From: Rhizobiaceae bacterium
GTDB lineage: Bacteria; Pseudomonadota; Alphaproteobacteria; Rhizobiales; Rhizobiaceae
Direction of reading: 5' to 3'
NCBI GenBank assembly: GCA_016742175.1
Contig: JACVCH010000001.1
Span: 310,001-374,000, forward strand
Length of the DNA stretch: 64,000 nucleotides
The translations under genes were made by a program, and so were the position numbers. Of the stretch, positions 1 to 64,000 are shown in pieces. The stretch's first letter is position 1. Each line of letters starts with the position of its first letter. The notes under the pieces were generated by a model. The model searched no databases. It worked only from the letters and a program-made list of their open reading frames with translations, and had not been told where the DNA came from.

Positions 1-24
1 GCGTCCGTTCGTGTCCTCAACCAT
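1..24 (-). CDS. Start of a gene running off the left edge
   Basis: Only the first eight codons (MVEDTNGR) of a leftward gene are visible. The start is supported by a purine-rich ribosome binding site (GGAAGGA) on the minus strand about 7 bases before the ATG and by divergence from the thioesterase gene. The product cannot be identified from eight residues. Confidence 0.4.
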
Positions 25-129
25 GGATCGGTCCTTCCGAATGCTGTGTCTTCTTGACTTCGCGGTGCGTAGCTGTTGCAACCCGCGCATCTTTCCAAGG
101 AATGTCGGCCTTCGCCGGGGGATTTCAAC

Positions 130-1005
130 ATGACGACCGCCATGCAGGAACTTCTGTCCATACTCGATCTCGAGCGGCTGGAACACAATCTGTATCGTGG
201 TCGCAGCCCGCAATCGGGCTGGCAGCGTGTGTTCGGCGGTCAGGTGATCGGCCAGGCGCTGGTCGCTGCGCAGCGCACGGTAGAGGCCGAGCGCCACGTC
301 CACTCATTGCATTGCTACTTCATGCGGCCTGGCGATCCGTCCGTGCCGATCATCTACGAGGTCGACCGCATCCGCGACGGCGGCTCGTTCACCACGCGGC
401 GCGTCGTCGCGATCCAGCACGGCCATGCGATCTTTTCGCTCGAAGCCTCGTTCCAGGCCGAGGAGGAGGGGCTGGAGCACCAGATCGACGGGCCGCTCGA
501 CGTTCCGGAGCCGGAGACGCTGAAGTCGCAGCACGATTTGATCGAGACGATGGGCGAGAACGTGCCCGAGGCGATCCGCAAATTCTGGGCGCGCGAGCGG
601 CCGCTGGAGATCAAGCCGGTCTTCCTCGAACATTATACGACGCGCAAGAAGCTGCCGCCGCAGCAGCGCGTGTGGGTGCGCACAACCGGCGATGTGCCGG
701 ATGACCGGGCGCTGCAGGCGGCGATCCTCGCCTATCTCTCCGACATGACGCTGCTCGACACCTCGACCTTCGCGCATGGCCGTACCGGTTTCGACCCCGA
801 CCTGATGATGGCGAGCCTCGACCATGCCATGTGGTTCCACCGGCCGCACAGGCTGGACGACTGGCTGCTCTACAGCCAGGACAGCCCTAACGCGATCGGC
901 GCACGCGGCTTCACGCGCGGTTTCCTCTATGGCCGCGACGGGCGCCTGATCGCCTCGGTGGCGCAGGAAGGCCTCGTCCGCGTCAAGACGAAGCCCAAGA
1001 AATAG
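130..1005 (+). CDS. tesB: Acyl-CoA thioesterase II
   Basis: Hydrolyses acyl-CoA to free fatty acid and CoA in the cytoplasm. The 291-residue product matches the usual TesB length (E. coli 286) and has the double hot-dog layout. Residues matching the E. coli TesB triad are visible: Asp205 in YLSDMT, Ser229 in the MASLDHAMWFHRP segment and Gln279 in AQEG near the C-terminus. The N-terminal hot-dog half carries VFGGQVIGQAL (about 34-44) and HSLHCYFMRPGD (about 58-69). The start at 130 was chosen because it gives the family's N-terminus; an earlier in-frame ATG at 76 would add 18 unrelated residues. It diverges from the partial gene at the left edge. Confidence 0.93.
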   Translation: MTTAMQELLSILDLERLEHNLYRGRSPQSGWQRVFGGQVIGQALVAAQRTVEAERHVHSLHCYFMRPGDPSVPIIYEVDRIRDGGSFTTRRVVAIQHGHAIFSLEASFQAEEEGLEHQIDGPLDVPEPETLKSQHDLIETMGENVPEAIRKFWARERPLEIKPVFLEHYTTRKKLPPQQRVWVRTTGDVPDDRALQAAILAYLSDMTLLDTSTFAHGRTGFDPDLMMASLDHAMWFHRPHRLDDWLLYSQDSPNAIGARGFTRGFLYGRDGRLIASVAQEGLVRVKTKPKK

Positions 1006-1038
1006 GCAAATCAGGCAACGCTGCCGGAATTTGCTTAA

Positions 1039-1551
<513 letters not shown>

Positions 1552-1634
1552 AAAATCCCGGCCGCATTCGCGCGATGCGAGGGGTTCGGCCTCGCCGCGA
1601 AATGCCCAAGGCAACAATCGACATGGAGACTGCA

Positions 1635-2987
1635 ATGAAGATTCCAACCATCGCGTCGGTGCGCGCCGCCGCCGGCGCAATCGGCCTCACGGCCCTTGCC
1701 GCGCTGCCCGCTTTCGCGCAGGAGGCGGCCGATGCCGCGGCTCCCGCCACCACCATGGACAAGGGCGACACCGCCTTCATGATGATCGCGACCGTGCTCG
1801 TGCTGTTCATGATTCTGCCGGGCCTCGCCCTTTTCTATGGCGGTCTCGTGCGTGCCAAGAACATGCTGTCGGTGCTCATGCAGTGCATGATGATCACCGC
1901 GCTCGTCATCGTCGTGTGGGTCACCTACGGCTATTCCTTCGCCTTCGGCGGCGGCACCGGCCCGTTCTGGGGCGGGCTCGGCAAGCTCTTCCTCGCCGGC
2001 GTCACGCCGGAAAGCGAGGCGGCGACCTTCTCCGACGGCGTCGTCATCCCCGAATATGTCTTCATCTGCTTCCAGATGACCTTCGCATGTATCACGCCGG
2101 CCCTCATCGTCGGCGCCTTCGCCGAGCGCGTGAAGTTCCGGGCCGTGATGCTCTTCACCCTGCTTTGGGTCACGATCGTCTACTTCCCGGTCGCGCACAT
2201 GGTCTGGGATGCGAACGGCCTGCTCTTCACCTGGGGCGCGCTCGATTTCGCGGGCGGCACGGTCGTCCACATCAATGCGGGCATTGCCGGCCTCGTCGGC
2301 GCGATCATGATCGGCAAGCGGCACGGCTACGGCCGTGACAACATGGCCCCGCACTCGATGACGCTGACCATGGTCGGCGCGTCGATGCTGTGGGTCGGCT
2401 GGTTCGGCTTCAATGCCGGCTCCAACCTCGAAGCCAATGGCGGCGCAGCACTCGCGATGATCAACACCTTCACGGCCACCGCCGGCGCGATCCTCGCCTG
2501 GGTGATCATCGAAGGCTTCACCCGCCGCAAGGCCTCGATGCTGGGCGCCGCCTCGGGCGTCATCGCCGGCCTCGTCGCCGTCACCCCGGCCGCCGGCCTC
2601 GTCGGCCCGATCGGCGCCATCGTGCTCGGCGCGATCGCCAGCGCGGTCTGCTATTGGTTCGTCGCCGTGGTGAAGATCAAGTCCGGCTACGACGACTCCC
2701 TCGACGTGTTCGGCATCCACGGCATCGGCGGCATCATCGGCGCCATCGGCACCGGCATTTTCACTTCCACCTCGCTCGGCGGCATCGGCTATGCCGAAGG
2801 CGTCACCATGGGCGGCCAGGTCTGGACGCAGATCCTCGCGGTCCTCGTCACCATCGTGTGGTGCGGCGTCGTCTCAGCGATCCTGTTCAAGGTTGTCGAC
2901 GCCCTCATCGGCCTGCGCCCCACCACGGAAGCCGAGACCCAGGGCCTCGACATCAACTCGCACGGCGAATCGGCCTACCACGCCTGA
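1635..2987 (+). CDS. amtB: Ammonium transporter AmtB
   Basis: Inner-membrane ammonium/ammonia channel of the Amt/Rh family. The 450-residue protein begins with a Sec signal peptide (MKIPTIASVRAAAG, cleavage near AFAQEA), as is usual for Amt proteins, followed by about eleven membrane segments. Family motifs include the start of the pore region (FMMIATVLVLFMILPGLALFYGGL) and VFGIHGIGGIIGAIGTGIF, which carries a conserved pore His. The start at 1635 is preceded by GGAGA; an in-frame ATG at 1623 lacks a comparable site. It is cotranscribed with glnK and followed by a strong terminator. Confidence 0.96.
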   Translation: MKIPTIASVRAAAGAIGLTALAALPAFAQEAADAAAPATTMDKGDTAFMMIATVLVLFMILPGLALFYGGLVRAKNMLSVLMQCMMITALVIVVWVTYGYSFAFGGGTGPFWGGLGKLFLAGVTPESEAATFSDGVVIPEYVFICFQMTFACITPALIVGAFAERVKFRAVMLFTLLWVTIVYFPVAHMVWDANGLLFTWGALDFAGGTVVHINAGIAGLVGAIMIGKRHGYGRDNMAPHSMTLTMVGASMLWVGWFGFNAGSNLEANGGAALAMINTFTATAGAILAWVIIEGFTRRKASMLGAASGVIAGLVAVTPAAGLVGPIGAIVLGAIASAVCYWFVAVVKIKSGYDDSLDVFGIHGIGGIIGAIGTGIFTSTSLGGIGYAEGVTMGGQVWTQILAVLVTIVWCGVVSAILFKVVDALIGLRPTTEAETQGLDINSHGESAYHA

Positions 2988-3034
2988 GCGATCCCATCCC
3001 GTCGCAATGTCCGGACACCGGGCATTGCAACTTT

Positions 3035-3062
3035 GGGGCCCGGTTCGTCCGGGCCCCTTTTT
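3035..3062 (+). terminator. Rho-independent terminator of glnK-amtB
   Basis: Perfect 9-base-pair GC stem GGGGCCCGG / CCGGGCCCC with a TTCGT loop, followed directly by five T residues. It lies 48 bases after the amtB stop. Confidence 0.88.
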
Positions 3063-3169
3063 CGTTTTGCCGCCGATTGCCAATGGGCGCCCTTGAATGG
3101 ATCATGGCAACCATGCGCCGCGAAGGTTGATCATCTTTCGACCGGGCGCCGTCTGCAGATCGCTGTCGG

Positions 3170-3301
3170 ATGAGACATTCATCACCGCGCAAGAGCGTCA
3201 TCGGCGGTCTTTTGTTCGCGCTCGCCATATCCGTCGTCGTGGCGGGCGGCGCGATCCTGCTCACATTCGGGTCGGCCTATCTATTGGCCTATGCGAGTTG
3301 A
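3170..3301 (+). CDS. Possible 43-residue single-span membrane peptide
   Basis: A short open frame codes for a peptide with a positively charged start (MRHSSPRKS) and one hydrophobic span of about 28 residues ending AYLLAYAS. It sits alone between the amtB terminator and ftsK. No convincing ribosome binding site is visible, so translation is uncertain. I do not recognise a family. The charge-then-hydrophobic pattern resembles a small inner-membrane protein more than a random frame. Confidence 0.35.
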   Translation: MRHSSPRKSVIGGLLFALAISVVVAGGAILLTFGSAYLLAYAS

Positions 3302-3433
3302 CGTGAGGACCGGAGCCGCTCCCCGCAATGTGCTCAGCCGCGCCCCATGGTTAATGCGGCCTTAACCCCCAGCCGTTAGCGTCGGGCGAATCTGGCGCCG
3401 ATCACGCGGCGCGACGGGCATACGGGGAAGGCC

Positions 3434-6049
3434 ATGCGTTCGCAGTCACACGCGCTCACCTTGAACGAGGGCGAAAGCGGTTTCACGGGCTTCCTGCGCC
3501 GGCAGGTGCGCAAGCTGGCGGGCACCGCGATCCTCGTCGCCGTCGCCGCGATCGTCGCGAGCCTCGCCACCTGGAACGTCGCCGATCCGAGTTTCAGCCA
3601 CGCGACCAGCAACCCCGTCACCAACGCCGCCGGATATCCGGGCGCGGTCGTCTCCGACCTTCTGATGCAGTTCTTCGGCCTCGGCTCGGTCGTCGCGCTT
3701 GTGCCGGCAATCGTCTGGGCGATCGGGCTGGTGCTCGGTCGCGGCATCCTGCAACCAGGCAAGCGCGCCTTCGCCTGGTTCGGCGCGGCCGCGCTCGGTG
3801 CGGGCATCATCGGCTGCATGGAAGCGCCGCCGACCTGGCCGCTGCCGTCCGGTCTCGGCGGCGTCTTCGGCGACATCGTGCTTGCCCTGCCGGGCAAGTT
3901 CATCGGCGCCTATCCGAGCGGCCTTGCCGGCTTCATCACGGCCTCGCTTCTCTTCATCCCCGCCGGCGCGCTTCTCTACGTCGCCTGCAACGCCCTGACT
4001 TCCAAGCCGGTCGAGCGCAAGAAGCTCGCCCGCAAGCCGGCCGAGGACGAAATCGACGAGGACGACTACGAGGACGACGACCTCGACGACGAGGGCACCG
4101 AGGGCCGCTTCCTGGCGCTCGGCGCGGTCGCCCATATGTGGCTTTCGGCGCAGGCCTTCCTGCGCCGCCATGGCGGCGGGGCGCTCGCGGCCCGCACGCG
4201 CCGCCGCGATGACACGCTCGACGCGCTGGACGAGATCGAGAACCGCCCGGCGCGCCCGGCAGGCCGCGTCGAGCCCGGCTTCGAGCCGTCGGCCCGTACC
4301 GCCGCACCGTCGATCGAGCCGCCCTTTGACATGAACGACATCGGCCTCGACGAGGACGACCTCGACCCCGACACGCCGGTGCCGACGCCGCAGGAAATCG
4401 CCGCGCGCCGGGCTCAGGCGGTTGCGGCGCGACCCGCCCCGCCGCAAGCCCGCGTCGAGCAGGCCGCACCGCGCCCGACGCCGAGCGCCGCGCACGCGCG
4501 TCCGCCCGTATCCGATGGTTTCGAGATGCCGGACCTCGAATTCCTGTCCGAGCCGAAGGCGATGGCGCGCGACGCCTCGCTTTCCAAGGATGCGCTGGAG
4601 CAGAACGCCCGCATCCTCGAAGGCGTGCTGGAGGATTTCGGTGTCAAAGGCGAGATCATCCAGGTTCGCCCCGGCCCGGTGGTAACGCTCTACGAACTGG
4701 AGCCGGCGCCCGGCATCAAGTCCTCGCGCGTCATCGGCCTTGCCGACGACATCGCCCGCTCGATGAGCGCGATCGCCGCCCGCGTCGCCGTCGTTCCGGG
4801 CCGCAACGCCATCGGCATCGAACTGCCCAACGCCAAGCGCGAGACCGTCTATTTGCGCGAAATCCTCGCCAGCCAGGATTTCGACCAGACAAAGGCGAAG
4901 CTGGCGCTCGCGCTCGGCAAGTCGATCAATGGCGAGGCGGTGATCGTCGACATCGCCAAGATGCCGCACGTCCTCGTCGCCGGCACCACCGGCTCGGGCA
5001 AGTCGGTCGCCATCAACACGATGATCCTGTCGCTCCTCTACCGCATGACGCCGGACGAATGCCGCCTGATCATGATCGATCCGAAGATGCTGGAACTCTC
5101 CGTCTATGACGGCATCCCGCACCTTTTGACCCCCGTCGTCACCGACCCGAAGAAGGCCGTCGTCGCGCTCAAATGGACCGTGCGCGAGATGGAGGACCGC
5201 TATCGCAAGATGTCGAAGGTCGGCGTGCGCAACATCGACGGCTACAATCAGCGCGTCGCGGTGGCCGAGAAGAAGGGCGAGCAGATCAGCCGCACGGTGC
5301 AGACCGGCTTTGACCGCGAGACCGGCGAGGCGATCTACGAGACCGAGACGCTCGAGATGGAGCGCATGCCCTATATCGTCGTCATCATCGACGAGATGGC
5401 CGACCTGATGATGGTCGCCGGCAAGGACATCGAAGGCGCGGTGCAGCGCCTCGCGCAGATGGCGCGTGCGGCCGGCATCCACGTCATCATGGCGACGCAG
5501 CGCCCCTCGGTCGACGTCATCACCGGCACGATCAAGGCCAACTTCCCGACCCGCATGTCCTTCCAGGTGACGTCGAAGATCGACAGCCGCACCATCCTCG
5601 GCGAGCAGGGCGCCGAACAGCTCCTCGGCATGGGCGACATGCTCTACATGGCCGGCGGCGGGCGCATCCAGCGTGTCCACGGCCCCTTCGTCGCCGATGA
5701 CGAGGTCGAGAAGGTCGTCGCGCACCTGAAACTCCAGGGCGTGCCGGAGTATCTCGATTCGATCACCGAGGACGACGAGGACGACGAGGGCGGCGGCGCG
5801 TCGGGCAAGTCCGGCGGCGGCAACGGCAACAGCAATCTCGACGATTCGGACGATCCCTACGACCAGGCGGTCTCGGTCGTGCTGCGCGACGGCAAGGCGT
5901 CGACCTCCTACATCCAGCGCCGTCTCGGCATCGGCTACAACCGCGCCGCCTCGATTATCGAGAAGATGGAGCAGGAGGGCATCGTCGGCCCGGCCAACCA
6001 TGCCGGCAAGCGCGAGATTCTCGTGCCGACGGAAGAAGAGACGTACTAG
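3434..6049 (+). CDS. ftsK: DNA translocase FtsK
   Basis: Septum-located ATPase that pumps chromosomal DNA and activates XerCD dimer resolution at division. The 871-residue protein has four N-terminal membrane spans (roughly 25-190), a long acidic and proline/alanine-rich linker (about 205-370, including [13 protein letters not shown]-type runs), the alpha/beta motor with Walker [10 protein letters not shown] at about 517-525 and Walker [12 protein letters not shown] at about 648-658, and a C-terminal gamma winged-helix domain recognising KOPS. A second acidic and glycine-rich spacer (about 775-800) separates motor and gamma domain. GGGGAAG precedes the ATG. Confidence 0.96.
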
Positions 6050-6136
6050 CAGGGAAGGGCGCGACAAATTTGCCGCGCGCCCGGCCAAACTAAAGCCCCA
6101 CTGGCGCGTTATCGGCTTCAGTTGAGGGCAACACAG

Positions 6137-6808
6137 ATGATTTCGCGAGTTTCAAGAATGGCAAAATCCAGTTCGAAGACCCGCCGCGGCGTACTCGTGC
6201 TCGGCATGGGCGCCGCGCTTCTCGCCGCTTCCGGCACGCTGCCGCTGGGCGGCCAGGCGCTGGCGCAGCCCGCCGAGGCGCAGCAGATCGCCGACCATTT
6301 CTCGTCGGTGAAGACGATGATGGGCGACTTTGTCCAGTTCGGCCCGGGCGGCGAACAGACGGGCGGCAAGTTCTTCATCCAGCGCCCCGGCAAGGTGCGC
6401 TTCAACTACGAGAACCCGTCGACCTTTAAGGTGACGGCCGACGGCACCTCCGTGGTGCTCGAAAATGCGCGCATGAATACGGCCGACCTCTATTCGCTGG
6501 GCTCGACGCCGCTGAAGCTGCTCCTCGACGAGCGCATCGACCTGTCCGGCAACAAGGTGCAGGACGTGCGCCAGGAAGCCGACGCGACGACCATCACGCT
6601 CGCCGACCGCTCCGTCTTCGGCAATTCGACCATCACCATGATGTTCGATCCGCAGAGCTACGAATTGAAGCAGTGGACGATCCGCGACGCGCAGGGCAAG
6701 GACACGACGGTGATGATCTACAACGTCCAGTCGGGCGTCACCTTCGATCCGTCGGTCTTCGCGATCAATTACGACCGGATCAACGAGATGGTCTCGCCCA
6801 ACCGCTGA
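6137..6808 (+). CDS. lolA: Outer-membrane lipoprotein carrier protein LolA
   Basis: Periplasmic chaperone that carries lipoproteins from LolCDE to the outer membrane. The 223-residue product starts with a signal peptide (basic KSSSKTRRG, hydrophobic core, cleavage near ALAQPA). The family core follows, with FVQFGPGGEQTGGKFFIQRPGKVRFNYENPS-type sequence at about 58-90. GAGGG eight bases upstream supports the ATG at 6137; a TTG at 6122 and an ATG at 6158 are alternatives. It follows ftsK on the same strand with an 87-base gap, the order seen in related bacteria. Confidence 0.9.
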   Translation: MISRVSRMAKSSSKTRRGVLVLGMGAALLAASGTLPLGGQALAQPAEAQQIADHFSSVKTMMGDFVQFGPGGEQTGGKFFIQRPGKVRFNYENPSTFKVTADGTSVVLENARMNTADLYSLGSTPLKLLLDERIDLSGNKVQDVRQEADATTITLADRSVFGNSTITMMFDPQSYELKQWTIRDAQGKDTTVMIYNVQSGVTFDPSVFAINYDRINEMVSPNR

Positions 6809-6818
6809 CCTGTGGACG

Positions 6819-6840
6819 AGCGGCCATTCCGGCCGCTTTC
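6819..6840 (+). terminator. Possible hairpin terminator after lolA
   Basis: AGCGGCC-ATTCC-GGCCGCT gives a 7-base-pair stem with a 5-base loop followed by only a short TTTC tract. It is correctly placed 10 bases after the lolA stop but weak. Confidence 0.45.
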
Positions 6841-6916
6841 GGGCGCTGAAGCTTGAGTTCGATGAATGCGGCTGGCAGGGTCCGGCCGCATTTCTCATTT
6901 CGGGCGCAGCTTCTCC

Positions 6917-7723
6917 ATGCCGTTTTCCATTGCCACCTGGAACATCAATTCCGTTCGCCTGCGCATGCCGCTGGTCGAGCAATTCGTGACCGCCCATCGC
7001 CCGGACGTCCTGTGCCTGCAGGAAACGAAGTGCCCGGACGACCTCTTTCCGCTGAAGGCGCTGCGCGCGCTCGGCTACGAGCATATCGAGATCAGCGGCC
7101 AGAAGGGCTATCACGGCGTCGCGACCATCTCGCTGCGCCCGCTGGAAATCGTCGAGAAGCGCGATTTCTGCACCATGGGCGACTGCCGCCACCTTGCCGC
7201 CAATGTCGAGGCGGGCGGGCACAAGATCCTCGTCCATAATTTCTACGTGCCGGCGGGCGGCGACGAGCCGGACCCGGTGATCAACCCGAAGTTCCGCCAC
7301 AAGCTCGATTTCGTCTCCGAGATGCACGGCGTGCCGGCGTCGAGCGGCGAGGCGGCCGCGTCGATCCTCGTCGGCGACCTGAACATCGCGCCGCTGGAGG
7401 CCGACGTCTGGTCGCACCGCCAGCTCTTGAACGTCGTCAGCCACACGCCGATCGAGACGGAAAGCTTCGAGGCGATGCGCCGGGCCGGCAACTGGGTCGA
7501 TTTGATGCGCCAGGCAATCCCGGAGCCCGAGAAGATCTACACCTGGTGGAGCTATCGCGCGAAGGACTGGGAAGCGTCGAACCGCGGCCGCCGCCTCGAC
7601 CATGTCTGGTCATCCGCCAACCTTGCGCCGAAGCTGTCGTCGATCGAGGTGCTGAAGGACGCGCGCGGGTGGGAGCGGCCTTCGGACCATGTGCCGGTGA
7701 TCGCGCGGTTCGATCTGGAGTAG
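6917..7723 (+). CDS. xthA: Exodeoxyribonuclease III
   Basis: AP endonuclease and 3'-5' exonuclease of base excision repair, cytoplasmic. The product is 268 residues, the length of E. coli ExoIII. Conserved metal and catalytic residues are visible: Asn9 in TWNINSVR, Glu36 in LQETKCPDD, the GDLNIAP segment (about 154-160), WWSYR, and the C-terminal SDHVPVIARF His/Asp pair. The start is chosen at MPFSIATWNINSVR, the normal family N-terminus; a longer frame from 6866 adds unrelated residues. Confidence 0.95.
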   Translation: MPFSIATWNINSVRLRMPLVEQFVTAHRPDVLCLQETKCPDDLFPLKALRALGYEHIEISGQKGYHGVATISLRPLEIVEKRDFCTMGDCRHLAANVEAGGHKILVHNFYVPAGGDEPDPVINPKFRHKLDFVSEMHGVPASSGEAAASILVGDLNIAPLEADVWSHRQLLNVVSHTPIETESFEAMRRAGNWVDLMRQAIPEPEKIYTWWSYRAKDWEASNRGRRLDHVWSSANLAPKLSSIEVLKDARGWERPSDHVPVIARFDLE

Positions 7724-7742
7724 GGTCTGCGCAAGCGGAGAC

Positions 7743-8198
7743 CTATTCGGAAAACCGCGGTGCCAAAGTCTGGATATCCGCCAGCAGGGCGCCGAGATTG
7801 TCGGTGATGCGCTGGTGGAGCAGGGCCGCCGTCTCAGGGTACTCGGTGAGGATGCGCCGGAACAGCGTGCGGTTGAGGCGGATCAGCTCGACGTCGCTGG
7901 TCGCCAGTGCGCCGGTCAGGCGGTTGGTGGGGGCGATGATGGCGAGTTCGCCGAGCATGGTGCCGGGGCCGACTTCGGCGAGGCTAACGCGCTCGCCGTC
8001 GCGTTCGCGAAAGAGCGAGACCGTGCCGGACGTCACCACGTAGCCGCTTTCGGCCGACTGGCCCTCGCGGTAGAGGACGCGCCCGGCGGCGAGGCGCAGG
8101 CTTTCGGCGCCGAAGGCGAGCAGGCGCAACTGCTCCGACGTGAAGCCGTCGAACAGCTCCACGCCCGAGAGAATGCGAATGTCGTCGTCCAAGGCCAT
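7743..8198 (-). CDS. Stand-alone cyclic-nucleotide-binding domain protein
   Basis: A 151-residue single-domain protein of the CAP_ED fold. The beta-roll is clear (LFDGFTSEQLRLLAFGAESLRLAAGRVLYREGQ), and the phosphate-binding cassette region reads GELAIIAPTNRLTGALA at about 85-101. There is no DNA-binding domain, so it is a sensor or partner protein rather than a CRP regulator; homologues are often labelled cAMP-dependent protein kinase regulatory subunit. The usual arginine of a strict cAMP pocket is not obvious, so the ligand is uncertain. It lies 61 bases after the response regulator on the same strand, the pairing I recall for Brucella otpR. Confidence 0.8.
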   Translation of the reverse strand: MALDDDIRILSGVELFDGFTSEQLRLLAFGAESLRLAAGRVLYREGQSAESGYVVTSGTVSLFRERDGERVSLAEVGPGTMLGELAIIAPTNRLTGALATSDVELIRLNRTLFRRILTEYPETAALLHQRITDNLGALLADIQTLAPRFSE

Positions 8199-8259
8199 CG
8201 GCGTCCCCGTCCGCGCGCGCCGACCCCCATCGGCAACGGCAGCTCGCCGGTGCTCCTAA

Positions 8260-8943
8260 TCAGGGCACCAGCTTGTATCCGCCGCTTTCTGTCACAAGAA
8301 TTTCGGCATTGGAAGGATCGCGCTCGATCTTCTGGCGCAGGCGGTAGACGTGGGTTTCGAGTGTGTGCGTGGTGACGCCCGAATTGTAGCCCCAGACCTC
8401 TTCGAGCAGCACGTCGCGGGTGACGACCTTGCGGTCGGCCCGGTAGAGATACTTGATGATCGAGGCTTCCTTCTCGGTTAGGCGGATCTTGCCGCCCTTG
8501 GCGTCCGTCAGGAGCTTCTGGCTCGGCTTGAAGACGTAGGGACCGACATTGAAGGTCGCGTCCTCGCTCTGCTCGTGCTGGCGAAGCTGGGCGCGGATGC
8601 GCGCCAGGAGCACGGCGAAGCGGAAGGGCTTGGTGACGTAGTCGTTGGCGCCGGCTTCCAGCCCGAGGATCGTGTCGGAATCGGTGTCCTGCCCGGTCAG
8701 CATGATGATCGGCGCCTTGTAGCCGCCCTTGCGCAGGATCTTCACCGCCTCGCGGCCGTCCATGTCCGGCAGGCCGACATCCATGATGAGAAGGTCGACG
8801 ATGCCGCTGCGCGCCGTCTGCACGCCCTTGGCGGCGGTCGGCTCCTGCAACACGTCGAACTCCTCGTAGAGCGACAACTGGTCGGCGAGCGTCTCGCGCA
8901 GGTCGTTGTCGTCGTCGACGATGAGAATGGTGCGTGACGTCAT
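8260..8943 (-). CDS. otpR: OmpR/PhoB-family response regulator (OtpR/CenR-like)
   Basis: A 227-residue two-domain regulator. The receiver (1-125) has acidic residues Asp10-12, phospho-acceptor Asp55 in LIMDVGLPD, Thr83 and Lys105 in DYVTKPF. The C-terminal winged helix (about 135-227) has KEASIIKYLYR and THTLETHVYRLRQKI. There is no adjacent histidine kinase; instead the cyclic-nucleotide-binding gene follows. That neighbourhood matches what I recall of Brucella otpR (the CenR orthologue), an envelope and beta-lactam-tolerance regulator. The symbol rests on sequence resemblance plus context and should be treated as provisional. Confidence 0.72.
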   Translation of the reverse strand: MTSRTILIVDDDNDLRETLADQLSLYEEFDVLQEPTAAKGVQTARSGIVDLLIMDVGLPDMDGREAVKILRKGGYKAPIIMLTGQDTDSDTILGLEAGANDYVTKPFRFAVLLARIRAQLRQHEQSEDATFNVGPYVFKPSQKLLTDAKGGKIRLTEKEASIIKYLYRADRKVVTRDVLLEEVWGYNSGVTTHTLETHVYRLRQKIERDPSNAEILVTESGGYKLVP

Positions 8944-9109
8944 CGTTCAGTCCATCTTGTTGAGATATCTGGCGGTTTCGCCTAACGCTCTAGGCTGGGC
9001 AGGGAATTCGGGAAAGTCTCTCACAGTGATTTGCTTGAGCAGAGGATCATACTCCAAATTCCGTGAGTGCAATGGCGGTGCGGCGAAAAAAGGACGCGTT
9101 GTCAGGCAT

Positions 9110-9619
9110 ATGGTAGTGCGGCCCCGGCCCGGCGACCAGAGGCAGGGGCTGCTCGCCGTCGGGAACAGGGTCCTGCGCTGTGCGCTCGGCAAGGGCGGGA
9201 TCCGCGCAGTCAAGCGCGAGGGCGACGGCGCGACACCGCTCGGATCGATGCGGCTTCTCTGCGCCTACGTGCGCCGCGACCGTCCGCGCCCGCTCGTCTC
9301 GGGTCTCGCGCTTGATCCGATCCGGCCCGGCGACGGTTGGTGCGACGCGCCCGGCGATCGCAACTACAACCGTCCCGTCCGCCTTCCCTATGCGGCCAGC
9401 CACGAGCGGATGCGGCGCGACGACCATCTCTACGACGTGGTGATCGTGCTCGACGCCAACATCCGCCCGCGCCGGCGCGGCATGGGCAGCGCGATCTTCT
9501 TCCACCTCGCCCGGCCGGGCTACACGCCGACCGAGGGCTGCGTCGCGATCTACCCGCGCGACATGGCGTGGCTTTTGCCCCGCCTGTCGCCGCGCACGGT
9601 CATGACGGTGACGCGCTAG
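9110..9619 (+). CDS. L,D-transpeptidase (YkuD)-family protein
   Basis: A 169-residue protein with the YkuD catalytic signature: His132 in FFHLARPGYTPTEGCVAI and nucleophile Cys144 in TEGCVAIYP. Such enzymes make 3-3 peptidoglycan crosslinks or attach proteins to peptidoglycan. No signal peptide is visible from this start, so export is unclear. The short DUF-like subclass (G-RPLVSGLALDPIRPGDGWCDAPGDRNYNRPV-type core) differs from the classic ErfK enzymes. Its end overlaps the convergent DUF1761 gene by 20 bases. Confidence 0.82.
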   Translation: MVVRPRPGDQRQGLLAVGNRVLRCALGKGGIRAVKREGDGATPLGSMRLLCAYVRRDRPRPLVSGLALDPIRPGDGWCDAPGDRNYNRPVRLPYAASHERMRRDDHLYDVVIVLDANIRPRRRGMGSAIFFHLARPGYTPTEGCVAIYPRDMAWLLPRLSPRTVMTVTR

Positions 9620-10022
9620 GATCGCCGACGCTCAGCCAGCCGATGATCGCGCCCATGATCAGCGCCACGCCGAGCCAGTGGCCGCCGTCGATCATGGTCA
9701 GGTCCCAGCCATAGGCCTGGTAGCGGTGATTTACGGCCATGATCGTCACCATGAAGCCGAGCCAGACGAGAAAGCCGCAGACGAGACCGTATTCGATCGT
9801 CATGTCGCCCGCGCCGATGACACCGGCGAGCACGAAAGCCATGACAAGTTCGGCGCCGAAGGTTAGGCCGAGAAGGCCTGCGCCCGGCCGCGCCTGCACG
9901 GCGTCGATCCGGCCCGCCTTCATCCATGCCTTCGACAGGACGCCGTAATAGGCCGCGCCGAACACGAAGGCGGCGATCGCCGCCAGCAGGACGGACAGGT
10001 AGTTGACGTTCGTGAAGTCCAT
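9600..10022 (-). CDS. DUF1761 membrane protein
   Basis: A 140-residue protein with four predicted membrane spans and the family pattern NYLSVLLAAIAAFVFGAAYYGVLSKAWMKA near the N-terminus. Function unknown. The start at 10022 is set by a strong GGGAGGAG site just upstream; an in-frame ATG at 10085 would run into the upstream methyltransferase stop. It follows the methyltransferase gene by 55 bases on the same strand. Confidence 0.8.
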   Translation of the reverse strand: MDFTNVNYLSVLLAAIAAFVFGAAYYGVLSKAWMKAGRIDAVQARPGAGLLGLTFGAELVMAFVLAGVIGAGDMTIEYGLVCGFLVWLGFMVTIMAVNHRYQAYGWDLTMIDGGHWLGVALIMGAIIGWLSVGDPSASPS

Positions 10023-10077
10023 CGCCTCCTCCCAACGACGAAAGGGGGATGCTGACATGCCGGCAAGCCGGGTCAAG

Positions 10078-10719
10078 TTAGACAAATTGCCAAACGGTGG
10101 TGCGTTTGACTTCCGCGTCTTCGAGGATGCGCGTCACCGGCACTTCGTAGCGCGCGAGTTCGGCCAGCCTTTCGCGCGGCAGGTAGGCGCGGCCGGGATC
10201 GCCGACGAGGACGGCGACGCCCGCCGCCGCCAAATCGTGCAGCCACGGCACCAGCCTTTCGGCAAAGGCGCGGTCGTAGAAGACGTCGCCCGCCAGGAGA
10301 ACGTCGCAGGCAATCGCCTCGCCGACGAGGTCGCGGTCGGTGGTTGCGACCGCGACGCCGTTCGCCGCGGCGTTCAGGGCGACGGCGGCGGCGCAGAACG
10401 GATCGATGTCGCTCGCCAGCACGCCTGCCGCGCCAGCCTTCATCGCCGCGATGGCGACGAGGCCGGAGCCGGTGGCGAAGTCGACGACGCGCCTGCCGGC
10501 GACGGTTTCGGGATGGTCGAGAACGTAGCGCGCCAGCCCCTGCCCGCCGGCCCAGGCGAACGCCCAGAAGGGCGGCTCGAGGCCGATCGCTTCGAGCTCG
10601 GCCTCGGTGCGGTGCCACAGGTCATGCGCCTCGTCGGCCAGATGCAGCGAGATTTCGGGCACGTGCGGCGGCGCGATCAGCGCCGTGTTGGCGCGGATGA
10701 AATCGCGCCTGTCCTTCAC
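10078..10719 (-). CDS. Class I SAM-dependent methyltransferase
   Basis: A 213-residue Rossmann-fold methyltransferase with motif I VVDFATGSGLVAIAAMKAGA and motif post-I VLASDIDPFC. It resembles the nicotinamide N-methylase/ETF-beta lysine methyltransferase (ETFBKMT) group (N-terminal EISLHLADEAHDLW, then PPFWAFAWAGGQGLARY). The target protein is therefore possibly electron-transfer flavoprotein beta, but this is inference. It starts with GTG, overlapping the EVE gene stop as GTGA, so translation is coupled. Confidence 0.78.
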   Translation of the reverse strand: MKDRRDFIRANTALIAPPHVPEISLHLADEAHDLWHRTEAELEAIGLEPPFWAFAWAGGQGLARYVLDHPETVAGRRVVDFATGSGLVAIAAMKAGAAGVLASDIDPFCAAAVALNAAANGVAVATTDRDLVGEAIACDVLLAGDVFYDRAFAERLVPWLHDLAAAGVAVLVGDPGRAYLPRERLAELARYEVPVTRILEDAEVKRTTVWQFV

Positions 10720-11141
10720 GGCGCCTTTTTGAACCCCGCCATCCGGCACACTTCCGCCCACTCGTCCTCGGTCACGGGCTGCACGGAAAGTCGCATCGAG
10801 GTGACGAGCGACATCTTGGCGAGCTTCGGATTGGCTTTGACTTCGGCCAGCGTCACTGGCGTCGGCACCTTTTCGACGGCGCGCACATCGACGCATTCCC
10901 AGCGCGGATCGTCGGTCGTGGAATCGGGGTGAATCTCGCCGCACACTTCGACGATGCCGAAGACTTCGAGGCCGATATTGGAATGGTAGAAAAAGCCGCG
11001 GTCGCCGATCTTCATCGCCCGCATGTTGTTGCGCGCCTGGTAGTTGCGCACGCCGTCCCATTCCTGGCCCTTCTTCCCCTTCGCCTTGAGGTCGTCGAAG
11101 GAAAAGACGTCGGGCTCCGACTTGAACAGCCAATATTGCAT
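10716..11141 (-). CDS. EVE domain protein
   Basis: A 141-residue single EVE domain (MQYWLFKSEPDVFSFDDL at the N-terminus, WDGVRNYQARNNMRAMKIGDRGFFYHSN core), a PUA-like fold that binds modified bases. Related bacterial proteins (thymocyte nuclear protein 1-like) have no assigned cellular role. The start overlaps the YciI stop by one base (TGATG) and the stop overlaps the methyltransferase start, forming a tightly coupled trio. Confidence 0.88.
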   Translation of the reverse strand: MQYWLFKSEPDVFSFDDLKAKGKKGQEWDGVRNYQARNNMRAMKIGDRGFFYHSNIGLEVFGIVEVCGEIHPDSTTDDPRWECVDVRAVEKVPTPVTLAEVKANPKLAKMSLVTSMRLSVQPVTEDEWAEVCRMAGFKKAP

Positions 11142-11437
11142 CAGGCGGCGTCCGGCTTTTTGAACACCCAGTTCCACGGCCGGATGTCGACGCTTTCGAA
11201 GAGACCGGCCTTGGCGTAGGGATCGCCGTCTGCGATGGCGCGGGCGGCGGTTTCATCCTCGACCTCGACGGCGACCATCGAGCCCGTCGGCTTGCCTTCG
11301 GTGTCGAGGAACGGGCCGGCAAAGCGCAGCGTGCCGTTTGCGTCGAGACCGTTCAGATAGTCGACATGGGCGGGGCGATTGTCGAGCCGGGTCTGCAGGT
11401 GGCCCGCTTTGTCCTTGCACAGAAGAATGTAGATCAC
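11141..11437 (-). CDS. YciI-like protein
   Basis: A 98-residue member of the YciI/YCII family (dimeric ferredoxin-like fold), with RPAHVDYLNGLDANGTLRFAGPF and a C-terminal DPYAKAGLFESVDIRPWNWVF, the usual family length. The conserved His24/Asp region forms a putative active site; the reaction is unknown. First gene of the coupled YciI-EVE-methyltransferase set. Confidence 0.88.
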   Translation of the reverse strand: MIYILLCKDKAGHLQTRLDNRPAHVDYLNGLDANGTLRFAGPFLDTEGKPTGSMVAVEVEDETAARAIADGDPYAKAGLFESVDIRPWNWVFKKPDAA

Positions 11438-11521
11438 GCGCGCATCCCCGAAACGTTTTGCCGGTCGTCAAAAGAACGGAAACGGCAAAGCAATACAATG
11501 TCTATCGTCGCGCTCGACGGC

Positions 11522-11635
11522 GCCCCCCTCTGCCCTGCCGGGCATCTCCCCCGCGAGGGGGGAGATTAGTCTCGTCGTCGACACCGCGTGATCTCCCCCC
11601 TTGCGGGGGAGATGGCCGGCAGGCCAGAGGGGGGC
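11522..11635. repeat. Palindromic intergenic repeat (rhizobial type)
   Basis: Two inverted halves: GCCCCCCTCTGCCCTGCCGG...ATCTCCCCC on the left, and its near-complement ending CCGGCAGGCCAGAGGGGGGC on the right. Each half contains its own hairpin (ATCTCCCCC-GCGA-GGGGGGAGAT and ATCTCCCCCC-TTGC-GGGGGAGAT). This layout is typical of multicopy intergenic palindromes in Mesorhizobium and relatives. It lies between the divergently placed 5' side of yciI and the 3' end of typA, so it could also act in RNA 3' processing. Confidence 0.82.
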
Positions 11636-11659
11636 AACGTAGCGCGCAATCCCAAGAAA

Positions 11660-13489
11660 CTAAGCCGCGCCGGCGACCTTGGCAGACTTTTCGAAACGCT
11701 TGCGCTCGTGCGGGTCGAGATAGAGCTTGCGCAGGCGGATGGTCTTCGGCGTCACCTCGACGAGTTCATCGTCCTGAATCCAGGCCAGCGCGCGCTCCAG
11801 CGTCATGCGGATCGGCGGGGTGAGGCGCACGGCCTCGTCCTTGCCGGCGGCGCGGATGTTGGTCAGCTTCTTGCCCTTGAGGACGTTCACTTCGAGATCG
11901 TTGTCACGGCTATGGATGCCGATGATCATGCCGGCATAGACCTTGACGCCGGCGTCGATGACCATCGGGCCGCGGTCTTCCAGGTTCCACATCGCGAAGG
12001 CGACCGACTCGCCCTGGTCGTTCGAGATCAGGACGCCGTTGGTGCGGCCGGGCAGTTCGCCCTTGTAGGGCTGGTAGGAGTGGAACAGCCGGTTCATCAC
12101 GGCGGTGCCGCGCGTGTCGGTCAGAAGTTCCGACTGGTAGCCGATCAGGCCGCGGGTCGGGGCGTGGAAGACGAGGCGCTGGCGATCGCCGCCGGACGGG
12201 CGGAGCTCGACCATGTCGGCCTTGCGCTCGGACATCTTCTGCACGACGACACCCGAATGCTCCTCGTCGACGTCGATCACGACCTCTTCGATCGGCTCCA
12301 GCACTTCGCCGCTCTCGTCCTTCTGCATGACGACGCGCGGACGCGACACGGCCAGTTCGAAACCCTCGCGGCGCATGGTCTCGATCAGCACGGCGAGCTG
12401 CAATTCGCCGCGGCCGGAGACGTAGAACGAATCCTTGTCGGCCGATTCCTCGATCTTGAGCGCGACATTGCCTTCGGCCTCCTTGAGGAGGCGGTCGCGG
12501 ATGACGCGGCTCGTGACCTTGTCGCCCTCGGTGCCGGCGAGCGGCGAATCGTTGACGATGAAGGACATGGTGACGGTCGGCGGATCGATCGGCTGCGCCT
12601 GCATCGGCTCGGTGACGGCCGGGTCGCAGAACGTGTCGGCGACGGTGCCCTTGGACAGGCCCGCGATCGCGACGATGTCGCCCGCCTGTGCCTCGTCGAT
12701 CGGCTGGCGTTCGAGGCCGCGGAAGGCGAGGATCTTGGAGACGCGGCCGTTTTCGAGCAGCGAGCCGTCATGGTGCAGCACCTTGACCGACTGGTTCGGC
12801 TTCAACGTGCCCGACGCGATGCGGCCGGTGATGATGCGGCCGAGGAACGGATTGGCCTCGAGGATCGTGCCGATCATGCGGAACGGGCCGGGCGCGACGG
12901 TCGGCTCCGGCACGTGCTTCAGGACGAGGTCGAAGAGCGGCGCGAGCTTCTCGTCCTTCGGGCCTTCCGGGTTCTCGGAGACCCAGCCGTCGCGGCCAGA
13001 GCCGTAGAGGATCGGGAAGTCGAGCTGCTCGTCGGTCGCGTCGAGCGCGGCGAAGAGGTCGAACACCTCGTTGACGACCTCGACATGGCGGGCGTCGGGG
13101 CGGTCGATCTTGTTGATGACGACGATGGGCTTGAGGCCGACCTTGAGCGCCTTGCCGACGACGAACTTGGTCTGCGGCATGGGGCCTTCGGCGGCGTCGA
13201 CGAGGACGATCGCGCCATCGACCATCGACAGGATGCGCTCGACCTCGCCGCCGAAATCGGCGTGGCCCGGCGTGTCGACGATGTTGATGCGGGTGTCCTT
13301 CCAGTCGACCGAGGTCGCCTTGGCGAGGATCGTGATGCCGCGCTCCTTTTCGAGATCGTTCGAATCCATCGCGCGCTCGGCGACACGCTGGTTCTCGCGG
13401 AACGAGCCCGACTGCTTGAGGAGTTCGTCGACGAGCGTGGTCTTGCCATGGTCGACGTGCGCGATAATCGCGATGTTGCGGATCTTCAT
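11660..13489 (-). CDS. typA: Translational GTPase TypA/BipA
   Basis: Ribosome-binding GTPase involved in 50S assembly and stress adaptation. The 609-residue length is normal. The G domain shows [10 protein letters not shown] (about 10-19), the switch [14 protein letters not shown], and [10 protein letters not shown]. The elongation-factor domains and the BipA-specific C-terminal region ([27 protein letters not shown], then a KxxNIRA segment) follow. The start at [14 protein letters not shown] is preferred over a 27-residue longer frame. Confidence 0.96.
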
Positions 13490-13637
13490 CAGGTGTACCC
13501 GGGGGTTTTTGCGGCCAGCACCTTGAGGCGCGGCGATTGCGTTGGCGCGCTCATACAGGTTTTTTCGCAAATGCGAAAGGGGGCGGCGTACGCCTCAGAT
13601 GGGAGCGCTCTGCCGCGACGTCAACCCGGCTTCGACG

Positions 13638-13928
13638 TCAGATCAGTGCCGGCGCGATCGTGGTGATGATGAACTGGCGCAGGAAGAAGATCAAAAGCAG
13701 GAGAATGATCGGCGAGATGTCGATGCCGCCGAGATCGGGAAGGAGGCGGCGGATCGGTCGCAGCGCCGGCTCGGTCACCTTGTAGAGGAAATTGCCGATC
13801 GTGCCGACGAACTGATTGCGCGGATTGACGACGTTGAAGGCGTAGAGCCAGGAGAAGATCGCCGACAGGATGATCAGCCACCAGTAGATGTCCAGCGCCA
13901 GGATGATGGTCTGAATGAGGGCGATCAT
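13638..13928 (-). CDS. YggT family membrane protein
   Basis: A 96-residue integral membrane protein with two hydrophobic regions and the YggT signature [39 protein letters not shown]. YggT proteins act in osmotic tolerance or division-site membrane assembly in other bacteria; the role here is not determined. The start at MIALIQ fits family length; METG four codons upstream is an alternative. Confidence 0.9.
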
Positions 13929-14101
13929 GCCGGTCTCCATGGGTCGCGATCGGCCGCGACCGATGCTCTTTCGTATGTGGCCGACATGTAGACGCTGGGT
14001 CCATGCGCGGCAAGCCCCGCCCCGCGCGGCAGGGCGGCGCAGATGCAAACATGCGCTTGACAGAAAACGGGTGGAATCCCTAAATGCCGACCACTGGTCA
14101 T

Positions 14102-14177
<76 letters not shown>

Positions 14178-14331
14178 GTGGTTTCCGGCAAACCTCTGCC
14201 CACATGTTTGTCTGGGAGAAGTGCCGTGGTTTCCGTGGCTTGCTGGGTCTCGTAGGCGCGAACATTTCTGCATGTCTATGCAGAGATGATCCAATTCTAG
14301 CCGATCGGGCCAAAGCGGATACCCGCAGCCA

Positions 14332-16434
<2,103 letters not shown>

Positions 16435-16617
16435 GGTCGTCCCCTTCGCATACGGTGTCGTTGAACGCCGAACCGCGCTGGAGGGGCGATGTTCCGGCAG
16501 TGGGTGAACTGATTGGAGGGACGTCGGCGCCGAAGAAATTGGGCGCCGGACCGTCGAATGGACTTGCGCGGCTTGTGCAAATCGGGCGCTAATCCTTCTG
16601 TTGAGACGGGGTAGGCC

Positions 16618-17199
16618 ATGTTTCAAAGCTTCGGGTTCCTGACGCAGCACATGACCGTTCACCTGGCTCTGATGGGGGTGGTGGCGCCCCTCGTCGCCGC
16701 ACGCGTGCCGGGATACGGCACATCTTTCGCATTACGGCCACATCTGACTGCAGCGACGATGGCGCAGATCGGATTGCTTTGGGCCTGGCACGCGCCTTTT
16801 GTCCTGACGTCGGTGCATGGCAGCGCGATTGCCACGCTCGCGATGCATTTGAGCCTGTTCGGTTGCTCCGTCTGGTTCTGGGCCGCGATCTTCGGGGAGG
16901 CCGGGCGCGCGCCCTGGAAATCCATCCTTTCGCTGCTCGTCACGGGCAAGCTTTTGTGCCTGCTCGGTATCCTCTTCACTTTCGCGCCACGGCCGATCTA
17001 TGCGATCACGTCGCTCCATGCCGGCCATTCAAGTGCTGCTGGAGATTTGGCGATTGCGGACCAGCAACTGGCTGGCCTCGTCATGCTCGCAACATGCCCT
17101 GTCGTCTATGTCGCGGCGGCGACGCTGATCGTCCGCCGATGGCTTTCGCGGGTCGATCGGTCCGGCGGGTGGTCCCTGACCGTCCGGCCCGAGGGATGA
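16618..17199 (+). CDS. ctaG: CtaG-type cytochrome oxidase assembly protein (caa3 type)
   Basis: Membrane protein of the caa3_CtaG family that helps assemble caa3-type oxidase. The 193-residue product has five or so spans and conserved His residues ([47 protein letters not shown]). It is shorter than many family members (about 250-300), so the N-terminal part may be trimmed. It is not the Cu-chaperone Cox11-type CtaG. It opens the oxidase operon and ends in an ATGA overlap with the cytochrome c gene. Confidence 0.82.
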
Positions 17200-18305
17200 A
17201 GCTGCGTACCGTTTCCCGCAGGTCGATCTTCGTCGGCGTCGGTGCGACCCTTGCGGCCGGCATTTTGCTCGGGGCCGCGATCGTCGCGTCCGGCGTCTAC
17301 AACGTCGCCGCCTCGGTTGAGCATTTCCGCGTCACCAATCTCGTCCTGGAATTCGCGTTGCGCCGCTCCGTCGACTTCCACAGCCGCGACGTCGTCGTCC
17401 CTGATGGGCTCGACGATCCCGACATGGTCCGGCTGGGTGCGCGCCATTTTGCAAGCGGCTGCGCCATCTGTCACGAAGCGCCGGGCGGTTCGCGGCTGCC
17501 GGTGACGGGGGGCATGTATCCGCCGCCGCCGCCGCTCGACGATGCGGCAGCGAAATGGGAGGACCGTCATCTTTCCTGGATCGTCCGCCACGGACTGAAG
17601 TTCACCGGCATGCCGCAATGGCCCGGCGAGGGGAGAGACGACGAGGTCTGGCCACTCGTGGCCTTTCTGAATGCGCTTCCCGACATGTCCCCGGCCGACT
17701 ACCGGCAGGCGGCGAGCCTCCAGCCTGCCGAACGGCCCGGGGAAGCTTCCGTGGATTGCCGCTCATGCCATGGCGACGCGTCGCGCCCGCCGGTTTCGGA
17801 TCTGGTGCCGCCGCTGCATGGCCAGAGCGAAGCCTATCTCCTCCGCGCCCTTGCCGAATATGCCGAGGACCGCCGCCAGAGCGGCATGATGGAGCCGATC
17901 GCCGCCGGCCTGTCGAGCGAAACCGCGGCCACGCTGGCGCGCGAGTTCGCTGCTGCGCCGCGACCTCCCGTCCGCCTTTACGGCGAGGCGGCCGACCCGT
18001 CCTCGCTTGCACGCGGCGAGGAGATTGCGCGCCTGGGCCTGCGGGAGCGCAACGTGGCCGCATGTCTCTCTTGCCATTCGGGCACGCGCTCGCCGCACTA
18101 TCCGCGCCTCGAAGGCCTGTCGGAGGCCTATATCCGCCAGCAACTGACCCTCTTTCGCGACGGCAAGCGGCAGGCGTCTTCCCATGGACGCCTGATGACC
18201 GCCATCGCCAAGCGGCTTGAGGACGACGAACTCGCCGATGTCGCCGCGTTCCTCGCGAGCGCCGAGGCCTATGGTGGTCCAGCCGACACGAGTGCGAGCC
18301 GATGA
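17196..18305 (+). CDS. Tri-heme cytochrome c
   Basis: A 369-residue membrane-anchored cytochrome with an uncleaved N-terminal span (about 12-35) and three CxxCH heme sites: CAICH (89-93), CRSCH (188-192) and CLSCH (290-294). The middle and last sites have the two-domain cytochrome c553/c4 look (GDASRPPVSDLVPPLHGQSEAYLLRAL and YPRLEGLSEAYIRQQLTLFRDG). It probably delivers electrons to the adjacent caa3 oxidase. Start codon overlaps the ctaG stop (ATGA), and its stop overlaps the subunit II start the same way. Confidence 0.88.
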   Translation: MKLRTVSRRSIFVGVGATLAAGILLGAAIVASGVYNVAASVEHFRVTNLVLEFALRRSVDFHSRDVVVPDGLDDPDMVRLGARHFASGCAICHEAPGGSRLPVTGGMYPPPPPLDDAAAKWEDRHLSWIVRHGLKFTGMPQWPGEGRDDEVWPLVAFLNALPDMSPADYRQAASLQPAERPGEASVDCRSCHGDASRPPVSDLVPPLHGQSEAYLLRALAEYAEDRRQSGMMEPIAAGLSSETAATLAREFAAAPRPPVRLYGEAADPSSLARGEEIARLGLRERNVAACLSCHSGTRSPHYPRLEGLSEAYIRQQLTLFRDGKRQASSHGRLMTAIAKRLEDDELADVAAFLASAEAYGGPADTSASR

Positions 18306-19300
18306 AGCAGGGAACGCGGATACCGGCTCTGGCGAAGCTCCTGCCGTTCGGAACTCTCGCGGGCTGCGCCGGGATGCAATCCGCGCTGCAACCGACGGGC
18401 GCGGAAGCATCCGACATCGGCACGCTTTTCTGGACGGTGACCGGGATCAGCGTCCTGACCTTCCTTCTCGTCCTGGCGTTCATGGCCGGTGCCCTGAAGG
18501 GATCGCCGGGTTTGCGCAGGCGGATATCCGACCAGCGGACCATCGTCGCCTGCGGCATCGTCCTGCCGGTCTTCGTCCTCAGCGGCCTGCTGACCTACGG
18601 ATTGCTGGTCATGGAGGCGGGGTCGACCCGCACCGCGTCAGCGGAGGGACCCGGCATCACCATCGTCGGCAAGCGCTGGTGGTGGCGCGTCGTCTACGAG
18701 ACGCCGGACGGCCGCGAGGTGGTCAGCGCCAACGAGCTGCGCCTGCCGGTCGGGCGGCCGGTGGCGATCCGGCTCGAGACGGAGGACGTGATCCACAGTT
18801 TCTGGGCACCGCAACTCGGCGGCAAGCTCGACATGATCCCCGGCCGCACCAACGTGCTGACCGTCGAGGCGACCGAGGCAGGCATCAGTCGCGCCCAATG
18901 CGCGGAATATTGCGGCGGTGCCCATGCGATGATGGCGATGTTCGTCGTCGCGCTGCCGCCGGACGAATACGACGCCTGGCTCGCGGCCGAAGCGCAGCCC
19001 GCCGCGTCGCCCGTATCCGCGCTCGCCGCCAAGGGCGAAGCCATCTTCGCCGAATATGGCTGCGGCGCGTGCCACACGGTCAGGGGATCCGCGGCGGCGG
19101 GCATCGTCGGGCCTGACCTCACCCATGTCGGCGCGCGCCATTCGCTGGCGGCTGCGACGCTTGCCAACGACCGCGACGCCTTCGTCCGCTGGATCGCGCA
19201 GAACCAGCACATCAAGCCCGGCAATCTGATGCCGCCCTTCGACATGCTGACGCCCGAGGAGCTTGCCGCGCTCGGGGCCTATCTCGATGGACTGGAGTGA
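18302..19300 (+). CDS. ctaC: Cytochrome c oxidase subunit II with fused cytochrome c (caa3 type)
   Basis: A 332-residue subunit II. A lipobox-like LAGC (Cys22), two membrane helices (about 42-64 and 82-104), the cupredoxin domain with complete CuA ligands His165, Cys200, Glu202, Cys204, His208 and Met211, and a C-terminal cytochrome c domain with CGACH (254-258) and MPPFDML as axial Met region. This receives electrons and passes them to subunit I. Coupled by ATGA to the upstream cytochrome gene. Confidence 0.94.
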   Translation: MKQGTRIPALAKLLPFGTLAGCAGMQSALQPTGAEASDIGTLFWTVTGISVLTFLLVLAFMAGALKGSPGLRRRISDQRTIVACGIVLPVFVLSGLLTYGLLVMEAGSTRTASAEGPGITIVGKRWWWRVVYETPDGREVVSANELRLPVGRPVAIRLETEDVIHSFWAPQLGGKLDMIPGRTNVLTVEATEAGISRAQCAEYCGGAHAMMAMFVVALPPDEYDAWLAAEAQPAASPVSALAAKGEAIFAEYGCGACHTVRGSAAAGIVGPDLTHVGARHSLAAATLANDRDAFVRWIAQNQHIKPGNLMPPFDMLTPEELAALGAYLDGLE

Positions 19301-19302
19301 GC

Positions 19303-21900
19303 ATGGCGACGAGCGCCGATCCTTCCCTGGATGACCGCGAGACAGAGTCCCGCCGGGACCCTGCCGACTACGAAATCCCGAATCCGCAACCGCGTCCGCA
19401 AGGCGAGGAGGAAGAACTCCTGCGCATCTGGGCGCGCCCGCGCGGCTGGCGGATCATCTCGGCGGTCAACAACACGGTCGTCGGCATCGGCTATCTCGGC
19501 GCGGCGTTTCTGTTCTTCCTGCTGGCGGGTGTCCTTGCGCTGCTGATGCGCACGCAGCTTGCCGTGCCGGGCAACGACTTCCTCAGCCAAGAGCTCTACA
19601 ACCAGATCTTCACCGTCCACGGCACGACGATGATGTTCCTCTTCGCCGTGCCGGCGGTGGAGGCGCTGGGCGTCATGCTGCTGCCGCAGATGCTGGCAGC
19701 GCGCGACCTGCCGTTCCCGCGCCTCAGCGCCTTCGCCATCTGGGCCTACGTCGTCGGCGGCTTCGCCTTCTTCTCGACCATCTTCTTCGACCTTGCGCCC
19801 GATGGCGGCTGGTTCATGTACACGCCGCTCACGCTCAAGGAGTTTTCGCCCGGCGACAATGCCGATTTCTGGCTGCTCGGCATCGGCTTCATCGAAATCT
19901 CGGCGATCGCCGGCGCGGTCGAGATCGTGGTCGGCACGCTGAAGACCCGTCCGCCCGGCATGTCGCTCGCCAAGATGCCGATCTTCGCCTGGGCGATGCT
20001 GATCTTCGCGGCGATGATCATCTTCGCCTTCCCGGCGGTGATCCTCGGCACGATGCTGCTCGAGATCGAGCGCTCTTTCGGCTGGCCGTTCTTCACCGCC
20101 GACAAGGGCGGCGACCCGCTCTTGTGGCAGCACCTCTTCTGGTTCTTCGGCCATCCGGAGGTCTACATCATCTTCCTGCCCGCCGCGGGTCTGGTTTCGA
20201 TGATCGTCTCGACCATGGCGCGCCGACCCCTGATCGGCCACGATCTGATCGTCGTCGCGCTGATCGGCACCGGGTTTTTCTCGTTCGGCCTGTGGGTCCA
20301 CCACATGTTCACGACGGGCATCCCGTCGCTCAGCCTTGCCTTCTTTTCGGCCGCCAGCATGGCGGTGGCCATTCCGTCCGGCATCCAGGTCTTTTCCTGG
20401 ATCGCGACCATCGCGGCGAGCAAGGGCAAGTTCCGCATCAACACGCCCTCGCTCTTCGTTCTGGGCTTTCTCTTCATCTTCACGATCGGCGGGCTGACCG
20501 GGATCATGGTCGCGCTGGTGCCGGTCGACTTCCAGGTCCACGACACCTACTTCGTCGTCGCCCATTTCCACTACGTCCTGATCGGCGGGATGGTCTTCCC
20601 GCTCTTTGCGACCTTCTACTACTGGACCCCGATGGTGAGCCGGAACCCGTTGTCGGAACGCGTCGGGCGCTGGGTGTTCTGGCTGATGTTCGCCGGGTTC
20701 CACATCGCATTCTTCCCGATGCACCTGACGGGCCTGCGCGGCATGCCGCGCCGGGTCTGGACCTATCCGGAAGGCGTCGGCTGGGACACGCTCAACATGG
20801 TTTCGACCATCGGCGCGTACATTTTCGCGGCGGGCGTGCTTGTCTTCGTCGTCGATCTTATTCGTCGGTTCCGGCCGGTCATCACCGGCGGATCGAGTCC
20901 GGACAATCCCTGGCAGGCGGGCACGCTCGAATGGCTGCCGAGCGACGTCTATTCGACCCGCAGCATTCCGCTCGTCACCAGCCGCGAGCCGCTCTGGGAC
21001 CAGCCGAACCTTTCGAAGGAGGTCGAGGAAGGCCGCCACTTCCTTCCCAATGCGCCGACCGGCGAGCGCGAGACGATCGTGACGAGCGCGGTGGACGGCA
21101 AGCCGCAATACATCATCCGCATGCCGGGGCCAGGCTTCGCCCATGTGGCGGCGGCCGTCTTCACCGCCGCCTTCTTCCTGCTCCTCACCGTCAAGATGGT
21201 CACGCTCGCCGCCGCCTGCGCCGTCGCGGCCGTGGTCGCATTTCTTCTCTGGTCCTGGGGGCTCGACAAGGGGCCGGGCAAGGGCGAGGTCGACATCGGC
21301 GGCGGCATCAGCCTGCCGACTTACATGAGCGGACCCTCCTCGCATGCCTGGTGGGCGATGGTCGTGCTCATCATCGTCGCCGCCTCGCTCTACCTCTCCT
21401 ACGTCTTCTCCTACCTCTATCTGTGGGTGGTCTCGCCGCAGGTGTGGCCTGATGCTGCTTCGTCCGCCCTGCCGGATGCGGTCTGGCCGCTAGCCTCGGC
21501 CGGGCTCGTCATCGCCGCGGCAGGGCTCGTCCTCGCAGCCGGCCGGCTGTTGCCGCCGCCGGGACGCAAATCGCCGGCGGTGGCCGTCTGCCTTGCACTC
21601 GCGGGCGTTCTTCTCGTCGCCGCGCTCGGTCTCAACATCTGGTCGCACTGGCAGGCGGGCGTGCGCCCGGCGCAGGATGCTTATGGTGCCATGGTCTACA
21701 TGGCGGCGGTGCTCGACGGGCAACTCGTGCTCGCCGTGCTCTTCCTGCTCGGCGTGGCCGCCGTCCGCTCGGTTGTCGGCCGCCTCGACCGGGTCTGGCG
21801 CGTCTCCTACGAAAACGCTGCACTGCTCTCCTGGTATTGCGCCGCCCAGATGCTCGTCGGGCTAGTGCTGGTCAATGGCTTTCCAAGGGTGGCGGGCTGA
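19303..21900 (+). CDS. ctaD: Cytochrome c oxidase subunit I/III fusion
   Basis: Proton-pumping heme-copper oxidase catalytic subunit, 865 residues against about 530-560 for plain subunit I, so the C-terminal third (about 600-865, seven more hydrophobic spans) is a subunit III-like extension, as in other caa3 enzymes. Visible ligands: His106 (heme a), GHPEVY with CuB His284 and crosslinked Tyr288, His333/334 (CuB), and His421/423 in VAHFHYVL (hemes a3 and a). The ATG at 19303 sits 5-8 bases after GGAG; a GTG six bases earlier overlaps the previous stop. Confidence 0.93.
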   Translation: MATSADPSLDDRETESRRDPADYEIPNPQPRPQGEEEELLRIWARPRGWRIISAVNNTVVGIGYLGAAFLFFLLAGVLALLMRTQLAVPGNDFLSQELYNQIFTVHGTTMMFLFAVPAVEALGVMLLPQMLAARDLPFPRLSAFAIWAYVVGGFAFFSTIFFDLAPDGGWFMYTPLTLKEFSPGDNADFWLLGIGFIEISAIAGAVEIVVGTLKTRPPGMSLAKMPIFAWAMLIFAAMIIFAFPAVILGTMLLEIERSFGWPFFTADKGGDPLLWQHLFWFFGHPEVYIIFLPAAGLVSMIVSTMARRPLIGHDLIVVALIGTGFFSFGLWVHHMFTTGIPSLSLAFFSAASMAVAIPSGIQVFSWIATIAASKGKFRINTPSLFVLGFLFIFTIGGLTGIMVALVPVDFQVHDTYFVVAHFHYVLIGGMVFPLFATFYYWTPMVSRNPLSERVGRWVFWLMFAGFHIAFFPMHLTGLRGMPRRVWTYPEGVGWDTLNMVSTIGAYIFAAGVLVFVVDLIRRFRPVITGGSSPDNPWQAGTLEWLPSDVYSTRSIPLVTSREPLWDQPNLSKEVEEGRHFLPNAPTGERETIVTSAVDGKPQYIIRMPGPGFAHVAAAVFTAAFFLLLTVKMVTLAAACAVAAVVAFLLWSWGLDKGPGKGEVDIGGGISLPTYMSGPSSHAWWAMVVLIIVAASLYLSYVFSYLYLWVVSPQVWPDAASSALPDAVWPLASAGLVIAAAGLVLAAGRLLPPPGRKSPAVAVCLALAGVLLVAALGLNIWSHWQAGVRPAQDAYGAMVYMAAVLDGQLVLAVLFLLGVAAVRSVVGRLDRVWRVSYENAALLSWYCAAQMLVGLVLVNGFPRVAG

Positions 21901-22274
21901 TGGTCGACCGACGTCTGCAACGCCCGCCATCCACGACGATCGGCACGATCCTGTTCCTGCTCTGGGGCCTCGTGATCTGGGGCCTGCAGTTCTCCGCCTC
22001 GTATCTCGCGCATACGTGGCTTTGCAGGCTTGGCGCGTCGGCTGCCGTCATCGATGCGGCAATCGCCGGGCTGACGGTGCTGGCGGTCGCGCTCATCGCC
22101 CCGCTTGCCCTCCAGCCCGACTGGTCGGCCAGATTGGCCGGGGTGAGGGGCGGGGAGGCTGACGCTGGCCACCTGAAGACGGTGGCGCGGGCGGTCGCGC
22201 TGTTGTCGATCCTCGCCGCGGTGTGGACGGGGCTCGGCGCACTGATGGTCGAGGCGTGCGTGCTCGGACGTTGA
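21900..22274 (+). CDS. Small membrane protein of the oxidase operon
   Basis: A 124-residue protein with three predicted membrane helices (about 15-35, 50-70 and 95-120). I do not recognise a named family. Its start overlaps the ctaD stop (TGATG), so it is part of the same operon and is probably an accessory subunit or assembly factor. Cys42 and Cys120 are its only cysteines. Confidence 0.7.
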   Translation: MVDRRLQRPPSTTIGTILFLLWGLVIWGLQFSASYLAHTWLCRLGASAAVIDAAIAGLTVLAVALIAPLALQPDWSARLAGVRGGEADAGHLKTVARAVALLSILAAVWTGLGALMVEACVLGR

Positions 22275-22355
22275 GCGCAACGCGGCGCAACATCCGCGTT
22301 TATGGAACGTCGAAGGTCATTGCCGGTTCTGTCCCCAAGCGGACAGGAGACCGAC

Positions 22356-24638
22356 ATGACCGAGGAAGTGACCTACAAGCCCTATGACGCGCCGACAGGA
22401 GGATGGGGGTCGGTCAAGTCCCTGGTCAAGCACTCGACGGGTCAGCACGCCGTCGGAACCGTCCCCGACCTCCTGCGCCATCACAACAAACTCGGCGGCT
22501 ATGCCTGCACCAGTTGCGCGTGGGCGAAGCCGGCAAAGCCGCACGCTGCCGAATTCTGCGAGAACGGCGCGAAGGCGACCTTCTGGGATCTGACCTCGAA
22601 GCGCACGACGCCGGAATTCTTCGCCCGGCACACCGTCACGGAACTGCTCGGCTGGTCGGACTACGACCTCGAAAACGAGGGCCGGCTGACGCATCCGATG
22701 CGCTACGATTCCCCCAGCGACACCTACGTGCCGGTCGAGTGGGCCGAAGCGTTCGCCGATATCGGATCGCGCCTCAAGGGCTTCGATCCGGAAACCGTCG
22801 TCTTCTACGCTTCGGGCCGGGCGTCGCTCGAAACCTCCTACATGTACGCGCTCCTGGCCCGCATGTATGGCAACAACAACCTCCCCGACAGTTCCAACAT
22901 GTGCCACGAGACGACCTCGGTCGCCTTGCCGCAGAGCATCGGGACGCCGGTCGGGACGGTGCTGCTCGAGGATTTCGAGCACACCGACTGCATCCTGTCC
23001 TTCGGCCAGAATGTCGGCACCAACGCGCCGCGCATGCTTCATCCGCTGCAGCAGGCGCGCAAGCGCGACGCCGAAATCATCGTCTTCAATCCGTTGCGCG
23101 AGCGCGGCTGGGAGGAGTTCGTCAATCCGCAGCATGCGGGCGAGATGCTGACGAACAGCGGGACGCAGATCGCGACGCAATACCATCAGGTCCGCACCGG
23201 CGGCGACATCGCGGCGATGGTCGGCATGGCCAAGGCGCTGTTCACGCTCGACGACCAGGCAAAGGCGGCAGGCACAGATCGCGTGCTTGATGTAGATTTC
23301 ATTGCCCAGCACACGCATGGTTTTGCGTCGTTCGAGACGTATGTCCGGGCGCAGTCCTGGGACAACCTTGAACGTGAGGCCGGACTGGCGCGCGCCGCGA
23401 TGGAACGGGCGGCCGACGCCTATGCTCGCTCGAAGGCCGTGATCGCCATTTACGGGATGGGCCTGACCCAGCACAGGCTCGGCGTCGACAATGTCCAGAT
23501 GCTGGTCAATCTGATGCTGATGCGCGGCAATATCGGCCGGCAGGGCGCGGGCATGTGCCCGGTGCGCGGCCATTCCAACGTACAAGGGCAGCGGACGGTC
23601 GGCATCTCCGAAAAGACCGAACTGGTCCCCCTCGACAAGCTCGCAGCACAGTTCGGCTTCTCGCCGCCGAGGAAGGACGGCATGAACACGGTGGACGCCT
23701 GCGAGGGCGTCCTCGACGGCACGGTCAAGGCGTTCATCAGCCTCGGCGGAAACTTCGTGCGGGCGATCCCAGATACCGAGCGCATGGAAGCGGCATGGCG
23801 GGACCTCGACCTGTCGGTCCAGATCGCGACCAAGCTCAACCGCAGTCACCTCGTGACCGCCCAGACCACCTACATCCTGCCTTGCCTCGTGCGCACCGAA
23901 ATCGACGCGCAGGCAAGCGGCCCGCAAATCGTTACGGTGGAGGATTCCACGACCTGCATCCATGCTTCGCGCGGCGTGGCGACACCGGCCAGCGAGCACC
24001 TTTTGTCCGAACCCGCCATCGTGGCCGGCATCGCCAAAGCAACGCTCGCGCCCAACCCGAAAGTGCCGTGGGACGATTGGGTCGGCGACTACGGTCTCGT
24101 GCGCGACGCGATCGCGCAGACCTATCCTGACGACTTCCACGACTTCAATGCCCGGCTCGACACACCCGGCGGTTTTCCGCGCCCGATCGGCGCGCGCGAG
24201 CGCAAATGGGAAACCGAGACCGGCAAGGCGAACTTCCTCCTGCCGAAGGCGCTGCATGCGACCTTCGACGATGGCTCGCAGCCGGAGGTGTTGCGCCTCA
24301 TGACCATCCGCTCGAACGACCAGTTCAACACGACGATCTACGGCTACGACGACCGGCTTCGCGGCATCCACGGCTCCCGCATGATCGTGATGATGAACGC
24401 CGAAGACATGGCAAGGCTCGGCGTGAAGGCCGACGATGTCGTCCGGCTGGAAACGGTCGGTGACGACGAAATGGTCCGCAGCCTCGCCGGATTACGCGTC
24501 ATCGAATTCGACGTCCCACGCGGCTGCATCGCTGCCTACTATCCCGAAACGAACCCGCTCATCCCGCTCTACCAGCACGCCGAAGAAAGCAAGACGCCGG
24601 CGGCGAAGTCGGTCCCGGTTCGAGTGCGTCTGGCCTGA
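22356..24638 (+). CDS. FdhF/YdeP-family molybdopterin oxidoreductase
   Basis: A 760-residue cytoplasmic molybdoenzyme of the YdeP group. The N-terminal region has CTSCAWAKP and a later CENGAKATFWD, an incomplete iron-sulfur motif compared with formate dehydrogenase. The Mo ligand position is Cys in SNMCHETTSVALPQSIG rather than selenocysteine. MGDC-binding regions include LMRGNIGRQGAGMCPVRGHSNVQG and the C-terminal DDVVRLETVGDDE domain. E. coli YdeP is linked to acid resistance, but its substrate is unknown. ACAGGAGA precedes the ATG at 22356; it follows the oxidase operon by 81 bases. Confidence 0.85.
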   Translation: MTEEVTYKPYDAPTGGWGSVKSLVKHSTGQHAVGTVPDLLRHHNKLGGYACTSCAWAKPAKPHAAEFCENGAKATFWDLTSKRTTPEFFARHTVTELLGWSDYDLENEGRLTHPMRYDSPSDTYVPVEWAEAFADIGSRLKGFDPETVVFYASGRASLETSYMYALLARMYGNNNLPDSSNMCHETTSVALPQSIGTPVGTVLLEDFEHTDCILSFGQNVGTNAPRMLHPLQQARKRDAEIIVFNPLRERGWEEFVNPQHAGEMLTNSGTQIATQYHQVRTGGDIAAMVGMAKALFTLDDQAKAAGTDRVLDVDFIAQHTHGFASFETYVRAQSWDNLEREAGLARAAMERAADAYARSKAVIAIYGMGLTQHRLGVDNVQMLVNLMLMRGNIGRQGAGMCPVRGHSNVQGQRTVGISEKTELVPLDKLAAQFGFSPPRKDGMNTVDACEGVLDGTVKAFISLGGNFVRAIPDTERMEAAWRDLDLSVQIATKLNRSHLVTAQTTYILPCLVRTEIDAQASGPQIVTVEDSTTCIHASRGVATPASEHLLSEPAIVAGIAKATLAPNPKVPWDDWVGDYGLVRDAIAQTYPDDFHDFNARLDTPGGFPRPIGARERKWETETGKANFLLPKALHATFDDGSQPEVLRLMTIRSNDQFNTTIYGYDDRLRGIHGSRMIVMMNAEDMARLGVKADDVVRLETVGDDEMVRSLAGLRVIEFDVPRGCIAAYYPETNPLIPLYQHAEESKTPAAKSVPVRVRLA

Positions 24639-24729
24639 TCGGACGCAAAATGGGCGGTCACGGGGCGGGCCTGTAACGAAAAATTGGAAGGGCTGGGGGG
24701 TGTGCCGGACCGCAAGATGCCAACCCGCC

Positions 24730-25065
24730 TCAGCTTTCGGAAGCGCCGAATGTGATCAGGGCGACCGCCATGACGGCCAGTACGAGTCCGACCGATTGCA
24801 CGCCCGAGACACGCTCGTCGTAAAGCGCGAAAGCGACGATATTGATCGCGACAAGTTGGATCACCGCCGACAGGCTCAGCGCAACGCCCATTCCAACCTC
24901 ACGGATGAGCCTGAGCATGATCAGGTTTCCGAGCGTGTACAGCACGAGCGTCGTGAACAGCCAAGAAACGCTGTTTTCCGATACGGCCCACGCCTTGGCA
25001 GCACTCGCAGCGGCGACGAATGTGAGTGTCGAGGCGATTAGCAGTGAGATGCTGATGAACGTCAT
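24730..25065 (-). CDS. Small multidrug resistance (SMR/EmrE-like) transporter
   Basis: A 111-residue protein with four hydrophobic helices, the SMR size. The second half (LIREVGMGVALSLSAVIQLVAINIVAFALYDERVSGVQSVGL-type) resembles the SMR/DMT loop pattern LYDERVS. The membrane-embedded glutamate of EmrE (Glu14) is not evident in helix 1, which reads SISLLIASTLTFVAAASAAKAWAVSE, so drug export is uncertain and an EamA-half origin is possible. The ribosome binding site is weak, and the frame upstream is the decayed DUF6671-like fragment. Confidence 0.6.
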   Translation of the reverse strand: MTFISISLLIASTLTFVAAASAAKAWAVSENSVSWLFTTLVLYTLGNLIMLRLIREVGMGVALSLSAVIQLVAINIVAFALYDERVSGVQSVGLVLAVMAVALITFGASES

Positions 25066-25149
25066 CTGCGGAAAATGGCGGGGCTTCTTTGGCAGGTCAA
25101 CGTGTCGCTCTTTGCGCTGGGTTTCTGGGTGGAACACATCGGGTCCAGA

Positions 25150-25370
25150 CGATGTTGCGTCATCGAAAAGGAGTGTCCAATGACCGACGACAAACGAGAA
25201 ACGCCCCGCGGCGAGCGGGATCTTGGGGGGTGCGGTCTGTAGTTGCCTTCGCTGGCGATGCCAATCGGCAAGCCTGTTGCCTTCATGCCCAGCCAAGCCT
25301 CCGCGATCGCGGCCTCGCGGATGGTGCCGGCACGCGAGATCTCGCCGGTGAAAATGCCGAGCGCGTCGCG
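25150..25370 (-). pseudogene. Frameshifted fragment of a DUF6671-like gene
   Basis: Directly after the ligase stop, the minus strand reads RDALGIFTGEISRAGTIREAAIAEAWLGMKATGLPIGIASEGNYRPHP (split here only in description), which matches the middle of DUF6671 proteins as I remember them. At the six-C run (plus-strand 25225-25230) the sense continues in another frame as KIPLAAGRFSFVVGHWTLLFDD. There is no start codon, the N-terminal third is missing, and the frame is broken, so this is a relic. It marks an old recombination junction at the left edge of the catabolic region. Confidence 0.55.
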
Positions 25371-26891
25371 TCAATATCGGGATAGCTTGATCGCCATCTC
25401 GACGATGTCCCGGCGGCTCAGCTTTCCGGTGGCGTTGACGGGCAGGCTGTCGACAAAGAACAGGGCTTTCGGAATCTTGTAGCGTGCAAGACGATCGGCG
25501 CAGAATTCCAGCAGTTCGTGCTGGCTTGTCGGAGATTGAGGCCTTGCGACCACCAGTGCCGTGACGCGTTCGCCCCACCGGGCATCGGGTGTGCCGACGA
25601 CGGCAACCTCGCGAACGGCCGGATGGGTCTCCAGCACCTGCTCGACCTCGCGCGGATAGACGTTCTCGCCGCCGGAAATGATCAGGTTCTTGCGCCGGTC
25701 GACAAGATGGACGAAGTCGTCCTCGTCCTGCCTGCCGATATCGCCCGTTCGAAGCCAGCCATCCTCGGTGAAGGCCTGCCGCGTCGCCTCGGGATCGTTG
25801 CGGTAACCGGCGAAGACGTGCTTGCCCTTCAACTGCAATTCGCCCGGCTTACCGATCCTCGACGGCGCGCCGTCGTCACCGACGAGCCGCATTTCGGTGT
25901 GGAAAAATGGCCGGCCGATCGCGCCTGCCTTGGCGGTCGCATGAGCTTGGTCGACGAACAGCCCCGGCCCACAGGTCTCGGTGGCACCGTAGCTTTGCAT
26001 CACGGGTATGCCGAATGCCGCGTAGCGTTGAATGAGGGAAGGCGGCGTCGGTGCGGCGCCGGTCAATATCCAGCGCACGCTGCGCAACCGCGTCGATGCC
26101 TCGTCATCGCCGATGCCCAGAAGGTCGAGCAGCATCGTCGGCACCGCAAAGAAGTGATCGACCTTCTCCTCCTCGATCAATTGCGCAACGCGTTCGGCGT
26201 TCCAGCGCATGGGAACGACCAGCGTAATGCCGAGATGGATGGAATGGCAGATGAAGGAGAGCCCGCCGACATGGAACATCGGGACGGGCAGAAGGTGGAC
26301 GTCGCCTAGCCGGAAATCGAGCGAGGCCGTCATGGTGAGCGAGGCCCAGAACATCTGTTCATGCGTGATCATCACCGCCTTCGGCCGCCCTGTCGTTCCC
26401 GACGTGTAGACGAGCACCAACGTGTCAGTGGGCTCGACTTGCGCGGTGGGAGGCGTGTCAGGCAGGTCCGCCGGGCGGTCGGCTCCGGTGCTCAGGACCG
26501 GGATTGCCTGTCCGGCCAGTGCCTGCCCGGCCAGGTCGGACAGGGTCGGATGGACGACGGCCAGCGACAGGTCGCTGTCGCGCACGACCGAGGCAAGTTC
26601 CGAGGCTGCCAGGCGGGTGTTGAGCGCACAGGTGACGGCGCCGAGCTTGGCGAGCGCCAAGAAGAATTCGATGAAGGCGAGGCCGTTGGGAACGAACAGT
26701 CCGACCCGGTCGCCCCGCGCGATCCCCATGCCGGCAAGGAGATGGGCAAGTCCGTTCGACCGCGCCTCCAACTCGGCAAAACTGACACGCGCGCCGTCTT
26801 CCGTCACGACGGCGCAGGCCGCGGCGCTGATGCGCGCGCGCGATTCCAGCAGGCGACCGATGACATGCGACGTGGGGTCGAATGCCGTCAT
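25371..26891 (-). CDS. Acyl-CoA synthetase (AMP-forming)
   Basis: A 506-residue ANL-superfamily enzyme that activates a carboxylic acid to its CoA thioester via an acyl-AMP. Motifs: P-loop YTSGTTGRPKAVMITH (about 162-177), A5-like QSYGATETCGP, the TGDIGRQDEDDFVHLVDRRKNLIISGGENVYPREVE hinge, and the C-terminal catalytic lysine in LPVNATGKLSRRDI. The substrate is not evident. It is the last gene of a leftward coupled set (M20, crotonase, ligase) and overlaps the crotonase stop as ATGA. Confidence 0.9.
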   Translation of the reverse strand: MTAFDPTSHVIGRLLESRARISAAACAVVTEDGARVSFAELEARSNGLAHLLAGMGIARGDRVGLFVPNGLAFIEFFLALAKLGAVTCALNTRLAASELASVVRDSDLSLAVVHPTLSDLAGQALAGQAIPVLSTGADRPADLPDTPPTAQVEPTDTLVLVYTSGTTGRPKAVMITHEQMFWASLTMTASLDFRLGDVHLLPVPMFHVGGLSFICHSIHLGITLVVPMRWNAERVAQLIEEEKVDHFFAVPTMLLDLLGIGDDEASTRLRSVRWILTGAAPTPPSLIQRYAAFGIPVMQSYGATETCGPGLFVDQAHATAKAGAIGRPFFHTEMRLVGDDGAPSRIGKPGELQLKGKHVFAGYRNDPEATRQAFTEDGWLRTGDIGRQDEDDFVHLVDRRKNLIISGGENVYPREVEQVLETHPAVREVAVVGTPDARWGERVTALVVARPQSPTSQHELLEFCADRLARYKIPKALFFVDSLPVNATGKLSRRDIVEMAIKLSRY

Positions 26892-27709
26892 TTGCCGGGC
26901 GTCCGGAACGGGCCGTCGCGCGCGTCGAGGAAGGCCCGCATGCCCTGGTCGCGCAGGATATCCTGCAGCTTGCGGGGACCTTCGAGGCCGGCGCCGAGGA
27001 TGATGCTGTCGGCAAGCGCGTGACGCTCCGTGGCGGCGCGCAGGCCCATCAGATCATAGGCCGCCCGCAGGCTGCGCTTTTTCAGGTCCAGCGCCTCGCG
27101 CGGGATGTGCGCCAAGCGCTCGCCCATCGTCTGGGCGGTGGCGGCAAGGTCTTCGTGCGGCACGACGCGGTTGGCAAGTCCGAGCCTCAGCATCTCCTGC
27201 GCGTCGATCGCTTCGCCAAGATAGTAGAACTCGTGCACGGCCTTCGCATGGGTGAGGAACGGCATGATCAGGAAGGGCGAGAGCGCGCCGTGGCGGATTT
27301 CGGGCTCGGCAAGGCGCGCATTGTCGGCGGCCACCACCATGTCGCAGGCCATGGCGAGCGTCGCGCCCGACGCGACAGCATGGCCGTTGACGGCTGCGAT
27401 CACTGGCTGGCGCTGCGACCAGACGGTGGAGAAGAGCTCCATGTTCTGGCGCACCACCCGCTCCAGGTCGCAAAGCGCCATCTCCTCGATACCTTCCATG
27501 TCCCAACCGGTGCAGAACGCCTTCCTGCCCCGGCCAGTCACGACGATGGCGCGGATGTCGTTGCGGGTCTCCAGCCGGCGCAAGGCATCGACGATCTCAC
27601 GGTCGGTGACCGTCATGCGCAGCGCATTGTGCCGCGTCTCGCGGTCGATCGTGATCCAGGCGACCGGTCCGTTTTCGGAAAGCTCGATGTCTAAATAGGT
27701 CACGTTCAT
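26888..27709 (-). CDS. Enoyl-CoA hydratase/isomerase family protein
   Basis: A 273-residue crotonase-fold enzyme acting on CoA thioesters. The oxyanion-hole region AVNGHAVASGATLAMACDMVVAA is clear and AEPEIRHG keeps the second active-site Glu (Glu164 of rat crotonase). The first Glu (Glu144, normally GGGCELA) is Thr here (ASGATLA), so simple hydratase chemistry is doubtful; an isomerase, hydrolase or lyase is possible. Start and stop both overlap neighbouring genes by ATGA, between the M20 gene and the ligase. Confidence 0.85.
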   Translation of the reverse strand: MNVTYLDIELSENGPVAWITIDRETRHNALRMTVTDREIVDALRRLETRNDIRAIVVTGRGRKAFCTGWDMEGIEEMALCDLERVVRQNMELFSTVWSQRQPVIAAVNGHAVASGATLAMACDMVVAADNARLAEPEIRHGALSPFLIMPFLTHAKAVHEFYYLGEAIDAQEMLRLGLANRVVPHEDLAATAQTMGERLAHIPREALDLKKRSLRAAYDLMGLRAATERHALADSIILGAGLEGPRKLQDILRDQGMRAFLDARDGPFRTPGK

Positions 27710-28923
27710 CGCCCTTTCCGCCCCGCCACAAAGTCGCCCGCGACGGCCCCCCGCAATTTCGCGTCGCACATGAAATCGATCGCCGTCATCGCCATCGACT
27801 TGGCGCTGTCGACGAGCGCGTCCATGCCCGCATCGGAGGCCGCGCCGCGGGCAAAGTCCAGCGTGTGGAACTCCGTGCCGCGCGGCATGGCCTGGATCAT
27901 CGGGTGGATCGCCGGAACGAGATGGCTGACATTGCCGAAATCGGTGCTCGCCGCAAAGCCGAACGGCTGGTCGGCCATCTCGTCGAAGTTCCGACCGAGC
28001 CGTTCGGCGTTCGATCGATAGGCCTGCGCCAGCGGCCAGTTGGTGACGAGTTCGTGGTAGTCGTTCTCGTCCCAGGCGATGTCGACGCTCGCACCGGCGG
28101 CGAGTGCGCCGGCCTCGAGGCACGCGTTGAGGCGGGCGCGCATGTCTTCCAGCATGATCCGGTCCGGTGCGCGGATGACGAATTCGCCGACCGTGCGCTC
28201 GGGGATGACGTTGGTCGCGACGCCGCCCTCGGTGATGATCGCGTGGATGCGGCAGCCATGGGACAATTGCTGGCGCCAGGCGGCGATCGCATTGTAGGCA
28301 GTGACCAGCGCGTCGAGCGCGTTGATGCCGTGTTCGGGCCCGGCGGCGGCGTGGGAGGGGCGTCCGTGAAAGACGGCGCGGGCGGCGGCTCGCGCGATGA
28401 TCGGGAAGGTCGGCAGGTTGCGGTCGGCCGGATGCACCATCATTGCGCAGTCGAGGCCCTCGAACGCGCCCTTGCGCGCCAGGATGATCTTGCCGCCGCC
28501 GCTTTCTTCCGCCGGCGTGCCGATGAAGCGGACGCGGCCAGGCAGGTCGGCGCCAAGATCGGCGAGCGCGAGCGCCGCGCCCATTGCGGCAGTGCCGATG
28601 ATGTTGTGCCCGCAGGCATGGCCGATCTCCGGCAGCGCGTCATATTCGCCGACGAGGCCGACGCAGGGGAGGTTGGCCGGGCCGATGTCGCAGCGGATTG
28701 CGGTTTCCATGCCGAAGGCGGGGTGGTTGACGATGTGTCCTGCAGCCCGAAGATGCGAGGCGAGGAGCCCGCTTGCGTGGCGTTCGGTGAACGCGACCTC
28801 GGGATTGCGGTGAATGTCGAGCGACACGGAAACCAGTTCGTCGCGCCGCGCATCGACGTTTTCGCAGACCTTGGCCTTGAGCCGCGCGACCCGTGAATCC
28901 TGCTCCTCAGTCCTCATTTCCAT
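27706..28923 (-). CDS. M20-family amidohydrolase (ACY1L2/AbgB-like)
   Basis: A 405-residue dinuclear-metal amidohydrolase. Metal ligands are visible in GEYDALPEIGHACGHN (Cys104/His106), Glu139-140 in TPAEESGGGK, and a C-terminal His in the FHTLDFARG region. The family cleaves N-acyl amino acids, p-aminobenzoyl-glutamate and IAA conjugates. Followed by crotonase and acyl-CoA ligase genes, it may release a free acid that is then CoA-activated. The start at 28923 follows GAGG; ATG 28917 is an alternative. Confidence 0.86.
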   Translation of the reverse strand: MEMRTEEQDSRVARLKAKVCENVDARRDELVSVSLDIHRNPEVAFTERHASGLLASHLRAAGHIVNHPAFGMETAIRCDIGPANLPCVGLVGEYDALPEIGHACGHNIIGTAAMGAALALADLGADLPGRVRFIGTPAEESGGGKIILARKGAFEGLDCAMMVHPADRNLPTFPIIARAAARAVFHGRPSHAAAGPEHGINALDALVTAYNAIAAWRQQLSHGCRIHAIITEGGVATNVIPERTVGEFVIRAPDRIMLEDMRARLNACLEAGALAAGASVDIAWDENDYHELVTNWPLAQAYRSNAERLGRNFDEMADQPFGFAASTDFGNVSHLVPAIHPMIQAMPRGTEFHTLDFARGAASDAGMDALVDSAKSMAMTAIDFMCDAKLRGAVAGDFVAGRKGR

Positions 28924-28989
28924 GCGCACCTCGCTTCCCTGCGGTTTCGTCCGGCGGTGCCGATCGCTTGCGAAAAGACGTCGCTGCCT

Positions 28990-29108
28990 GCTTGACAATG
29001 ACGTTACGTTATCTGCAACATGCACAATGCGCAAAATAATTTATGTGCAAAAAGCATACAAAAAAGTGGAGGCGTGATTTGGCTCCGATCGGGCGAGGCG
29101 ACACGGTG
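28990..29108. promoter_or_regulatory. Divergent promoter region with a MarR-type operator candidate
   Basis: AT-rich stretch between the M20 and marR genes. It contains TTGACA at 28992-28997 and an imperfect 22-base palindrome TGCGCA-N10-TGTGCA at 29028-29049, with a further TGCACA at 29021-29026. This spacing suits a MarR dimer regulating both directions. No clean -10 element is identifiable at the canonical distance, so the promoter itself is tentative. Confidence 0.45.
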
Positions 29109-29612
29109 ATGACTCCGGGAGGCGGGCACTTCCGGCAGTATGTCTCGATCCGGCTCGAGCATGTTGCGCGTGTCGCCCGCGACGCGGCCGACACGATCTA
29201 TCGCCGCGAATGCAAGCTCGACATCCGCCAGTTGCGCGTCCTGCGCGTGCTGGAGGCCGAACCGGACCTGACCGTCTCGGAGATCGTCGATGCGACGATG
29301 TTCGAGCGCACGCTCGTCTCCCGGATCATCCAGGGCCTCGTCAAGCAGAAGCTGGTCGAGCGTCGGATCTGCGACGTCGATGCGCGCCAGCTTCGCCTGT
29401 CCTTGACGCAAACGGGCGAGGAGAAGGTGGCGACCGCGGACAAGCTGGGCGACGAGCTCAATGACGACCTGCTTGCCGTGCTGACCGTGGAGGAGCAGGC
29501 GAGCCTGAACCGCTGCCTGGAAAAGCTGATGACGTGGCGGCCGCCGAACATGGCGGTATCTGGCGCCGAAGCGGTGCCGTCGACCGAACAGGAAGAAAGG
29601 CCGTCCCGATGA
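29109..29612 (+). CDS. MarR-family transcriptional regulator
   Basis: A 167-residue winged-helix regulator. The recognition region is [47 protein letters not shown], which includes the characteristic DxR wing. It is divergent from the M20-crotonase-ligase set and first in the rightward operon, so it probably senses a pathway aromatic or acidic compound and represses both. The start at 29109 has a GAGGCG site; earlier in-frame ATG at 29043 lacks one and lies in the operator candidate. Confidence 0.88.
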
Positions 29613-30583
29613 ACAGGATGCCGCCTATGCTTGCGCAGCGCGGATCCGGCCTGCCGCCCGGCGCTGCCATCGTTCCCGTCACGATCCTCACCGGTTTCCT
29701 GGGCGCGGGCAAGACGACGCTCCTCAACCGGGTGCTGACCGAATCGCATGGCGCGCGGCTGGCCGTCATCGTCAATGAATTCGGCGAGCTCGGTGTCGAC
29801 GGTGCGCTCGTCGGCGACGATGCAAGCTCGGTCATCGAGCTTGCCAATGGCTGCGTGTGCTGCGCTACGCGCGGACAGCTTCTGCCGAGCCTCTACAGGC
29901 TGCTTGCCGACGACCGCCAGCTCGACGGAATCTTGATCGAGACCAGCGGCCTTGCCGATCCGTTTCCGGTCGTCGAGGAACTCGCCCACAGCACGCTTGC
30001 GGATCATGCGCGGCTCGACGGCGTGATCGCCGTCATCGACGCGCTCAATTTCGACCGCAATCTCGACAGCGCGGAAGCCGCCTATCAGCAGATCGTCGGG
30101 GCGGACATCCTGCTGGTCAACAAGACCGACCTGGTCGCGGCCGACATTCCGGGGCGGATCGCGAAGGGCGTGCGCACGCTCAACGCACACGCGAGGATCG
30201 TGGACTGCGCACGTTGCGACGTGCCGCTGGAAATCCTCTTCGACGCCCCACGAGCATCGTCGTGTGCGGCCCAGCGCAGCATCGAGGTCGAGCACGATCA
30301 GCGCCATGGCGGCTTTGCGAGCGCGGTGCTCGCCGTCGACGAGCCGTTGTCGGGCGACCGACTTGCGGCTTGGCTGGGCGACCTGCCGGCATCGGTCTTC
30401 CGCGCCAAGGGGTTCGTTCGGCTTCAGGAAGCCGACGGGGTGGTCGAGGTCAGCGCGGTCGGCACCCGTTACGTCCTGCAGCCGGCCCCGCGAGACGCGG
30501 CCAAAGCCGTCACCGGCCTGGTCGTCATCGGCCGCGCCATGCCGATCGCCGATCTGCGGCAGAGCCTGGCGGCCTGCGCATGA
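29609..30583 (+). CDS. CobW/COG0523-family GTPase (metallochaperone)
   Basis: A 324-residue G3E GTPase: Walker [10 protein letters not shown] (29-37), the CxCC metal motif GCVCC (82-85), ETSGLADP (111-118), NKTD (171-174) and a C-terminal CobW_C domain (about 235-320). Family members deliver zinc, cobalt or other metals to client enzymes or activate nitrile hydratase. Here the client is probably the neighbouring metal amidohydrolase or another operon enzyme. Translation is coupled to marR (ATGA). Confidence 0.88.
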
Positions 30584-30640
30584 CCGGATCCTCCTACACG
30601 CCGCGCCTGCGCCGCATGGCCCTCAACATCGGAGCACATC

Positions 30641-32332
30641 ATGAAGATTGATTTTTCGCCGGACCTCATCCTCTTCGGCGGGAAGATCGTCACGGTCGAC
30701 GCCGACTTCTCGGTCCATGAGGCCGTCGCGGTCTATGACGGGAAGATCGTCGCGGTCGGCGGTTCGGCCGACGTCAAGGCGCTGGCCGGTCCGCGCACGA
30801 GGATGACGGATCTGGAAGGCAAGTGCGTCGTTCCCGGCCAGTACGACAACCATGTCCACTTCATGCTCGCCGGGCTCGATGCGCTCGGCTCTCGCGCCAA
30901 GGTCAACATCGCAACGCTGCCCTCCATCGAGGACATCCTTTCGGCCATTGCCGAACGCGTCGCAGTGACCCCGAAGGGCCAGTGGATCGGCACGTCCTGC
31001 ATGTATCGTGGCGCGCTCAAGGAGGGACGTTTCCCGAACCGCGAGGATCTCGACCGCGTCGCGCCCGACCATCCCGTCTATATCTTCCAGTCCGGCAAGA
31101 ACGTCATCTGCAACAGCTACGCGCTGAACATCGCGAAGATCGACGAGACGACGCCCGAGCCGGTAGAGCCGGAAGGCTGGATCGCGCGTGACGCGTCGGG
31201 CCGGCCGACCGGGCACCTGATCGCCGGCGGTGCCGACATGGCGCGCCAGGCATGGTGGAAGCACGAGGGACTGCCACGCAAGAAGTGGGATTTCCTCTAT
31301 TTCGACAAGGAAACGCAGATCGCGGCCATCGAGGCGCAAAGCAGCATCTATCACGCCTGCGGCATCGTCGGCGTGCGCGACATGGGCGTCTCGATCGACG
31401 AGCTGGACGCCTATATCGAGGCCGACCGCCGGGGGCTCCTCAAGATACGCACCGACATCATCCTCGGCCTGCCGATCCGCTACATGACCAATGACGAGGT
31501 GCTGAACGCCGTCGACAGCTATTTCGGCCCGAAGCAGCATGTCGGCAGCCCGATGCTGCGCATAGGCGGCATCAAGCTCGTCGCCGTCAATGATGGCTGG
31601 TGGGCCTACTCGCCCGAGAAACTGCGCTTCCTGATCACCGAATTGAACAGGCGCGGCTGGAACATGGCGATCCACGTCAATACGGGCGGCGGCGAGGAGC
31701 CGGCGGAGGTCGTTCTCAGCGCGCTCGAGGAAGCCGACCGCGACCTGCCGATCGACGGGCGCCGCTTCACCTTCGAGCATGGGTTCGGGCTGAACCGCCC
31801 CGACCATATCGCTCGCGCGAAGAAGCTCGGCATCATCTTCGGCGCCAACCCGCTGCTCGCCTATTACGCGTCGGCGCGCTCCTTGCGCATGAACGAGATC
31901 ATGACGCAGGTGCGCATCGCCAAGCTGACCGAAGACGATCCGTGGAAGCGGACCGTCCGCGACTGGGGAATGCCGCTCAAGGACTGGTTCGACGCCGGTC
32001 TCGTCGTCAGCGGCGGCACCGACAATCCGGCCGTCGTCTACGATGTCACCCAGCCTTTCCTGTGCCAGTATTCGGCGCTGACGGGCAACACGCTGGCCGG
32101 CGTTCTGATGCCCGGCCAGGAAGCGACGCGCGAGCAGATGCTCCGGATGTTCACCATCAACAACGCCTATTCGCGGTGGCAGGAAGACATTCTGGGCTCG
32201 ATCGAGCCGGGCAAGCATGCCGATTTCGTGGTCGTTGACCGCGACATCCTCGAATGCGCCGCCGAGGACGTCAAGGATTTGCAGATCCTGCAAACCTATG
32301 TCGGCGGCGATCTCGTCCACGACCGGATGTGA
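30641..32332 (+). CDS. YtcJ-type metal-dependent amidohydrolase
   Basis: A 563-residue amidohydrolase-3 family enzyme (TIM-barrel hydrolase with a small beta sandwich). Metal-binding HxH is NHVHF (about 70-74). Later elements are AIHVNTGGGEEP, TFEHGFGLNRPDH and SGGTDNPAVVYDVTQPF with the catalytic Asp. The substrate of this family is often an N-acyl amide or ring amide and cannot be read from sequence. It follows the CobW gene by 57 bases and precedes the Mo-hydroxylase by 16, so it belongs to the same operon. Confidence 0.87.
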   Translation: MKIDFSPDLILFGGKIVTVDADFSVHEAVAVYDGKIVAVGGSADVKALAGPRTRMTDLEGKCVVPGQYDNHVHFMLAGLDALGSRAKVNIATLPSIEDILSAIAERVAVTPKGQWIGTSCMYRGALKEGRFPNREDLDRVAPDHPVYIFQSGKNVICNSYALNIAKIDETTPEPVEPEGWIARDASGRPTGHLIAGGADMARQAWWKHEGLPRKKWDFLYFDKETQIAAIEAQSSIYHACGIVGVRDMGVSIDELDAYIEADRRGLLKIRTDIILGLPIRYMTNDEVLNAVDSYFGPKQHVGSPMLRIGGIKLVAVNDGWWAYSPEKLRFLITELNRRGWNMAIHVNTGGGEEPAEVVLSALEEADRDLPIDGRRFTFEHGFGLNRPDHIARAKKLGIIFGANPLLAYYASARSLRMNEIMTQVRIAKLTEDDPWKRTVRDWGMPLKDWFDAGLVVSGGTDNPAVVYDVTQPFLCQYSALTGNTLAGVLMPGQEATREQMLRMFTINNAYSRWQEDILGSIEPGKHADFVVVDRDILECAAEDVKDLQILQTYVGGDLVHDRM

Positions 32333-32348
32333 GGGGCAGGGGCGGGCT

Positions 32349-32807
32349 ATGGTCGACATGTCGCTCAGCATCAACGGTCGGGTCGAACACTATCGGGTGA
32401 CGACGGGCGAGATGCTCATCGACATCCTGCGCCGATCAGGTCTGACCGGCACAAAGGATGGCTGCCGGCGCGGCGAATGCGGCGCCTGCACCGTGCTCGT
32501 CGGCGGGCGCGCGGTCCTATCCTGCCTGACCTTTGCGCAAGCCGTCTCCGCGCCGGTCGAAACGGTCGAGGGGCTTGCCGGCGAAGCGACTGCCTTTCGC
32601 GAGGCGCTTGCCGATCTCGGTGGTTTCCAGTGTGGTTACTGCACCTCCGGCATGGTGGTGCGGGCGATCTCGCTGATCCGCGAGGGACTTCAGGACGACG
32701 ACGGCGAACTGCGCCATCGCATGGCGGGGAACCTGTGCCGCTGCACCGGCTATCAGGGAATTTTGAACGCGCTGCGGGTCGCCGCAGGCGCGCAGGAGGT
32801 CGCATGA
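32349..32807 (+). CDS. 2Fe-2S subunit of xanthine dehydrogenase-family hydroxylase
   Basis: A 152-residue small subunit with both clusters complete: plant-type Cys39-x4-Cys44-x2-Cys47-x11-Cys59 and the helical domain Cys95-x2-Cys98 plus Cys130/Cys132. It carries electrons from the molybdenum site to FAD. No Tat signal is visible, so the enzyme is cytoplasmic, unlike E. coli PaoABC. The next gene's start overlaps its stop (ATGA). Confidence 0.94.
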   Translation: MVDMSLSINGRVEHYRVTTGEMLIDILRRSGLTGTKDGCRRGECGACTVLVGGRAVLSCLTFAQAVSAPVETVEGLAGEATAFREALADLGGFQCGYCTSGMVVRAISLIREGLQDDDGELRHRMAGNLCRCTGYQGILNALRVAAGAQEVA

Positions 32808-35800
32808 ACCTGCGCGCGCCCGATCCGGCCATCACGCAATTGCCTGCAATCCGCCATCCCGAATGGGAGGCGCGCACGACCGGCGCCATCGCCTATGCGC
32901 GCGACATCTTCCCGGACGGCATGCTGGTCGGGCGCATCCTGCGCAGTCCGCACGCCCATGCGCGGATCGTCGCCATCGACGTGACGGCCGCGCGCCGCGC
33001 GCCCGGCGTCGCCGCCGTCCTGACCGACGCCGACATGGGGGGCAGGAGCTACCGCGACTACGGCCAGGGCGACCGCCCGCCGCTGGCGCGGGGCCGCGTT
33101 TCCTTCTTCGGGCAGGAAATCGCGGTGGTCGCGGCCGAGACCGAGGAACAGGCCGACGCCGCGCTCGCCCTGATCGAGGTGACCTACGAAATCCTCGCAT
33201 CGGCAACCACGCTTGCCGAAGCCACCGCCCCGAATGCTGCAGCGGCGTATCCCGAGCGCGCGCCGGACAATGTGGCCACCCGCGCCGACCGCGAATTCGG
33301 CAACCTTTCGGCGGCACGTGCGCGTGCGCCGCATACTGCCCGCGCGCGCTATACCTATGGCATCCAGGCCCACGCCTGCATGGAGCCGCAGTCGACCGTC
33401 GCGCAATGGCACGAAGCGAGCGGCGTCCTCGACATCTGGGCGCCGACACAGTCGCCGCGCAACGTGCGTGGCGAGATCGCGCACATGCTCGGGCTCGAAC
33501 CCGACAAAGTGCGGCTGCACCGGGTCGCGGTCGGTGGTGACTTCGGCTCGCGGGTGAAGGCATCCGACATCGAGGTTCTCGCCGGTGCGCTCGCGATCGC
33601 GGCTGGTCGGCCGGTCGGTATCCGCCTCTCGCGCGCCGACGAATTCGCCTTCAACAAGCGCCAGCACGGGTCCGAGATCGATCTCGCGACCGGCTATGAC
33701 GATGAGGGCAACATCGCCTGGCGCGCCGCTGATACGACGATCGAGAACGGCGCGTTCATCCATGGCGGGTCGAACATGATGAACTACGCGTCGATCCTGA
33801 TGGGCTCGCAATATCGGCTGGAAGGCGCCGTGATGCGCGGCCGCTCCATCTATACGAACCGGCGTCCCGGCGGCGCATTCCGCGGAGCCGGCGGACCGCA
33901 GGCGGCCTTCGCGATCGAATCCCAGATGGACGAGATCGCCGGCCAGCTCGGCATGGACCCGATCGATCTGCGGCTGCGCAACCTCAACCGGACCGGCGAC
34001 ACCACCATCACAGGATGGGAAATCGCTTCGTCGCACGCGGCCGAATGCCTGATGGAGGTACGCAAGCGGCTGGGTTGGGACGCCGCTCAGGCACTGGCCA
34101 GTTCGGGGCGCGGGGTCGGCATAGCGCTTGCCATGCATGTCTCGGGCGCGATCGTTGCGCCGGCCACGGGGCGTGCCGAGGCGGTGGTCGAAATTGGCCA
34201 CAATGGCGGCATCACGCTCTTCAGCGGCTGCGCCGATCCGGGCACCGGCGAATATGCCGTGATCGCTCAGCTCTGCGCACAGGAGCTTGGCGTCGCCGCC
34301 GAAGACATTCTGGTCGAAGCGATGGACACCGCGACGACGCCCTATGATCCAGGTGCGGGATCGAGCCGTGGCACGATGATCACCGGCGGCGCGGTTCTTG
34401 CCGCCAGCCGTGAACTGGCCGACCTCTTGCGCGGCGAGGCTGCCGGCCGGTTCGGTTGCGATCCGGCGCAAATCTTGCTCTCCGGCGGCGTCGCGAGCTT
34501 CGGCGGCCGGAGCGTGTCTCTCGGCGAGCTTGCCGCCGGCCATCCGGACAGCGCCGCCGGCGTGTTGCGGGTTCATCGCGAGACCGTCGTCGAGACGCCT
34601 GTCGTGCCGATGACGCATGAGGATTCGGCTGTCGGCAATCTCTCGCCAGCCTACAGTTTCGCCGTCCACGGCGTCGAGGTCGAGGTCGACCGCGAAACCG
34701 GCGCGGTCAAGGTGCTGCGCGTCGTCGCGGCGCATGACGCTGGAACCGTCGTCAATCCGGTCGGCGCGGATGGGCAGGTCGTCGGCGGTGTGGTGATGGG
34801 CCTTGGCGCCGCGCTCGGCGAACAGCTTCTCTATCTCGACGGTCGCCCGCTGGTGACCGGTTATGGCGACTACCCCATGCCGCGCACGACCGAGGCGCCG
34901 CCGGTCGAGGTCGTCTTCGTGGGCGACGCATCGCCGCGCGGCCCGCTCGGCGCGAAGTCCATCTCCGAAGTGGCGCTGATGCCGATTGCCGCAGCAGTTG
35001 CCAATGCGGTTGCGCACGCGACCGGGATCCGCGTGCGCAGCCTGCCGATCACGCCCGACAAGATCATCGGCGCCGGCCCTGGCCCCCGCATCGCCAGCCT
35101 CTGGGGCAGGCCGGATCGCTGGTGGTCGGCAGCGGTGCGCCGCGCCTATCCGACCGGGCTTTTCTGGGCCCTGGACCGCTGGGGACCGCGTCGCGGAGGC
35201 GGCAGTCTTTCGCCGAACGGCCGACGCCCCGGAAAGATAGAGAACCATGTCTTCCCCGCCACGAGCAGGGATGCCGTGGCCGCCCTGCTGGGGCACCATG
35301 CGGCCCGGCCGGCAGGCGGCGCGACGGATCTGGTCGTGGCACGGGAACAGGGCCTGTGCCCAGCAACGACGATCGTCGCGCTGACCTCCTGCCCGGATTT
35401 GCGGGCTTGCGCTGCCGACGCCGACGGCACCCTCGTGATCGGCGCGGCGGCGACGCTGCGCGAGACCGCAGAGGCGCTGCGTACGCTCGGCCAGACGGGC
35501 GATCTTGCCCTGGCCGAGACGATTGGCGCGATCGCCACGCCGCAGATCCGCGAGATGGCGACCGTCGCCGGCAATCTTTGCCAGGACAAACGCTGCTGGT
35601 TCTATCGCAACGGGTTCGACTGCTTCAAGCGCGCCGGCGCCGGGCGGCCCTGCTATGCGGTCGTCGGCGACCATCGCTACTTCCACGCGGTTCTCGGCGC
35701 TGGGCGCTGCCAGGCCATCACGCCGTCGGACCTTGCGACGACGCTGACCGCGCTCGAGGCCATCGTCGTCGTCGAGGACAGGGCAGGGCAGCGCCAGGTC

Positions 35801-36226
35801 GCGATGGGCGATTTCTATCGTGGTCCGGGCGAGCCGGCGTTGGCCGAAGGCGAAATCGTTCATTCGATCCGCATTCCGGCCGCGGCCCGGATGTCGTCCG
35901 TCAGCTTCCGCAAGCTTACCTTGACGAGCGACGGCTTTGCGATCGTCTCGGCCTGCACGCGGCTCGAGCGCGACGGCGAGGGACGCATCATAAAGTGCCG
36001 GATCGTGCTCGGCGGCATCGCCAACACGCCGTTCAGGGCGCGTCGTTCGGAGGCGCTCGTGGCGGGTCGTCTCCAGCACGGCGTGAATGTCGCCGAGGCG
36101 GCAAACGCCTGGGCGATCGATGCGCACCCGCTCGCAAACAATGGATGGAAGATCGAGGCGGCGATCGGCGTTTTGCGCCAGTCGCTTCAGGCAGCCCTCG
36201 ACCAGCCTTACGGACCCGCCGGCTGA
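32804..36226 (+). CDS. Fused molybdopterin and FAD subunit of xanthine dehydrogenase-family hydroxylase
   Basis: One uninterrupted 1140-residue chain. Residues 1 to about 770 are the molybdenum large subunit (EWEARTTGAIAYARDI, EPQSTVAQW, GGDFGSR, RRPGGAFRGAGGPQAAFAIE and the C-terminal GPLGAKSISEVAL with the catalytic Glu). After a linker, from about 813, an FAD-binding subunit begins (PAGGATDLVV, TVAGNLCQDKRC). The FAD part has Cys931, 940, 950 and 969, the pattern of the extra 4Fe-4S cluster seen in 4-hydroxybenzoyl-CoA reductase beta and PaoB. The enzyme hydroxylates an N-heterocycle or aldehyde; substrate unknown. Confidence 0.9.
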   Translation: MNLRAPDPAITQLPAIRHPEWEARTTGAIAYARDIFPDGMLVGRILRSPHAHARIVAIDVTAARRAPGVAAVLTDADMGGRSYRDYGQGDRPPLARGRVSFFGQEIAVVAAETEEQADAALALIEVTYEILASATTLAEATAPNAAAAYPERAPDNVATRADREFGNLSAARARAPHTARARYTYGIQAHACMEPQSTVAQWHEASGVLDIWAPTQSPRNVRGEIAHMLGLEPDKVRLHRVAVGGDFGSRVKASDIEVLAGALAIAAGRPVGIRLSRADEFAFNKRQHGSEIDLATGYDDEGNIAWRAADTTIENGAFIHGGSNMMNYASILMGSQYRLEGAVMRGRSIYTNRRPGGAFRGAGGPQAAFAIESQMDEIAGQLGMDPIDLRLRNLNRTGDTTITGWEIASSHAAECLMEVRKRLGWDAAQALASSGRGVGIALAMHVSGAIVAPATGRAEAVVEIGHNGGITLFSGCADPGTGEYAVIAQLCAQELGVAAEDILVEAMDTATTPYDPGAGSSRGTMITGGAVLAASRELADLLRGEAAGRFGCDPAQILLSGGVASFGGRSVSLGELAAGHPDSAAGVLRVHRETVVETPVVPMTHEDSAVGNLSPAYSFAVHGVEVEVDRETGAVKVLRVVAAHDAGTVVNPVGADGQVVGGVVMGLGAALGEQLLYLDGRPLVTGYGDYPMPRTTEAPPVEVVFVGDASPRGPLGAKSISEVALMPIAAAVANAVAHATGIRVRSLPITPDKIIGAGPGPRIASLWGRPDRWWSAAVRRAYPTGLFWALDRWGPRRGGGSLSPNGRRPGKIENHVFPATSRDAVAALLGHHAARPAGGATDLVVAREQGLCPATTIVALTSCPDLRACAADADGTLVIGAAATLRETAEALRTLGQTGDLALAETIGAIATPQIREMATVAGNLCQDKRCWFYRNGFDCFKRAGAGRPCYAVVGDHRYFHAVLGAGRCQAITPSDLATTLTALEAIVVVEDRAGQRQVAMGDFYRGPGEPALAEGEIVHSIRIPAAARMSSVSFRKLTLTSDGFAIVSACTRLERDGEGRIIKCRIVLGGIANTPFRARRSEALVAGRLQHGVNVAEAANAWAIDAHPLANNGWKIEAAIGVLRQSLQAALDQPYGPAG

Positions 36227-36297
36227 CAAGGTGGGACGTCATGCGTCGCAAGACGATTTGGACTGTGGAACGGACAACAAACCAATGGGGAAATGAG

Positions 36298-37314
36298 ATG
36301 GACACCCGATTCTACGCATCAGCCGCCGCCGCTTTGTCGCTTCTGGCCACGACTTTCGCGGCCCAGGCCCAGACGACCCTCACCCTCGAGACCTATGCAG
36401 GGCCGAAGCATGCGGTCAACGCCGCCGGCCTTGATATTTGGGCCAAGCAGGTCGAGGAGGCCAGCGGCGGCGATCTGAAGATCAACATCACCTATCCGCC
36501 GGTCGATCCGCGCGATCTCATGGACCGCGTGCGCACCGGCATCGCCGACATTGCCTGGATGACGCACGGCTACACGACCGGACGCTTCGTCTACACCGAC
36601 ATGATCGAACTGCCCGGCAATGGCGGTACGGCCGAAGAGGCGTCGAAGGCCTACTGGAACGTCTATACGGACGTCGTCGGCAACGAGGAACATCGCGGCG
36701 TCACGCCGCTGGCGCTCTTCACCCACGGGCCGGGCATGATCCACACCAGCAAGCCGATCGAGAGCGGCGACGACTTCAAGGGATTGCGCATTCGCACCGG
36801 CGGCGGCGTCCAGGCGGCGATCGCCAACGGGCTCGAACTCGTCACGCTTTCGGCGCCGGTGACGCAGGCGCAGGAAATGCTCTCGCAGGGCGTAGCCGAC
36901 GGAGTGATGTTCTCGATCGAGACGATCGCATCGTTCAACCTGACCGACCTCGTTCCGCACCACTACCACTTTCCGGGCAATCTCTACGGCTCGAGCATGG
37001 CCATCATCATCAACTCCGACAAGCTCGAAGGGCTGACGCAGGAACAGAAAGACGCTCTGTGGAGCGTGTCCGGCGAACATCTGTCCGGCCTGATCGGGTC
37101 GGCCTGGGACGGCGCGGACAAGAAGGCGATCGAGACCATCGGGGAAGGCGCGGTAACGACGATGGAAGGCGATGTCCTCGCCAAGGTCGAAGCCGCGACC
37201 GCCGGCCTCGACGAAGCCTGGATCGAACGGGCGAGCGAAGCCGGGCTCGAAGATCCCGCCGGCGTGCTTGCCCGCCTGCGTGAGGAAATCAAGGCGCAGT
37301 CGAAGGGCGAATAG
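36298..37314 (+). CDS. TRAP transporter solute-binding protein (first system)
   Basis: Periplasmic DctP-family binding protein of 338 residues. It has a signal peptide (cleavage near FAAQAQ), the organic-acid-binding arginine region GLRIRTGGGVQAAIANG, and the family's ADIAWMTHGYTTGRF segment. GGGGAAA precedes the ATG; an in-frame ATG at 36241 has no comparable site. It feeds the two permease genes that follow, and linkage to the Mo-hydroxylase suggests it imports the pathway substrate. Confidence 0.92.
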   Translation: MDTRFYASAAAALSLLATTFAAQAQTTLTLETYAGPKHAVNAAGLDIWAKQVEEASGGDLKINITYPPVDPRDLMDRVRTGIADIAWMTHGYTTGRFVYTDMIELPGNGGTAEEASKAYWNVYTDVVGNEEHRGVTPLALFTHGPGMIHTSKPIESGDDFKGLRIRTGGGVQAAIANGLELVTLSAPVTQAQEMLSQGVADGVMFSIETIASFNLTDLVPHHYHFPGNLYGSSMAIIINSDKLEGLTQEQKDALWSVSGEHLSGLIGSAWDGADKKAIETIGEGAVTTMEGDVLAKVEAATAGLDEAWIERASEAGLEDPAGVLARLREEIKAQSKGE

Positions 37315-37317
37315 ACC

Positions 37318-37842
37318 ATGAGCGACACCCCTCCGCCCCGCCCCGAGCGCCGCCAGGACATTCTCGAGCGCATTGCCGGCGGGGCGGCGGGCATTCTTCT
37401 GGCCGCGATGATGATGGTCACGGTCATTGACGTCGTCGGGCGCTACATCCTGAACGTTCCCTTCCCCGGCGCCTTCGAGATCACGCAGATGCTGATGGCG
37501 GCGATCGTGTTTGCCGGGCTTCCGCATGTGTCGAAGCGGGAAAACCACATCACGATCGACCTTCTCGACCCGGTGACGCCGAAAGCGGCGGTGCCGCTTC
37601 GCAACCTGGTCGTCAACCTTCTCTGCGCGGTCTGTTTCGCTCTTTTTTCCTGGCGGCTTTTCGGCCTCGCGCAGGAGGCGCTCGAATTCGGCGACGTGAC
37701 GCAGTATCTGGGCTTTCCCCGCGCGCCGATCATCTTCTTCGGCTCCACGCTCTGCGCGATTACCGCCATCATCCATCTCGGACTGGCCTTCAATGTGCTG
37801 CGCGCACGCGTCGACACGGACATTCAGGGGGCAGGGCTATGA
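37318..37842 (+). CDS. TRAP transporter small permease (DctQ)
   Basis: A 174-residue protein with four membrane helices and the DctQ pattern VIDVVGRYILNVPFPGAFEITQMLMAAIVFAGLPHVSKRENHITIDLL. Starts 3 bases after the binding-protein stop and overlaps the large-permease start by ATGA. Confidence 0.93.
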   Translation: MSDTPPPRPERRQDILERIAGGAAGILLAAMMMVTVIDVVGRYILNVPFPGAFEITQMLMAAIVFAGLPHVSKRENHITIDLLDPVTPKAAVPLRNLVVNLLCAVCFALFSWRLFGLAQEALEFGDVTQYLGFPRAPIIFFGSTLCAITAIIHLGLAFNVLRARVDTDIQGAGL

Positions 37843-39146
37843 TACCCGCAGCGATCGGTTTCTGCGTCGTCATCTTCATGGTTTTCGCGCGGGTGCCGAT
37901 CGGGGTCGCGATGGCGCTGGCCGGCTTCTTCGGCTTTGCCATTCTCGTCGACTTCATGCCGGCCTTGGCGCTCGTCGGCCTTGTGGCGCGGACGACCGTC
38001 GAATCCTATGAACTCTCGGTCGTGCCGCTTTTCATCCTGATGGGCAATTTCGTCAGCCGGGCAGGGATTTCCGGCGAGCTCTATGCCGCCGCATATGGCT
38101 TCGTCGGGCATCGCAAGGGCGGGCTTGCCATGAGCACGATCGTCGCCTGCGGCGGCTTCAGCGCGATCTGCGGGTCGAGCCTTGCGACTGCGGCGACCAT
38201 GTCGCGCGTGGCCATGCCGCCGATGCGCAAGTACGGCTACTCCGACGGCCTCGCCGCCGCCTCGATCGCAGCCGGCGGCACGCTCGGCATCCTGATCCCG
38301 CCAAGCGTCATTCTGGTGCTCTACGGCATCATGACCCAGACCGACATCCGCTCGCTTTTCGCCGCGGGCATGGTTCCCGGGCTGCTCGGCATCCTGATCT
38401 ACCTGCTGACCATCCGCATCATCGTCTGGTGGAAACCCGAAAGCGGCCCGGCCGGCGCGCGTATGCCCTATTCGGAACGATTGGCGGCCCTGCGCGGCGT
38501 CTGGCCGATGATCATGCTGTTCGTGCTGGTGATCGGCGGCATCTATGCAGGCATCTTCACCGCGACGGAATCGGCGGGCATCGGTGCGTTCGGCGCATTC
38601 CTCTACGCAGTGCTGCGCGGCCGCATCGACTTCAAGGAGGTGGGCGAAATCCTGATCGACACGGCAGTGACGACGGCAGCGCTCTTCCTGGTTCTGATCG
38701 GCGCGATGATCTTCGCGAATTTCGTCAATCACACCGGCATGCCGCGCGAGCTCGCCGCCTTCGTCGTCGAGCGAGACCTCGCGCCCTATACGGTGCTGCT
38801 GGTCATCCTCGGCATCTACGTGCTTCTCGGCTGCGTTTTCGAGAGCATGTCGATGCTGCTCCTGACGATTCCGGTCTTCTCCGTCCTCATCACCTCGCTC
38901 GACTTCGGCATGTCGCCGCAGGAGACGCTCGTCTGGTTCGGTATCATGGTGGTCGTCGTCACGGAGATCAGTCTCCTGACGCCGCCGATCGGCATGAACG
39001 TCTTCACCATCAGCGCGATGCTGCCGGACGTGAAGACGGCGACGATCTTCAAGGGCGTGACGCCGTTCTGGGTCGCCGATATGTGCCGACTCGGGCTCAT
39101 CGTGTTCATTCCGGCCATCTCGCTGTTCCTCCCGTCGATCATTTGA
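37839..39146 (+). CDS. TRAP transporter large permease (DctM)
   Basis: A 435-residue inner-membrane protein with about twelve spans. Family signatures include ICGSSLATAATMSRVAMPPMRKYGYSDGLAAASIAAGGTLGILIPPS and the terminal LTPPIGMNVFTI. It drives sodium-coupled uptake of the ligand held by the binding protein, and ends the first rightward transcription run. Confidence 0.93.
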   Translation: MIPAAIGFCVVIFMVFARVPIGVAMALAGFFGFAILVDFMPALALVGLVARTTVESYELSVVPLFILMGNFVSRAGISGELYAAAYGFVGHRKGGLAMSTIVACGGFSAICGSSLATAATMSRVAMPPMRKYGYSDGLAAASIAAGGTLGILIPPSVILVLYGIMTQTDIRSLFAAGMVPGLLGILIYLLTIRIIVWWKPESGPAGARMPYSERLAALRGVWPMIMLFVLVIGGIYAGIFTATESAGIGAFGAFLYAVLRGRIDFKEVGEILIDTAVTTAALFLVLIGAMIFANFVNHTGMPRELAAFVVERDLAPYTVLLVILGIYVLLGCVFESMSMLLLTIPVFSVLITSLDFGMSPQETLVWFGIMVVVVTEISLLTPPIGMNVFTISAMLPDVKTATIFKGVTPFWVADMCRLGLIVFIPAISLFLPSII

Positions 39147-39175
39147 GGAAAGCGCTTCCCTTGCGGAAATCAGGA

Positions 39176-39211
39176 TTGACGAAACTTTCATATAAGGACA
39201 TGATCGGACAT
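39176..39211 (+). promoter_or_regulatory. Promoter and direct-repeat operator before the XRE-cupin gene
   Basis: TTGACG at 39176-39181, a 17-base spacer and CATGAT at 39199-39204 form a plausible sigma-70 promoter. GGACAT occurs twice, at 39196-39201 and 39206-39211, one helical turn apart and overlapping the -10 element. That is a reasonable autoregulatory operator for the XRE protein encoded 30 bases downstream. Confidence 0.5.
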
Positions 39212-39240
39212 AATTGAATAATTCGTGAGGTTGGAAAGCG

Positions 39241-39810
39241 ATGTCGTCCTTGCCGAAAGACGCGGAAGTCCGCAGGATCGGACGGCAGATCCGTCTTCTT
39301 CGCGAACGGGCGGGACAGTCGATCGCGCAGCTCTCGCGCGGGGCGGGCCTTTCCGAACGGGCTGTTCGCGACCTCGAGGCGGGACGCACCAATCCCAGCC
39401 TGGCAACGGTCGTCGCGGTCGTCGATGTCCTCGGGGCCAGTCTCGACGAACTGATCGCGGCTGCCCGCGAGACGGGCATCGTTTCAAATTACACGCAGGC
39501 GATCGGCACAAGTGAAACGTCGGTCGACTTGACCCGGTCGCTGCCAGAACCGCGAATGCGCGCGCGCATCATCGTACTGGACGGGGAGGGTTGCGTCGAT
39601 CTGCCGACCACCGCCGTGTTCGGGCACGTGCTTGGCGACAACGTCGTCGTCTCTCTCGACGGCGAGGAGACGGTGCTGCGCCGCGGCGACAGTTTTCATG
39701 CGGGCGCGGGTGTGCTCGCAGGGTGGCGCGGCCAAAGCTCCTCGAGCCGGCTGCTCGTGGTCGAAACCGCTGACGACAACGGCGTGCACACCAAATTGCA
39801 GGGCAGGTAG
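39241..39810 (+). CDS. XRE-family regulator with C-terminal cupin (first copy)
   Basis: A 189-residue protein with an N-terminal helix-turn-helix (about 12-68: LRERAGQSIAQLSRGAGLSERAVRDLEAGRTNPSLATV) and a cupin-like sensing domain (about 110-185: FGHVLGDNVVVSLDGEETVLRRGDSFHAGAGV). Such proteins bind a small ligand directly. It opens the HyuAB operon, 4 bases before hyuA, and probably autoregulates it. Confidence 0.87.
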   Translation: MSSLPKDAEVRRIGRQIRLLRERAGQSIAQLSRGAGLSERAVRDLEAGRTNPSLATVVAVVDVLGASLDELIAAARETGIVSNYTQAIGTSETSVDLTRSLPEPRMRARIIVLDGEGCVDLPTTAVFGHVLGDNVVVSLDGEETVLRRGDSFHAGAGVLAGWRGQSSSSRLLVVETADDNGVHTKLQGR

Positions 39811-39814
39811 CGGC

Positions 39815-41929
39815 ATGAGCGAGACGACCTATATCGTGGCGACCGATGTCGGCGGCACCTGCACCGACACCATCATCATCGCGTCGACGGGCGAGATCCA
39901 TATCGGCAAGGCGCTGTCGACGCCGCCCGATTTCGCGACCGGCGTTCTGAACTCGATCGAATCGGCAGCCGAGATCATGGGTGTGCCGCGCCGGGACGTC
40001 CTCGCACGCACGACGCTTTTCGTGCACGGCTCGACGGTGGTCGACAACACCGTCCTGACGCGCGACGGCGCGCCGACCGGCCTGATCGCCACGCAGGGCT
40101 TCGAGGACACGCTGCTCGTCACCCGCGGCGCCTACGGCCGCTGGTCGGGCCTGACCGAGGACGGGATCAAGAATCCGGTCCGCACCGACCGCGCCGCCCC
40201 GCTGGTCGCGACCGGCGCGATCCGTGGCGTCGGCGAGCGGATCGATTGCGACGGCGACATCGTAGAACCGCTCGATCTGGCGGCCGCCGAGAGCGCCGTA
40301 CGCTATCTGGTCGAGGACAAGAAGGTCGAGGCGATCGCCGTGTCCTTCCTCTGGTCCTTCTTCAATCCGGCGCATGAACGCGCCGTGCGCGACCTGATCG
40401 AGCGGATCGCGCCGCAGGTCTATGTGACGCTGTCGAGCGACATCGCGCCGGTGCCCGGCGAATATGAGCGCACGTCGACGGCGGTGATCAACGCGTATGC
40501 GGGACGCGTGACGCGTGACTATCTGCGCTCGCTCGAGGCTCTGCTCGCCGAGCACGGCTATCGCGGCCAGACCATGGTGATGCAGGGCTATGGCGGCCTC
40601 CTACCCGCATCCGAATCCGGTGAGCGCGCGGTCGGCATGATCGAATGCGGGCCGGCGGCCGGCGTCATCGGTGCCAAGTTTCTCGGCGACCTGATGGGCG
40701 ACACCGAGATCATCGCCGCCGACATGGGCGGCACGACCTTCAAGGTCGGCGTCATCCAGGACGGCGAGCTCGACTATGCCCGTGAGCCGATGGTCGACCG
40801 TTTCCACTATGTCGCGCCGAAGATCGACGTCGTGTCGATTGGCGCCGGCGGCGGCAGCATCGTCCAGCTCGATCCCAAGACCCGGCTCCCGACCGTCGGG
40901 CCGCGTTCGGCCGGCTCGCGTCCGGGTCCGATCTGCTACGGGCTCGGCGGCACGGAGCCGACGCTGACCGATGTGATGCTCCTGATCGGCTACATGGAGC
41001 CGAGCCACTTCCTGCGCGGCTCGATGACGCTCGACGCCGACAACACGCGGCGCATCTTCAAGGAGAAGATCGCCGACCCGCTCGGCGTGTCCGTCGAGGA
41101 GGCGGCGATCGGCATCTATCGCATAGCGGCGGCGCAGATCACCGACCTCATCCGCACGATCACGGTCGAGCGTGGCCTCGATCCGCGCGATTTCGTGCTG
41201 CATGCGTTCGGCGGCACCTGCGGCATGCTGGCCTCGGCCTTCGGCGAGGAACTGGCCGTGCGGCGCATCGTCATTCCCTATACGGCGTCGGTGAACTGCG
41301 CCTTCGGGCTGGTGACGGCGGATGTGCGCCACGAATATTCGACCACGACGACGCTGGCTTCCGACGTCGATCCGCAGGAGGTCAACGCGATCTTCGAGCC
41401 GCTGATCGACCAGGCGCGCAAGCAGCTCGAGGCCGAAGGGTTTTCCGGCGAAGCGACGCGGTTCGACTGGTCGGTCGACTTGCGCTATCGCCGCCAGGTT
41501 CATGAGGTGACGACGCCCGTGCGCGCCGAAACGCCGCTGGACACGGCGGGGCTCGCTGGTCTGATCGACGATTTCGAAAGCCTCTATGAGCGCAAATTCG
41601 GCAAGGGGTCGGCCTATCGGGAAGCGGGCATCGAGATGACGATGTTCCGCTTGACCGCAAGCGGACTGATGCAGCGTCCGCAATTGCCTGTCGAGCCGGA
41701 AGGCGAGGCGGCGTGCGACGGCGCGCGGATCGGCCGCCGGCCGATCTTCGTCGAAGCGCGCGGCAAACTCGTCGAGGCCGACATCTACGATTTCGCCCGC
41801 CTGTCGCCGGGCAATCGGTTCAAGGGACCAGCCGTGATCCACACGCCGATCACCACGATCGCGGTGCAGGACGGCCAGACCGCCCGAATGGACGGCTACC
41901 GCAACATCGTTCTCGAGATGGAGGTGTAA
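39815..41929 (+). CDS. hyuA: Hydantoinase/oxoprolinase A subunit (HyuA-like)
   Basis: A 704-residue subunit of the ATP-dependent hydantoinase, oxoprolinase and acetone carboxylase superfamily. It has the actin-like ATPase start ATDVGGTCTDTIII, a second nucleotide-binding region AADMGGTTFKVGVI, and the GGGSIVQLDPKTRLPTVGPRSAGSRPGPICYGLGG segment typical of HyuA. It phosphorylates or activates the substrate for the B subunit. Chemistry may be ring hydrolysis or carboxylation; the small gamma-like partner argues for considering both. A GGGCAGG site precedes the ATG. Confidence 0.9.
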   Translation: MSETTYIVATDVGGTCTDTIIIASTGEIHIGKALSTPPDFATGVLNSIESAAEIMGVPRRDVLARTTLFVHGSTVVDNTVLTRDGAPTGLIATQGFEDTLLVTRGAYGRWSGLTEDGIKNPVRTDRAAPLVATGAIRGVGERIDCDGDIVEPLDLAAAESAVRYLVEDKKVEAIAVSFLWSFFNPAHERAVRDLIERIAPQVYVTLSSDIAPVPGEYERTSTAVINAYAGRVTRDYLRSLEALLAEHGYRGQTMVMQGYGGLLPASESGERAVGMIECGPAAGVIGAKFLGDLMGDTEIIAADMGGTTFKVGVIQDGELDYAREPMVDRFHYVAPKIDVVSIGAGGGSIVQLDPKTRLPTVGPRSAGSRPGPICYGLGGTEPTLTDVMLLIGYMEPSHFLRGSMTLDADNTRRIFKEKIADPLGVSVEEAAIGIYRIAAAQITDLIRTITVERGLDPRDFVLHAFGGTCGMLASAFGEELAVRRIVIPYTASVNCAFGLVTADVRHEYSTTTTLASDVDPQEVNAIFEPLIDQARKQLEAEGFSGEATRFDWSVDLRYRRQVHEVTTPVRAETPLDTAGLAGLIDDFESLYERKFGKGSAYREAGIEMTMFRLTASGLMQRPQLPVEPEGEAACDGARIGRRPIFVEARGKLVEADIYDFARLSPGNRFKGPAVIHTPITTIAVQDGQTARMDGYRNIVLEMEV

Positions 41930-41932
41930 GCC

Positions 41933-43735
41933 ATGGACCCGATGACCTTCTCCATCATCCGCCATCGGCTTTTCCGCATCATCGACGAGGCGGTAATCAC
42001 GCTCAAGCACGTGTCGGGCAGCGCGATCACCAATGAGGGTCACGACCTCATGGTGTCGCTCTACAGGGCCGACGGCTCGCTTCTGATGGGCGGGGTCGGC
42101 TTCCTGCATCACCTGACGAGTGCGGCCGAGGCCTGCAAGTCGATCATCCGCCGCTTCGAGGGACGCATCCGCGAAGGCGACGTGTTCCTGCTCAACGATC
42201 CCTATACGGCCGCGCTCCACACCTCCGACATCTATCTCGTCGCGCCGATCCATTTCGAGGGCAAGCTGATCGCCTGGAGCGCCTGCTTCGTCCATGTCTA
42301 CGACATCGGCGCGATGAATCCCGGCGGCTTCAGCCCGCAATCGGTCGACATCTACACCGAGGGCTTCTCCTCGCCGGGCATCAAGATAGTCGACCAGGGC
42401 GAGATGGTGCAGGACGTGGTCGACACGATCCTGAACATGGTGCGCTCGCCCGAGATGGTCATGCTCGACCTGCGCTCGATGATCGCCTGCAACAACGTGG
42501 CGCGCGAACGCATGCAGGCGCTGGCGGCGAAATACGGCTCCGATACGGTCGATGCGGCCGGGTCCGAATTGATCTCGCAGTCCGAGACGCTGCTGCGGGC
42601 GCGGCTGCAGGAGCTCCCGAACGGGAGTTGGCAGTCGCGCCAATATCTCGACGTCAATGGCGAGACGGCGACGGTTCGGCTGACGATGACCAAGACCGGC
42701 GACCGCCTGGTCTTCGACTTCACCGGGTCGAGCGAACAAAGTCGGCATGCCATCAACTGCACGAAATGGGCTTCTCTCGGGGGCCTGTTCGCGCCGCTCT
42801 TCCCGCTTCTCTGCTACGACATTACGTGGAACGAGGGCGTGATCCGCCCGGTCGAGATGATCGCGCCCGAGGGTTCGATCGTGAACTGCACGCGGCCGGC
42901 GCCGGTTTCCGTGGCGACGGTTGCGGCGATCCAGTCGGTCAACAACGCCGCCTGCGCCACCATCGGCAAGATGCTGGCAGCGAGCGACCGCTATCGAGGT
43001 CAGGCGACGACGGTCTGGCACGCCAACCACTTCGCCATCTTCAAGTTCGGCCGCAACCAGAAGGGCGGCCAGTCGATCGGCATCTTCACCGAAACCTTCG
43101 CGGGAGCGGGCGGCGCCCGGTCCTTTGCCGACGGCGTCGACATCGGCGGCGAAATCCCAAACCCGATCTCGCGCATGGCCAATGTCGAGACGGTCGAGGC
43201 GAACTTTCCGATCCGCTATCTTTTCCGGCGGCGCATGAAGGATTCAGGCGGGCCGGGTCTCTGGCGCGGCGGCAGCGGCGGCGAGCTTGCCGTCGTTCCA
43301 CACAAGGCGCCCGATGGCGGCATTCACTACGTGATTTCAGGCAAGGGCGCGCGCCATCCGATGAGCGACGGCCTTGCCGGCGGCTTCCCCGGCGCTCCGA
43401 ACAAATATGCCTGGGTAAAGAGCGAAGACGGGGCGGATGTGGTTCCGGAAGATGCGGCAGCAGGCGGCGATCCGGTGTCGTGGGGCGTGTTCCCGCTGAT
43501 GGGCAAGGATGCGCTCTATGTGCGCTGGAACGGCGGTGGCGGGTTCGGCGACCCATTGGAGCGCACGCCCGATCATGTCGTCGCCGATATCGGCAACGAT
43601 CTCGTCAGCGTCGAGGCCGCGCGCGATGTCTATGGCGTGGCGGTCGATGGGAAGGGCGCGCTCGATGCGCAGGCGACGCAGGATTTGCGCAGCCGGCGCC
43701 GCGCTGCACGGATCGGCAGGGAGGCCGCGCGATGA
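41933..43735 (+). CDS. hyuB: Hydantoinase/oxoprolinase B subunit (HyuB-like)
   Basis: A 600-residue B subunit that pairs with HyuA 3 bases upstream. Conserved parts include FSIIRHRLFRIIDEAVITLKHVSGS, DVFLLNDPYTAALHTSDIYLVAPI, NPGGFSPQS and the C-terminal GGPGLWRGGSGGELAVV / NGGGGFGDPLERTP. Metal-binding Asp/His residues of the family lie in the LNDPY...HTSD segment. It completes the ATP-dependent enzyme. Confidence 0.9.
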   Translation: MDPMTFSIIRHRLFRIIDEAVITLKHVSGSAITNEGHDLMVSLYRADGSLLMGGVGFLHHLTSAAEACKSIIRRFEGRIREGDVFLLNDPYTAALHTSDIYLVAPIHFEGKLIAWSACFVHVYDIGAMNPGGFSPQSVDIYTEGFSSPGIKIVDQGEMVQDVVDTILNMVRSPEMVMLDLRSMIACNNVARERMQALAAKYGSDTVDAAGSELISQSETLLRARLQELPNGSWQSRQYLDVNGETATVRLTMTKTGDRLVFDFTGSSEQSRHAINCTKWASLGGLFAPLFPLLCYDITWNEGVIRPVEMIAPEGSIVNCTRPAPVSVATVAAIQSVNNAACATIGKMLAASDRYRGQATTVWHANHFAIFKFGRNQKGGQSIGIFTETFAGAGGARSFADGVDIGGEIPNPISRMANVETVEANFPIRYLFRRRMKDSGGPGLWRGGSGGELAVVPHKAPDGGIHYVISGKGARHPMSDGLAGGFPGAPNKYAWVKSEDGADVVPEDAAAGGDPVSWGVFPLMGKDALYVRWNGGGGFGDPLERTPDHVVADIGNDLVSVEAARDVYGVAVDGKGALDAQATQDLRSRRRAARIGREAAR

Positions 43736-44010
43736 CCGACATCAGATCCGTCTCGCCGACGCTGGTTCAAAAAGCCGGCCAGATCGCCTGTCGCGCCTGC
43801 GGTCACGAGCTGGCGGCGGCCGGTGAGGGGTGGAAGGAGCACGCGGTGCTCGACGAAAAGCCGCTCGGCGATGCAGGCGGCGCGATGTTCAGGAGCGAGG
43901 GCAACGTCCTCCTGCGCCGCTTCTACTGTCCTTCCTGCGGCACCACGCTCGACGCCGAGACGGCCTTGCCGGGAGAGCCTTTCCTCATCGACCGTGTCGA
44001 CTGGTCCTGA
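43732..44010 (+). CDS. Acetone carboxylase gamma-like zinc-ribbon subunit
   Basis: A 92-residue protein with Cys20-x2-Cys23 (CRACG) and Cys66-x2-Cys69 (CPSCG), a zinc ribbon. The C-terminal FYCPSCGTTLDAETALPGEPF segment resembles the acetone carboxylase gamma family (AcxC), though AcxC is longer. Its start overlaps the hyuB stop (ATGA), so it is most likely a third subunit of the HyuAB enzyme. Confidence 0.75.
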   Translation: MTDIRSVSPTLVQKAGQIACRACGHELAAAGEGWKEHAVLDEKPLGDAGGAMFRSEGNVLLRRFYCPSCGTTLDAETALPGEPFLIDRVDWS

Positions 44011-44014
44011 GGTC

Positions 44015-44617
44015 ATGACGAACGCGCGCGACACGCTCAAGCCGGAACTTGCGGAAGCGGGCGAGACGCTCGGCCAGCGGCTGCGCTTCCTGCGTCGCGG
44101 CCGCGGCTTCAGCATTGCCGATCTCGCGCGTGCTGCCGCCGTCCCGGCGAGCACGATCAGCAAGATCGAGAATGGCCTCCTCAATCCAAGCCTCGTCCAC
44201 GCGATCAACCTGGCTTCCGCGCTCGACGCCAATCTGGGTTTTCTCGTCGACCGCTCGCGCACCCGCCACGCGCGCTCGTCCGTGGTGCGCCGGGCGCAGC
44301 GCGGGCGGCGCGACTTTCCCGAAATGTCGATGGTTCTTGAGGACCTGAACATCGGCTTCGTTCCGGGCGTGCTGGAGGCCCGCATCGGCACGATCAGCCC
44401 CGGCGCCCATTCCGGCTCAGAGTTCATGAGCCATCCCGGCGAGGAACTCGTCCACGTCCTCTCGGGCGCGGTCGTCTTCGACCTCGACGGCGTCGAGCAT
44501 CGTCTCGCCGAAGGGGATTCGCTTCATTTCAAATGCGACACGCCGCATCGCTGGATGAACCACGGGCAGGGCACGGCGGTCCTGCTTTGGGTCTTCTCCG
44601 ACGGCCTGTCTTTCTAG
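44015..44617 (+). CDS. XRE-family regulator with C-terminal cupin (second copy)
   Basis: A 200-residue protein with a helix-turn-helix (LGQRLRFLRRGRGFSIADLARAAAVPASTISKIENGLLNPSL) at about 19-65 and a well-formed cupin (about 120-195: GEELVHVLSGAVVFDLDGVEHRLAEGDSLHFKCDTPHRWMNHG), whose His residues could bind metal. It is a different subgroup from the first XRE gene of the operon. It starts 4 bases after the gamma-like gene. Confidence 0.9.
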   Translation: MTNARDTLKPELAEAGETLGQRLRFLRRGRGFSIADLARAAAVPASTISKIENGLLNPSLVHAINLASALDANLGFLVDRSRTRHARSSVVRRAQRGRRDFPEMSMVLEDLNIGFVPGVLEARIGTISPGAHSGSEFMSHPGEELVHVLSGAVVFDLDGVEHRLAEGDSLHFKCDTPHRWMNHGQGTAVLLWVFSDGLSF

Positions 44618-44627
44618 GAGTCTCGAC

Positions 44628-45299
44628 ATGATCAGCCAGCACATCATCGACCGGGTCGTCGCAAGGCGCGGCCAGCTTCATCTTTTTGACAGCCTCGATC
44701 CGGCGCGGACCGCGATGGTCGTGATCGACATGCAGAAGACGTTCTGCGAGCCGGGTGCGCCGGCGGAGGTGCCGGCGTCGCGCGACATCATCGAGCCGAT
44801 CAACCGGCTGGCCGCCGGCCTTCGCGCCGCCGGCGGCACGGTCATCTGGTGCACCCATGCCAATGTCGGCGTCGGAGCCACCAGCGACTGGCGGAACTTC
44901 TTCGACCATTTTGTAGCGGACGATGTTCGCAGCCGAACGATCGAGAGCCTCTCGCCGGGCGGCTCGGGGCAGGAGATTTGGGCGGAGCTCGACGTCCAGG
45001 AAACCGACCTGAAGCTCTTCAAGAACCGGTACAGCGCGCTGGTGCCAGGCTCCTCGCAGCTCGAGCGCATGCTGCGCAGCCTCGACCTCGATACGCTGCT
45101 CATCTGCGGCACCAAGACCAATGTGTGCTGCGAATCCACCGCGCGCGACGCGATGATGATGGATTTCAAGGTCGTCATGGTCTCCGACGGCACCGCAGCC
45201 CTTTCGGACCAGGAGCATCGGGCGAGCCTCGAAAACATCATCCAGCAGTTCGGCGACGTCCTGACCGTCGACGAAATCCTGGAGCGGCTGAAGCCGTGA
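44628..45299 (+). CDS. Isochorismatase-family amidase (RutB/carbamoylsarcosine amidase-like)
   Basis: A 223-residue cysteine hydrolase with the full catalytic triad: Asp34 in VVIDMQKTF, Lys132 in LKLFKNRYSAL and nucleophile Cys167 in GTKTNVCCEST. The segment from Lys132 to Cys167 resembles ureidoacrylate amidase RutB and N-carbamoylsarcosine amidase, which remove a carbamoyl group as CO2 and ammonia. Its place after HyuAB supports deamidation of the ring-opened product. AGGAG precedes the ATG. Confidence 0.85.
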   Translation: MISQHIIDRVVARRGQLHLFDSLDPARTAMVVIDMQKTFCEPGAPAEVPASRDIIEPINRLAAGLRAAGGTVIWCTHANVGVGATSDWRNFFDHFVADDVRSRTIESLSPGGSGQEIWAELDVQETDLKLFKNRYSALVPGSSQLERMLRSLDLDTLLICGTKTNVCCESTARDAMMMDFKVVMVSDGTAALSDQEHRASLENIIQQFGDVLTVDEILERLKP

Positions 45300-45344
45300 G
45301 GGATGGGAACTGAAACAACGACAAGCCAATAATGGGGAACCGAC

Positions 45345-46301
45345 ATGCTGAAGCTTCTGACAGGTATGACGATCGCCTTGGCGCTGACGACGGGCGCGGC
45401 GATGGCGGAAACGAAGAAGATCGCGCTGGTCCTGCCCGGTCCGGTGACGGACGGTACCTTCAACTCTGCCGCCAACAAGGGCATCGAAGCGGCGAAGGCC
45501 AAATACGACATCGAGGTCGTGGTGCGCGAGAACACCGATTTCGCGCAGATCCAGGACGTGCTGCGGTCCTATGCCGAGGAAGGCTACGACATGGTCATCG
45601 GTCATGGCTTCCAGTTCGCCGAGCCGGTGATGGAAATCCATGCCGAGTATCCGGACACCTGGTTCGTGGTCAACACGGCGCAGGTCGCTGCCGAGCCCAA
45701 CGTCGCCTCCTTCGACAATCGCTGGGGCGATGCAGGCTACATGGCGGGTGCGGTCGCCGGCCTTTACACGAAAAGCGGGATCATCGGACATATCGGCGCG
45801 ATCCCGGTTCCGGTCATCGAGGATTACAACAAAGGCTTTGAGGCGGGCGCCAAAAGCATGCGCGCGGACGTGAAGGTGCTGTCCGCCTATGTCGGCTCGT
45901 TCACCGACATTGCGCGCGGCGCCGAGATCACCACCTCGCTGATCGAGCAGGGCGCGGACGTCGTCACCTCGACCGGCAACGAGAATGTCGTCGGTACGAT
46001 CCAGGCCGCGCAGAAGGCCGGCGTCCATGCGATAGGCACCGCTTTCGACAGCCAGGCCATGGCGCCCGAAACGATCATCACCACGGCGCTGATCAACATG
46101 GACGTCAACATCGACCTTGCAGTCGGGCGGCTGATCGACGGTTCGCTGAAGCCGGAAACCTATGTGCTCGGCTTGAACGAAAACGGTATCGGACTTGCGC
46201 CTTTCCGCGAGTTCGAGAGTGAGTTCTCGGCCGAGGACATGGCGAAGATCGACACCATGGTGGACGAGATCGCCGCCGGCACGCTTCCTCCGAAGGAATA
46301 G
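45345..46301 (+). CDS. BMP-family ABC transporter substrate-binding protein
   Basis: A 318-residue periplasmic protein with a cleaved signal peptide (MLKLLTGMTIALALTTGAAMAE) and the Bmp/PnrA lobes: VLPGPVTDGTFNSAANKG, GHGFQFAEPVMEIHAEYPDTWFVV, NVASFDNRWGDAGYMAGAVAGL and STGNENVVGTI. The family binds nucleosides and related heterocycles. GGGGAA precedes the start. Placed after the amidase, it probably imports the compound the HyuAB operon degrades. Confidence 0.92.
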   Translation: MLKLLTGMTIALALTTGAAMAETKKIALVLPGPVTDGTFNSAANKGIEAAKAKYDIEVVVRENTDFAQIQDVLRSYAEEGYDMVIGHGFQFAEPVMEIHAEYPDTWFVVNTAQVAAEPNVASFDNRWGDAGYMAGAVAGLYTKSGIIGHIGAIPVPVIEDYNKGFEAGAKSMRADVKVLSAYVGSFTDIARGAEITTSLIEQGADVVTSTGNENVVGTIQAAQKAGVHAIGTAFDSQAMAPETIITTALINMDVNIDLAVGRLIDGSLKPETYVLGLNENGIGLAPFREFESEFSAEDMAKIDTMVDEIAAGTLPPKE

Positions 46302-46309
46302 GCGAAACG

Positions 46310-47881
46310 ATGTCGGGCCAGGGATCGGCGCAGCCCGTCGTCGCGCTGGAAGGCGTGACGAAGCGGTTCGGCACGGTGGTCGCCAACCGCGCGATCGATC
46401 TCGTCGTTCATCCCGGCGAGGTGCTGGCTCTGGTCGGCGAGAACGGCGCCGGCAAGTCGACCATCGTCAACATGCTGTCCGGACTGCTCCTGCCCGACGA
46501 GGGCAGGATTCTGGTCGATGGCGAGCCGGTCGCGCTCACATCGCCGGCGCTTTCGGTGGCGGCGGGCATCGGTGTCGTGCACCAGCATTTCACGCTGGTC
46601 CCGACGCTGTCCGGCCTCGACAACATCGCGCTCGCCATGCCGGAACTGAGGTTCGGGCGGCTGAACCGGAAGGCGCTCGGCATTGCCGTCGATGCCACCG
46701 CCAAAACGCTCGGCCTTCCCTTCGATGCGACGACCCGGGTCGAAGGGCTCGACGTCGCCCAGCAGCAGCGCATCGAGATCATCAAGGCGCTGATCCACAA
46801 GGTGCGCCTGCTGATCCTCGACGAGCCGACGGCGGTGCTCGGACCCGACGACAAGGCGCATCTCTTCGCCACCATCCGGCGCCTGAAGGCCGAAGGCACC
46901 TCCGTGATCCTGATCACGCACAAGCTCGAAGACATCTTTGCGGTCGCCGATCGCGCTGTGGTTCTGCGCAACGGCGCGGTCGTCGCCAACGCCGCGACCT
47001 GCGACCTGACGCCGGACGAGGTCGTGCTTCACATGGTCGGCGGCGGCGACCGCGTGCAGGCCCGCGCCATCGCGGCGGGCGAGGAGCGTGTCCGCGCGAC
47101 GTCCGTTGCCCGGCCGGAGATCGTCTGCAGCATCACCGATATGACCTTGAGGCGTACCAACGGCTCGGTGGCGGTGTCCGGCCTCACGCTCGACCTGCAT
47201 GGCGGCGAGATCGTCGCGGTCGCCGGCGTCGACGGCAACGGGCAGAGCGAATTGATGCGCGTCATCGCGGGAATGGACATGCCGGACGGCGGCGCGGTCG
47301 AATGCCTCGGGCACAGTTCCACGGCCTCCGGCTGGACGGCCGCGAAGCTTCGGCGCGCGGGCGTCGCCCATATACCCGAAGACCGTCGCCGCTCGGGCAT
47401 CGTGGGAGAGATGTCGCTGGCGCGGAACTACCTCCTTCGCCACGGCGAGCGGCCGGATCTCGTTCGCCATGGTCTGTTGCGCGATGGCGCTTTGCACCGC
47501 CTCGCCGGTGAACGCATGCGCCTCTTTGGCGTGCGGGCGCCGGGCACCGACGAGCGGATCGACAGCCTGTCCGGCGGCAATCAGCAGAAGTTCGTGCTCG
47601 CGCGGGAACTCGACGGCGAACCCCGCCTCATCCTCGCAGCGCATCCCTCGCGCGGGCTCGACATCAAGACCATCCGCTTCGTCCACCGGCTTTTGGAAGA
47701 TGCGCGGGATGCCGGGAAGTCCGTGCTGCTGGTTTCCTCCGACCTCGACGAAATCCTTCAACTCGCAGACCGGATCGTCGTCTTCGCCGGCGGTCGGGCA
47801 TTCGGCCCCGCAAGACGCGACGAGATCAGCCGAGACGAGATCGGCGCCTGGATCGCCGGGCACGCGAGTGTCGCCGCGTGA
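46310..47881 (+). CDS. Nucleoside-type ABC transporter ATPase (two domains)
   Basis: A 523-residue tandem ATPase. Domain 1 has Walker A GENGAGKST and Walker B LLILDEPTAV, but its signature reads LDVAQQQ instead of LSVGxQQ. Domain 2 has the degenerate Walker A GVDGNGQSE and signature LSGGNQQK with LAAHPSRGLD, which is normal for this family. It energises the two permeases that follow. Starts 8 bases after the binding-protein stop; its stop overlaps the permease GTG start. Confidence 0.93.
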   Translation: MSGQGSAQPVVALEGVTKRFGTVVANRAIDLVVHPGEVLALVGENGAGKSTIVNMLSGLLLPDEGRILVDGEPVALTSPALSVAAGIGVVHQHFTLVPTLSGLDNIALAMPELRFGRLNRKALGIAVDATAKTLGLPFDATTRVEGLDVAQQQRIEIIKALIHKVRLLILDEPTAVLGPDDKAHLFATIRRLKAEGTSVILITHKLEDIFAVADRAVVLRNGAVVANAATCDLTPDEVVLHMVGGGDRVQARAIAAGEERVRATSVARPEIVCSITDMTLRRTNGSVAVSGLTLDLHGGEIVAVAGVDGNGQSELMRVIAGMDMPDGGAVECLGHSSTASGWTAAKLRRAGVAHIPEDRRRSGIVGEMSLARNYLLRHGERPDLVRHGLLRDGALHRLAGERMRLFGVRAPGTDERIDSLSGGNQQKFVLARELDGEPRLILAAHPSRGLDIKTIRFVHRLLEDARDAGKSVLLVSSDLDEILQLADRIVVFAGGRAFGPARRDEISRDEIGAWIAGHASVAA

Positions 47882-48921
47882 GCGCGCAGGCCGCAAGTTT
47901 CCGGCTTCAGGCGGTGCTTGCCGCGGCCTTCATGGTGGCAATGGTCGTTGGCGCGATCCTTCTCGCGGGCGCCAATCCGTTGTCGGTGGCCATCGGCATC
48001 GGCGAGCGCGCGCTGTTCACCCGCGCGGGTCTGCTGGAAGCCGTCCTGCGCACCATTCCGCTGACCATCATGGGGCTCGGCATCGCGCTCGCCTTCAAGG
48101 CCCGCATCTTCAATATCGGCATGGACGGGCAATTGATCGCCGGCAGCGTCGCGGCAATGGCGGTCGCGCCGTTTCTGCCGCTCGACGCGCTCGGCCTTTT
48201 CCTGCTGCTTGCGAGCGGCCTTGCCGGCGGCGCCATCTGGGGCGGGATCGCCGGCATCATCAAGGGCCGTTTCGGCGGCAACGAGATCATCGCGACGATC
48301 ATGCTCAACTATGTCGCCCTGCAGGTCCTGTCCTGGCTCATCCGCGGGCCGATGCAGGAGACGATGCGCATCATCCCGCGCTCCGATCCGCTCGATGCGG
48401 CGCTGCGGCTGCCGATCCTGTTCGAGGCGACGCGCATCCATCTCGGGCTCGTCATCGCGCTTTTCGCCGTCGTCGCCGTGGCGGTGCTGATGCAGCGTTC
48501 GCGCTATGGGTTCAAACTGGCGGTCGTCGGCGCCAACCCGCATGCGGCGCGTTATGCGGGCATCGATCCGCGCTGGATCGCCGGTGGGGTGCTGGCGCTT
48601 TCGGGCGCGCTGGCGGGGCTCGCCGGCGCCGTGGAGATTTCGGGCGTCTACGGGCGCCTGCAGGAGGGCTTCGCGCCGGGCTTCGGCATAACCGCGATCG
48701 CCGTCGCGCTCGTCGCGCGGCTGAACCCGCTGCTCGTGCCGGTCTCGGCCTTCGGCTTTTCGCTGTTCTATGTCGGCCTCGGTGCGCTGGCGCGAAACGG
48801 CGTCGTTCCGTTTCCGATCGTCAACATCCTCGAAGGCACGATCATCTTCGTCTTTCTGGCTGGCGGCATCTTCGTCGCCCACAGGACAAAGCGCGTGCAG
48901 GCGGAGGCGCTCGATGGATGA
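47878..48921 (+). CDS. Nucleoside-type ABC transporter permease 1
   Basis: A 347-residue BPD_transp_2 family permease with about ten spans. Features: TIPLTIMGLGIALAFKARIFNIGMDGQLIAGSVAA and ATIMLNYVALQVLSWLIRGPM. It starts with GTG overlapping the ATPase stop (GTGA). Confidence 0.92.
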   Translation: MSAQAASFRLQAVLAAAFMVAMVVGAILLAGANPLSVAIGIGERALFTRAGLLEAVLRTIPLTIMGLGIALAFKARIFNIGMDGQLIAGSVAAMAVAPFLPLDALGLFLLLASGLAGGAIWGGIAGIIKGRFGGNEIIATIMLNYVALQVLSWLIRGPMQETMRIIPRSDPLDAALRLPILFEATRIHLGLVIALFAVVAVAVLMQRSRYGFKLAVVGANPHAARYAGIDPRWIAGGVLALSGALAGLAGAVEISGVYGRLQEGFAPGFGITAIAVALVARLNPLLVPVSAFGFSLFYVGLGALARNGVVPFPIVNILEGTIIFVFLAGGIFVAHRTKRVQAEALDG

Positions 48922-49846
48922 AGCCCTGTTCCTTAGCGGGCTGCTTGCGGCGGGAATCCGGCTTGCCGCGCCGATCGCGCTGGCGGCCATCGGCGAGACG
49001 ATCTCGCAGCGCGCCGGCGTCATCAATGTCGGCATCGAGGGCATCATGCTCGTCGGCGCCTTCGTGGCGGTTCTCGTCACGGTGATGGCGGGCAATCCGT
49101 GGGCCGGACTTGCCGCGGCGATCCTGGCAGGCGCTGCGATGGGCGCGATCCATGCGGTCTTCACGGTGCGCCTGAAGGCGGAGCAGATCGTCAGCGGCAT
49201 TGCGCTTCTCTTTCTGGGCCTCGGGCTTTCAGGCTACGGCTTCCGGCTGACGCTGGCGCAGGGCGGCTCGGCGGTGCAGGTGCCGGGTTTCCGCGAACTC
49301 GATCTGTTTGCGCTTTCCGACCTCCCGTTCATCGGCCCGGTCGTCTTCGGCCAGCACGCGCTTGTCTATATCGCGCTCTTCTGCGCTGCCGGCCTTGCCT
49401 GGATGCTGGCATCGACGAGGCTCGGCCTGATGATCAAGGCAGCGGGCGATTATCCGCAGGCCTTGGATGCGGCCGGCGGCGATGTCGACCGGCTGCGCTT
49501 TGTCTGCGTGGTGGTCAGCGGCGCGTTCGCGGCGGCGGGCGGGGCGTTCCTTTCGACGGCCCAATTGTGGGGTTTCGTGGAGAACATGACGGCCGGGCGC
49601 GGCTTCCTTGCCATCTCCTGTGTCGTCTTCGCGCGCTGGAACCCGCTCGCGGCCGTCGCTGTCGCGCTCGGCTTCGGCATTGCCGATGCGTTGCAGATCC
49701 GCATGCAGACCAGCTATCCGGGCGTGCCCTACCAGTTCTTCGTCATCGCGCCCTATGTGGTCGCGATCGTTTCGCTGGCAGTGGCCTCGAAGGGCAGCCG
49801 CATGCCCGCGGCGCTCGGGACGCCGTTCGTCAGCCAGCGCCAATAG
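48914..49846 (+). CDS. Nucleoside-type ABC transporter permease 2
   Basis: A 310-residue BPD_transp_2 permease with the family start IRLAAPIALAAIGETISQRAGVINVGIEGIMLVGAF and a later GRGFLAISCVVFARWNPLAA. Overlaps the first permease by 8 bases. It is the last gene of the HyuAB operon. Confidence 0.92.
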   Translation: MDEALFLSGLLAAGIRLAAPIALAAIGETISQRAGVINVGIEGIMLVGAFVAVLVTVMAGNPWAGLAAAILAGAAMGAIHAVFTVRLKAEQIVSGIALLFLGLGLSGYGFRLTLAQGGSAVQVPGFRELDLFALSDLPFIGPVVFGQHALVYIALFCAAGLAWMLASTRLGLMIKAAGDYPQALDAAGGDVDRLRFVCVVVSGAFAAAGGAFLSTAQLWGFVENMTAGRGFLAISCVVFARWNPLAAVAVALGFGIADALQIRMQTSYPGVPYQFFVIAPYVVAIVSLAVASKGSRMPAALGTPFVSQRQ

Positions 49847-50232
49847 TCGGAGACTGAGGCAATGTCTTCCCCAGCAGAAGGAATGCCAGAGAAGGACGCG
49901 CTTGAATCGCCCAAGCTTGAATTAGGACCCCCGACATCCATCGACTGATCCGGTCGTATGCGACTTTACAGATGACGTCCGCAGAAGGGCTGCGCGTCCT
50001 TGGGGGCCATTTGTCCGCCGTGGTTCTCCTTGCCATCACGTGGCAATCTGAAGGCCAACACCACTTTGCGGACTGCAGTTCCATTATGTGGACCATGATT
50101 CGGCCAAAAAACCCATTCAAAACAGCGTGATGCATTTTTCGCTTGTGGCCGATTTTCCGGTGCGCCATGGAACTGGTCCAGATTTCGGAGGAGGAAGACC
50201 GAGATCGGAAACGCTTCGTAAGGAGGAAGACG
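49847..50232. other. Intergenic region with possible IclR-type operator
   Basis: No gene is supportable in this 386-base stretch. TTCCA-TTATG-TGGAC at 50079-50093 is an imperfect inverted repeat of the size used by IclR regulators, and the operon downstream encodes an IclR protein (54151). A ribosome binding site AAGGAGG ends the region at about 50219-50226, leading into the short leader frame. Confidence 0.4.
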
Positions 50233-50298
50233 ATGCGGAATCGGGCGATGGCCAACAGCATGCAGGATGATTGCACGGTCCGCGGGAGACGGGCATGA
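50233..50298 (+). CDS. Short leader peptide coupled to the TRAP permease
   Basis: A 21-codon frame (MRNRAMANSMQDDCTVRGRRA) with the strongest Shine-Dalgarno in the area (AAGGAGG, 6-7 bases upstream). Its TGA overlaps the permease ATG as ATGA. The permease itself has only a GGGA site, so ribosomes finishing the leader probably re-initiate on it. The peptide is basic and not recognisable as any protein family. Confidence 0.5.
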   Translation: MRNRAMANSMQDDCTVRGRRA

Positions 50299-52163
50299 GC
50301 GCGGCGGCTGACGAGGTCCACGACTTCGCCGTTCCGTCGGAGACGCTCGACGCACGGCCGGGCTCCGCGATCATGCGGCCGGTCGAGGCGATCGCGGCGA
50401 CGCTGCTGGTTCTCATCATCGGCATGCTCCTGACCGGCGTCGTCTCGCGCTATGTCTTCGCCCGGCCGATCTTCTGGATCGACGAGGCGTCGTCGATCGC
50501 ATTTCTCTGGCTCGCCATGCTCGGCTCGGCGATCGCGATCGATCGCAGCGAGCATCTGCGGCTGACCCTCTTCCTGACGACGCTGTCCGAGCGCCGGCGC
50601 CAGTTCGCCGAGACGCTGGGAATCGTCCTGATGGCGACCTTCCTCATCAGCCTCCTGCCGGCGGCCTGGGAATATGTCGTGGGCGAGATGGACATCACCT
50701 CGTCGGCGCTGAACATCCCCGTCGGCTACCGCGTCTCGGCCATCGCAGTGGGCATGGTGCTGATGCTCGGCCTGCTCGTCACGCAGCTCCTCAAATCCTC
50801 GTCCATCGCCGATGTCGCGATTTCCATCGCGCTTGTCCTGGCGGTCGTCGGCGCGCTCTGGTTCTTCTCGCCGGCGCTGACGTCGCTCGGCAATGCCAAC
50901 ATCCTGATCTTCCTGGTCGGCGGCGCGGCCGTGTGCCTCGCGCTCGGCGTGCCGATCGCCTTCTGCTTCGGCATCGCGACGCTCGCCTTCCTCACCTTCA
51001 CCACGACCATGCCGCTCGTCGTCGTGATCGGCCGCATGGACGAGGGCATGTCGAGCCTCGTCCTCCTGTCGGTGCCGGTCTTCGTCCTCCTCGGCTGCAT
51101 CCTCGATGCGACCGGCATGGGCAAGGCGATCGTCGATTTCCTTGCCTCGCTCCTCGGCCACGTGAAGGCCGGTATGTCCTACGTGCTCCTTGGTTCGCTG
51201 TTCCTTGTGTCGGGCATTTCCGGCTCCAAGGTGTCGGACATGGCGACGGTCGCGCCGGCGCTCTTTCCCGAGATGAAGCGCCGCGGCTACCAGCCGAAGG
51301 AGATGATCGCGCTCCTGGCGACCGGCGCGGCGATGGCCGACACGGTGCCGCCTAGCATCGTGCTGATCGTCCTCGGCTCGGTCGCCGGCGTGTCAATCGC
51401 GGCGCTCTTCACCTCCGGCTTCGCCATCGCCATCGTCCTTCTCATCGCGCTCGCCGTGCTCGCGCGCATCAGGGCGCGGCACGAGGACATGACGGGGGTC
51501 AAGCGGGCCTCGCTCGCCTTCGTCGGCAAGGTCGCGCTCGTCGCGACGCCCGCGCTCATCCTGCCCTTCCTGATCCGCGGCGCGGTGTCGAGCGGCGCGG
51601 CGACGGCCACCGAAGTGTCGACGATCGCCGTGCTCTACGCCTTCGTCATCGGCATCGTGATCTATGGCGGCATCGGGCTGCGCAAGATCTACGCCATGCT
51701 GGTCGAGACGGCGGCGATGAGCGGGGCGATCCTGCTCATCCTCGGCACGGCGGCCGCCATGGCCTGGGCGCTGACGCAGACCGGCTTCGCCTTCCAGCTC
51801 CGCGACATGCTGAGCACCATGCCGGGCGGCTGGTTCACCTTCATGCTGGTCTCGATCGGCCTGTTCGTGCTGCTCGGCTGCGTGCTTGAGGGCCTGCCGG
51901 CCATCGTGCTGCTGGCGCCGATCATGTTCCCGATCTCACGCGCCCTCGGCATCCACGACGTGCACTATTCCATGGTCATCGTCACGGCCATGAACATCGG
52001 GCTGATGGCGCCGCCCATCGGCATCGGTTTCTACATTGCCTGCAAGGTCGGAAACGTCGCGCCGGACGAGGCGATGGGCGCGATCTGGCCCTATCTCGGC
52101 GCCCTCGTGCTCGGCCTGCTCGCCATCGCCGCTGTACCCTGGTTCTCGCTCGCCTTTATCTAG
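50295..52163 (+). CDS. TRAP transporter permease, fused small and large subunits
   Basis: A 622-residue fusion. The first part (about 25-185) is DctQ-like (LLTGVVSRYVFARPIFWIDEASSIAFLWLAMLGSAIAIDRSEHLRLTL) and the rest is DctM-like (LVSGISGSKVSDMATVAPALFPEMKRRGY and NIGLMAPPIGIGFYIACKVG). It is distinct from the unfused system at 37318-39146. Paired with the binding-protein gene 42 bases downstream. The start at 50295 is translationally coupled to the leader frame. Confidence 0.9.
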   Translation: MSAAADEVHDFAVPSETLDARPGSAIMRPVEAIAATLLVLIIGMLLTGVVSRYVFARPIFWIDEASSIAFLWLAMLGSAIAIDRSEHLRLTLFLTTLSERRRQFAETLGIVLMATFLISLLPAAWEYVVGEMDITSSALNIPVGYRVSAIAVGMVLMLGLLVTQLLKSSSIADVAISIALVLAVVGALWFFSPALTSLGNANILIFLVGGAAVCLALGVPIAFCFGIATLAFLTFTTTMPLVVVIGRMDEGMSSLVLLSVPVFVLLGCILDATGMGKAIVDFLASLLGHVKAGMSYVLLGSLFLVSGISGSKVSDMATVAPALFPEMKRRGYQPKEMIALLATGAAMADTVPPSIVLIVLGSVAGVSIAALFTSGFAIAIVLLIALAVLARIRARHEDMTGVKRASLAFVGKVALVATPALILPFLIRGAVSSGAATATEVSTIAVLYAFVIGIVIYGGIGLRKIYAMLVETAAMSGAILLILGTAAAMAWALTQTGFAFQLRDMLSTMPGGWFTFMLVSIGLFVLLGCVLEGLPAIVLLAPIMFPISRALGIHDVHYSMVIVTAMNIGLMAPPIGIGFYIACKVGNVAPDEAMGAIWPYLGALVLGLLAIAAVPWFSLAFI

Positions 52164-52205
52164 GACGCGAACCGCAAGACCCTACCAATGGAGGAGACCA
52201 ACCCA

Positions 52206-53216
52206 ATGAAGATCACCCGTCGCAACATGATGATGGGGACCGGCGCCATCGCGCTCGGCGCCGCATTCCATACCCGCGTTCACGCGGCCGATTTCACCTA
52301 CAAGTTCGCCAACAACCTTCAGCCGGCCCATCCGCTGAACGTGCGCCTCAACGAAGCCGTCGCCAAGATCCTCGAGGATTCGGGCGGGCGCATGCAGATC
52401 AACGTGTTCCCGGCGAGCCAGCTCGGCAACGACACCGAGACGCTGTCGCAGTTGCGCAGCGGCGCGACGGAGTTCTTCTCGCTGTCGCCGCTGATCCTGT
52501 CGACGCTGGTCCCGAACGCCGCCATCAGCGGCATCGGCTTCGCGTTCCCGGACTACGAGACGGTCTGGCAGGCGATGGACGGCGAACTGGGTGCCTATGC
52601 GCGCGCGCAGATCGAGGCCAAGGGCCTCGTGCCGATGGAAAAGATCTGGGACAACGGCTTCCGCCAGATCACCTCGTCGTCCACGCCGATCAACACGCCC
52701 GAAGACCTGAAGGGCTTCAAGATCCGCGTCCCGCCGAGCCCGCTGTGGCAGTCGATGTTCAACGCCTTCGGCTCGGCCCCGACGACCATCAACTTCGCCG
52801 AGGTCTACACTGCGCTTTCGACCGGCACGGTCGACGGCCAGGAAAATCCGCTCGCCATCGCGTCCACCGCCAAGCTCTACGAAGTGCAGAAGCACTGCGC
52901 GATGACCAACCACATGTGGGACGGGTTCTGGTTCCTCGCCAACCAGCGCGCCTGGGAAGCCCTGCCGGAGGACATCCGCGAGATCATCGCGACCAACCTC
53001 AACGCATCGGCGCTCGAGCAGCGCGCCGACACGGAGAAGCTGAACGAGACGGTGCGCGAGGAACTGACGGCGGCCGGCATGACCTTCACGGATCCCGACA
53101 ACGCAGCCTTCCGCGAAGCGCTTCGCTCGGCGGGCTTCTATTCGGAATGGAAGGGCAATTTCGGCGACGAAGCCTGGGGCATTCTCGAAAAGGCGGTCGG
53201 CACCAGCCTCGCCTAA
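52206..53216 (+). CDS. TRAP transporter solute-binding protein (second system)
   Basis: A 336-residue DctP-family protein with a twin-arginine-like signal (KITRRNMMMGTGAIALGAAF, cleavage near VHAAD). It carries the substrate arginine region LKGFKIRVPPSPLWQSMFNAFGSAPTTINFAEVYTALSTGTVDGQENP. GGAGGAG precedes the ATG at 52206; an in-frame ATG at 52188 overlaps that site. The high-abundance binding protein is followed by two hairpins before the next gene. Confidence 0.92.
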   Translation: MKITRRNMMMGTGAIALGAAFHTRVHAADFTYKFANNLQPAHPLNVRLNEAVAKILEDSGGRMQINVFPASQLGNDTETLSQLRSGATEFFSLSPLILSTLVPNAAISGIGFAFPDYETVWQAMDGELGAYARAQIEAKGLVPMEKIWDNGFRQITSSSTPINTPEDLKGFKIRVPPSPLWQSMFNAFGSAPTTINFAEVYTALSTGTVDGQENPLAIASTAKLYEVQKHCAMTNHMWDGFWFLANQRAWEALPEDIREIIATNLNASALEQRADTEKLNETVREELTAAGMTFTDPDNAAFREALRSAGFYSEWKGNFGDEAWGILEKAVGTSLA

Positions 53217-53237
53217 GCGACTTTTCGTCTGACAAAA

Positions 53238-53319
53238 GCTGCCGCCGAACGAAACGACGTGCTTCGCCGGCGGCAGCCAACCACCCGATCACCAAGACCG
53301 CTGCGCACCCGTGCAGCGG
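53238..53319 (+). promoter_or_regulatory. Two hairpins between binding protein and SDR genes
   Basis: Perfect 10-base-pair stem GCTGCCGCCG/CGGCGGCAGC (53238-53247 with 53268-53277) and a 7-base-pair stem CCGCTGC/GCAGCGG (53298-53304 with 53313-53319), the second followed by CTTTCTT. They probably stabilise the binding-protein mRNA or attenuate transcription into the enzyme genes. Confidence 0.55.
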
Positions 53320-53347
53320 ACCCTTTCTTACAGCCTAGAGGTCGACC

Positions 53348-54151
53348 GTGCCGGATCGTTTGAAGGGAAAGATCGCCATCGTCTTCGGCGCCGGTTCGTC
53401 CGGGCCGGGCTGGGGCAATGGCAAGGCGGCTGCCGTTCTCTACGCCCGCGAGGGCGCCGCGGTCGCCTGCGTCGACCTGTCGGAAGCCGCAGCGCGCGAG
53501 ACCGCAGACATCATCGCCGGTGAGGGCGGGCGGGCCATCGCGCTTGTGGCCGATGCGACCAAGCTCGCCTCCGTCGAGAATGCCGTCCAGGAGACCGTGT
53601 CGGCTTTCGACGGCATCTCGATCCTGCACAACAATGTCGGCGTCACCCATATGGGCGGGCCGGTCGAGCTCTCCGAGGCGCAGTTCCAGCTTTCCGTCGA
53701 TCTCAATCTCGGCTCCGTCTACCGCACCGCCAAGGCGACGATCCCGCACATGATCGCCGGCGGCGGCGGCGCCATCGTCAACATCTCCTCGCTCGCCGGC
53801 ATCCGGTGGACGGGTTACCCGTACTTCGCCTATTGCGCGACGAAGGCGGCGGTCAACCAGGCCACCGTGGCGCTGGCCATCCAGTATGCCCCGCAGGGCA
53901 TCCGGGCCAATTGCGTCGTGCCGGGCATGATCGACACGCCGCTCATCTACAACCAGATCTCGTCGCAATACGCCTCGAGCGAAGAGATGGTCGCCGCGCG
54001 CAATTCCGCCCTTCCCGGCGGCAGGATGGGCGATGCGTGGGACATCGCCCATGCGGCGCTGTTCCTCGCCTCGGACGAAGCCAAATTCGTCAACGGCGTC
54101 TGCCTGCCCGTCGACGGCGGCCAGAGCGCCACGGTCATGGGACCGCGCTGA
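53348..54151 (+). CDS. Short-chain dehydrogenase/reductase (first)
   Basis: A 267-residue NAD(P)-dependent oxidoreductase: nucleotide motif FGAGSSGPGWGNGKA, NNVGV, catalytic Ser in NISSLAG and YxxxK as YCATK, with the C-terminal PVDGGQSAT. GTG start after a GAGG site. The Asp at the end of beta-2 (CVDLSEAA) favours NAD over NADP. Likely oxidises a beta-hydroxy or cyclic alcohol intermediate; its stop overlaps the IclR start (TGATG). Confidence 0.9.
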   Translation: MPDRLKGKIAIVFGAGSSGPGWGNGKAAAVLYAREGAAVACVDLSEAAARETADIIAGEGGRAIALVADATKLASVENAVQETVSAFDGISILHNNVGVTHMGGPVELSEAQFQLSVDLNLGSVYRTAKATIPHMIAGGGGAIVNISSLAGIRWTGYPYFAYCATKAAVNQATVALAIQYAPQGIRANCVVPGMIDTPLIYNQISSQYASSEEMVAARNSALPGGRMGDAWDIAHAALFLASDEAKFVNGVCLPVDGGQSATVMGPR

Positions 54152-55032
54152 TGGCAAAGCAGCCGCCTCCCCACGAAAAGGAACTGACGGGCGCGCAGAG
54201 CGTCGACCGCGCGCTCGGTCTTCTCTCCCTCGTTGCCCGGCAGGCGGCGCGCGGCATGTCGCTCAAGGAAATCGTCGAGGAAAGCGGCTTCAACAAGCCG
54301 ACCACGCGGCGTCTGCTGCTCGCCTTGATGCGGGCCGGCTTCATCGAGCAGGGCGAGGGCGACCGGCAGTATTACATCGGCCAGGAAGCCTATGTGATCG
54401 GCACGCTCGCATCGCCGCGGTTCGATCTCCTGCGATTGTCGATGGAGAGCCTCATCCGCATCGCGCGCAAGACGGAAGACGCAAGCTTCGTCTCGATCCG
54501 CCGCGACACGCACGCGATCTGCCTGCACCGCGAGGAAGGCACCTATCCGATCCGCACGCATGCCCTGCAGACGGGATATGAACACCCGCTGGGTGTCGGC
54601 GCCGGTTCGCTGGCGATGCTGGCAAGCCTCGACGATGCGGAGATCGAAGTTCTCCTCGCGCGCAATGCCGAAACGCTCGTGAACGACTACCCGCGCATGA
54701 CGCCGGCGCAGATCTGGCGCGACGTCGCCGCGACGCGGACACGCGGCTATGCGTTCAATCCGGGTCTGATCTACGCCAATTCCTGGGGCCTCGGCATGGC
54801 CGTGCGCCACCCCGACGGCCGGCTGGCCGGCGCGCTCAGCATCGCAGCCATCGACAGCCGAATGCAGGAGCCGCGGCTCACCGACCTCGTCGCCACCTTG
54901 CGCGAGGAAACCCGGCGCGTGGAAGCCAGGCTCGCCGAACTGGTGAGCCCGGCCGAACCCGCCGCCGCGAAACAGAAGACGCGCACCGTCGCACACGGCC
55001 GCACTCAATCACCACGGAGGCTTGCACTATGA
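54151..55032 (+). CDS. IclR-family transcriptional regulator
   Basis: A 293-residue regulator with an N-terminal winged helix (SVDRALGLLSLVARQAARGMSLKEIVEESGFNKPTTRRLLLALMRAGFIEQ) and an IclR effector domain (about 95-265) with HPLGVGAGSLAMLASL. It sits inside the operon it probably controls and may bind the candidate repeat at 50079. Overlaps both neighbours (TGATG and ATGA). Confidence 0.92.
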   Translation: MAKQPPPHEKELTGAQSVDRALGLLSLVARQAARGMSLKEIVEESGFNKPTTRRLLLALMRAGFIEQGEGDRQYYIGQEAYVIGTLASPRFDLLRLSMESLIRIARKTEDASFVSIRRDTHAICLHREEGTYPIRTHALQTGYEHPLGVGAGSLAMLASLDDAEIEVLLARNAETLVNDYPRMTPAQIWRDVAATRTRGYAFNPGLIYANSWGLGMAVRHPDGRLAGALSIAAIDSRMQEPRLTDLVATLREETRRVEARLAELVSPAEPAAAKQKTRTVAHGRTQSPRRLAL

Positions 55033-56198
55033 CGAAAGCACAGATCGTCGGCTGGGCGCATTCGCCGTTCGGCAAGTCCGAACATGCCGACACCGAAGCC
55101 CTGATGGCCTCGGTGGTCGCACCCGCCCTCACACATGCCGGCGTTGCGGCGGCAGAGGTCGACGGCATCTTCGTCGGGGTCATGAACGGAGGGTTCTCGA
55201 AGCAGGAGTTCCAGGCCGCGCTCGTCGGCATGGTCGAGCCCGACCTCGCGTCGGTTCCCTCGGTCCGCCTCGAGAACGCCTGCTCGACCGGCTCGGCCGC
55301 GATCTACACGGCCATGGATTTCATCGAATCGGGCCGCGGACGCATCGCGCTGGTGGTCGGGGCGGAGAAGATGACGGGCGTGCCGACCTCGCAGGTCGGT
55401 GACATCCTTCTCGGCGGCAGCTACCGCAAGGAGGAAGCCGACGTCGAAGGCGGCTTTGCCGGCGTCTTCGGCCGCATCGCGCAGCACTATTTCCAGCGCT
55501 ACGGCGACCGCTCCGAAGAACTGGCCATGATCGCGGCCAAGAACCATTCCAACGGCGTCGCCAATCCCTTCGCGCACATGCGCAAGGATTTCGGCTTCGA
55601 TTTCTGCAACACCGTTTCCGAGAAGAACCCGCTGGTCGCAGCCCCGCTGCGCCGGACGGATTGCTCGCTGGTATCCGACGGCGCGGCCGCGCTCGTCCTG
55701 GCCGACGAGGAGACGGCGGCCACGCTTCACCGCGCGATCGGGTTTCGCGCCCGCAAGCACGTCAACGATGCGTTCGCCCTGTCGCGCCGCGACATGCTGG
55801 CGTTCGACGGCCCGCGCCGCGCCTGGCAGGGCGCGCTGGAACAGTCCGGCCTGGCGCTCGACGACCTCTCCTTCGTCGAGACGCATGACTGCTTCACCAT
55901 CGCCGAACTCCTGGAATACGAGGCGATGGGCCTCGCAAAGCCGGGCGAGGGCTACAAGGTCGTCCGCGACGGCACGACGCTGAAGGGCGGGCGCCTGCCG
56001 GTCAATCCGTCGGGCGGGCTCAAATCGAAGGGCCATCCGATCGGCGCGACGGGCGTCTCCATGCACGTCATCGCGGCGATGCAGTTGATGGGCGAGGCCG
56101 GCGACATGCAGGTCGAGAACGCCGAACTCGCGGGCATCTTTAACATGGGCGGCGCCGCCGTCGCCAATTACGTTTCGATCCTGGAGCGTGTGAAATGA
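55029..56198 (+). CDS. Thiolase family protein (SCP2-like acetyl-CoA acetyltransferase)
   Basis: A 389-residue thiolase with nucleophile Cys in ENACSTGSAAIYTA, the HDCFTIAELLEYEAMG segment, and GGLKSKGHPIGATGVS with the second catalytic His. It belongs to the short thiolase group that lacks the usual second Cys, often tied to steroid and side-chain degradation. It probably cleaves the CoA-activated product; the ATGA overlap couples it to both IclR and the ligase. Confidence 0.9.
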   Translation: MTKAQIVGWAHSPFGKSEHADTEALMASVVAPALTHAGVAAAEVDGIFVGVMNGGFSKQEFQAALVGMVEPDLASVPSVRLENACSTGSAAIYTAMDFIESGRGRIALVVGAEKMTGVPTSQVGDILLGGSYRKEEADVEGGFAGVFGRIAQHYFQRYGDRSEELAMIAAKNHSNGVANPFAHMRKDFGFDFCNTVSEKNPLVAAPLRRTDCSLVSDGAAALVLADEETAATLHRAIGFRARKHVNDAFALSRRDMLAFDGPRRAWQGALEQSGLALDDLSFVETHDCFTIAELLEYEAMGLAKPGEGYKVVRDGTTLKGGRLPVNPSGGLKSKGHPIGATGVSMHVIAAMQLMGEAGDMQVENAELAGIFNMGGAAVANYVSILERVK

Positions 56199-57826
56199 CG
56201 ACTTCGAATCCGGAAGGTGGCGTCGTGCCCTGCACGACGCGGGTGATGAACCTTTCGCATTTCCTGACGCAGGCCGCGCGCCGGCATGGCGACGGCATCG
56301 CCTTCGTGTGGCGCGAGGACCGCTGGACCTGGCGCGAGATGGAGGCGCGGGTCAATGCGATGGCCCATGCGTTCATCCACGAATTCGGCCTGAAGAAGGG
56401 CGACCGCGTCCTCGTCCAGTCGGCGAATTCGAACCAGATGTTCGAGTCCATGCTGGCGACGTTCCGCGTCGGCGCGGTCTGGGTTCCGACCAATTTCCGC
56501 CAGACGCCGGACGAGGTCGCCTATCTCGCGCAGTCGAGCGGCGCGGTGCTGATGATCTGCCAGGCGAATTTCGCCGCACATGCGACGGCCTGCCTGTCGG
56601 GCGACACCACGATCGCCAGGGTGATCGCCATCGGCGAGTCCGACATCGGCGAGGACTACGACGCGATCGTCGCGCGTCACATGGGCAAGGTGGTGCCGTC
56701 CCTTGCCGTCGATCGCGACGATCCGTGCTGGTATTTCTACACGTCCGGCACGACCGGCCGCCCGAAGGCCGCCGTCCTGACCCATGGCCAGATGGCGTTC
56801 GTCATCAACAACCACCATGCCGACCTCTTCCCCGCGATCACGCACACGGATCGGTCGATCGTCGTCGCGCCGCTGTCGCACGGCGCCGGCGTCCATCAGT
56901 TGTGCCAGCTTGCGCACGGTGCGACCACGATCCTGATGCCGACGGACCGCATGGACGTTGATCTCTTCTGGCGGCTGGTCGCCGAGTGGCGGGTGACGAA
57001 CCTCTTCACCGTGCCGACCATCGTCAAGATGCTCGTCGAGGATCCGGCCGCCGGGCGCTACGACAAGTCCTCGCTGCGCTATGTCATCTATGCCGGCGCC
57101 CCGATGTACCGGGCGGACCAGAAGAAGGCGCTGGAGGTGCTCGGGCCGGTGCTGGTCCAGTATTTCGGGCTCGGCGAGGTCACCGGCGCGATCACGGTCC
57201 TGCCGCCCGTCCTGCATTCGCTGGACGACGGCCCCCAGGCGCGGATCGGCACCTGCGGTTATGAGCGCACTGGCATGCAGCTCCAGATCCAGGACGATGC
57301 GGGCAACGAGGTCGCGCAGGGTGAGACCGGCGAGATCTGCGCCGTCGGGCCGGCCGTCTTCGCCGGCTACTACAACAACCCGGAAGCGAACGCGAAGTCG
57401 TTCCGCAATGGCTGGTTCCGCACCGGCGACCTCGGCCATATCGACGCCGAAGGCTTCCTCTACATCACCGGCCGCGCATCCGACATGTACATTTCTGGCG
57501 GCTCGAACGTCTATCCGCGCGAGATCGAGGAGAAGCTTCTCCTGCATCCGGCGCTGAGCGAGGTCGCGATCCTCGGCGTGCCGGACCCGTTCTGGGGCGA
57601 AGTGGGAATCGCGGTCTGCACGCTGCGCGCCGGCTCGGCGACGGATGGCGACGAATTGCGCGCCTGGCTCGACGGCAAGGTGGCCCGCTACAAGCTGCCG
57701 AAGAAGTTCGTCTTCTGGGACGAGATGCCCAAATCCGCCTACGGAAAAATCGCAAAGAAGCTGATCCGCGAGGAACTTCAAAAGCGCGGCGATCTCGACG
57801 ACTTCGCCGAAAAGCTCAGCGCCTGA
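56195..57826 (+). CDS. Acyl-CoA synthetase (AMP-forming)
   Basis: A 543-residue ANL-superfamily enzyme with P-loop YTSGTTGRPKAAVLTHGQ, YFGLGEVTGAI, FRTGDLGHIDAEGFLYITGRASDMYISGGSNVYPREIE and terminal PKSAYGKIAKK carrying the catalytic Lys. It is a different subfamily from the ligase at 25371. In this operon it would activate the acid imported by the second TRAP system. Confidence 0.92.
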   Translation: MTTSNPEGGVVPCTTRVMNLSHFLTQAARRHGDGIAFVWREDRWTWREMEARVNAMAHAFIHEFGLKKGDRVLVQSANSNQMFESMLATFRVGAVWVPTNFRQTPDEVAYLAQSSGAVLMICQANFAAHATACLSGDTTIARVIAIGESDIGEDYDAIVARHMGKVVPSLAVDRDDPCWYFYTSGTTGRPKAAVLTHGQMAFVINNHHADLFPAITHTDRSIVVAPLSHGAGVHQLCQLAHGATTILMPTDRMDVDLFWRLVAEWRVTNLFTVPTIVKMLVEDPAAGRYDKSSLRYVIYAGAPMYRADQKKALEVLGPVLVQYFGLGEVTGAITVLPPVLHSLDDGPQARIGTCGYERTGMQLQIQDDAGNEVAQGETGEICAVGPAVFAGYYNNPEANAKSFRNGWFRTGDLGHIDAEGFLYITGRASDMYISGGSNVYPREIEEKLLLHPALSEVAILGVPDPFWGEVGIAVCTLRAGSATDGDELRAWLDGKVARYKLPKKFVFWDEMPKSAYGKIAKKLIREELQKRGDLDDFAEKLSA

Positions 57827-57836
57827 GGAACATCCC

Positions 57837-58601
57837 ATGACACAACAGCAAAGATCCGCCCTCATCACGGGCGGTGCGTCGGGCATCGGGCTCGAGATCG
57901 CGATCGTCCTCAAGGAGCGCGGCTGGGCGGTCTACCTGCTCGACCGCAACCCCGAGACGCTCGCCGAGGCATGCCGCGCGCTCGGCCTCGACGACAGCCA
58001 CGCCATCGCCTGCAGCGTGACCGACGAGGCCGAGGTCGAGGCTGCCGTCGCAAAGGCCGCCTCCGCCTGCAAGCTTGGCGCGATCGTCAATTCCGCGGGC
58101 ATCGGCATGGACAAGCCGGCCGTCGATACCAGCGTGGAGGAGTTCCGCCGGATCGTCGACATCAACCTCACCGGCACGTTCATCGCCGCGCGCGCGGCCG
58201 CCCGCCACTGGATCGCGCAGGGCGAGCCGGGCGCGATCGTCAACATCTCGTCGGTTTCCGGCATGATCGGCAACAAGGGCCGCAGCGCCTATGGCTCGTC
58301 CAAGGGCGCGGTCAACATGCTGACCAAGATCCTGTCGACCGAGCTCGCCCGCCAGAACATCCGCGTCAATGCCGTCGCGCCGGGCGCGGTCGACACGCCG
58401 ATGGCCCGCGCGGTCCACACCGAAGACGTGCGCGCCCAGTGGCACGAGCGCATCCCGCAGGGCCGCTACGGCAACACGCGCGAGATCGCGACCGCCGTCG
58501 CCTTCCTCGTCTCCGACGATGCAGCCTATGTCAGCGGCCAGGTGCTCGCGGTCGACGGCGGGTTCGTCACCGCCGGGCTTGCGGATCGGCAGGCCTCGTG
58601 A
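57837..58601 (+). CDS. Short-chain dehydrogenase/reductase (second)
   Basis: A 254-residue SDR: TGGASGIGLEIAI, NSAGIG, SSVSGMIG, YGSSKGA with YxxxK, and C-terminal AVDGGFVTAG. LLDRNPETL after beta-2 indicates NAD preference. Starts 10 bases after the ligase; its stop overlaps the GTG start of the next gene. Confidence 0.92.
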   Translation: MTQQQRSALITGGASGIGLEIAIVLKERGWAVYLLDRNPETLAEACRALGLDDSHAIACSVTDEAEVEAAVAKAASACKLGAIVNSAGIGMDKPAVDTSVEEFRRIVDINLTGTFIAARAAARHWIAQGEPGAIVNISSVSGMIGNKGRSAYGSSKGAVNMLTKILSTELARQNIRVNAVAPGAVDTPMARAVHTEDVRAQWHERIPQGRYGNTREIATAVAFLVSDDAAYVSGQVLAVDGGFVTAGLADRQAS

Positions 58602-59449
58602 GGACGCTGCGCCAGCCCGGCGCGGCCACCGAGCCGCGCGCCCTTGCCGTTCCTTGCGGCGTCCGTTCGCTGCGCCTGACCTTCGCTGCCGGCATGAGCG
58701 TGCTCGATGCGGTCGAGCAGGCCTTTCGCCCGCACGGCATCGAGAGCGCGATCGTCCGCATCGCCGGCGGCGCCTTCGATCCGCTGGTCTATGTGATGCC
58801 GGCGCCCTCGGTCGACGGCATCCGCGCGGCCTGGTACAGCAAAACGCACTCGCCGAATGGCCGCTGCCCGGTCGGGGAACTCGTCTTCACCTATGGCCGC
58901 CGCGACGGAGCGCCGTTCCTGCACTGCCACGGCACGTGGCGCCATGCGGACGACAGCCTCCATGCCGGCCACCTGATGCCGCACGATGCGCGCTTCGCCG
59001 AACCGGTCGAGGCGGATGTCCTTGCGATTTCGGGCGCCGTATTCGACCAGCTCGACGATGCCGAGACGATGTTCAAGCTGTTCACGCCCGTGCCGCTGGC
59101 CGGCGCGCCGGCAGCGGGTGCCAAACGCGGCGTTCTATGTCGGGTCAAGCCGAACGCGCCGATTCACGCCGAAATCGAGCGGGTCGCCGCCGAACACGAC
59201 ATCCACCGCGGCACCGTTCACGGCATCGGCAGCCTCGTCGGATGCGATTTCGCCGATGGCCGCCACATGGCGTCGATCGCGTCCGAACTCTTCATCCGAA
59301 GCGGAACGCTCGAGACGCGCGGCGACAAGACCCGCGCCGAACTCGACCTCGTCATCGTCGACATCGACGGCGAAATCCTCGAGGGGCCGGTCGTCAACGG
59401 CACCAACAATGTGTGCATCACCTTCGAACTGCTGATCGTCGAAAGCTGA
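58598..59449 (+). CDS. Two-domain PPC/DUF296 protein
   Basis: A 283-residue protein with two PPC/DUF296-like halves. The first has the metal-binding His cluster HCHGTWRHADDSLHAGHLMP (about 108-127); the second (about 180-283) has HGIGSLVGCDF and EGPVVNGTNNVCITFELL, with a His-poor site. PPC proteins are trimeric and of unknown enzymatic role; some bind DNA or carboxylates. GTG start with a GTGA overlap. Last gene of the operon. Confidence 0.8.
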   Translation: MRTLRQPGAATEPRALAVPCGVRSLRLTFAAGMSVLDAVEQAFRPHGIESAIVRIAGGAFDPLVYVMPAPSVDGIRAAWYSKTHSPNGRCPVGELVFTYGRRDGAPFLHCHGTWRHADDSLHAGHLMPHDARFAEPVEADVLAISGAVFDQLDDAETMFKLFTPVPLAGAPAAGAKRGVLCRVKPNAPIHAEIERVAAEHDIHRGTVHGIGSLVGCDFADGRHMASIASELFIRSGTLETRGDKTRAELDLVIVDIDGEILEGPVVNGTNNVCITFELLIVES

Positions 59450-59459
59450 CAACCGACTG

Positions 59460-59485
59460 CCCGGCATTCTTTGAGGCAGGCCGGG
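59460..59485. terminator. Weak hairpin between convergent genes
   Basis: CCCGGC-N14-GCCGGG stem of six base pairs lying between the converging DUF296 and yrbL genes. There is no T tract on either strand, so terminator function is uncertain. Confidence 0.3.
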
Positions 59486-59510
59486 AAGGAAGCCGCCACC
59501 ACCCCGAACT

Positions 59511-60173
59511 CTACTGCCGGCCCCAGCGCTCCTGCGCCGGGGCGCGCGTCAGGCTTGCGGTCGCGTCGCGGGCGATGCGGTTGATCTTGCGGCGGTTGAC
59601 CGATGCGAACCAGCGGTGGATCGGGATCAGCACCCGCTCACCGAACCCGTCGACGCAGACGCATTCGGGCCGGCCCGAGCGTTCTTCGGTGTAGACGATG
59701 TTGTTGGCGTGAATGTCGTTCAGGACGATGTGCAGGTCGCGGCAGCGCTCGAACATCGCGTCGAGCGCCGCCCTGTGCCTGTCCGAAAGGCGACCCTCGG
59801 CGTGAAGGCGGCCGATCGTCGGGGCCAGTTCGCCATCCGCGCCGACGATCTTCTCCATGACGAGGCCGGTCCCCTGGTCAGTCTGTACCAGTCCGTAGAT
59901 GTGCGCGATCGGCAGCGAGAATCCGGGCTGCGCATAGAGGCGGCGCGACAGGATGAGATATTCGGCCATCTCGCGCGCGAAGCCCTGGTAGCAGCCTTCG
60001 AGCCGCAGTCGCTTCATGCCGCTCTTGCCGACGAAATGGCCGGACATGTCGACCCGTTCGGGGCGGATGGTCTTGACGAGACTGCCGGGCAATTCGGCAA
60101 CCTCGTAGATGTTTCGCGTGTCGCCCCGGCAGACGGGCGTGGTATCGTGCAATTCGATGTAATGACGTCCCAT
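59511..60173 (-). CDS. YrbL-family protein (kinase-like fold)
   Basis: A 220-residue member of the PhoP-regulated YrbL family, with a protein-kinase-like core. DIHANNIVY (about 152-160) sits in the place of a kinase catalytic loop and CVDGFGE (about 170-176) in the place of the metal-binding DFG. Function unknown. It is preceded by an unusually AT-rich region, unlike the rest of the window. Confidence 0.78.
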   Translation of the reverse strand: MGRHYIELHDTTPVCRGDTRNIYEVAELPGSLVKTIRPERVDMSGHFVGKSGMKRLRLEGCYQGFAREMAEYLILSRRLYAQPGFSLPIAHIYGLVQTDQGTGLVMEKIVGADGELAPTIGRLHAEGRLSDRHRAALDAMFERCRDLHIVLNDIHANNIVYTEERSGRPECVCVDGFGERVLIPIHRWFASVNRRKINRIARDATASLTRAPAQERWGRQ

Positions 60174-60368
60174 GCAAAGCGATCTCTACATTAGACAAAA
60201 CTAAATATAAGATTTCGATCCTGCTTTGCTTTAGCAATTGTTCAACAAACAGAATCTTCACTCATTCAATAATGGATCTATCGATTGCTGAACGGCTTCC
60301 GGCAACGTTTATTCGCTGCCTGATCTGGATTTGTCATTATTCTGTTGCAAAGGTGACGCAGTCGGCCT
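60174..60368. promoter_or_regulatory. AT-rich upstream region of the yrbL-like gene
   Basis: A 195-base gene-free stretch far richer in A+T than its surroundings, including TAAATATAAGATTTC and repeated ATTG/CAAT words. It probably holds the yrbL promoter and possibly a silencer-binding site. I could not fix -35 and -10 elements confidently. The gene to its right ends at 60369 on the same strand. Confidence 0.5.
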
Positions 60369-61457
60369 TCAGCGCACGCGGTGCAGAACCGGGATCGCCA
60401 TCATGATGACCGCCGCCGCGGCGAGAATGCCGACATGCGCTTTGCCGTTCGCAGGGGCGGGCTCCTCGTTGAGGTGTTCGTCCGGCACGAAGGTTTCGGC
60501 GGGCTTGCCGAGCGTGTCGGCCATGGTGGCGCCGCGCGCGCCCATCGGCAAATCCGCGCCGGTCGTCGTGTCGAGCGCGGTCTGGTGCTCCATCTCGGCA
60601 TTGATCTCGGCGCCGACGATGACGATCATCGCCGAGATCCAGGTCCACATCATGAAGCCGATCACGGCGCCGAGCGAGCCGTAGGTGGCGTTGTAGTCGG
60701 CGAAGTTCTGCAGGTAGAACGAGAAGCCGAGCGAGGTCACGATCCAGACCACCGAGGCAAAGCACGCGCCCCAGGAGAGCCACCGCCATTTCGCCTGCTC
60801 GCGGCTCGGTCCGAAGCGGTAGAGCAACGAGATGCCGGTGACGATGATCATCAGCATCGCCGGCCAGCGCAGGGCAGCGATCAGCATCGGGCCGAAATCG
60901 TCGAGCCGGAACAGCGCCAGCAATGCCGGCACCACGCCGACCGTGAAGATGAAGGCGATGGCGAGGAACATCGCGCCGAGCGTGAAGCAAAAGGAGATCA
61001 GGTTCAGCCGGATGAAGGAACGCTTCTCATTTTCCTGGTTGGCGACGTTCATCGCCTCGAACATCGATTTGATGCCGTTATTGGCACTCCACAGCGCGAT
61101 CAGGAAACCGATGACGAAGCCGACGCTCAGCGCCTCCGGCCGCTGCTCGGCCAGTGCTTCGAGCTGCGCGTAGATCAGGTCGAGCGAGGTTGTCGGCAGG
61201 AGACCGCCGAGAAAGGAGATGTGGTCGCCCACCGTCACCGGATCGGCGACGAAGCCATAGATCGAGACGAAGGCGGCAAGTGCCGGAAAAAGCGCCAGGA
61301 GCAGGTAGAAGGTCACGCCGGCGGCGATCAGCATCACGCGATGCTCGCCGATATTGATCCAGACGCGCCAGGCGATGTCCTTCCAGCCCTTCGCTGGAAT
61401 GGCCGATGGCCAGTCCGCATCGCGTCCGCGCCCCGTCATCCGCACCGTCTCGTTCAT
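60369..61457 (-). CDS. YihY/virulence factor BrkB family membrane protein
   Basis: A 362-residue membrane protein with about six spans, starting after a soluble N-terminus. Family signature: HRVMLIAAGVTFYLLLALFPALAAFVSIYG, GFLIALWSANNGIKSMFEAMNVANQENEKRSF and TYGSLGAVIGFMMWTWISAMIVIVGAEINAEME. Often mis-labelled ribonuclease BN; actual role unknown. The start at 61457 follows AAGGGG. A basic extra ORF extension to 61598 is not needed for family length. Confidence 0.88.
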   Translation of the reverse strand: MNETVRMTGRGRDADWPSAIPAKGWKDIAWRVWINIGEHRVMLIAAGVTFYLLLALFPALAAFVSIYGFVADPVTVGDHISFLGGLLPTTSLDLIYAQLEALAEQRPEALSVGFVIGFLIALWSANNGIKSMFEAMNVANQENEKRSFIRLNLISFCFTLGAMFLAIAFIFTVGVVPALLALFRLDDFGPMLIAALRWPAMLMIIVTGISLLYRFGPSREQAKWRWLSWGACFASVVWIVTSLGFSFYLQNFADYNATYGSLGAVIGFMMWTWISAMIVIVGAEINAEMEHQTALDTTTGADLPMGARGATMADTLGKPAETFVPDEHLNEEPAPANGKAHVGILAAAAVIMMAIPVLHRVR

Positions 61458-61612
61458 GCCCGTCGCCCCTTCGCGTTCCATGAGCAAAACCTTGAAGACG
61501 CCGATAGGTTGCATGGCGCAAGCAGGTGGGAAGCGGTGGTCCAGCCGCGCAGGGCAGGCGCGCTGCAGCGCGAAAGCGTCTATCAGGAGAGGCAGCACAT
61601 CCGGACCCGCCC

Positions 61613-62854
61613 ATGACCGAAACCGAGACCGCGCACCCCGACGACCGCTACGCGGCGTTTCGCCATTCGTCCTATCTGCGCTTCTGGGTCGCGCGGTTCT
61701 TCATGACCTTCGCGACGCAGATCGTGTCCGTCGCGGTCGGCTGGCAGGTCTACGATTTGACGCGCGATCCGTTCGACCTCGGCCTCGTCGGGCTCGTCCA
61801 GTTCGCGCCGGCGCTGCTGCTCGTGCTGGTGACGGGCGCGGTTGCCGACCGTTTCGGCCGGCGCCTCGTCATGGGGCTCGCTTCGCTGCTCGAGATGGGC
61901 TGCGCCCTGGCGCTGCTCTATCTTTCCTGGCACGGGCTCGGCTCGGCTGTTCCGATCTTCGCCGTGCTGCTCGTCTTCGGCGTCGCGCGCGCCTTCTTCG
62001 GGCCGGCCTCGGCTTCGCTCGTCGCCAATCTCGTGCCGGCGAAGGACTTTGCCAACGCGGTGGCGTGGAATTCCTCGGCCTGGCAGACGGCGACGATCGT
62101 CGGGCCGGTCGCGGGCGGTCTCCTCTACGGCCTCGCCAGCGAAGCGGCCTACGGCACGGCGGCAGCGATGATGGGCATCGCCTCGCTCCTGATCTTCTCG
62201 ATCCCGAAGCCGAAGCAGCACACCGAGACCGAGCGCCCGTCGCTGGAGACGATCTTCGCCGGCTTCCGCTACATCCGTTCGGAAAAGGTGGTGCTCGGCG
62301 CGATCTCGCTCGATCTCTTCGCCGTGCTTCTCGGCGGCGCTGTCGCGCTCCTGCCCGTCTACGCGCGCGACATCCTGGAACTTGGACCCTGGGGCCTCGG
62401 CCTCCTGCGCGCCGCGCCCGGCATCGGCGCCATCGGCGTCGCCATCTGGCTTGCCGGCCATCCGATCCGCGATCATGCCGGCATCATCATGTTCGTCTTC
62501 GTCGGCCTGTTCGGCGTCTTCACCGCCGTCTTCGGCCTGTCGACCATTCCGTGGCTGTCGATCGTCGCGCTGGCGCTGCTGGGCGCCGCCGACATGATCT
62601 CCGTCTACATCCGCGAGACGCTGATCCAGCTCTGGACACCCGACCGGGTGCGCGGCCGCGTCAATGCGGTCAACATGGTGTTCGTCGGTGCATCGAACGA
62701 GCTTGGCGAGTTCCGCGCCGGGACGATGGCCGCCATGATTGGAACGGTGCCGGCAGTGGTGCTGGGCGGCATCGGTGCGGTCGGCGTCGCGGGCCTTTGG
62801 GCCTGGCTATTTCCCGAGCTCAGGAAAGCGCGCCGCCTCGACGGACGCATGTGA
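61613..62854 (+). CDS. MFS transporter (EntS-like)
   Basis: A 413-residue twelve-span major facilitator of the MFS_3/enterobactin-exporter class, with loop motif ADRFGRRLVMGLASLLEMGCA and SYLRFWVARFFMTFATQIVSVAVGWQVYDLT at the start. Probable small-molecule exporter; substrate unknown. Its 3' end overlaps the convergent amidotransferase by 48 bases. Confidence 0.9.
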   Translation: MTETETAHPDDRYAAFRHSSYLRFWVARFFMTFATQIVSVAVGWQVYDLTRDPFDLGLVGLVQFAPALLLVLVTGAVADRFGRRLVMGLASLLEMGCALALLYLSWHGLGSAVPIFAVLLVFGVARAFFGPASASLVANLVPAKDFANAVAWNSSAWQTATIVGPVAGGLLYGLASEAAYGTAAAMMGIASLLIFSIPKPKQHTETERPSLETIFAGFRYIRSEKVVLGAISLDLFAVLLGGAVALLPVYARDILELGPWGLGLLRAAPGIGAIGVAIWLAGHPIRDHAGIIMFVFVGLFGVFTAVFGLSTIPWLSIVALALLGAADMISVYIRETLIQLWTPDRVRGRVNAVNMVFVGASNELGEFRAGTMAAMIGTVPAVVLGGIGAVGVAGLWAWLFPELRKARRLDGRM

Positions 62855-63592
62855 AGCCTCGAACGCCTCGCGGTCGAAGATCAGCTTCAGAAAACCGTCG
62901 AGCCAGGCCTTGAGCTTCAGATCCCACAGCATGCGGCCATGCAGATGGTCGCGGCCCTGCTGGGCGCCGGGCAGCACGAAGCGGTGCGCGCCCTTGACCA
63001 CCCATTTGTGCATCATCACGCGCGTCAGCTCGGCATGGAACTGGATGCCCCACGCATTGTGGCCGTAGCGGAACGCCTGGTTGGGGTAGGATTCGGCCGT
63101 CGCCAGGAGTTTCGCGCCGGAGGGCAGCGAAAAACCCTCGCGGTGGAACTGGTAGACCATGGACGGCCAGTCGAGCGGCATGGCACGTGCCTCGTCCGTC
63201 GCCTCGATCGGATACCAGCCGATCTCGACATGGCCGTCGTCGCGCCCGCCGACCTTGCCGCCGAGATGATTGACCAGCATCTGCGCGCCGAGGCAGATGC
63301 CCAGAAACGGCTTTTCCTCGCGCAGCGGCACGGAAATCCAGTCCGTCTCGCGCTTGACGAATTCTTCCGGGTCGTTGGCGCTCATCGGCCCGCCGAAGAT
63401 CACCGCGCCGGCATGGTCGGCGAGCGTTGCCGGCAGGGCGTCGCCGAGCGGCGGGCGGCGGATGTCGAGATGGTAGCCGTCGGCGGCGAGCAATTGTCCG
63501 ACGCGGCCGGGGCTCGAATGCTCCTGGTGCAGGACGACCAGGATCTGCTTTCCATGATGGGTCGCGGCTTTCGAAATCGGTCCGTGCAGCAT
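62807..63592 (-). CDS. Class I glutamine amidotransferase-like protein
   Basis: A 261-residue stand-alone GATase1 domain resembling GMP synthase-like/YfeJ proteins. The nucleophile elbow is GICLGAQM, the catalytic His is in IQFHAEL and the substrate-side QFHREGF is present. The partner or acceptor is unknown; gamma-glutamyl hydrolase activity is a possibility. Starts 5 bases after the TerB-like gene stop, so the two form an operon; it overlaps the MFS gene end. Confidence 0.85.
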   Translation of the reverse strand: MLHGPISKAATHHGKQILVVLHQEHSSPGRVGQLLAADGYHLDIRRPPLGDALPATLADHAGAVIFGGPMSANDPEEFVKRETDWISVPLREEKPFLGICLGAQMLVNHLGGKVGGRDDGHVEIGWYPIEATDEARAMPLDWPSMVYQFHREGFSLPSGAKLLATAESYPNQAFRYGHNAWGIQFHAELTRVMMHKWVVKGAHRFVLPGAQQGRDHLHGRMLWDLKLKAWLDGFLKLIFDREAFEASHASVEAARFPELGK

Positions 63593-63596
63593 CCGT

Positions 63597-64000
63597 CTAT
63601 CCGTTGTTCGCGCCCTTGGCCCGTTCGGCGACCCGCTGGCGCAGCGCGACGCGGTCCGGCCCGTCGATGCCGACGAGTTCGGAAACGCGCCAGACGAGAT
63701 TGTCCTCCAGCTCGTGGCGCTCGCCATCGGCATAGACCATCTCCCACAGGAGCAGGATCAGTTCCTGGCGCGCCGGCTGGTCGAGATGGCGGTTGATGAC
63801 GCTCGTGAAGGCGTAGAGATCGACAGCATCACGCTCGGCGCTCTCGCCGGCGACGAGGATGCGGTCGAGTTCGTCTCCGGAAAGCTGGTACGCCTCGGCG
63901 ATCGTGCGCCGCAGCGCCTCGGCCTCGTCCGCCTCGCGCACGCCGTCCGCATCGATGATGTGGTACATCAGCGCCGCGACCGCCACGCGGGGATCGTCGG
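63597..64000 (-). CDS. TerB-like protein (cut by right edge)
   Basis: The visible 134 residues of an acidic, helical protein with the TerB pattern: VAALMYHIIDADGVREADEAEALRRTIAEAYQLSGDELDRIL and LWEMVYADGERHELEDNLVWRVSELVGI, each with a DADG/YADGE acidic loop. TerB domains bind metals in tellurite and stress responses. The N-terminus lies beyond the window, so its start is not visible. Confidence 0.82.
   Translation of the reverse strand, partial: DDPRVAVAALMYHIIDADGVREADEAEALRRTIAEAYQLSGDELDRILVAGESAERDAVDLYAFTSVINRHLDQPARQELILLLWEMVYADGERHELEDNLVWRVSELVGIDGPDRVALRQRVAERAKGANNG

Follow-up and report, generated by a model that had tools for sequence, protein, structure and literature searches.

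Does an operon that joins a HyuA-HyuB pair to a small CxxC/CxxC protein and an amidase-like gene encode a hydantoinase-type hydrolase or an ATP-dependent carboxylase? This question is raised by a plus-strand operon of a Rhizobiaceae bacterium, located in a window of 64,000 nucleotides (the whole stretch of DNA analysed), which comprises HyuA, HyuB, a 92-residue CxxC/CxxC protein (gamma) and an isochorismatase-fold cysteine hydrolase. Open reading frames and Pfam matches bear out the three-gene set and linked hydrolase described in the initial annotation, with the addition that an XRE-cupin regulator gene (44015–44617) sits between gamma and the hydrolase. The start codon region of gamma overlaps the HyuB stop (43732 versus 43735).

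24730–29034, minus strand: divergent block with an M20 amidohydrolase (27706–29034), a crotonase (about 26888–27700) and an AMP-binding CoA ligase (25371–26891), by Pfam, and an ORF (24730–25578) with a sub-threshold EamA match
32217–36226, plus strand: xanthine-dehydrogenase-type (XDH-type) molybdenum hydroxylase, FeS subunit (32217–32807) and MoCo+FAD fusion (to 36226), by Pfam
36286–39146, plus strand: upstream TRAP transporter DctP-DctQ-DctM (Pfam DctP, DctQ, DctM)
39241–39810, plus strand: XRE-family (HTH) regulator directly upstream of HyuA (Pfam HTH_31, 48 bits)
39815–41929, plus strand: HyuA, ASKHA-type ATPase (alpha) subunit, 704 aa (Pfam Hydantoinase_A, Hydant_A_N and Hydant_A_C above cut-off)
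41933–43735, plus strand: HyuB, metal-site (beta) subunit, 600 aa (Pfam Hydantoinase_B, 413 bits)
43732–44010, plus strand: gamma subunit, 92 aa, Zn-ribbon-like C20xxC23...C66xxC69 (PF08882 Acetone_carb_G, 41 bits, cut-off 21)
44015–44617, plus strand: second XRE regulator, with cupin domain (Pfam Cupin_2, 65.5 bits; HTH_31, 40.7 bits)
44628–45299, plus strand: isochorismatase-fold cysteine hydrolase, D34/K132/C167 (Pfam Isochorismatase, 138 bits)
45345–49846, plus strand: BMP-type ABC importer, binding protein (45345–46301), ATPase (46310–47881) and permeases (47878–48921 and about 48900–49846) (Pfam Bmp, ABC_tran, BPD_transp_2 twice)

Kinase site of HyuA and metal site of HyuB

HyuA carries the motif GSRPGP (GxxPGP), the phosphate-1 motif DVGGTCTD, the phosphate-2 motif DMGGTTFK and the kinase-site triad E277/D303/K310, and the aligned metal ligands of HyuB are D38, H96, D99 and H121. 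Both hallmarks of the hydantoinase/ketone-carboxylase superfamily (PMC5214803) are present, namely the ASKHA motifs of the alpha subunit and the Asp-His-Asp-His site of the beta subunit. Within the clade formed by the window set and its close relatives, the E-D-K triad was found in all 49 HyuAs scored (45 plus the window, L091, L092 and L180; segments of about 500 residues or shorter, from 7 of 52 clade loci, were omitted), as well as in the HyuA of a haloarchaeon, and the four metal ligands in all 49 HyuB rows scored (segments of about 450 residues or shorter, 3 of 52, were dropped).

In the alignment, the triad coincides with E248, D274 and K281 of ApcA (5l9w_b), the alpha' subunit of acetophenone carboxylase (Apc), at the identical spacing of 26 and 7 residues; PMC5214803 tentatively assigns this Glu-Asp-Lys site to bicarbonate. 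The E-K pair is shared by 2 of 17 gamma-less HyuAs (L128 and L181, both grouping with hydrolases; a gamma could escape notice at L170, which has no HyuB in the fetched stretch, and at L176, which has only 287 bases past HyuB), by just 2 of 14 HyuAs from loci with a HyuB-gamma fusion, and by none of 7 local Apc alpha'-like subunits, and is therefore no proven mark of carboxylases. Acetone carboxylase (Acx), a true carboxylase, is likewise without the pair. Apc (5l9w) further resembles the window set in its gamma fold and a nearby CoA ligase, but it contains two ATPase subunits (alpha and alpha') plus epsilon, whereas the window encodes one ATPase subunit with an alpha'-type site; the Apc gamma gene lies between the alpha' and alpha genes, whereas the window gamma follows HyuB after a single HyuA.

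Conservation and distribution of the gamma-bearing set

Of the loci of 52 HyuB relatives with 68–91% identity, 49 extend beyond HyuB (L056, L059 and L063 end within it and were left out of this count). Gamma comes after HyuB in every one of the 49 and, as in the window, lies on the HyuB strand. PF08882 is matched by all 36 aligned clade members, across which the four cysteines together with W34, K35, E76, P83, L85 and D87 are invariant. The AlphaFold2 model of gamma (mean pLDDT 88.9) gave five PDB matches at E ≤ 0.001 with TMq of 0.77–0.82; these are gamma chains of acetone and acetophenone carboxylase only (5m45, 5l9w, 5svb twice and 5svc). Linkage, invariant residues, Pfam matches and fold matches together rule out a chance ORF. 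The absence of gamma from close relatives, which the initial annotation had named as a possible refutation, was seen in none of the 49 loci, and its suggestion that the small subunit marks carboxylases held up, with Pfam, predicted fold and trees in agreement. The window genome has eight HyuB-type matches and a single PF08882 match, the window gamma. Gamma was not found in four same-genus genomes, where the best HyuB match reaches at most 31% identity, so the entire set is absent there.

The cysteine hydrolase follows gamma in 43 of the 49 loci and is missing in 6, and its D34, K132 and C167 are each at least 97% conserved (46 rows). It scores 104 bits against 3irv, 60 bits against RutB and 42.5 bits against N-carbamoylsarcosine amidohydrolase 1nba. 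The Asp, Lys and Cys residues align with those of the ureidoacrylate amidohydrolase RutB (8bkd) and the TNVC motif is alike; however, at 79 bits against the 378-bit cut-off of the NCBIfam model, the protein is not filed as RutB.

The neighbouring genes are less constant. Homologues of the upstream XRE regulator (E ≤ 1e-10), the XRE-cupin regulator and the BMP protein occur in 20, 25 and 20 of 55 clade loci, respectively, and an XDH-type homologue in 8 (one of CO-dehydrogenase type), compared with 0 of 17 gamma-less and 0 of 14 Acx/Apc loci. The C-terminal half of the upstream regulator looks cupin-like by eye only, with no Pfam cupin match. At L020, DctP-DctQ-DctM precede the set, with gene order and strand as in the window (43–59% identity). 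The crotonase (67–72% identity) and ligase (51–54%) are found downstream of the permeases in L016, L017, L018 and L021. CoA-ligase homologues were counted in 15 of 55 clade loci versus 0 of 17 gamma-less loci, counts that take in distant AMP-binding homologues and unequal flank lengths; the Apc operon likewise includes the gene for the CoA ligase that acts next (PMC5214803). The window ligase narrowly passes TIGR01923 menE (o-succinylbenzoate-CoA ligase; 337.0 versus 330.15 bits), and we take it as a putative aryl/acyl-CoA ligase of menE type rather than an enzyme of menaquinone synthesis. The M20 protein passes only the NCBIfam subfamily model TIGR01891, the MoCo+FAD fusion falls below every NCBIfam cut-off listed, and the XDH, crotonase and BMP proteins match no NCBIfam equivalog above cut-off.

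In the closest relatives outside the clade, including that of the haloarchaeon, gamma is fused to HyuB. The eight best-scoring non-clade regions by HyuA (L162–L169, fetched regions, with intermediate-ranked HyuA matches sampled in part) comprise six gamma fusions, one locus cut by a contig end and one with an unrecognised CxxC...CxxC extension. A gamma search added six further HyuB-gamma fusions; 13 of 15 fusion-type loci match the gamma HMM (L165 partial), six of these 13 having gamma by construction because they came from that search. The haloarchaeal HyuA and HyuB are 45% and 49% identical to those of the window, and an AMP-binding protein lies alongside in a stretch without a cysteine hydrolase. 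Sampled by order-, class- and phylum-level searches, the window-type set is present in three proteobacterial classes. Its cultured carriers include Salinihabitans flavidus DSM 27842 and Mesorhizobium soli JCM 19897 (L016 and L031).

Tree position and competing functions

PMC5214803 sorts the family into three branches and reports gamma as absent from any Hyd complex. The window set has neither feature of the Hyd branch, a two-gene set without gamma and a tree position among gamma-less enzymes. In the larger of two HyuA trees (support 99) and in the HyuB tree (support 100), one branch separates 19 gamma-less rows, hydantoinase/caprolactamase types, from the window clade; these trees sample the clade by 16 HyuA and 18 HyuB rows and include no 5-oxoprolinase of proven function. 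Both trees also place the window set outside the Acx clade (100). The set falls in no characterised clade sampled; placement within one of different substrate had been named at the outset as a possible refutation. The larger HyuA tree unites the clade, the gamma-less hydrolases and the fusions in one group without resolved inner order, apart from Acx plus Apc (98). The first HyuA tree groups clade and fusions (95), the larger one gives them no resolved order, and the HyuB tree separates them with weak support.

The initial annotation had pointed to the logic of creatinine breakdown, in which HyuAB would be an N-methylhydantoinase and the hydrolase an N-carbamoylsarcosine amidase. The two superfamilies do share one operon, but N-methylhydantoinase (7hk5) has an M-D-D kinase site, Gln at the fourth metal position and a place in a different clade, and the AU test rejects its union with the window clade (p = 2.5e-7, on 27 of 73 HyuA rows, without ApcA). 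It is instead the L130 pair, elsewhere in the window genome, that groups with N-methylhydantoinase; this pair and L131, which also groups there, are without gamma, a subunit that creatinine breakdown leaves unexplained. The hydrolase, moreover, scores lower against 1nba than against 3irv and RutB. On the strength of the HyuA tree and the AU test we reject this pathway, giving it almost no credence. An acetone or ketone carboxylase isoenzyme would account for the gamma homology, and AcxABC (5m45, 5svb) has similar alpha, beta and gamma subunits, the gamma gene last and a like gamma fold; for a joint HyuA-Acx clade, the AU test gives no rejection with the full row set (p = 0.145) and a weak one with the 27 rows (p = 0.022). 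However, the kinase site reads V/I-D-D in all 7 Acx-type loci (V-D-D in AcxABC) rather than E-D-K, Glu stands in place of Asp38 at the metal in the same 7, the subunits are longer, with 168 residues for gamma in 5m45_C against 92, and a hydrolase or XDH homologue is found in 0 of 7 Acx loci (E ≤ 1e-10). These active-site residues and the place outside the Acx clade make such an isoenzyme very unlikely.

A gamma-bearing, bicarbonate-assisted cyclic-amide hydrolase is a serious candidate, to which we assign a somewhat less than even probability. It would open an activated lactam, cyclic urea or imide as caprolactamase does, after which the cysteine hydrolase would strip the carbamoyl or amide nitrogen. 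The ring substrate could perhaps be made from an N-heterocycle by the molybdenum hydroxylase. Caprolactamase CapAB of Pseudomonas jessenii (6yra) yields the best NCBIfam and PDB scores and is alike in subunit sizes and ATP motifs, and all four CapB metal ligands are kept in the window HyuB; CapAB and OplAB depend on bicarbonate, as stated in PMC8453981 and PMC11033972. Consistent with ring opening, the XDH-type hydroxylase and cysteine hydrolase occur together in some loci, a distant isochorismatase-family gene also adjoins the gamma-less pair L127 of the window genome, and the larger HyuA tree places the clade nearer the hydrolases than Acx/Apc. On the other hand, CapAB is without the gamma that is kept throughout the clade, its kinase site is N-D-D, its gene order is capB-capA (PMC8453981) as opposed to hyuA-hyuB, and the AU test rejects a joint clade (p = 7.9e-6, same 27 rows), the clade lying off the branch of the sampled gamma-less enzymes. 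Ring opening is also disfavoured by the neighbouring CoA ligase/crotonase genes of the window, of four close relatives and of the haloarchaeon, and by the lack of the hydrolase in the haloarchaeal stretch and in 6 of the 49 clade loci.

A putative biotin-free, bicarbonate-using enzyme

We lean towards carboxylation over bicarbonate-assisted ring opening. The data show the gene set, the homology and predicted fold of gamma, the fixed linkage, the triad, the metal ligands and the tree position; we infer that the proteins form a complex, that bicarbonate is the substrate that is phosphorylated, that the intermediate is channelled, that the net reaction is a carboxylation, and the pathway order. 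HyuA, HyuB and gamma would form an alpha-beta-gamma complex, with gamma as its structural Zn-ribbon component. At the Glu277/Asp303/Lys310 site, HyuA would convert bicarbonate and ATP to carboxyphosphate, which would move inward to HyuB and its Asp38/His96/Asp99/His121 metal site for the biotin-free carboxylation of a small, probably nitrogen-containing substrate. The cysteine hydrolase would next split a carbamoyl or amide bond, giving an acid that would proceed to the CoA ligase and crotonase. For this scheme as a whole, a bicarbonate-kinase carboxylase followed by hydrolase, ligase and crotonase, we see the chances as evenly balanced. Against it, the subunits are hydrolase-sized, the best NCBIfam scores are those for caprolactamase (530.7 and 237.3 bits, below the cut-offs of 1000 for NF050156/NF050157), and caprolactamase and OplAB need bicarbonate yet hydrolyse lactams (PMC8453981, PMC11033972). 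The linked hydrolase would also fit ring opening. As the initial annotation stated, the sequence by itself does not settle whether the set is a hydrolase or a carboxylase, but the evidence now leans to the carboxylase side.

A bolder and rather doubtful extension of the carboxylase scheme is a fourth family branch, a one-kinase biotin-free carboxylase with the alpha'-type bicarbonate site on its sole ATPase subunit. Carboxyphosphate would carboxylate a small heterocycle or amide at an acidic N-H or C-H, and the carboxylated amide would then be split by a dedicated cysteine hydrolase. The system would thereby parallel urea carboxylase plus allophanate hydrolase without using biotin, in bacteria and with a gamma-fused relative in a haloarchaeon.

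The window-type set combines hydantoinase-sized subunits and an Apc-alpha'-type kinase site with a gamma that is present or, in relatives, fused, as opposed to the gamma-free Hyd complexes described in PMC5214803. Among the papers listed in searches of open-access PMC, none dealt with a HyuAB that has both gamma and a linked cysteine hydrolase, which is weak evidence of absence. The caprolactamase and OplAB papers (PMC8453981, PMC11033972) leave open whether bicarbonate is phosphorylated to carboxyphosphate; the window set bears on this question and offers a smaller enzyme than Apc for testing it. Naming such pairs 'N-methylhydantoinase' and 'N-carbamoylsarcosine amidase' at the superfamily level can produce spurious creatinine pathways. 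The clade includes at least one member (L062) from a sponge-named bin, 'Spongia_Bin9', and in a sponge setting gene counts of this kind have been used to infer creatinine degradation (PMC6742649). The operon points to a further, putative branch of biotin-free, bicarbonate-using enzymes.

The operon and its conserved gene order

The genes of the operon in the window are as follows.

39815-41929, +, HyuA, 704 aa (above the Pfam cut-off)
41933-43735, +, HyuB, 600 aa (above the Pfam cut-off)
43732-44010, +, gamma, a 92-aa CxxC/CxxC protein (Pfam Acetone_carb_G, 41 bits against a cut-off of 21)
44015-44617, +, XRE-cupin regulator (above the Pfam cut-off)
44628-45299, +, isochorismatase-fold cysteine hydrolase (above the Pfam cut-off)

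A TRAP transporter and a xanthine-dehydrogenase-type (XDH) Mo hydroxylase are encoded upstream of the HyuA-HyuB-gamma set and a BMP-type ABC importer downstream. Genes for an M20 amidohydrolase, a crotonase, and a CoA ligase lie in a divergent block. A CobW-type metallochaperone GTPase gene (29534-30583) lies in the operon direction upstream of an Amidohydro_3 gene (30641-32332), and its product might supply metal to HyuB or to the Amidohydro_3 amidohydrolase. In the PDB, gamma matches by sequence the gamma chains of acetone carboxylase (5m45_C, E 1.8e-4) and acetophenone carboxylase (5l9w_C, E 1.9e-4), with whose cysteines its own four align. Five PDB chains match its AlphaFold2 model (mean pLDDT 88.9) at E<=0.001 (TMq 0.77-0.82), and each is the gamma subunit of one or the other carboxylase.

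In GTDB genome contigs, a scan with HyuB picked out 52 loci of 68-91% identity, from Alpha-, Beta-, and Gammaproteobacteria and one MAG labelled Actinomycetota. Gamma follows HyuB in all 49 loci whose DNA continues beyond HyuB; the contigs of the remaining three stop inside HyuB and are left out of this count. The cysteine hydrolase is present in 43 of the 49 and was not found at L027, L035, L038, L044, L057, and L065. In a set of 61 near relatives, a strong match to gamma occurs in the window's own genome alone; three of the 60 others show weak partial matches (33-42% identity, E 2e-4 to 8e-4), and the top HyuB match in these 60 is 32% identical. This HyuB and gamma are thus present or absent together. 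HyuA at >=59% identity occurs in 9 genomes of a 289-genome sample of the class (window's genome counted), followed by matches of <=42%. One member of the window clade (the relatives of the window HyuA and HyuB), L062, comes from a bin named 'Spongia_Bin9'; for sponge microbiomes, a passage of PMC6742649 uses N-methylhydantoinase gene counts for inferring creatinine breakdown.

The hydrolase retains D34, K132, and C167. Its best PDB scores are to 3irv (104 bits), YecD (65), 3hb7 (62), and RutB (60), and N-carbamoylsarcosine amidohydrolase 1nba scores 42.5 bits. A distant isochorismatase-family gene (HMM score 174) also adjoins a HyuB/HyuA pair without gamma in the window's genome (L127:3090-7461), which counts against an exclusive linkage of the hydrolase to the gamma set.

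Fused gamma and placement in the trees

Twenty regions with high-scoring HyuA matches were fetched from the class sample, one of which, L180, belongs to the window clade. Gamma is fused to the HyuB C-terminus in six of the eight top-scoring non-clade regions (L162-L169, of which L166 ends at a contig end), and likewise in L171, lower in the HyuA ranking. At L167:5667-7805, HyuB carries at its C-terminus a CxxC...CxxC extension unrecognised by the gamma HMM, possibly a diverged fused gamma. No gamma match was found in L170, L172-L179, or L181, where the L170 stretch has no visible HyuB and L176 extends only 287 bases past HyuB, so a gamma may have been overlooked in these two; L172:3495-7816 encodes one HyuA followed by two adjacent HyuB-type ORFs. 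An order-level gamma search added six fusion loci (L093-L096, L102, L103). The single match at E<=1e-100 in a plasmid collection is from the haloarchaeon Halorientalis marina, whose HyuA and HyuB are 45% and 49% identical to the window's and whose HyuB carries a fused gamma (41%). Its neighbours include an AMP-binding protein, enoyl-CoA hydratases, MaoC dehydratases, and SDRs, and the fetched stretch holds no hydrolase or XDH homologue at E<=1e-5. IS630-family transposase genes in the same stretch (L185, set at 12870-17139) make transfer between domains possible. Gamma is separate in one lineage and HyuB-fused in others, for which the simplest reading is that it serves as a subunit.

The 73-row HyuA tree places caprolactamase CapA and N-methylhydantoinase 7hk5 with 17 gamma-less loci on one side of one branch (SH-aLRT 99). 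In it the window clade (100), acetone carboxylase (Acx, 100), and acetophenone carboxylase (Apc, 99) are each recovered, and the window clade, fusions, and gamma-less group stand jointly apart from Acx and Apc (98). The HyuB tree (68 rows) unites 17 gamma-less rows (16 loci, L172 twice) with CapB and 7hk5 (100) and recovers the window clade (100); both trees come from short searches, with several long branches and SH-aLRT as the sole support measure, and the window clade takes no consistent position relative to the fusions. AU tests on 27 HyuA rows reject joining the window clade to N-methylhydantoinase (p 2.5e-7) or CapA (p 7.9e-6); joining it to Acx gives p 0.022 on 27 rows and 0.145 on 73. 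Another pair of the same genome, L130 (G000:C2:152000-168000), groups with 7hk5 at 98 in both trees and is the better hydantoin/creatinine candidate.

Active sites, neighbours, and the predicted reaction

HyuB retains the Asp-His-Asp-His metal site (D38, H96, D99, H121), as do all 49 window-clade HyuBs scored. The HyuA kinase-site residues E277, D303, and K310 correspond to CapA N269, D295, and D302, positions named for CapA in a part of PMC8453981 that sets Asp302 against Lys281 of Apc alpha'. All 49 window-clade HyuAs scored (45 plus the window row, L091, L092, and L180) have E-D-K, as has that of Halorientalis marina. ApcA (5l9w_b) has an identically spaced E-D-K triad (Glu248, Asp274, Lys281), a site tentatively assigned to bicarbonate in section 5 of PMC5214803. 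In the rest of the sample, the E-K pair occurs in 2 of 14 fusion-type (L096, L169) and 2 of 17 gamma-less HyuAs (L128, L181), and in none of the 7 Acx and 14 Apc-type subunits. Neither residue occurs without the other in these rows, so they change as a pair. The gamma-less L128 (G000:C1:9000-24000) and L181 carry E-D-K (GGTTAK) and group with hydrolases, which may point to another use of the bicarbonate-type site; in the HyuB of L128, Asn aligns with the third metal ligand.

XDH homologues occur at 8/55 clade and 2/15 fusion loci (one in each group, L046 and L094, being of CO-dehydrogenase type), and at 0/17 gamma-less and 0/14 Acx/Apc loci; CoA-ligase homologues occur at 15/55 clade, 2/15 fusion, and 2/7 Apc loci, and at 0/7 Acx and 0/17 gamma-less loci, counts that are indicative since the groups differ in sequence covered (883 kb for the 55 clade loci against 216 kb for the 17 gamma-less ones). 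In four relatives, L016, L017, L018, and L021, the cluster includes both the crotonase (67-72% identical) and the CoA ligase (51-54%), since these come after the permeases there.

The best reading, which we hold to be evenly balanced between right and wrong, is that the window enzyme would be a one-kinase, bicarbonate-activating carboxylase. It draws on the Apc-alpha'-type site in the sole ATPase subunit, the gamma protein, the position outside the gamma-less branch, and the nearby CoA ligase. For acetone carboxylase, the mechanism outlined in PMC5543143 proposes phosphorylation of acetone and bicarbonate at one site and an internal channel to the metal. The E-K pair is not a proven carboxylase mark, because gamma-less HyuAs carry it and Acx and the local Apc alpha'-like subunits lack it. 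In the main rival, less probable and still a serious contender, the enzyme would open the ring of a cyclic amide, assisted by bicarbonate; according to passages of PMC8453981 and PMC11033972, lactam hydrolysis by CapAB and OplAB requires bicarbonate, with carboxyphosphate as proposed intermediate. The linked hydroxylase, amidohydrolases, and importer suggest a nitrogen-containing small molecule as substrate.

None of the three subunits passes an NCBIfam model (HyuA 531 bits against the CapA cut-off of 1000, HyuB 237 against 1000, gamma 21.7 against 250), and our searches of open-access PMC turned up no earlier report of the HyuA-HyuB-gamma and hydrolase set. The superfamily is divided into three branches in the portion of PMC5214803 that describes them, where gamma is absent from every Hyd complex. 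The window set is inside this superfamily and appears to belong to none of its three named branches.
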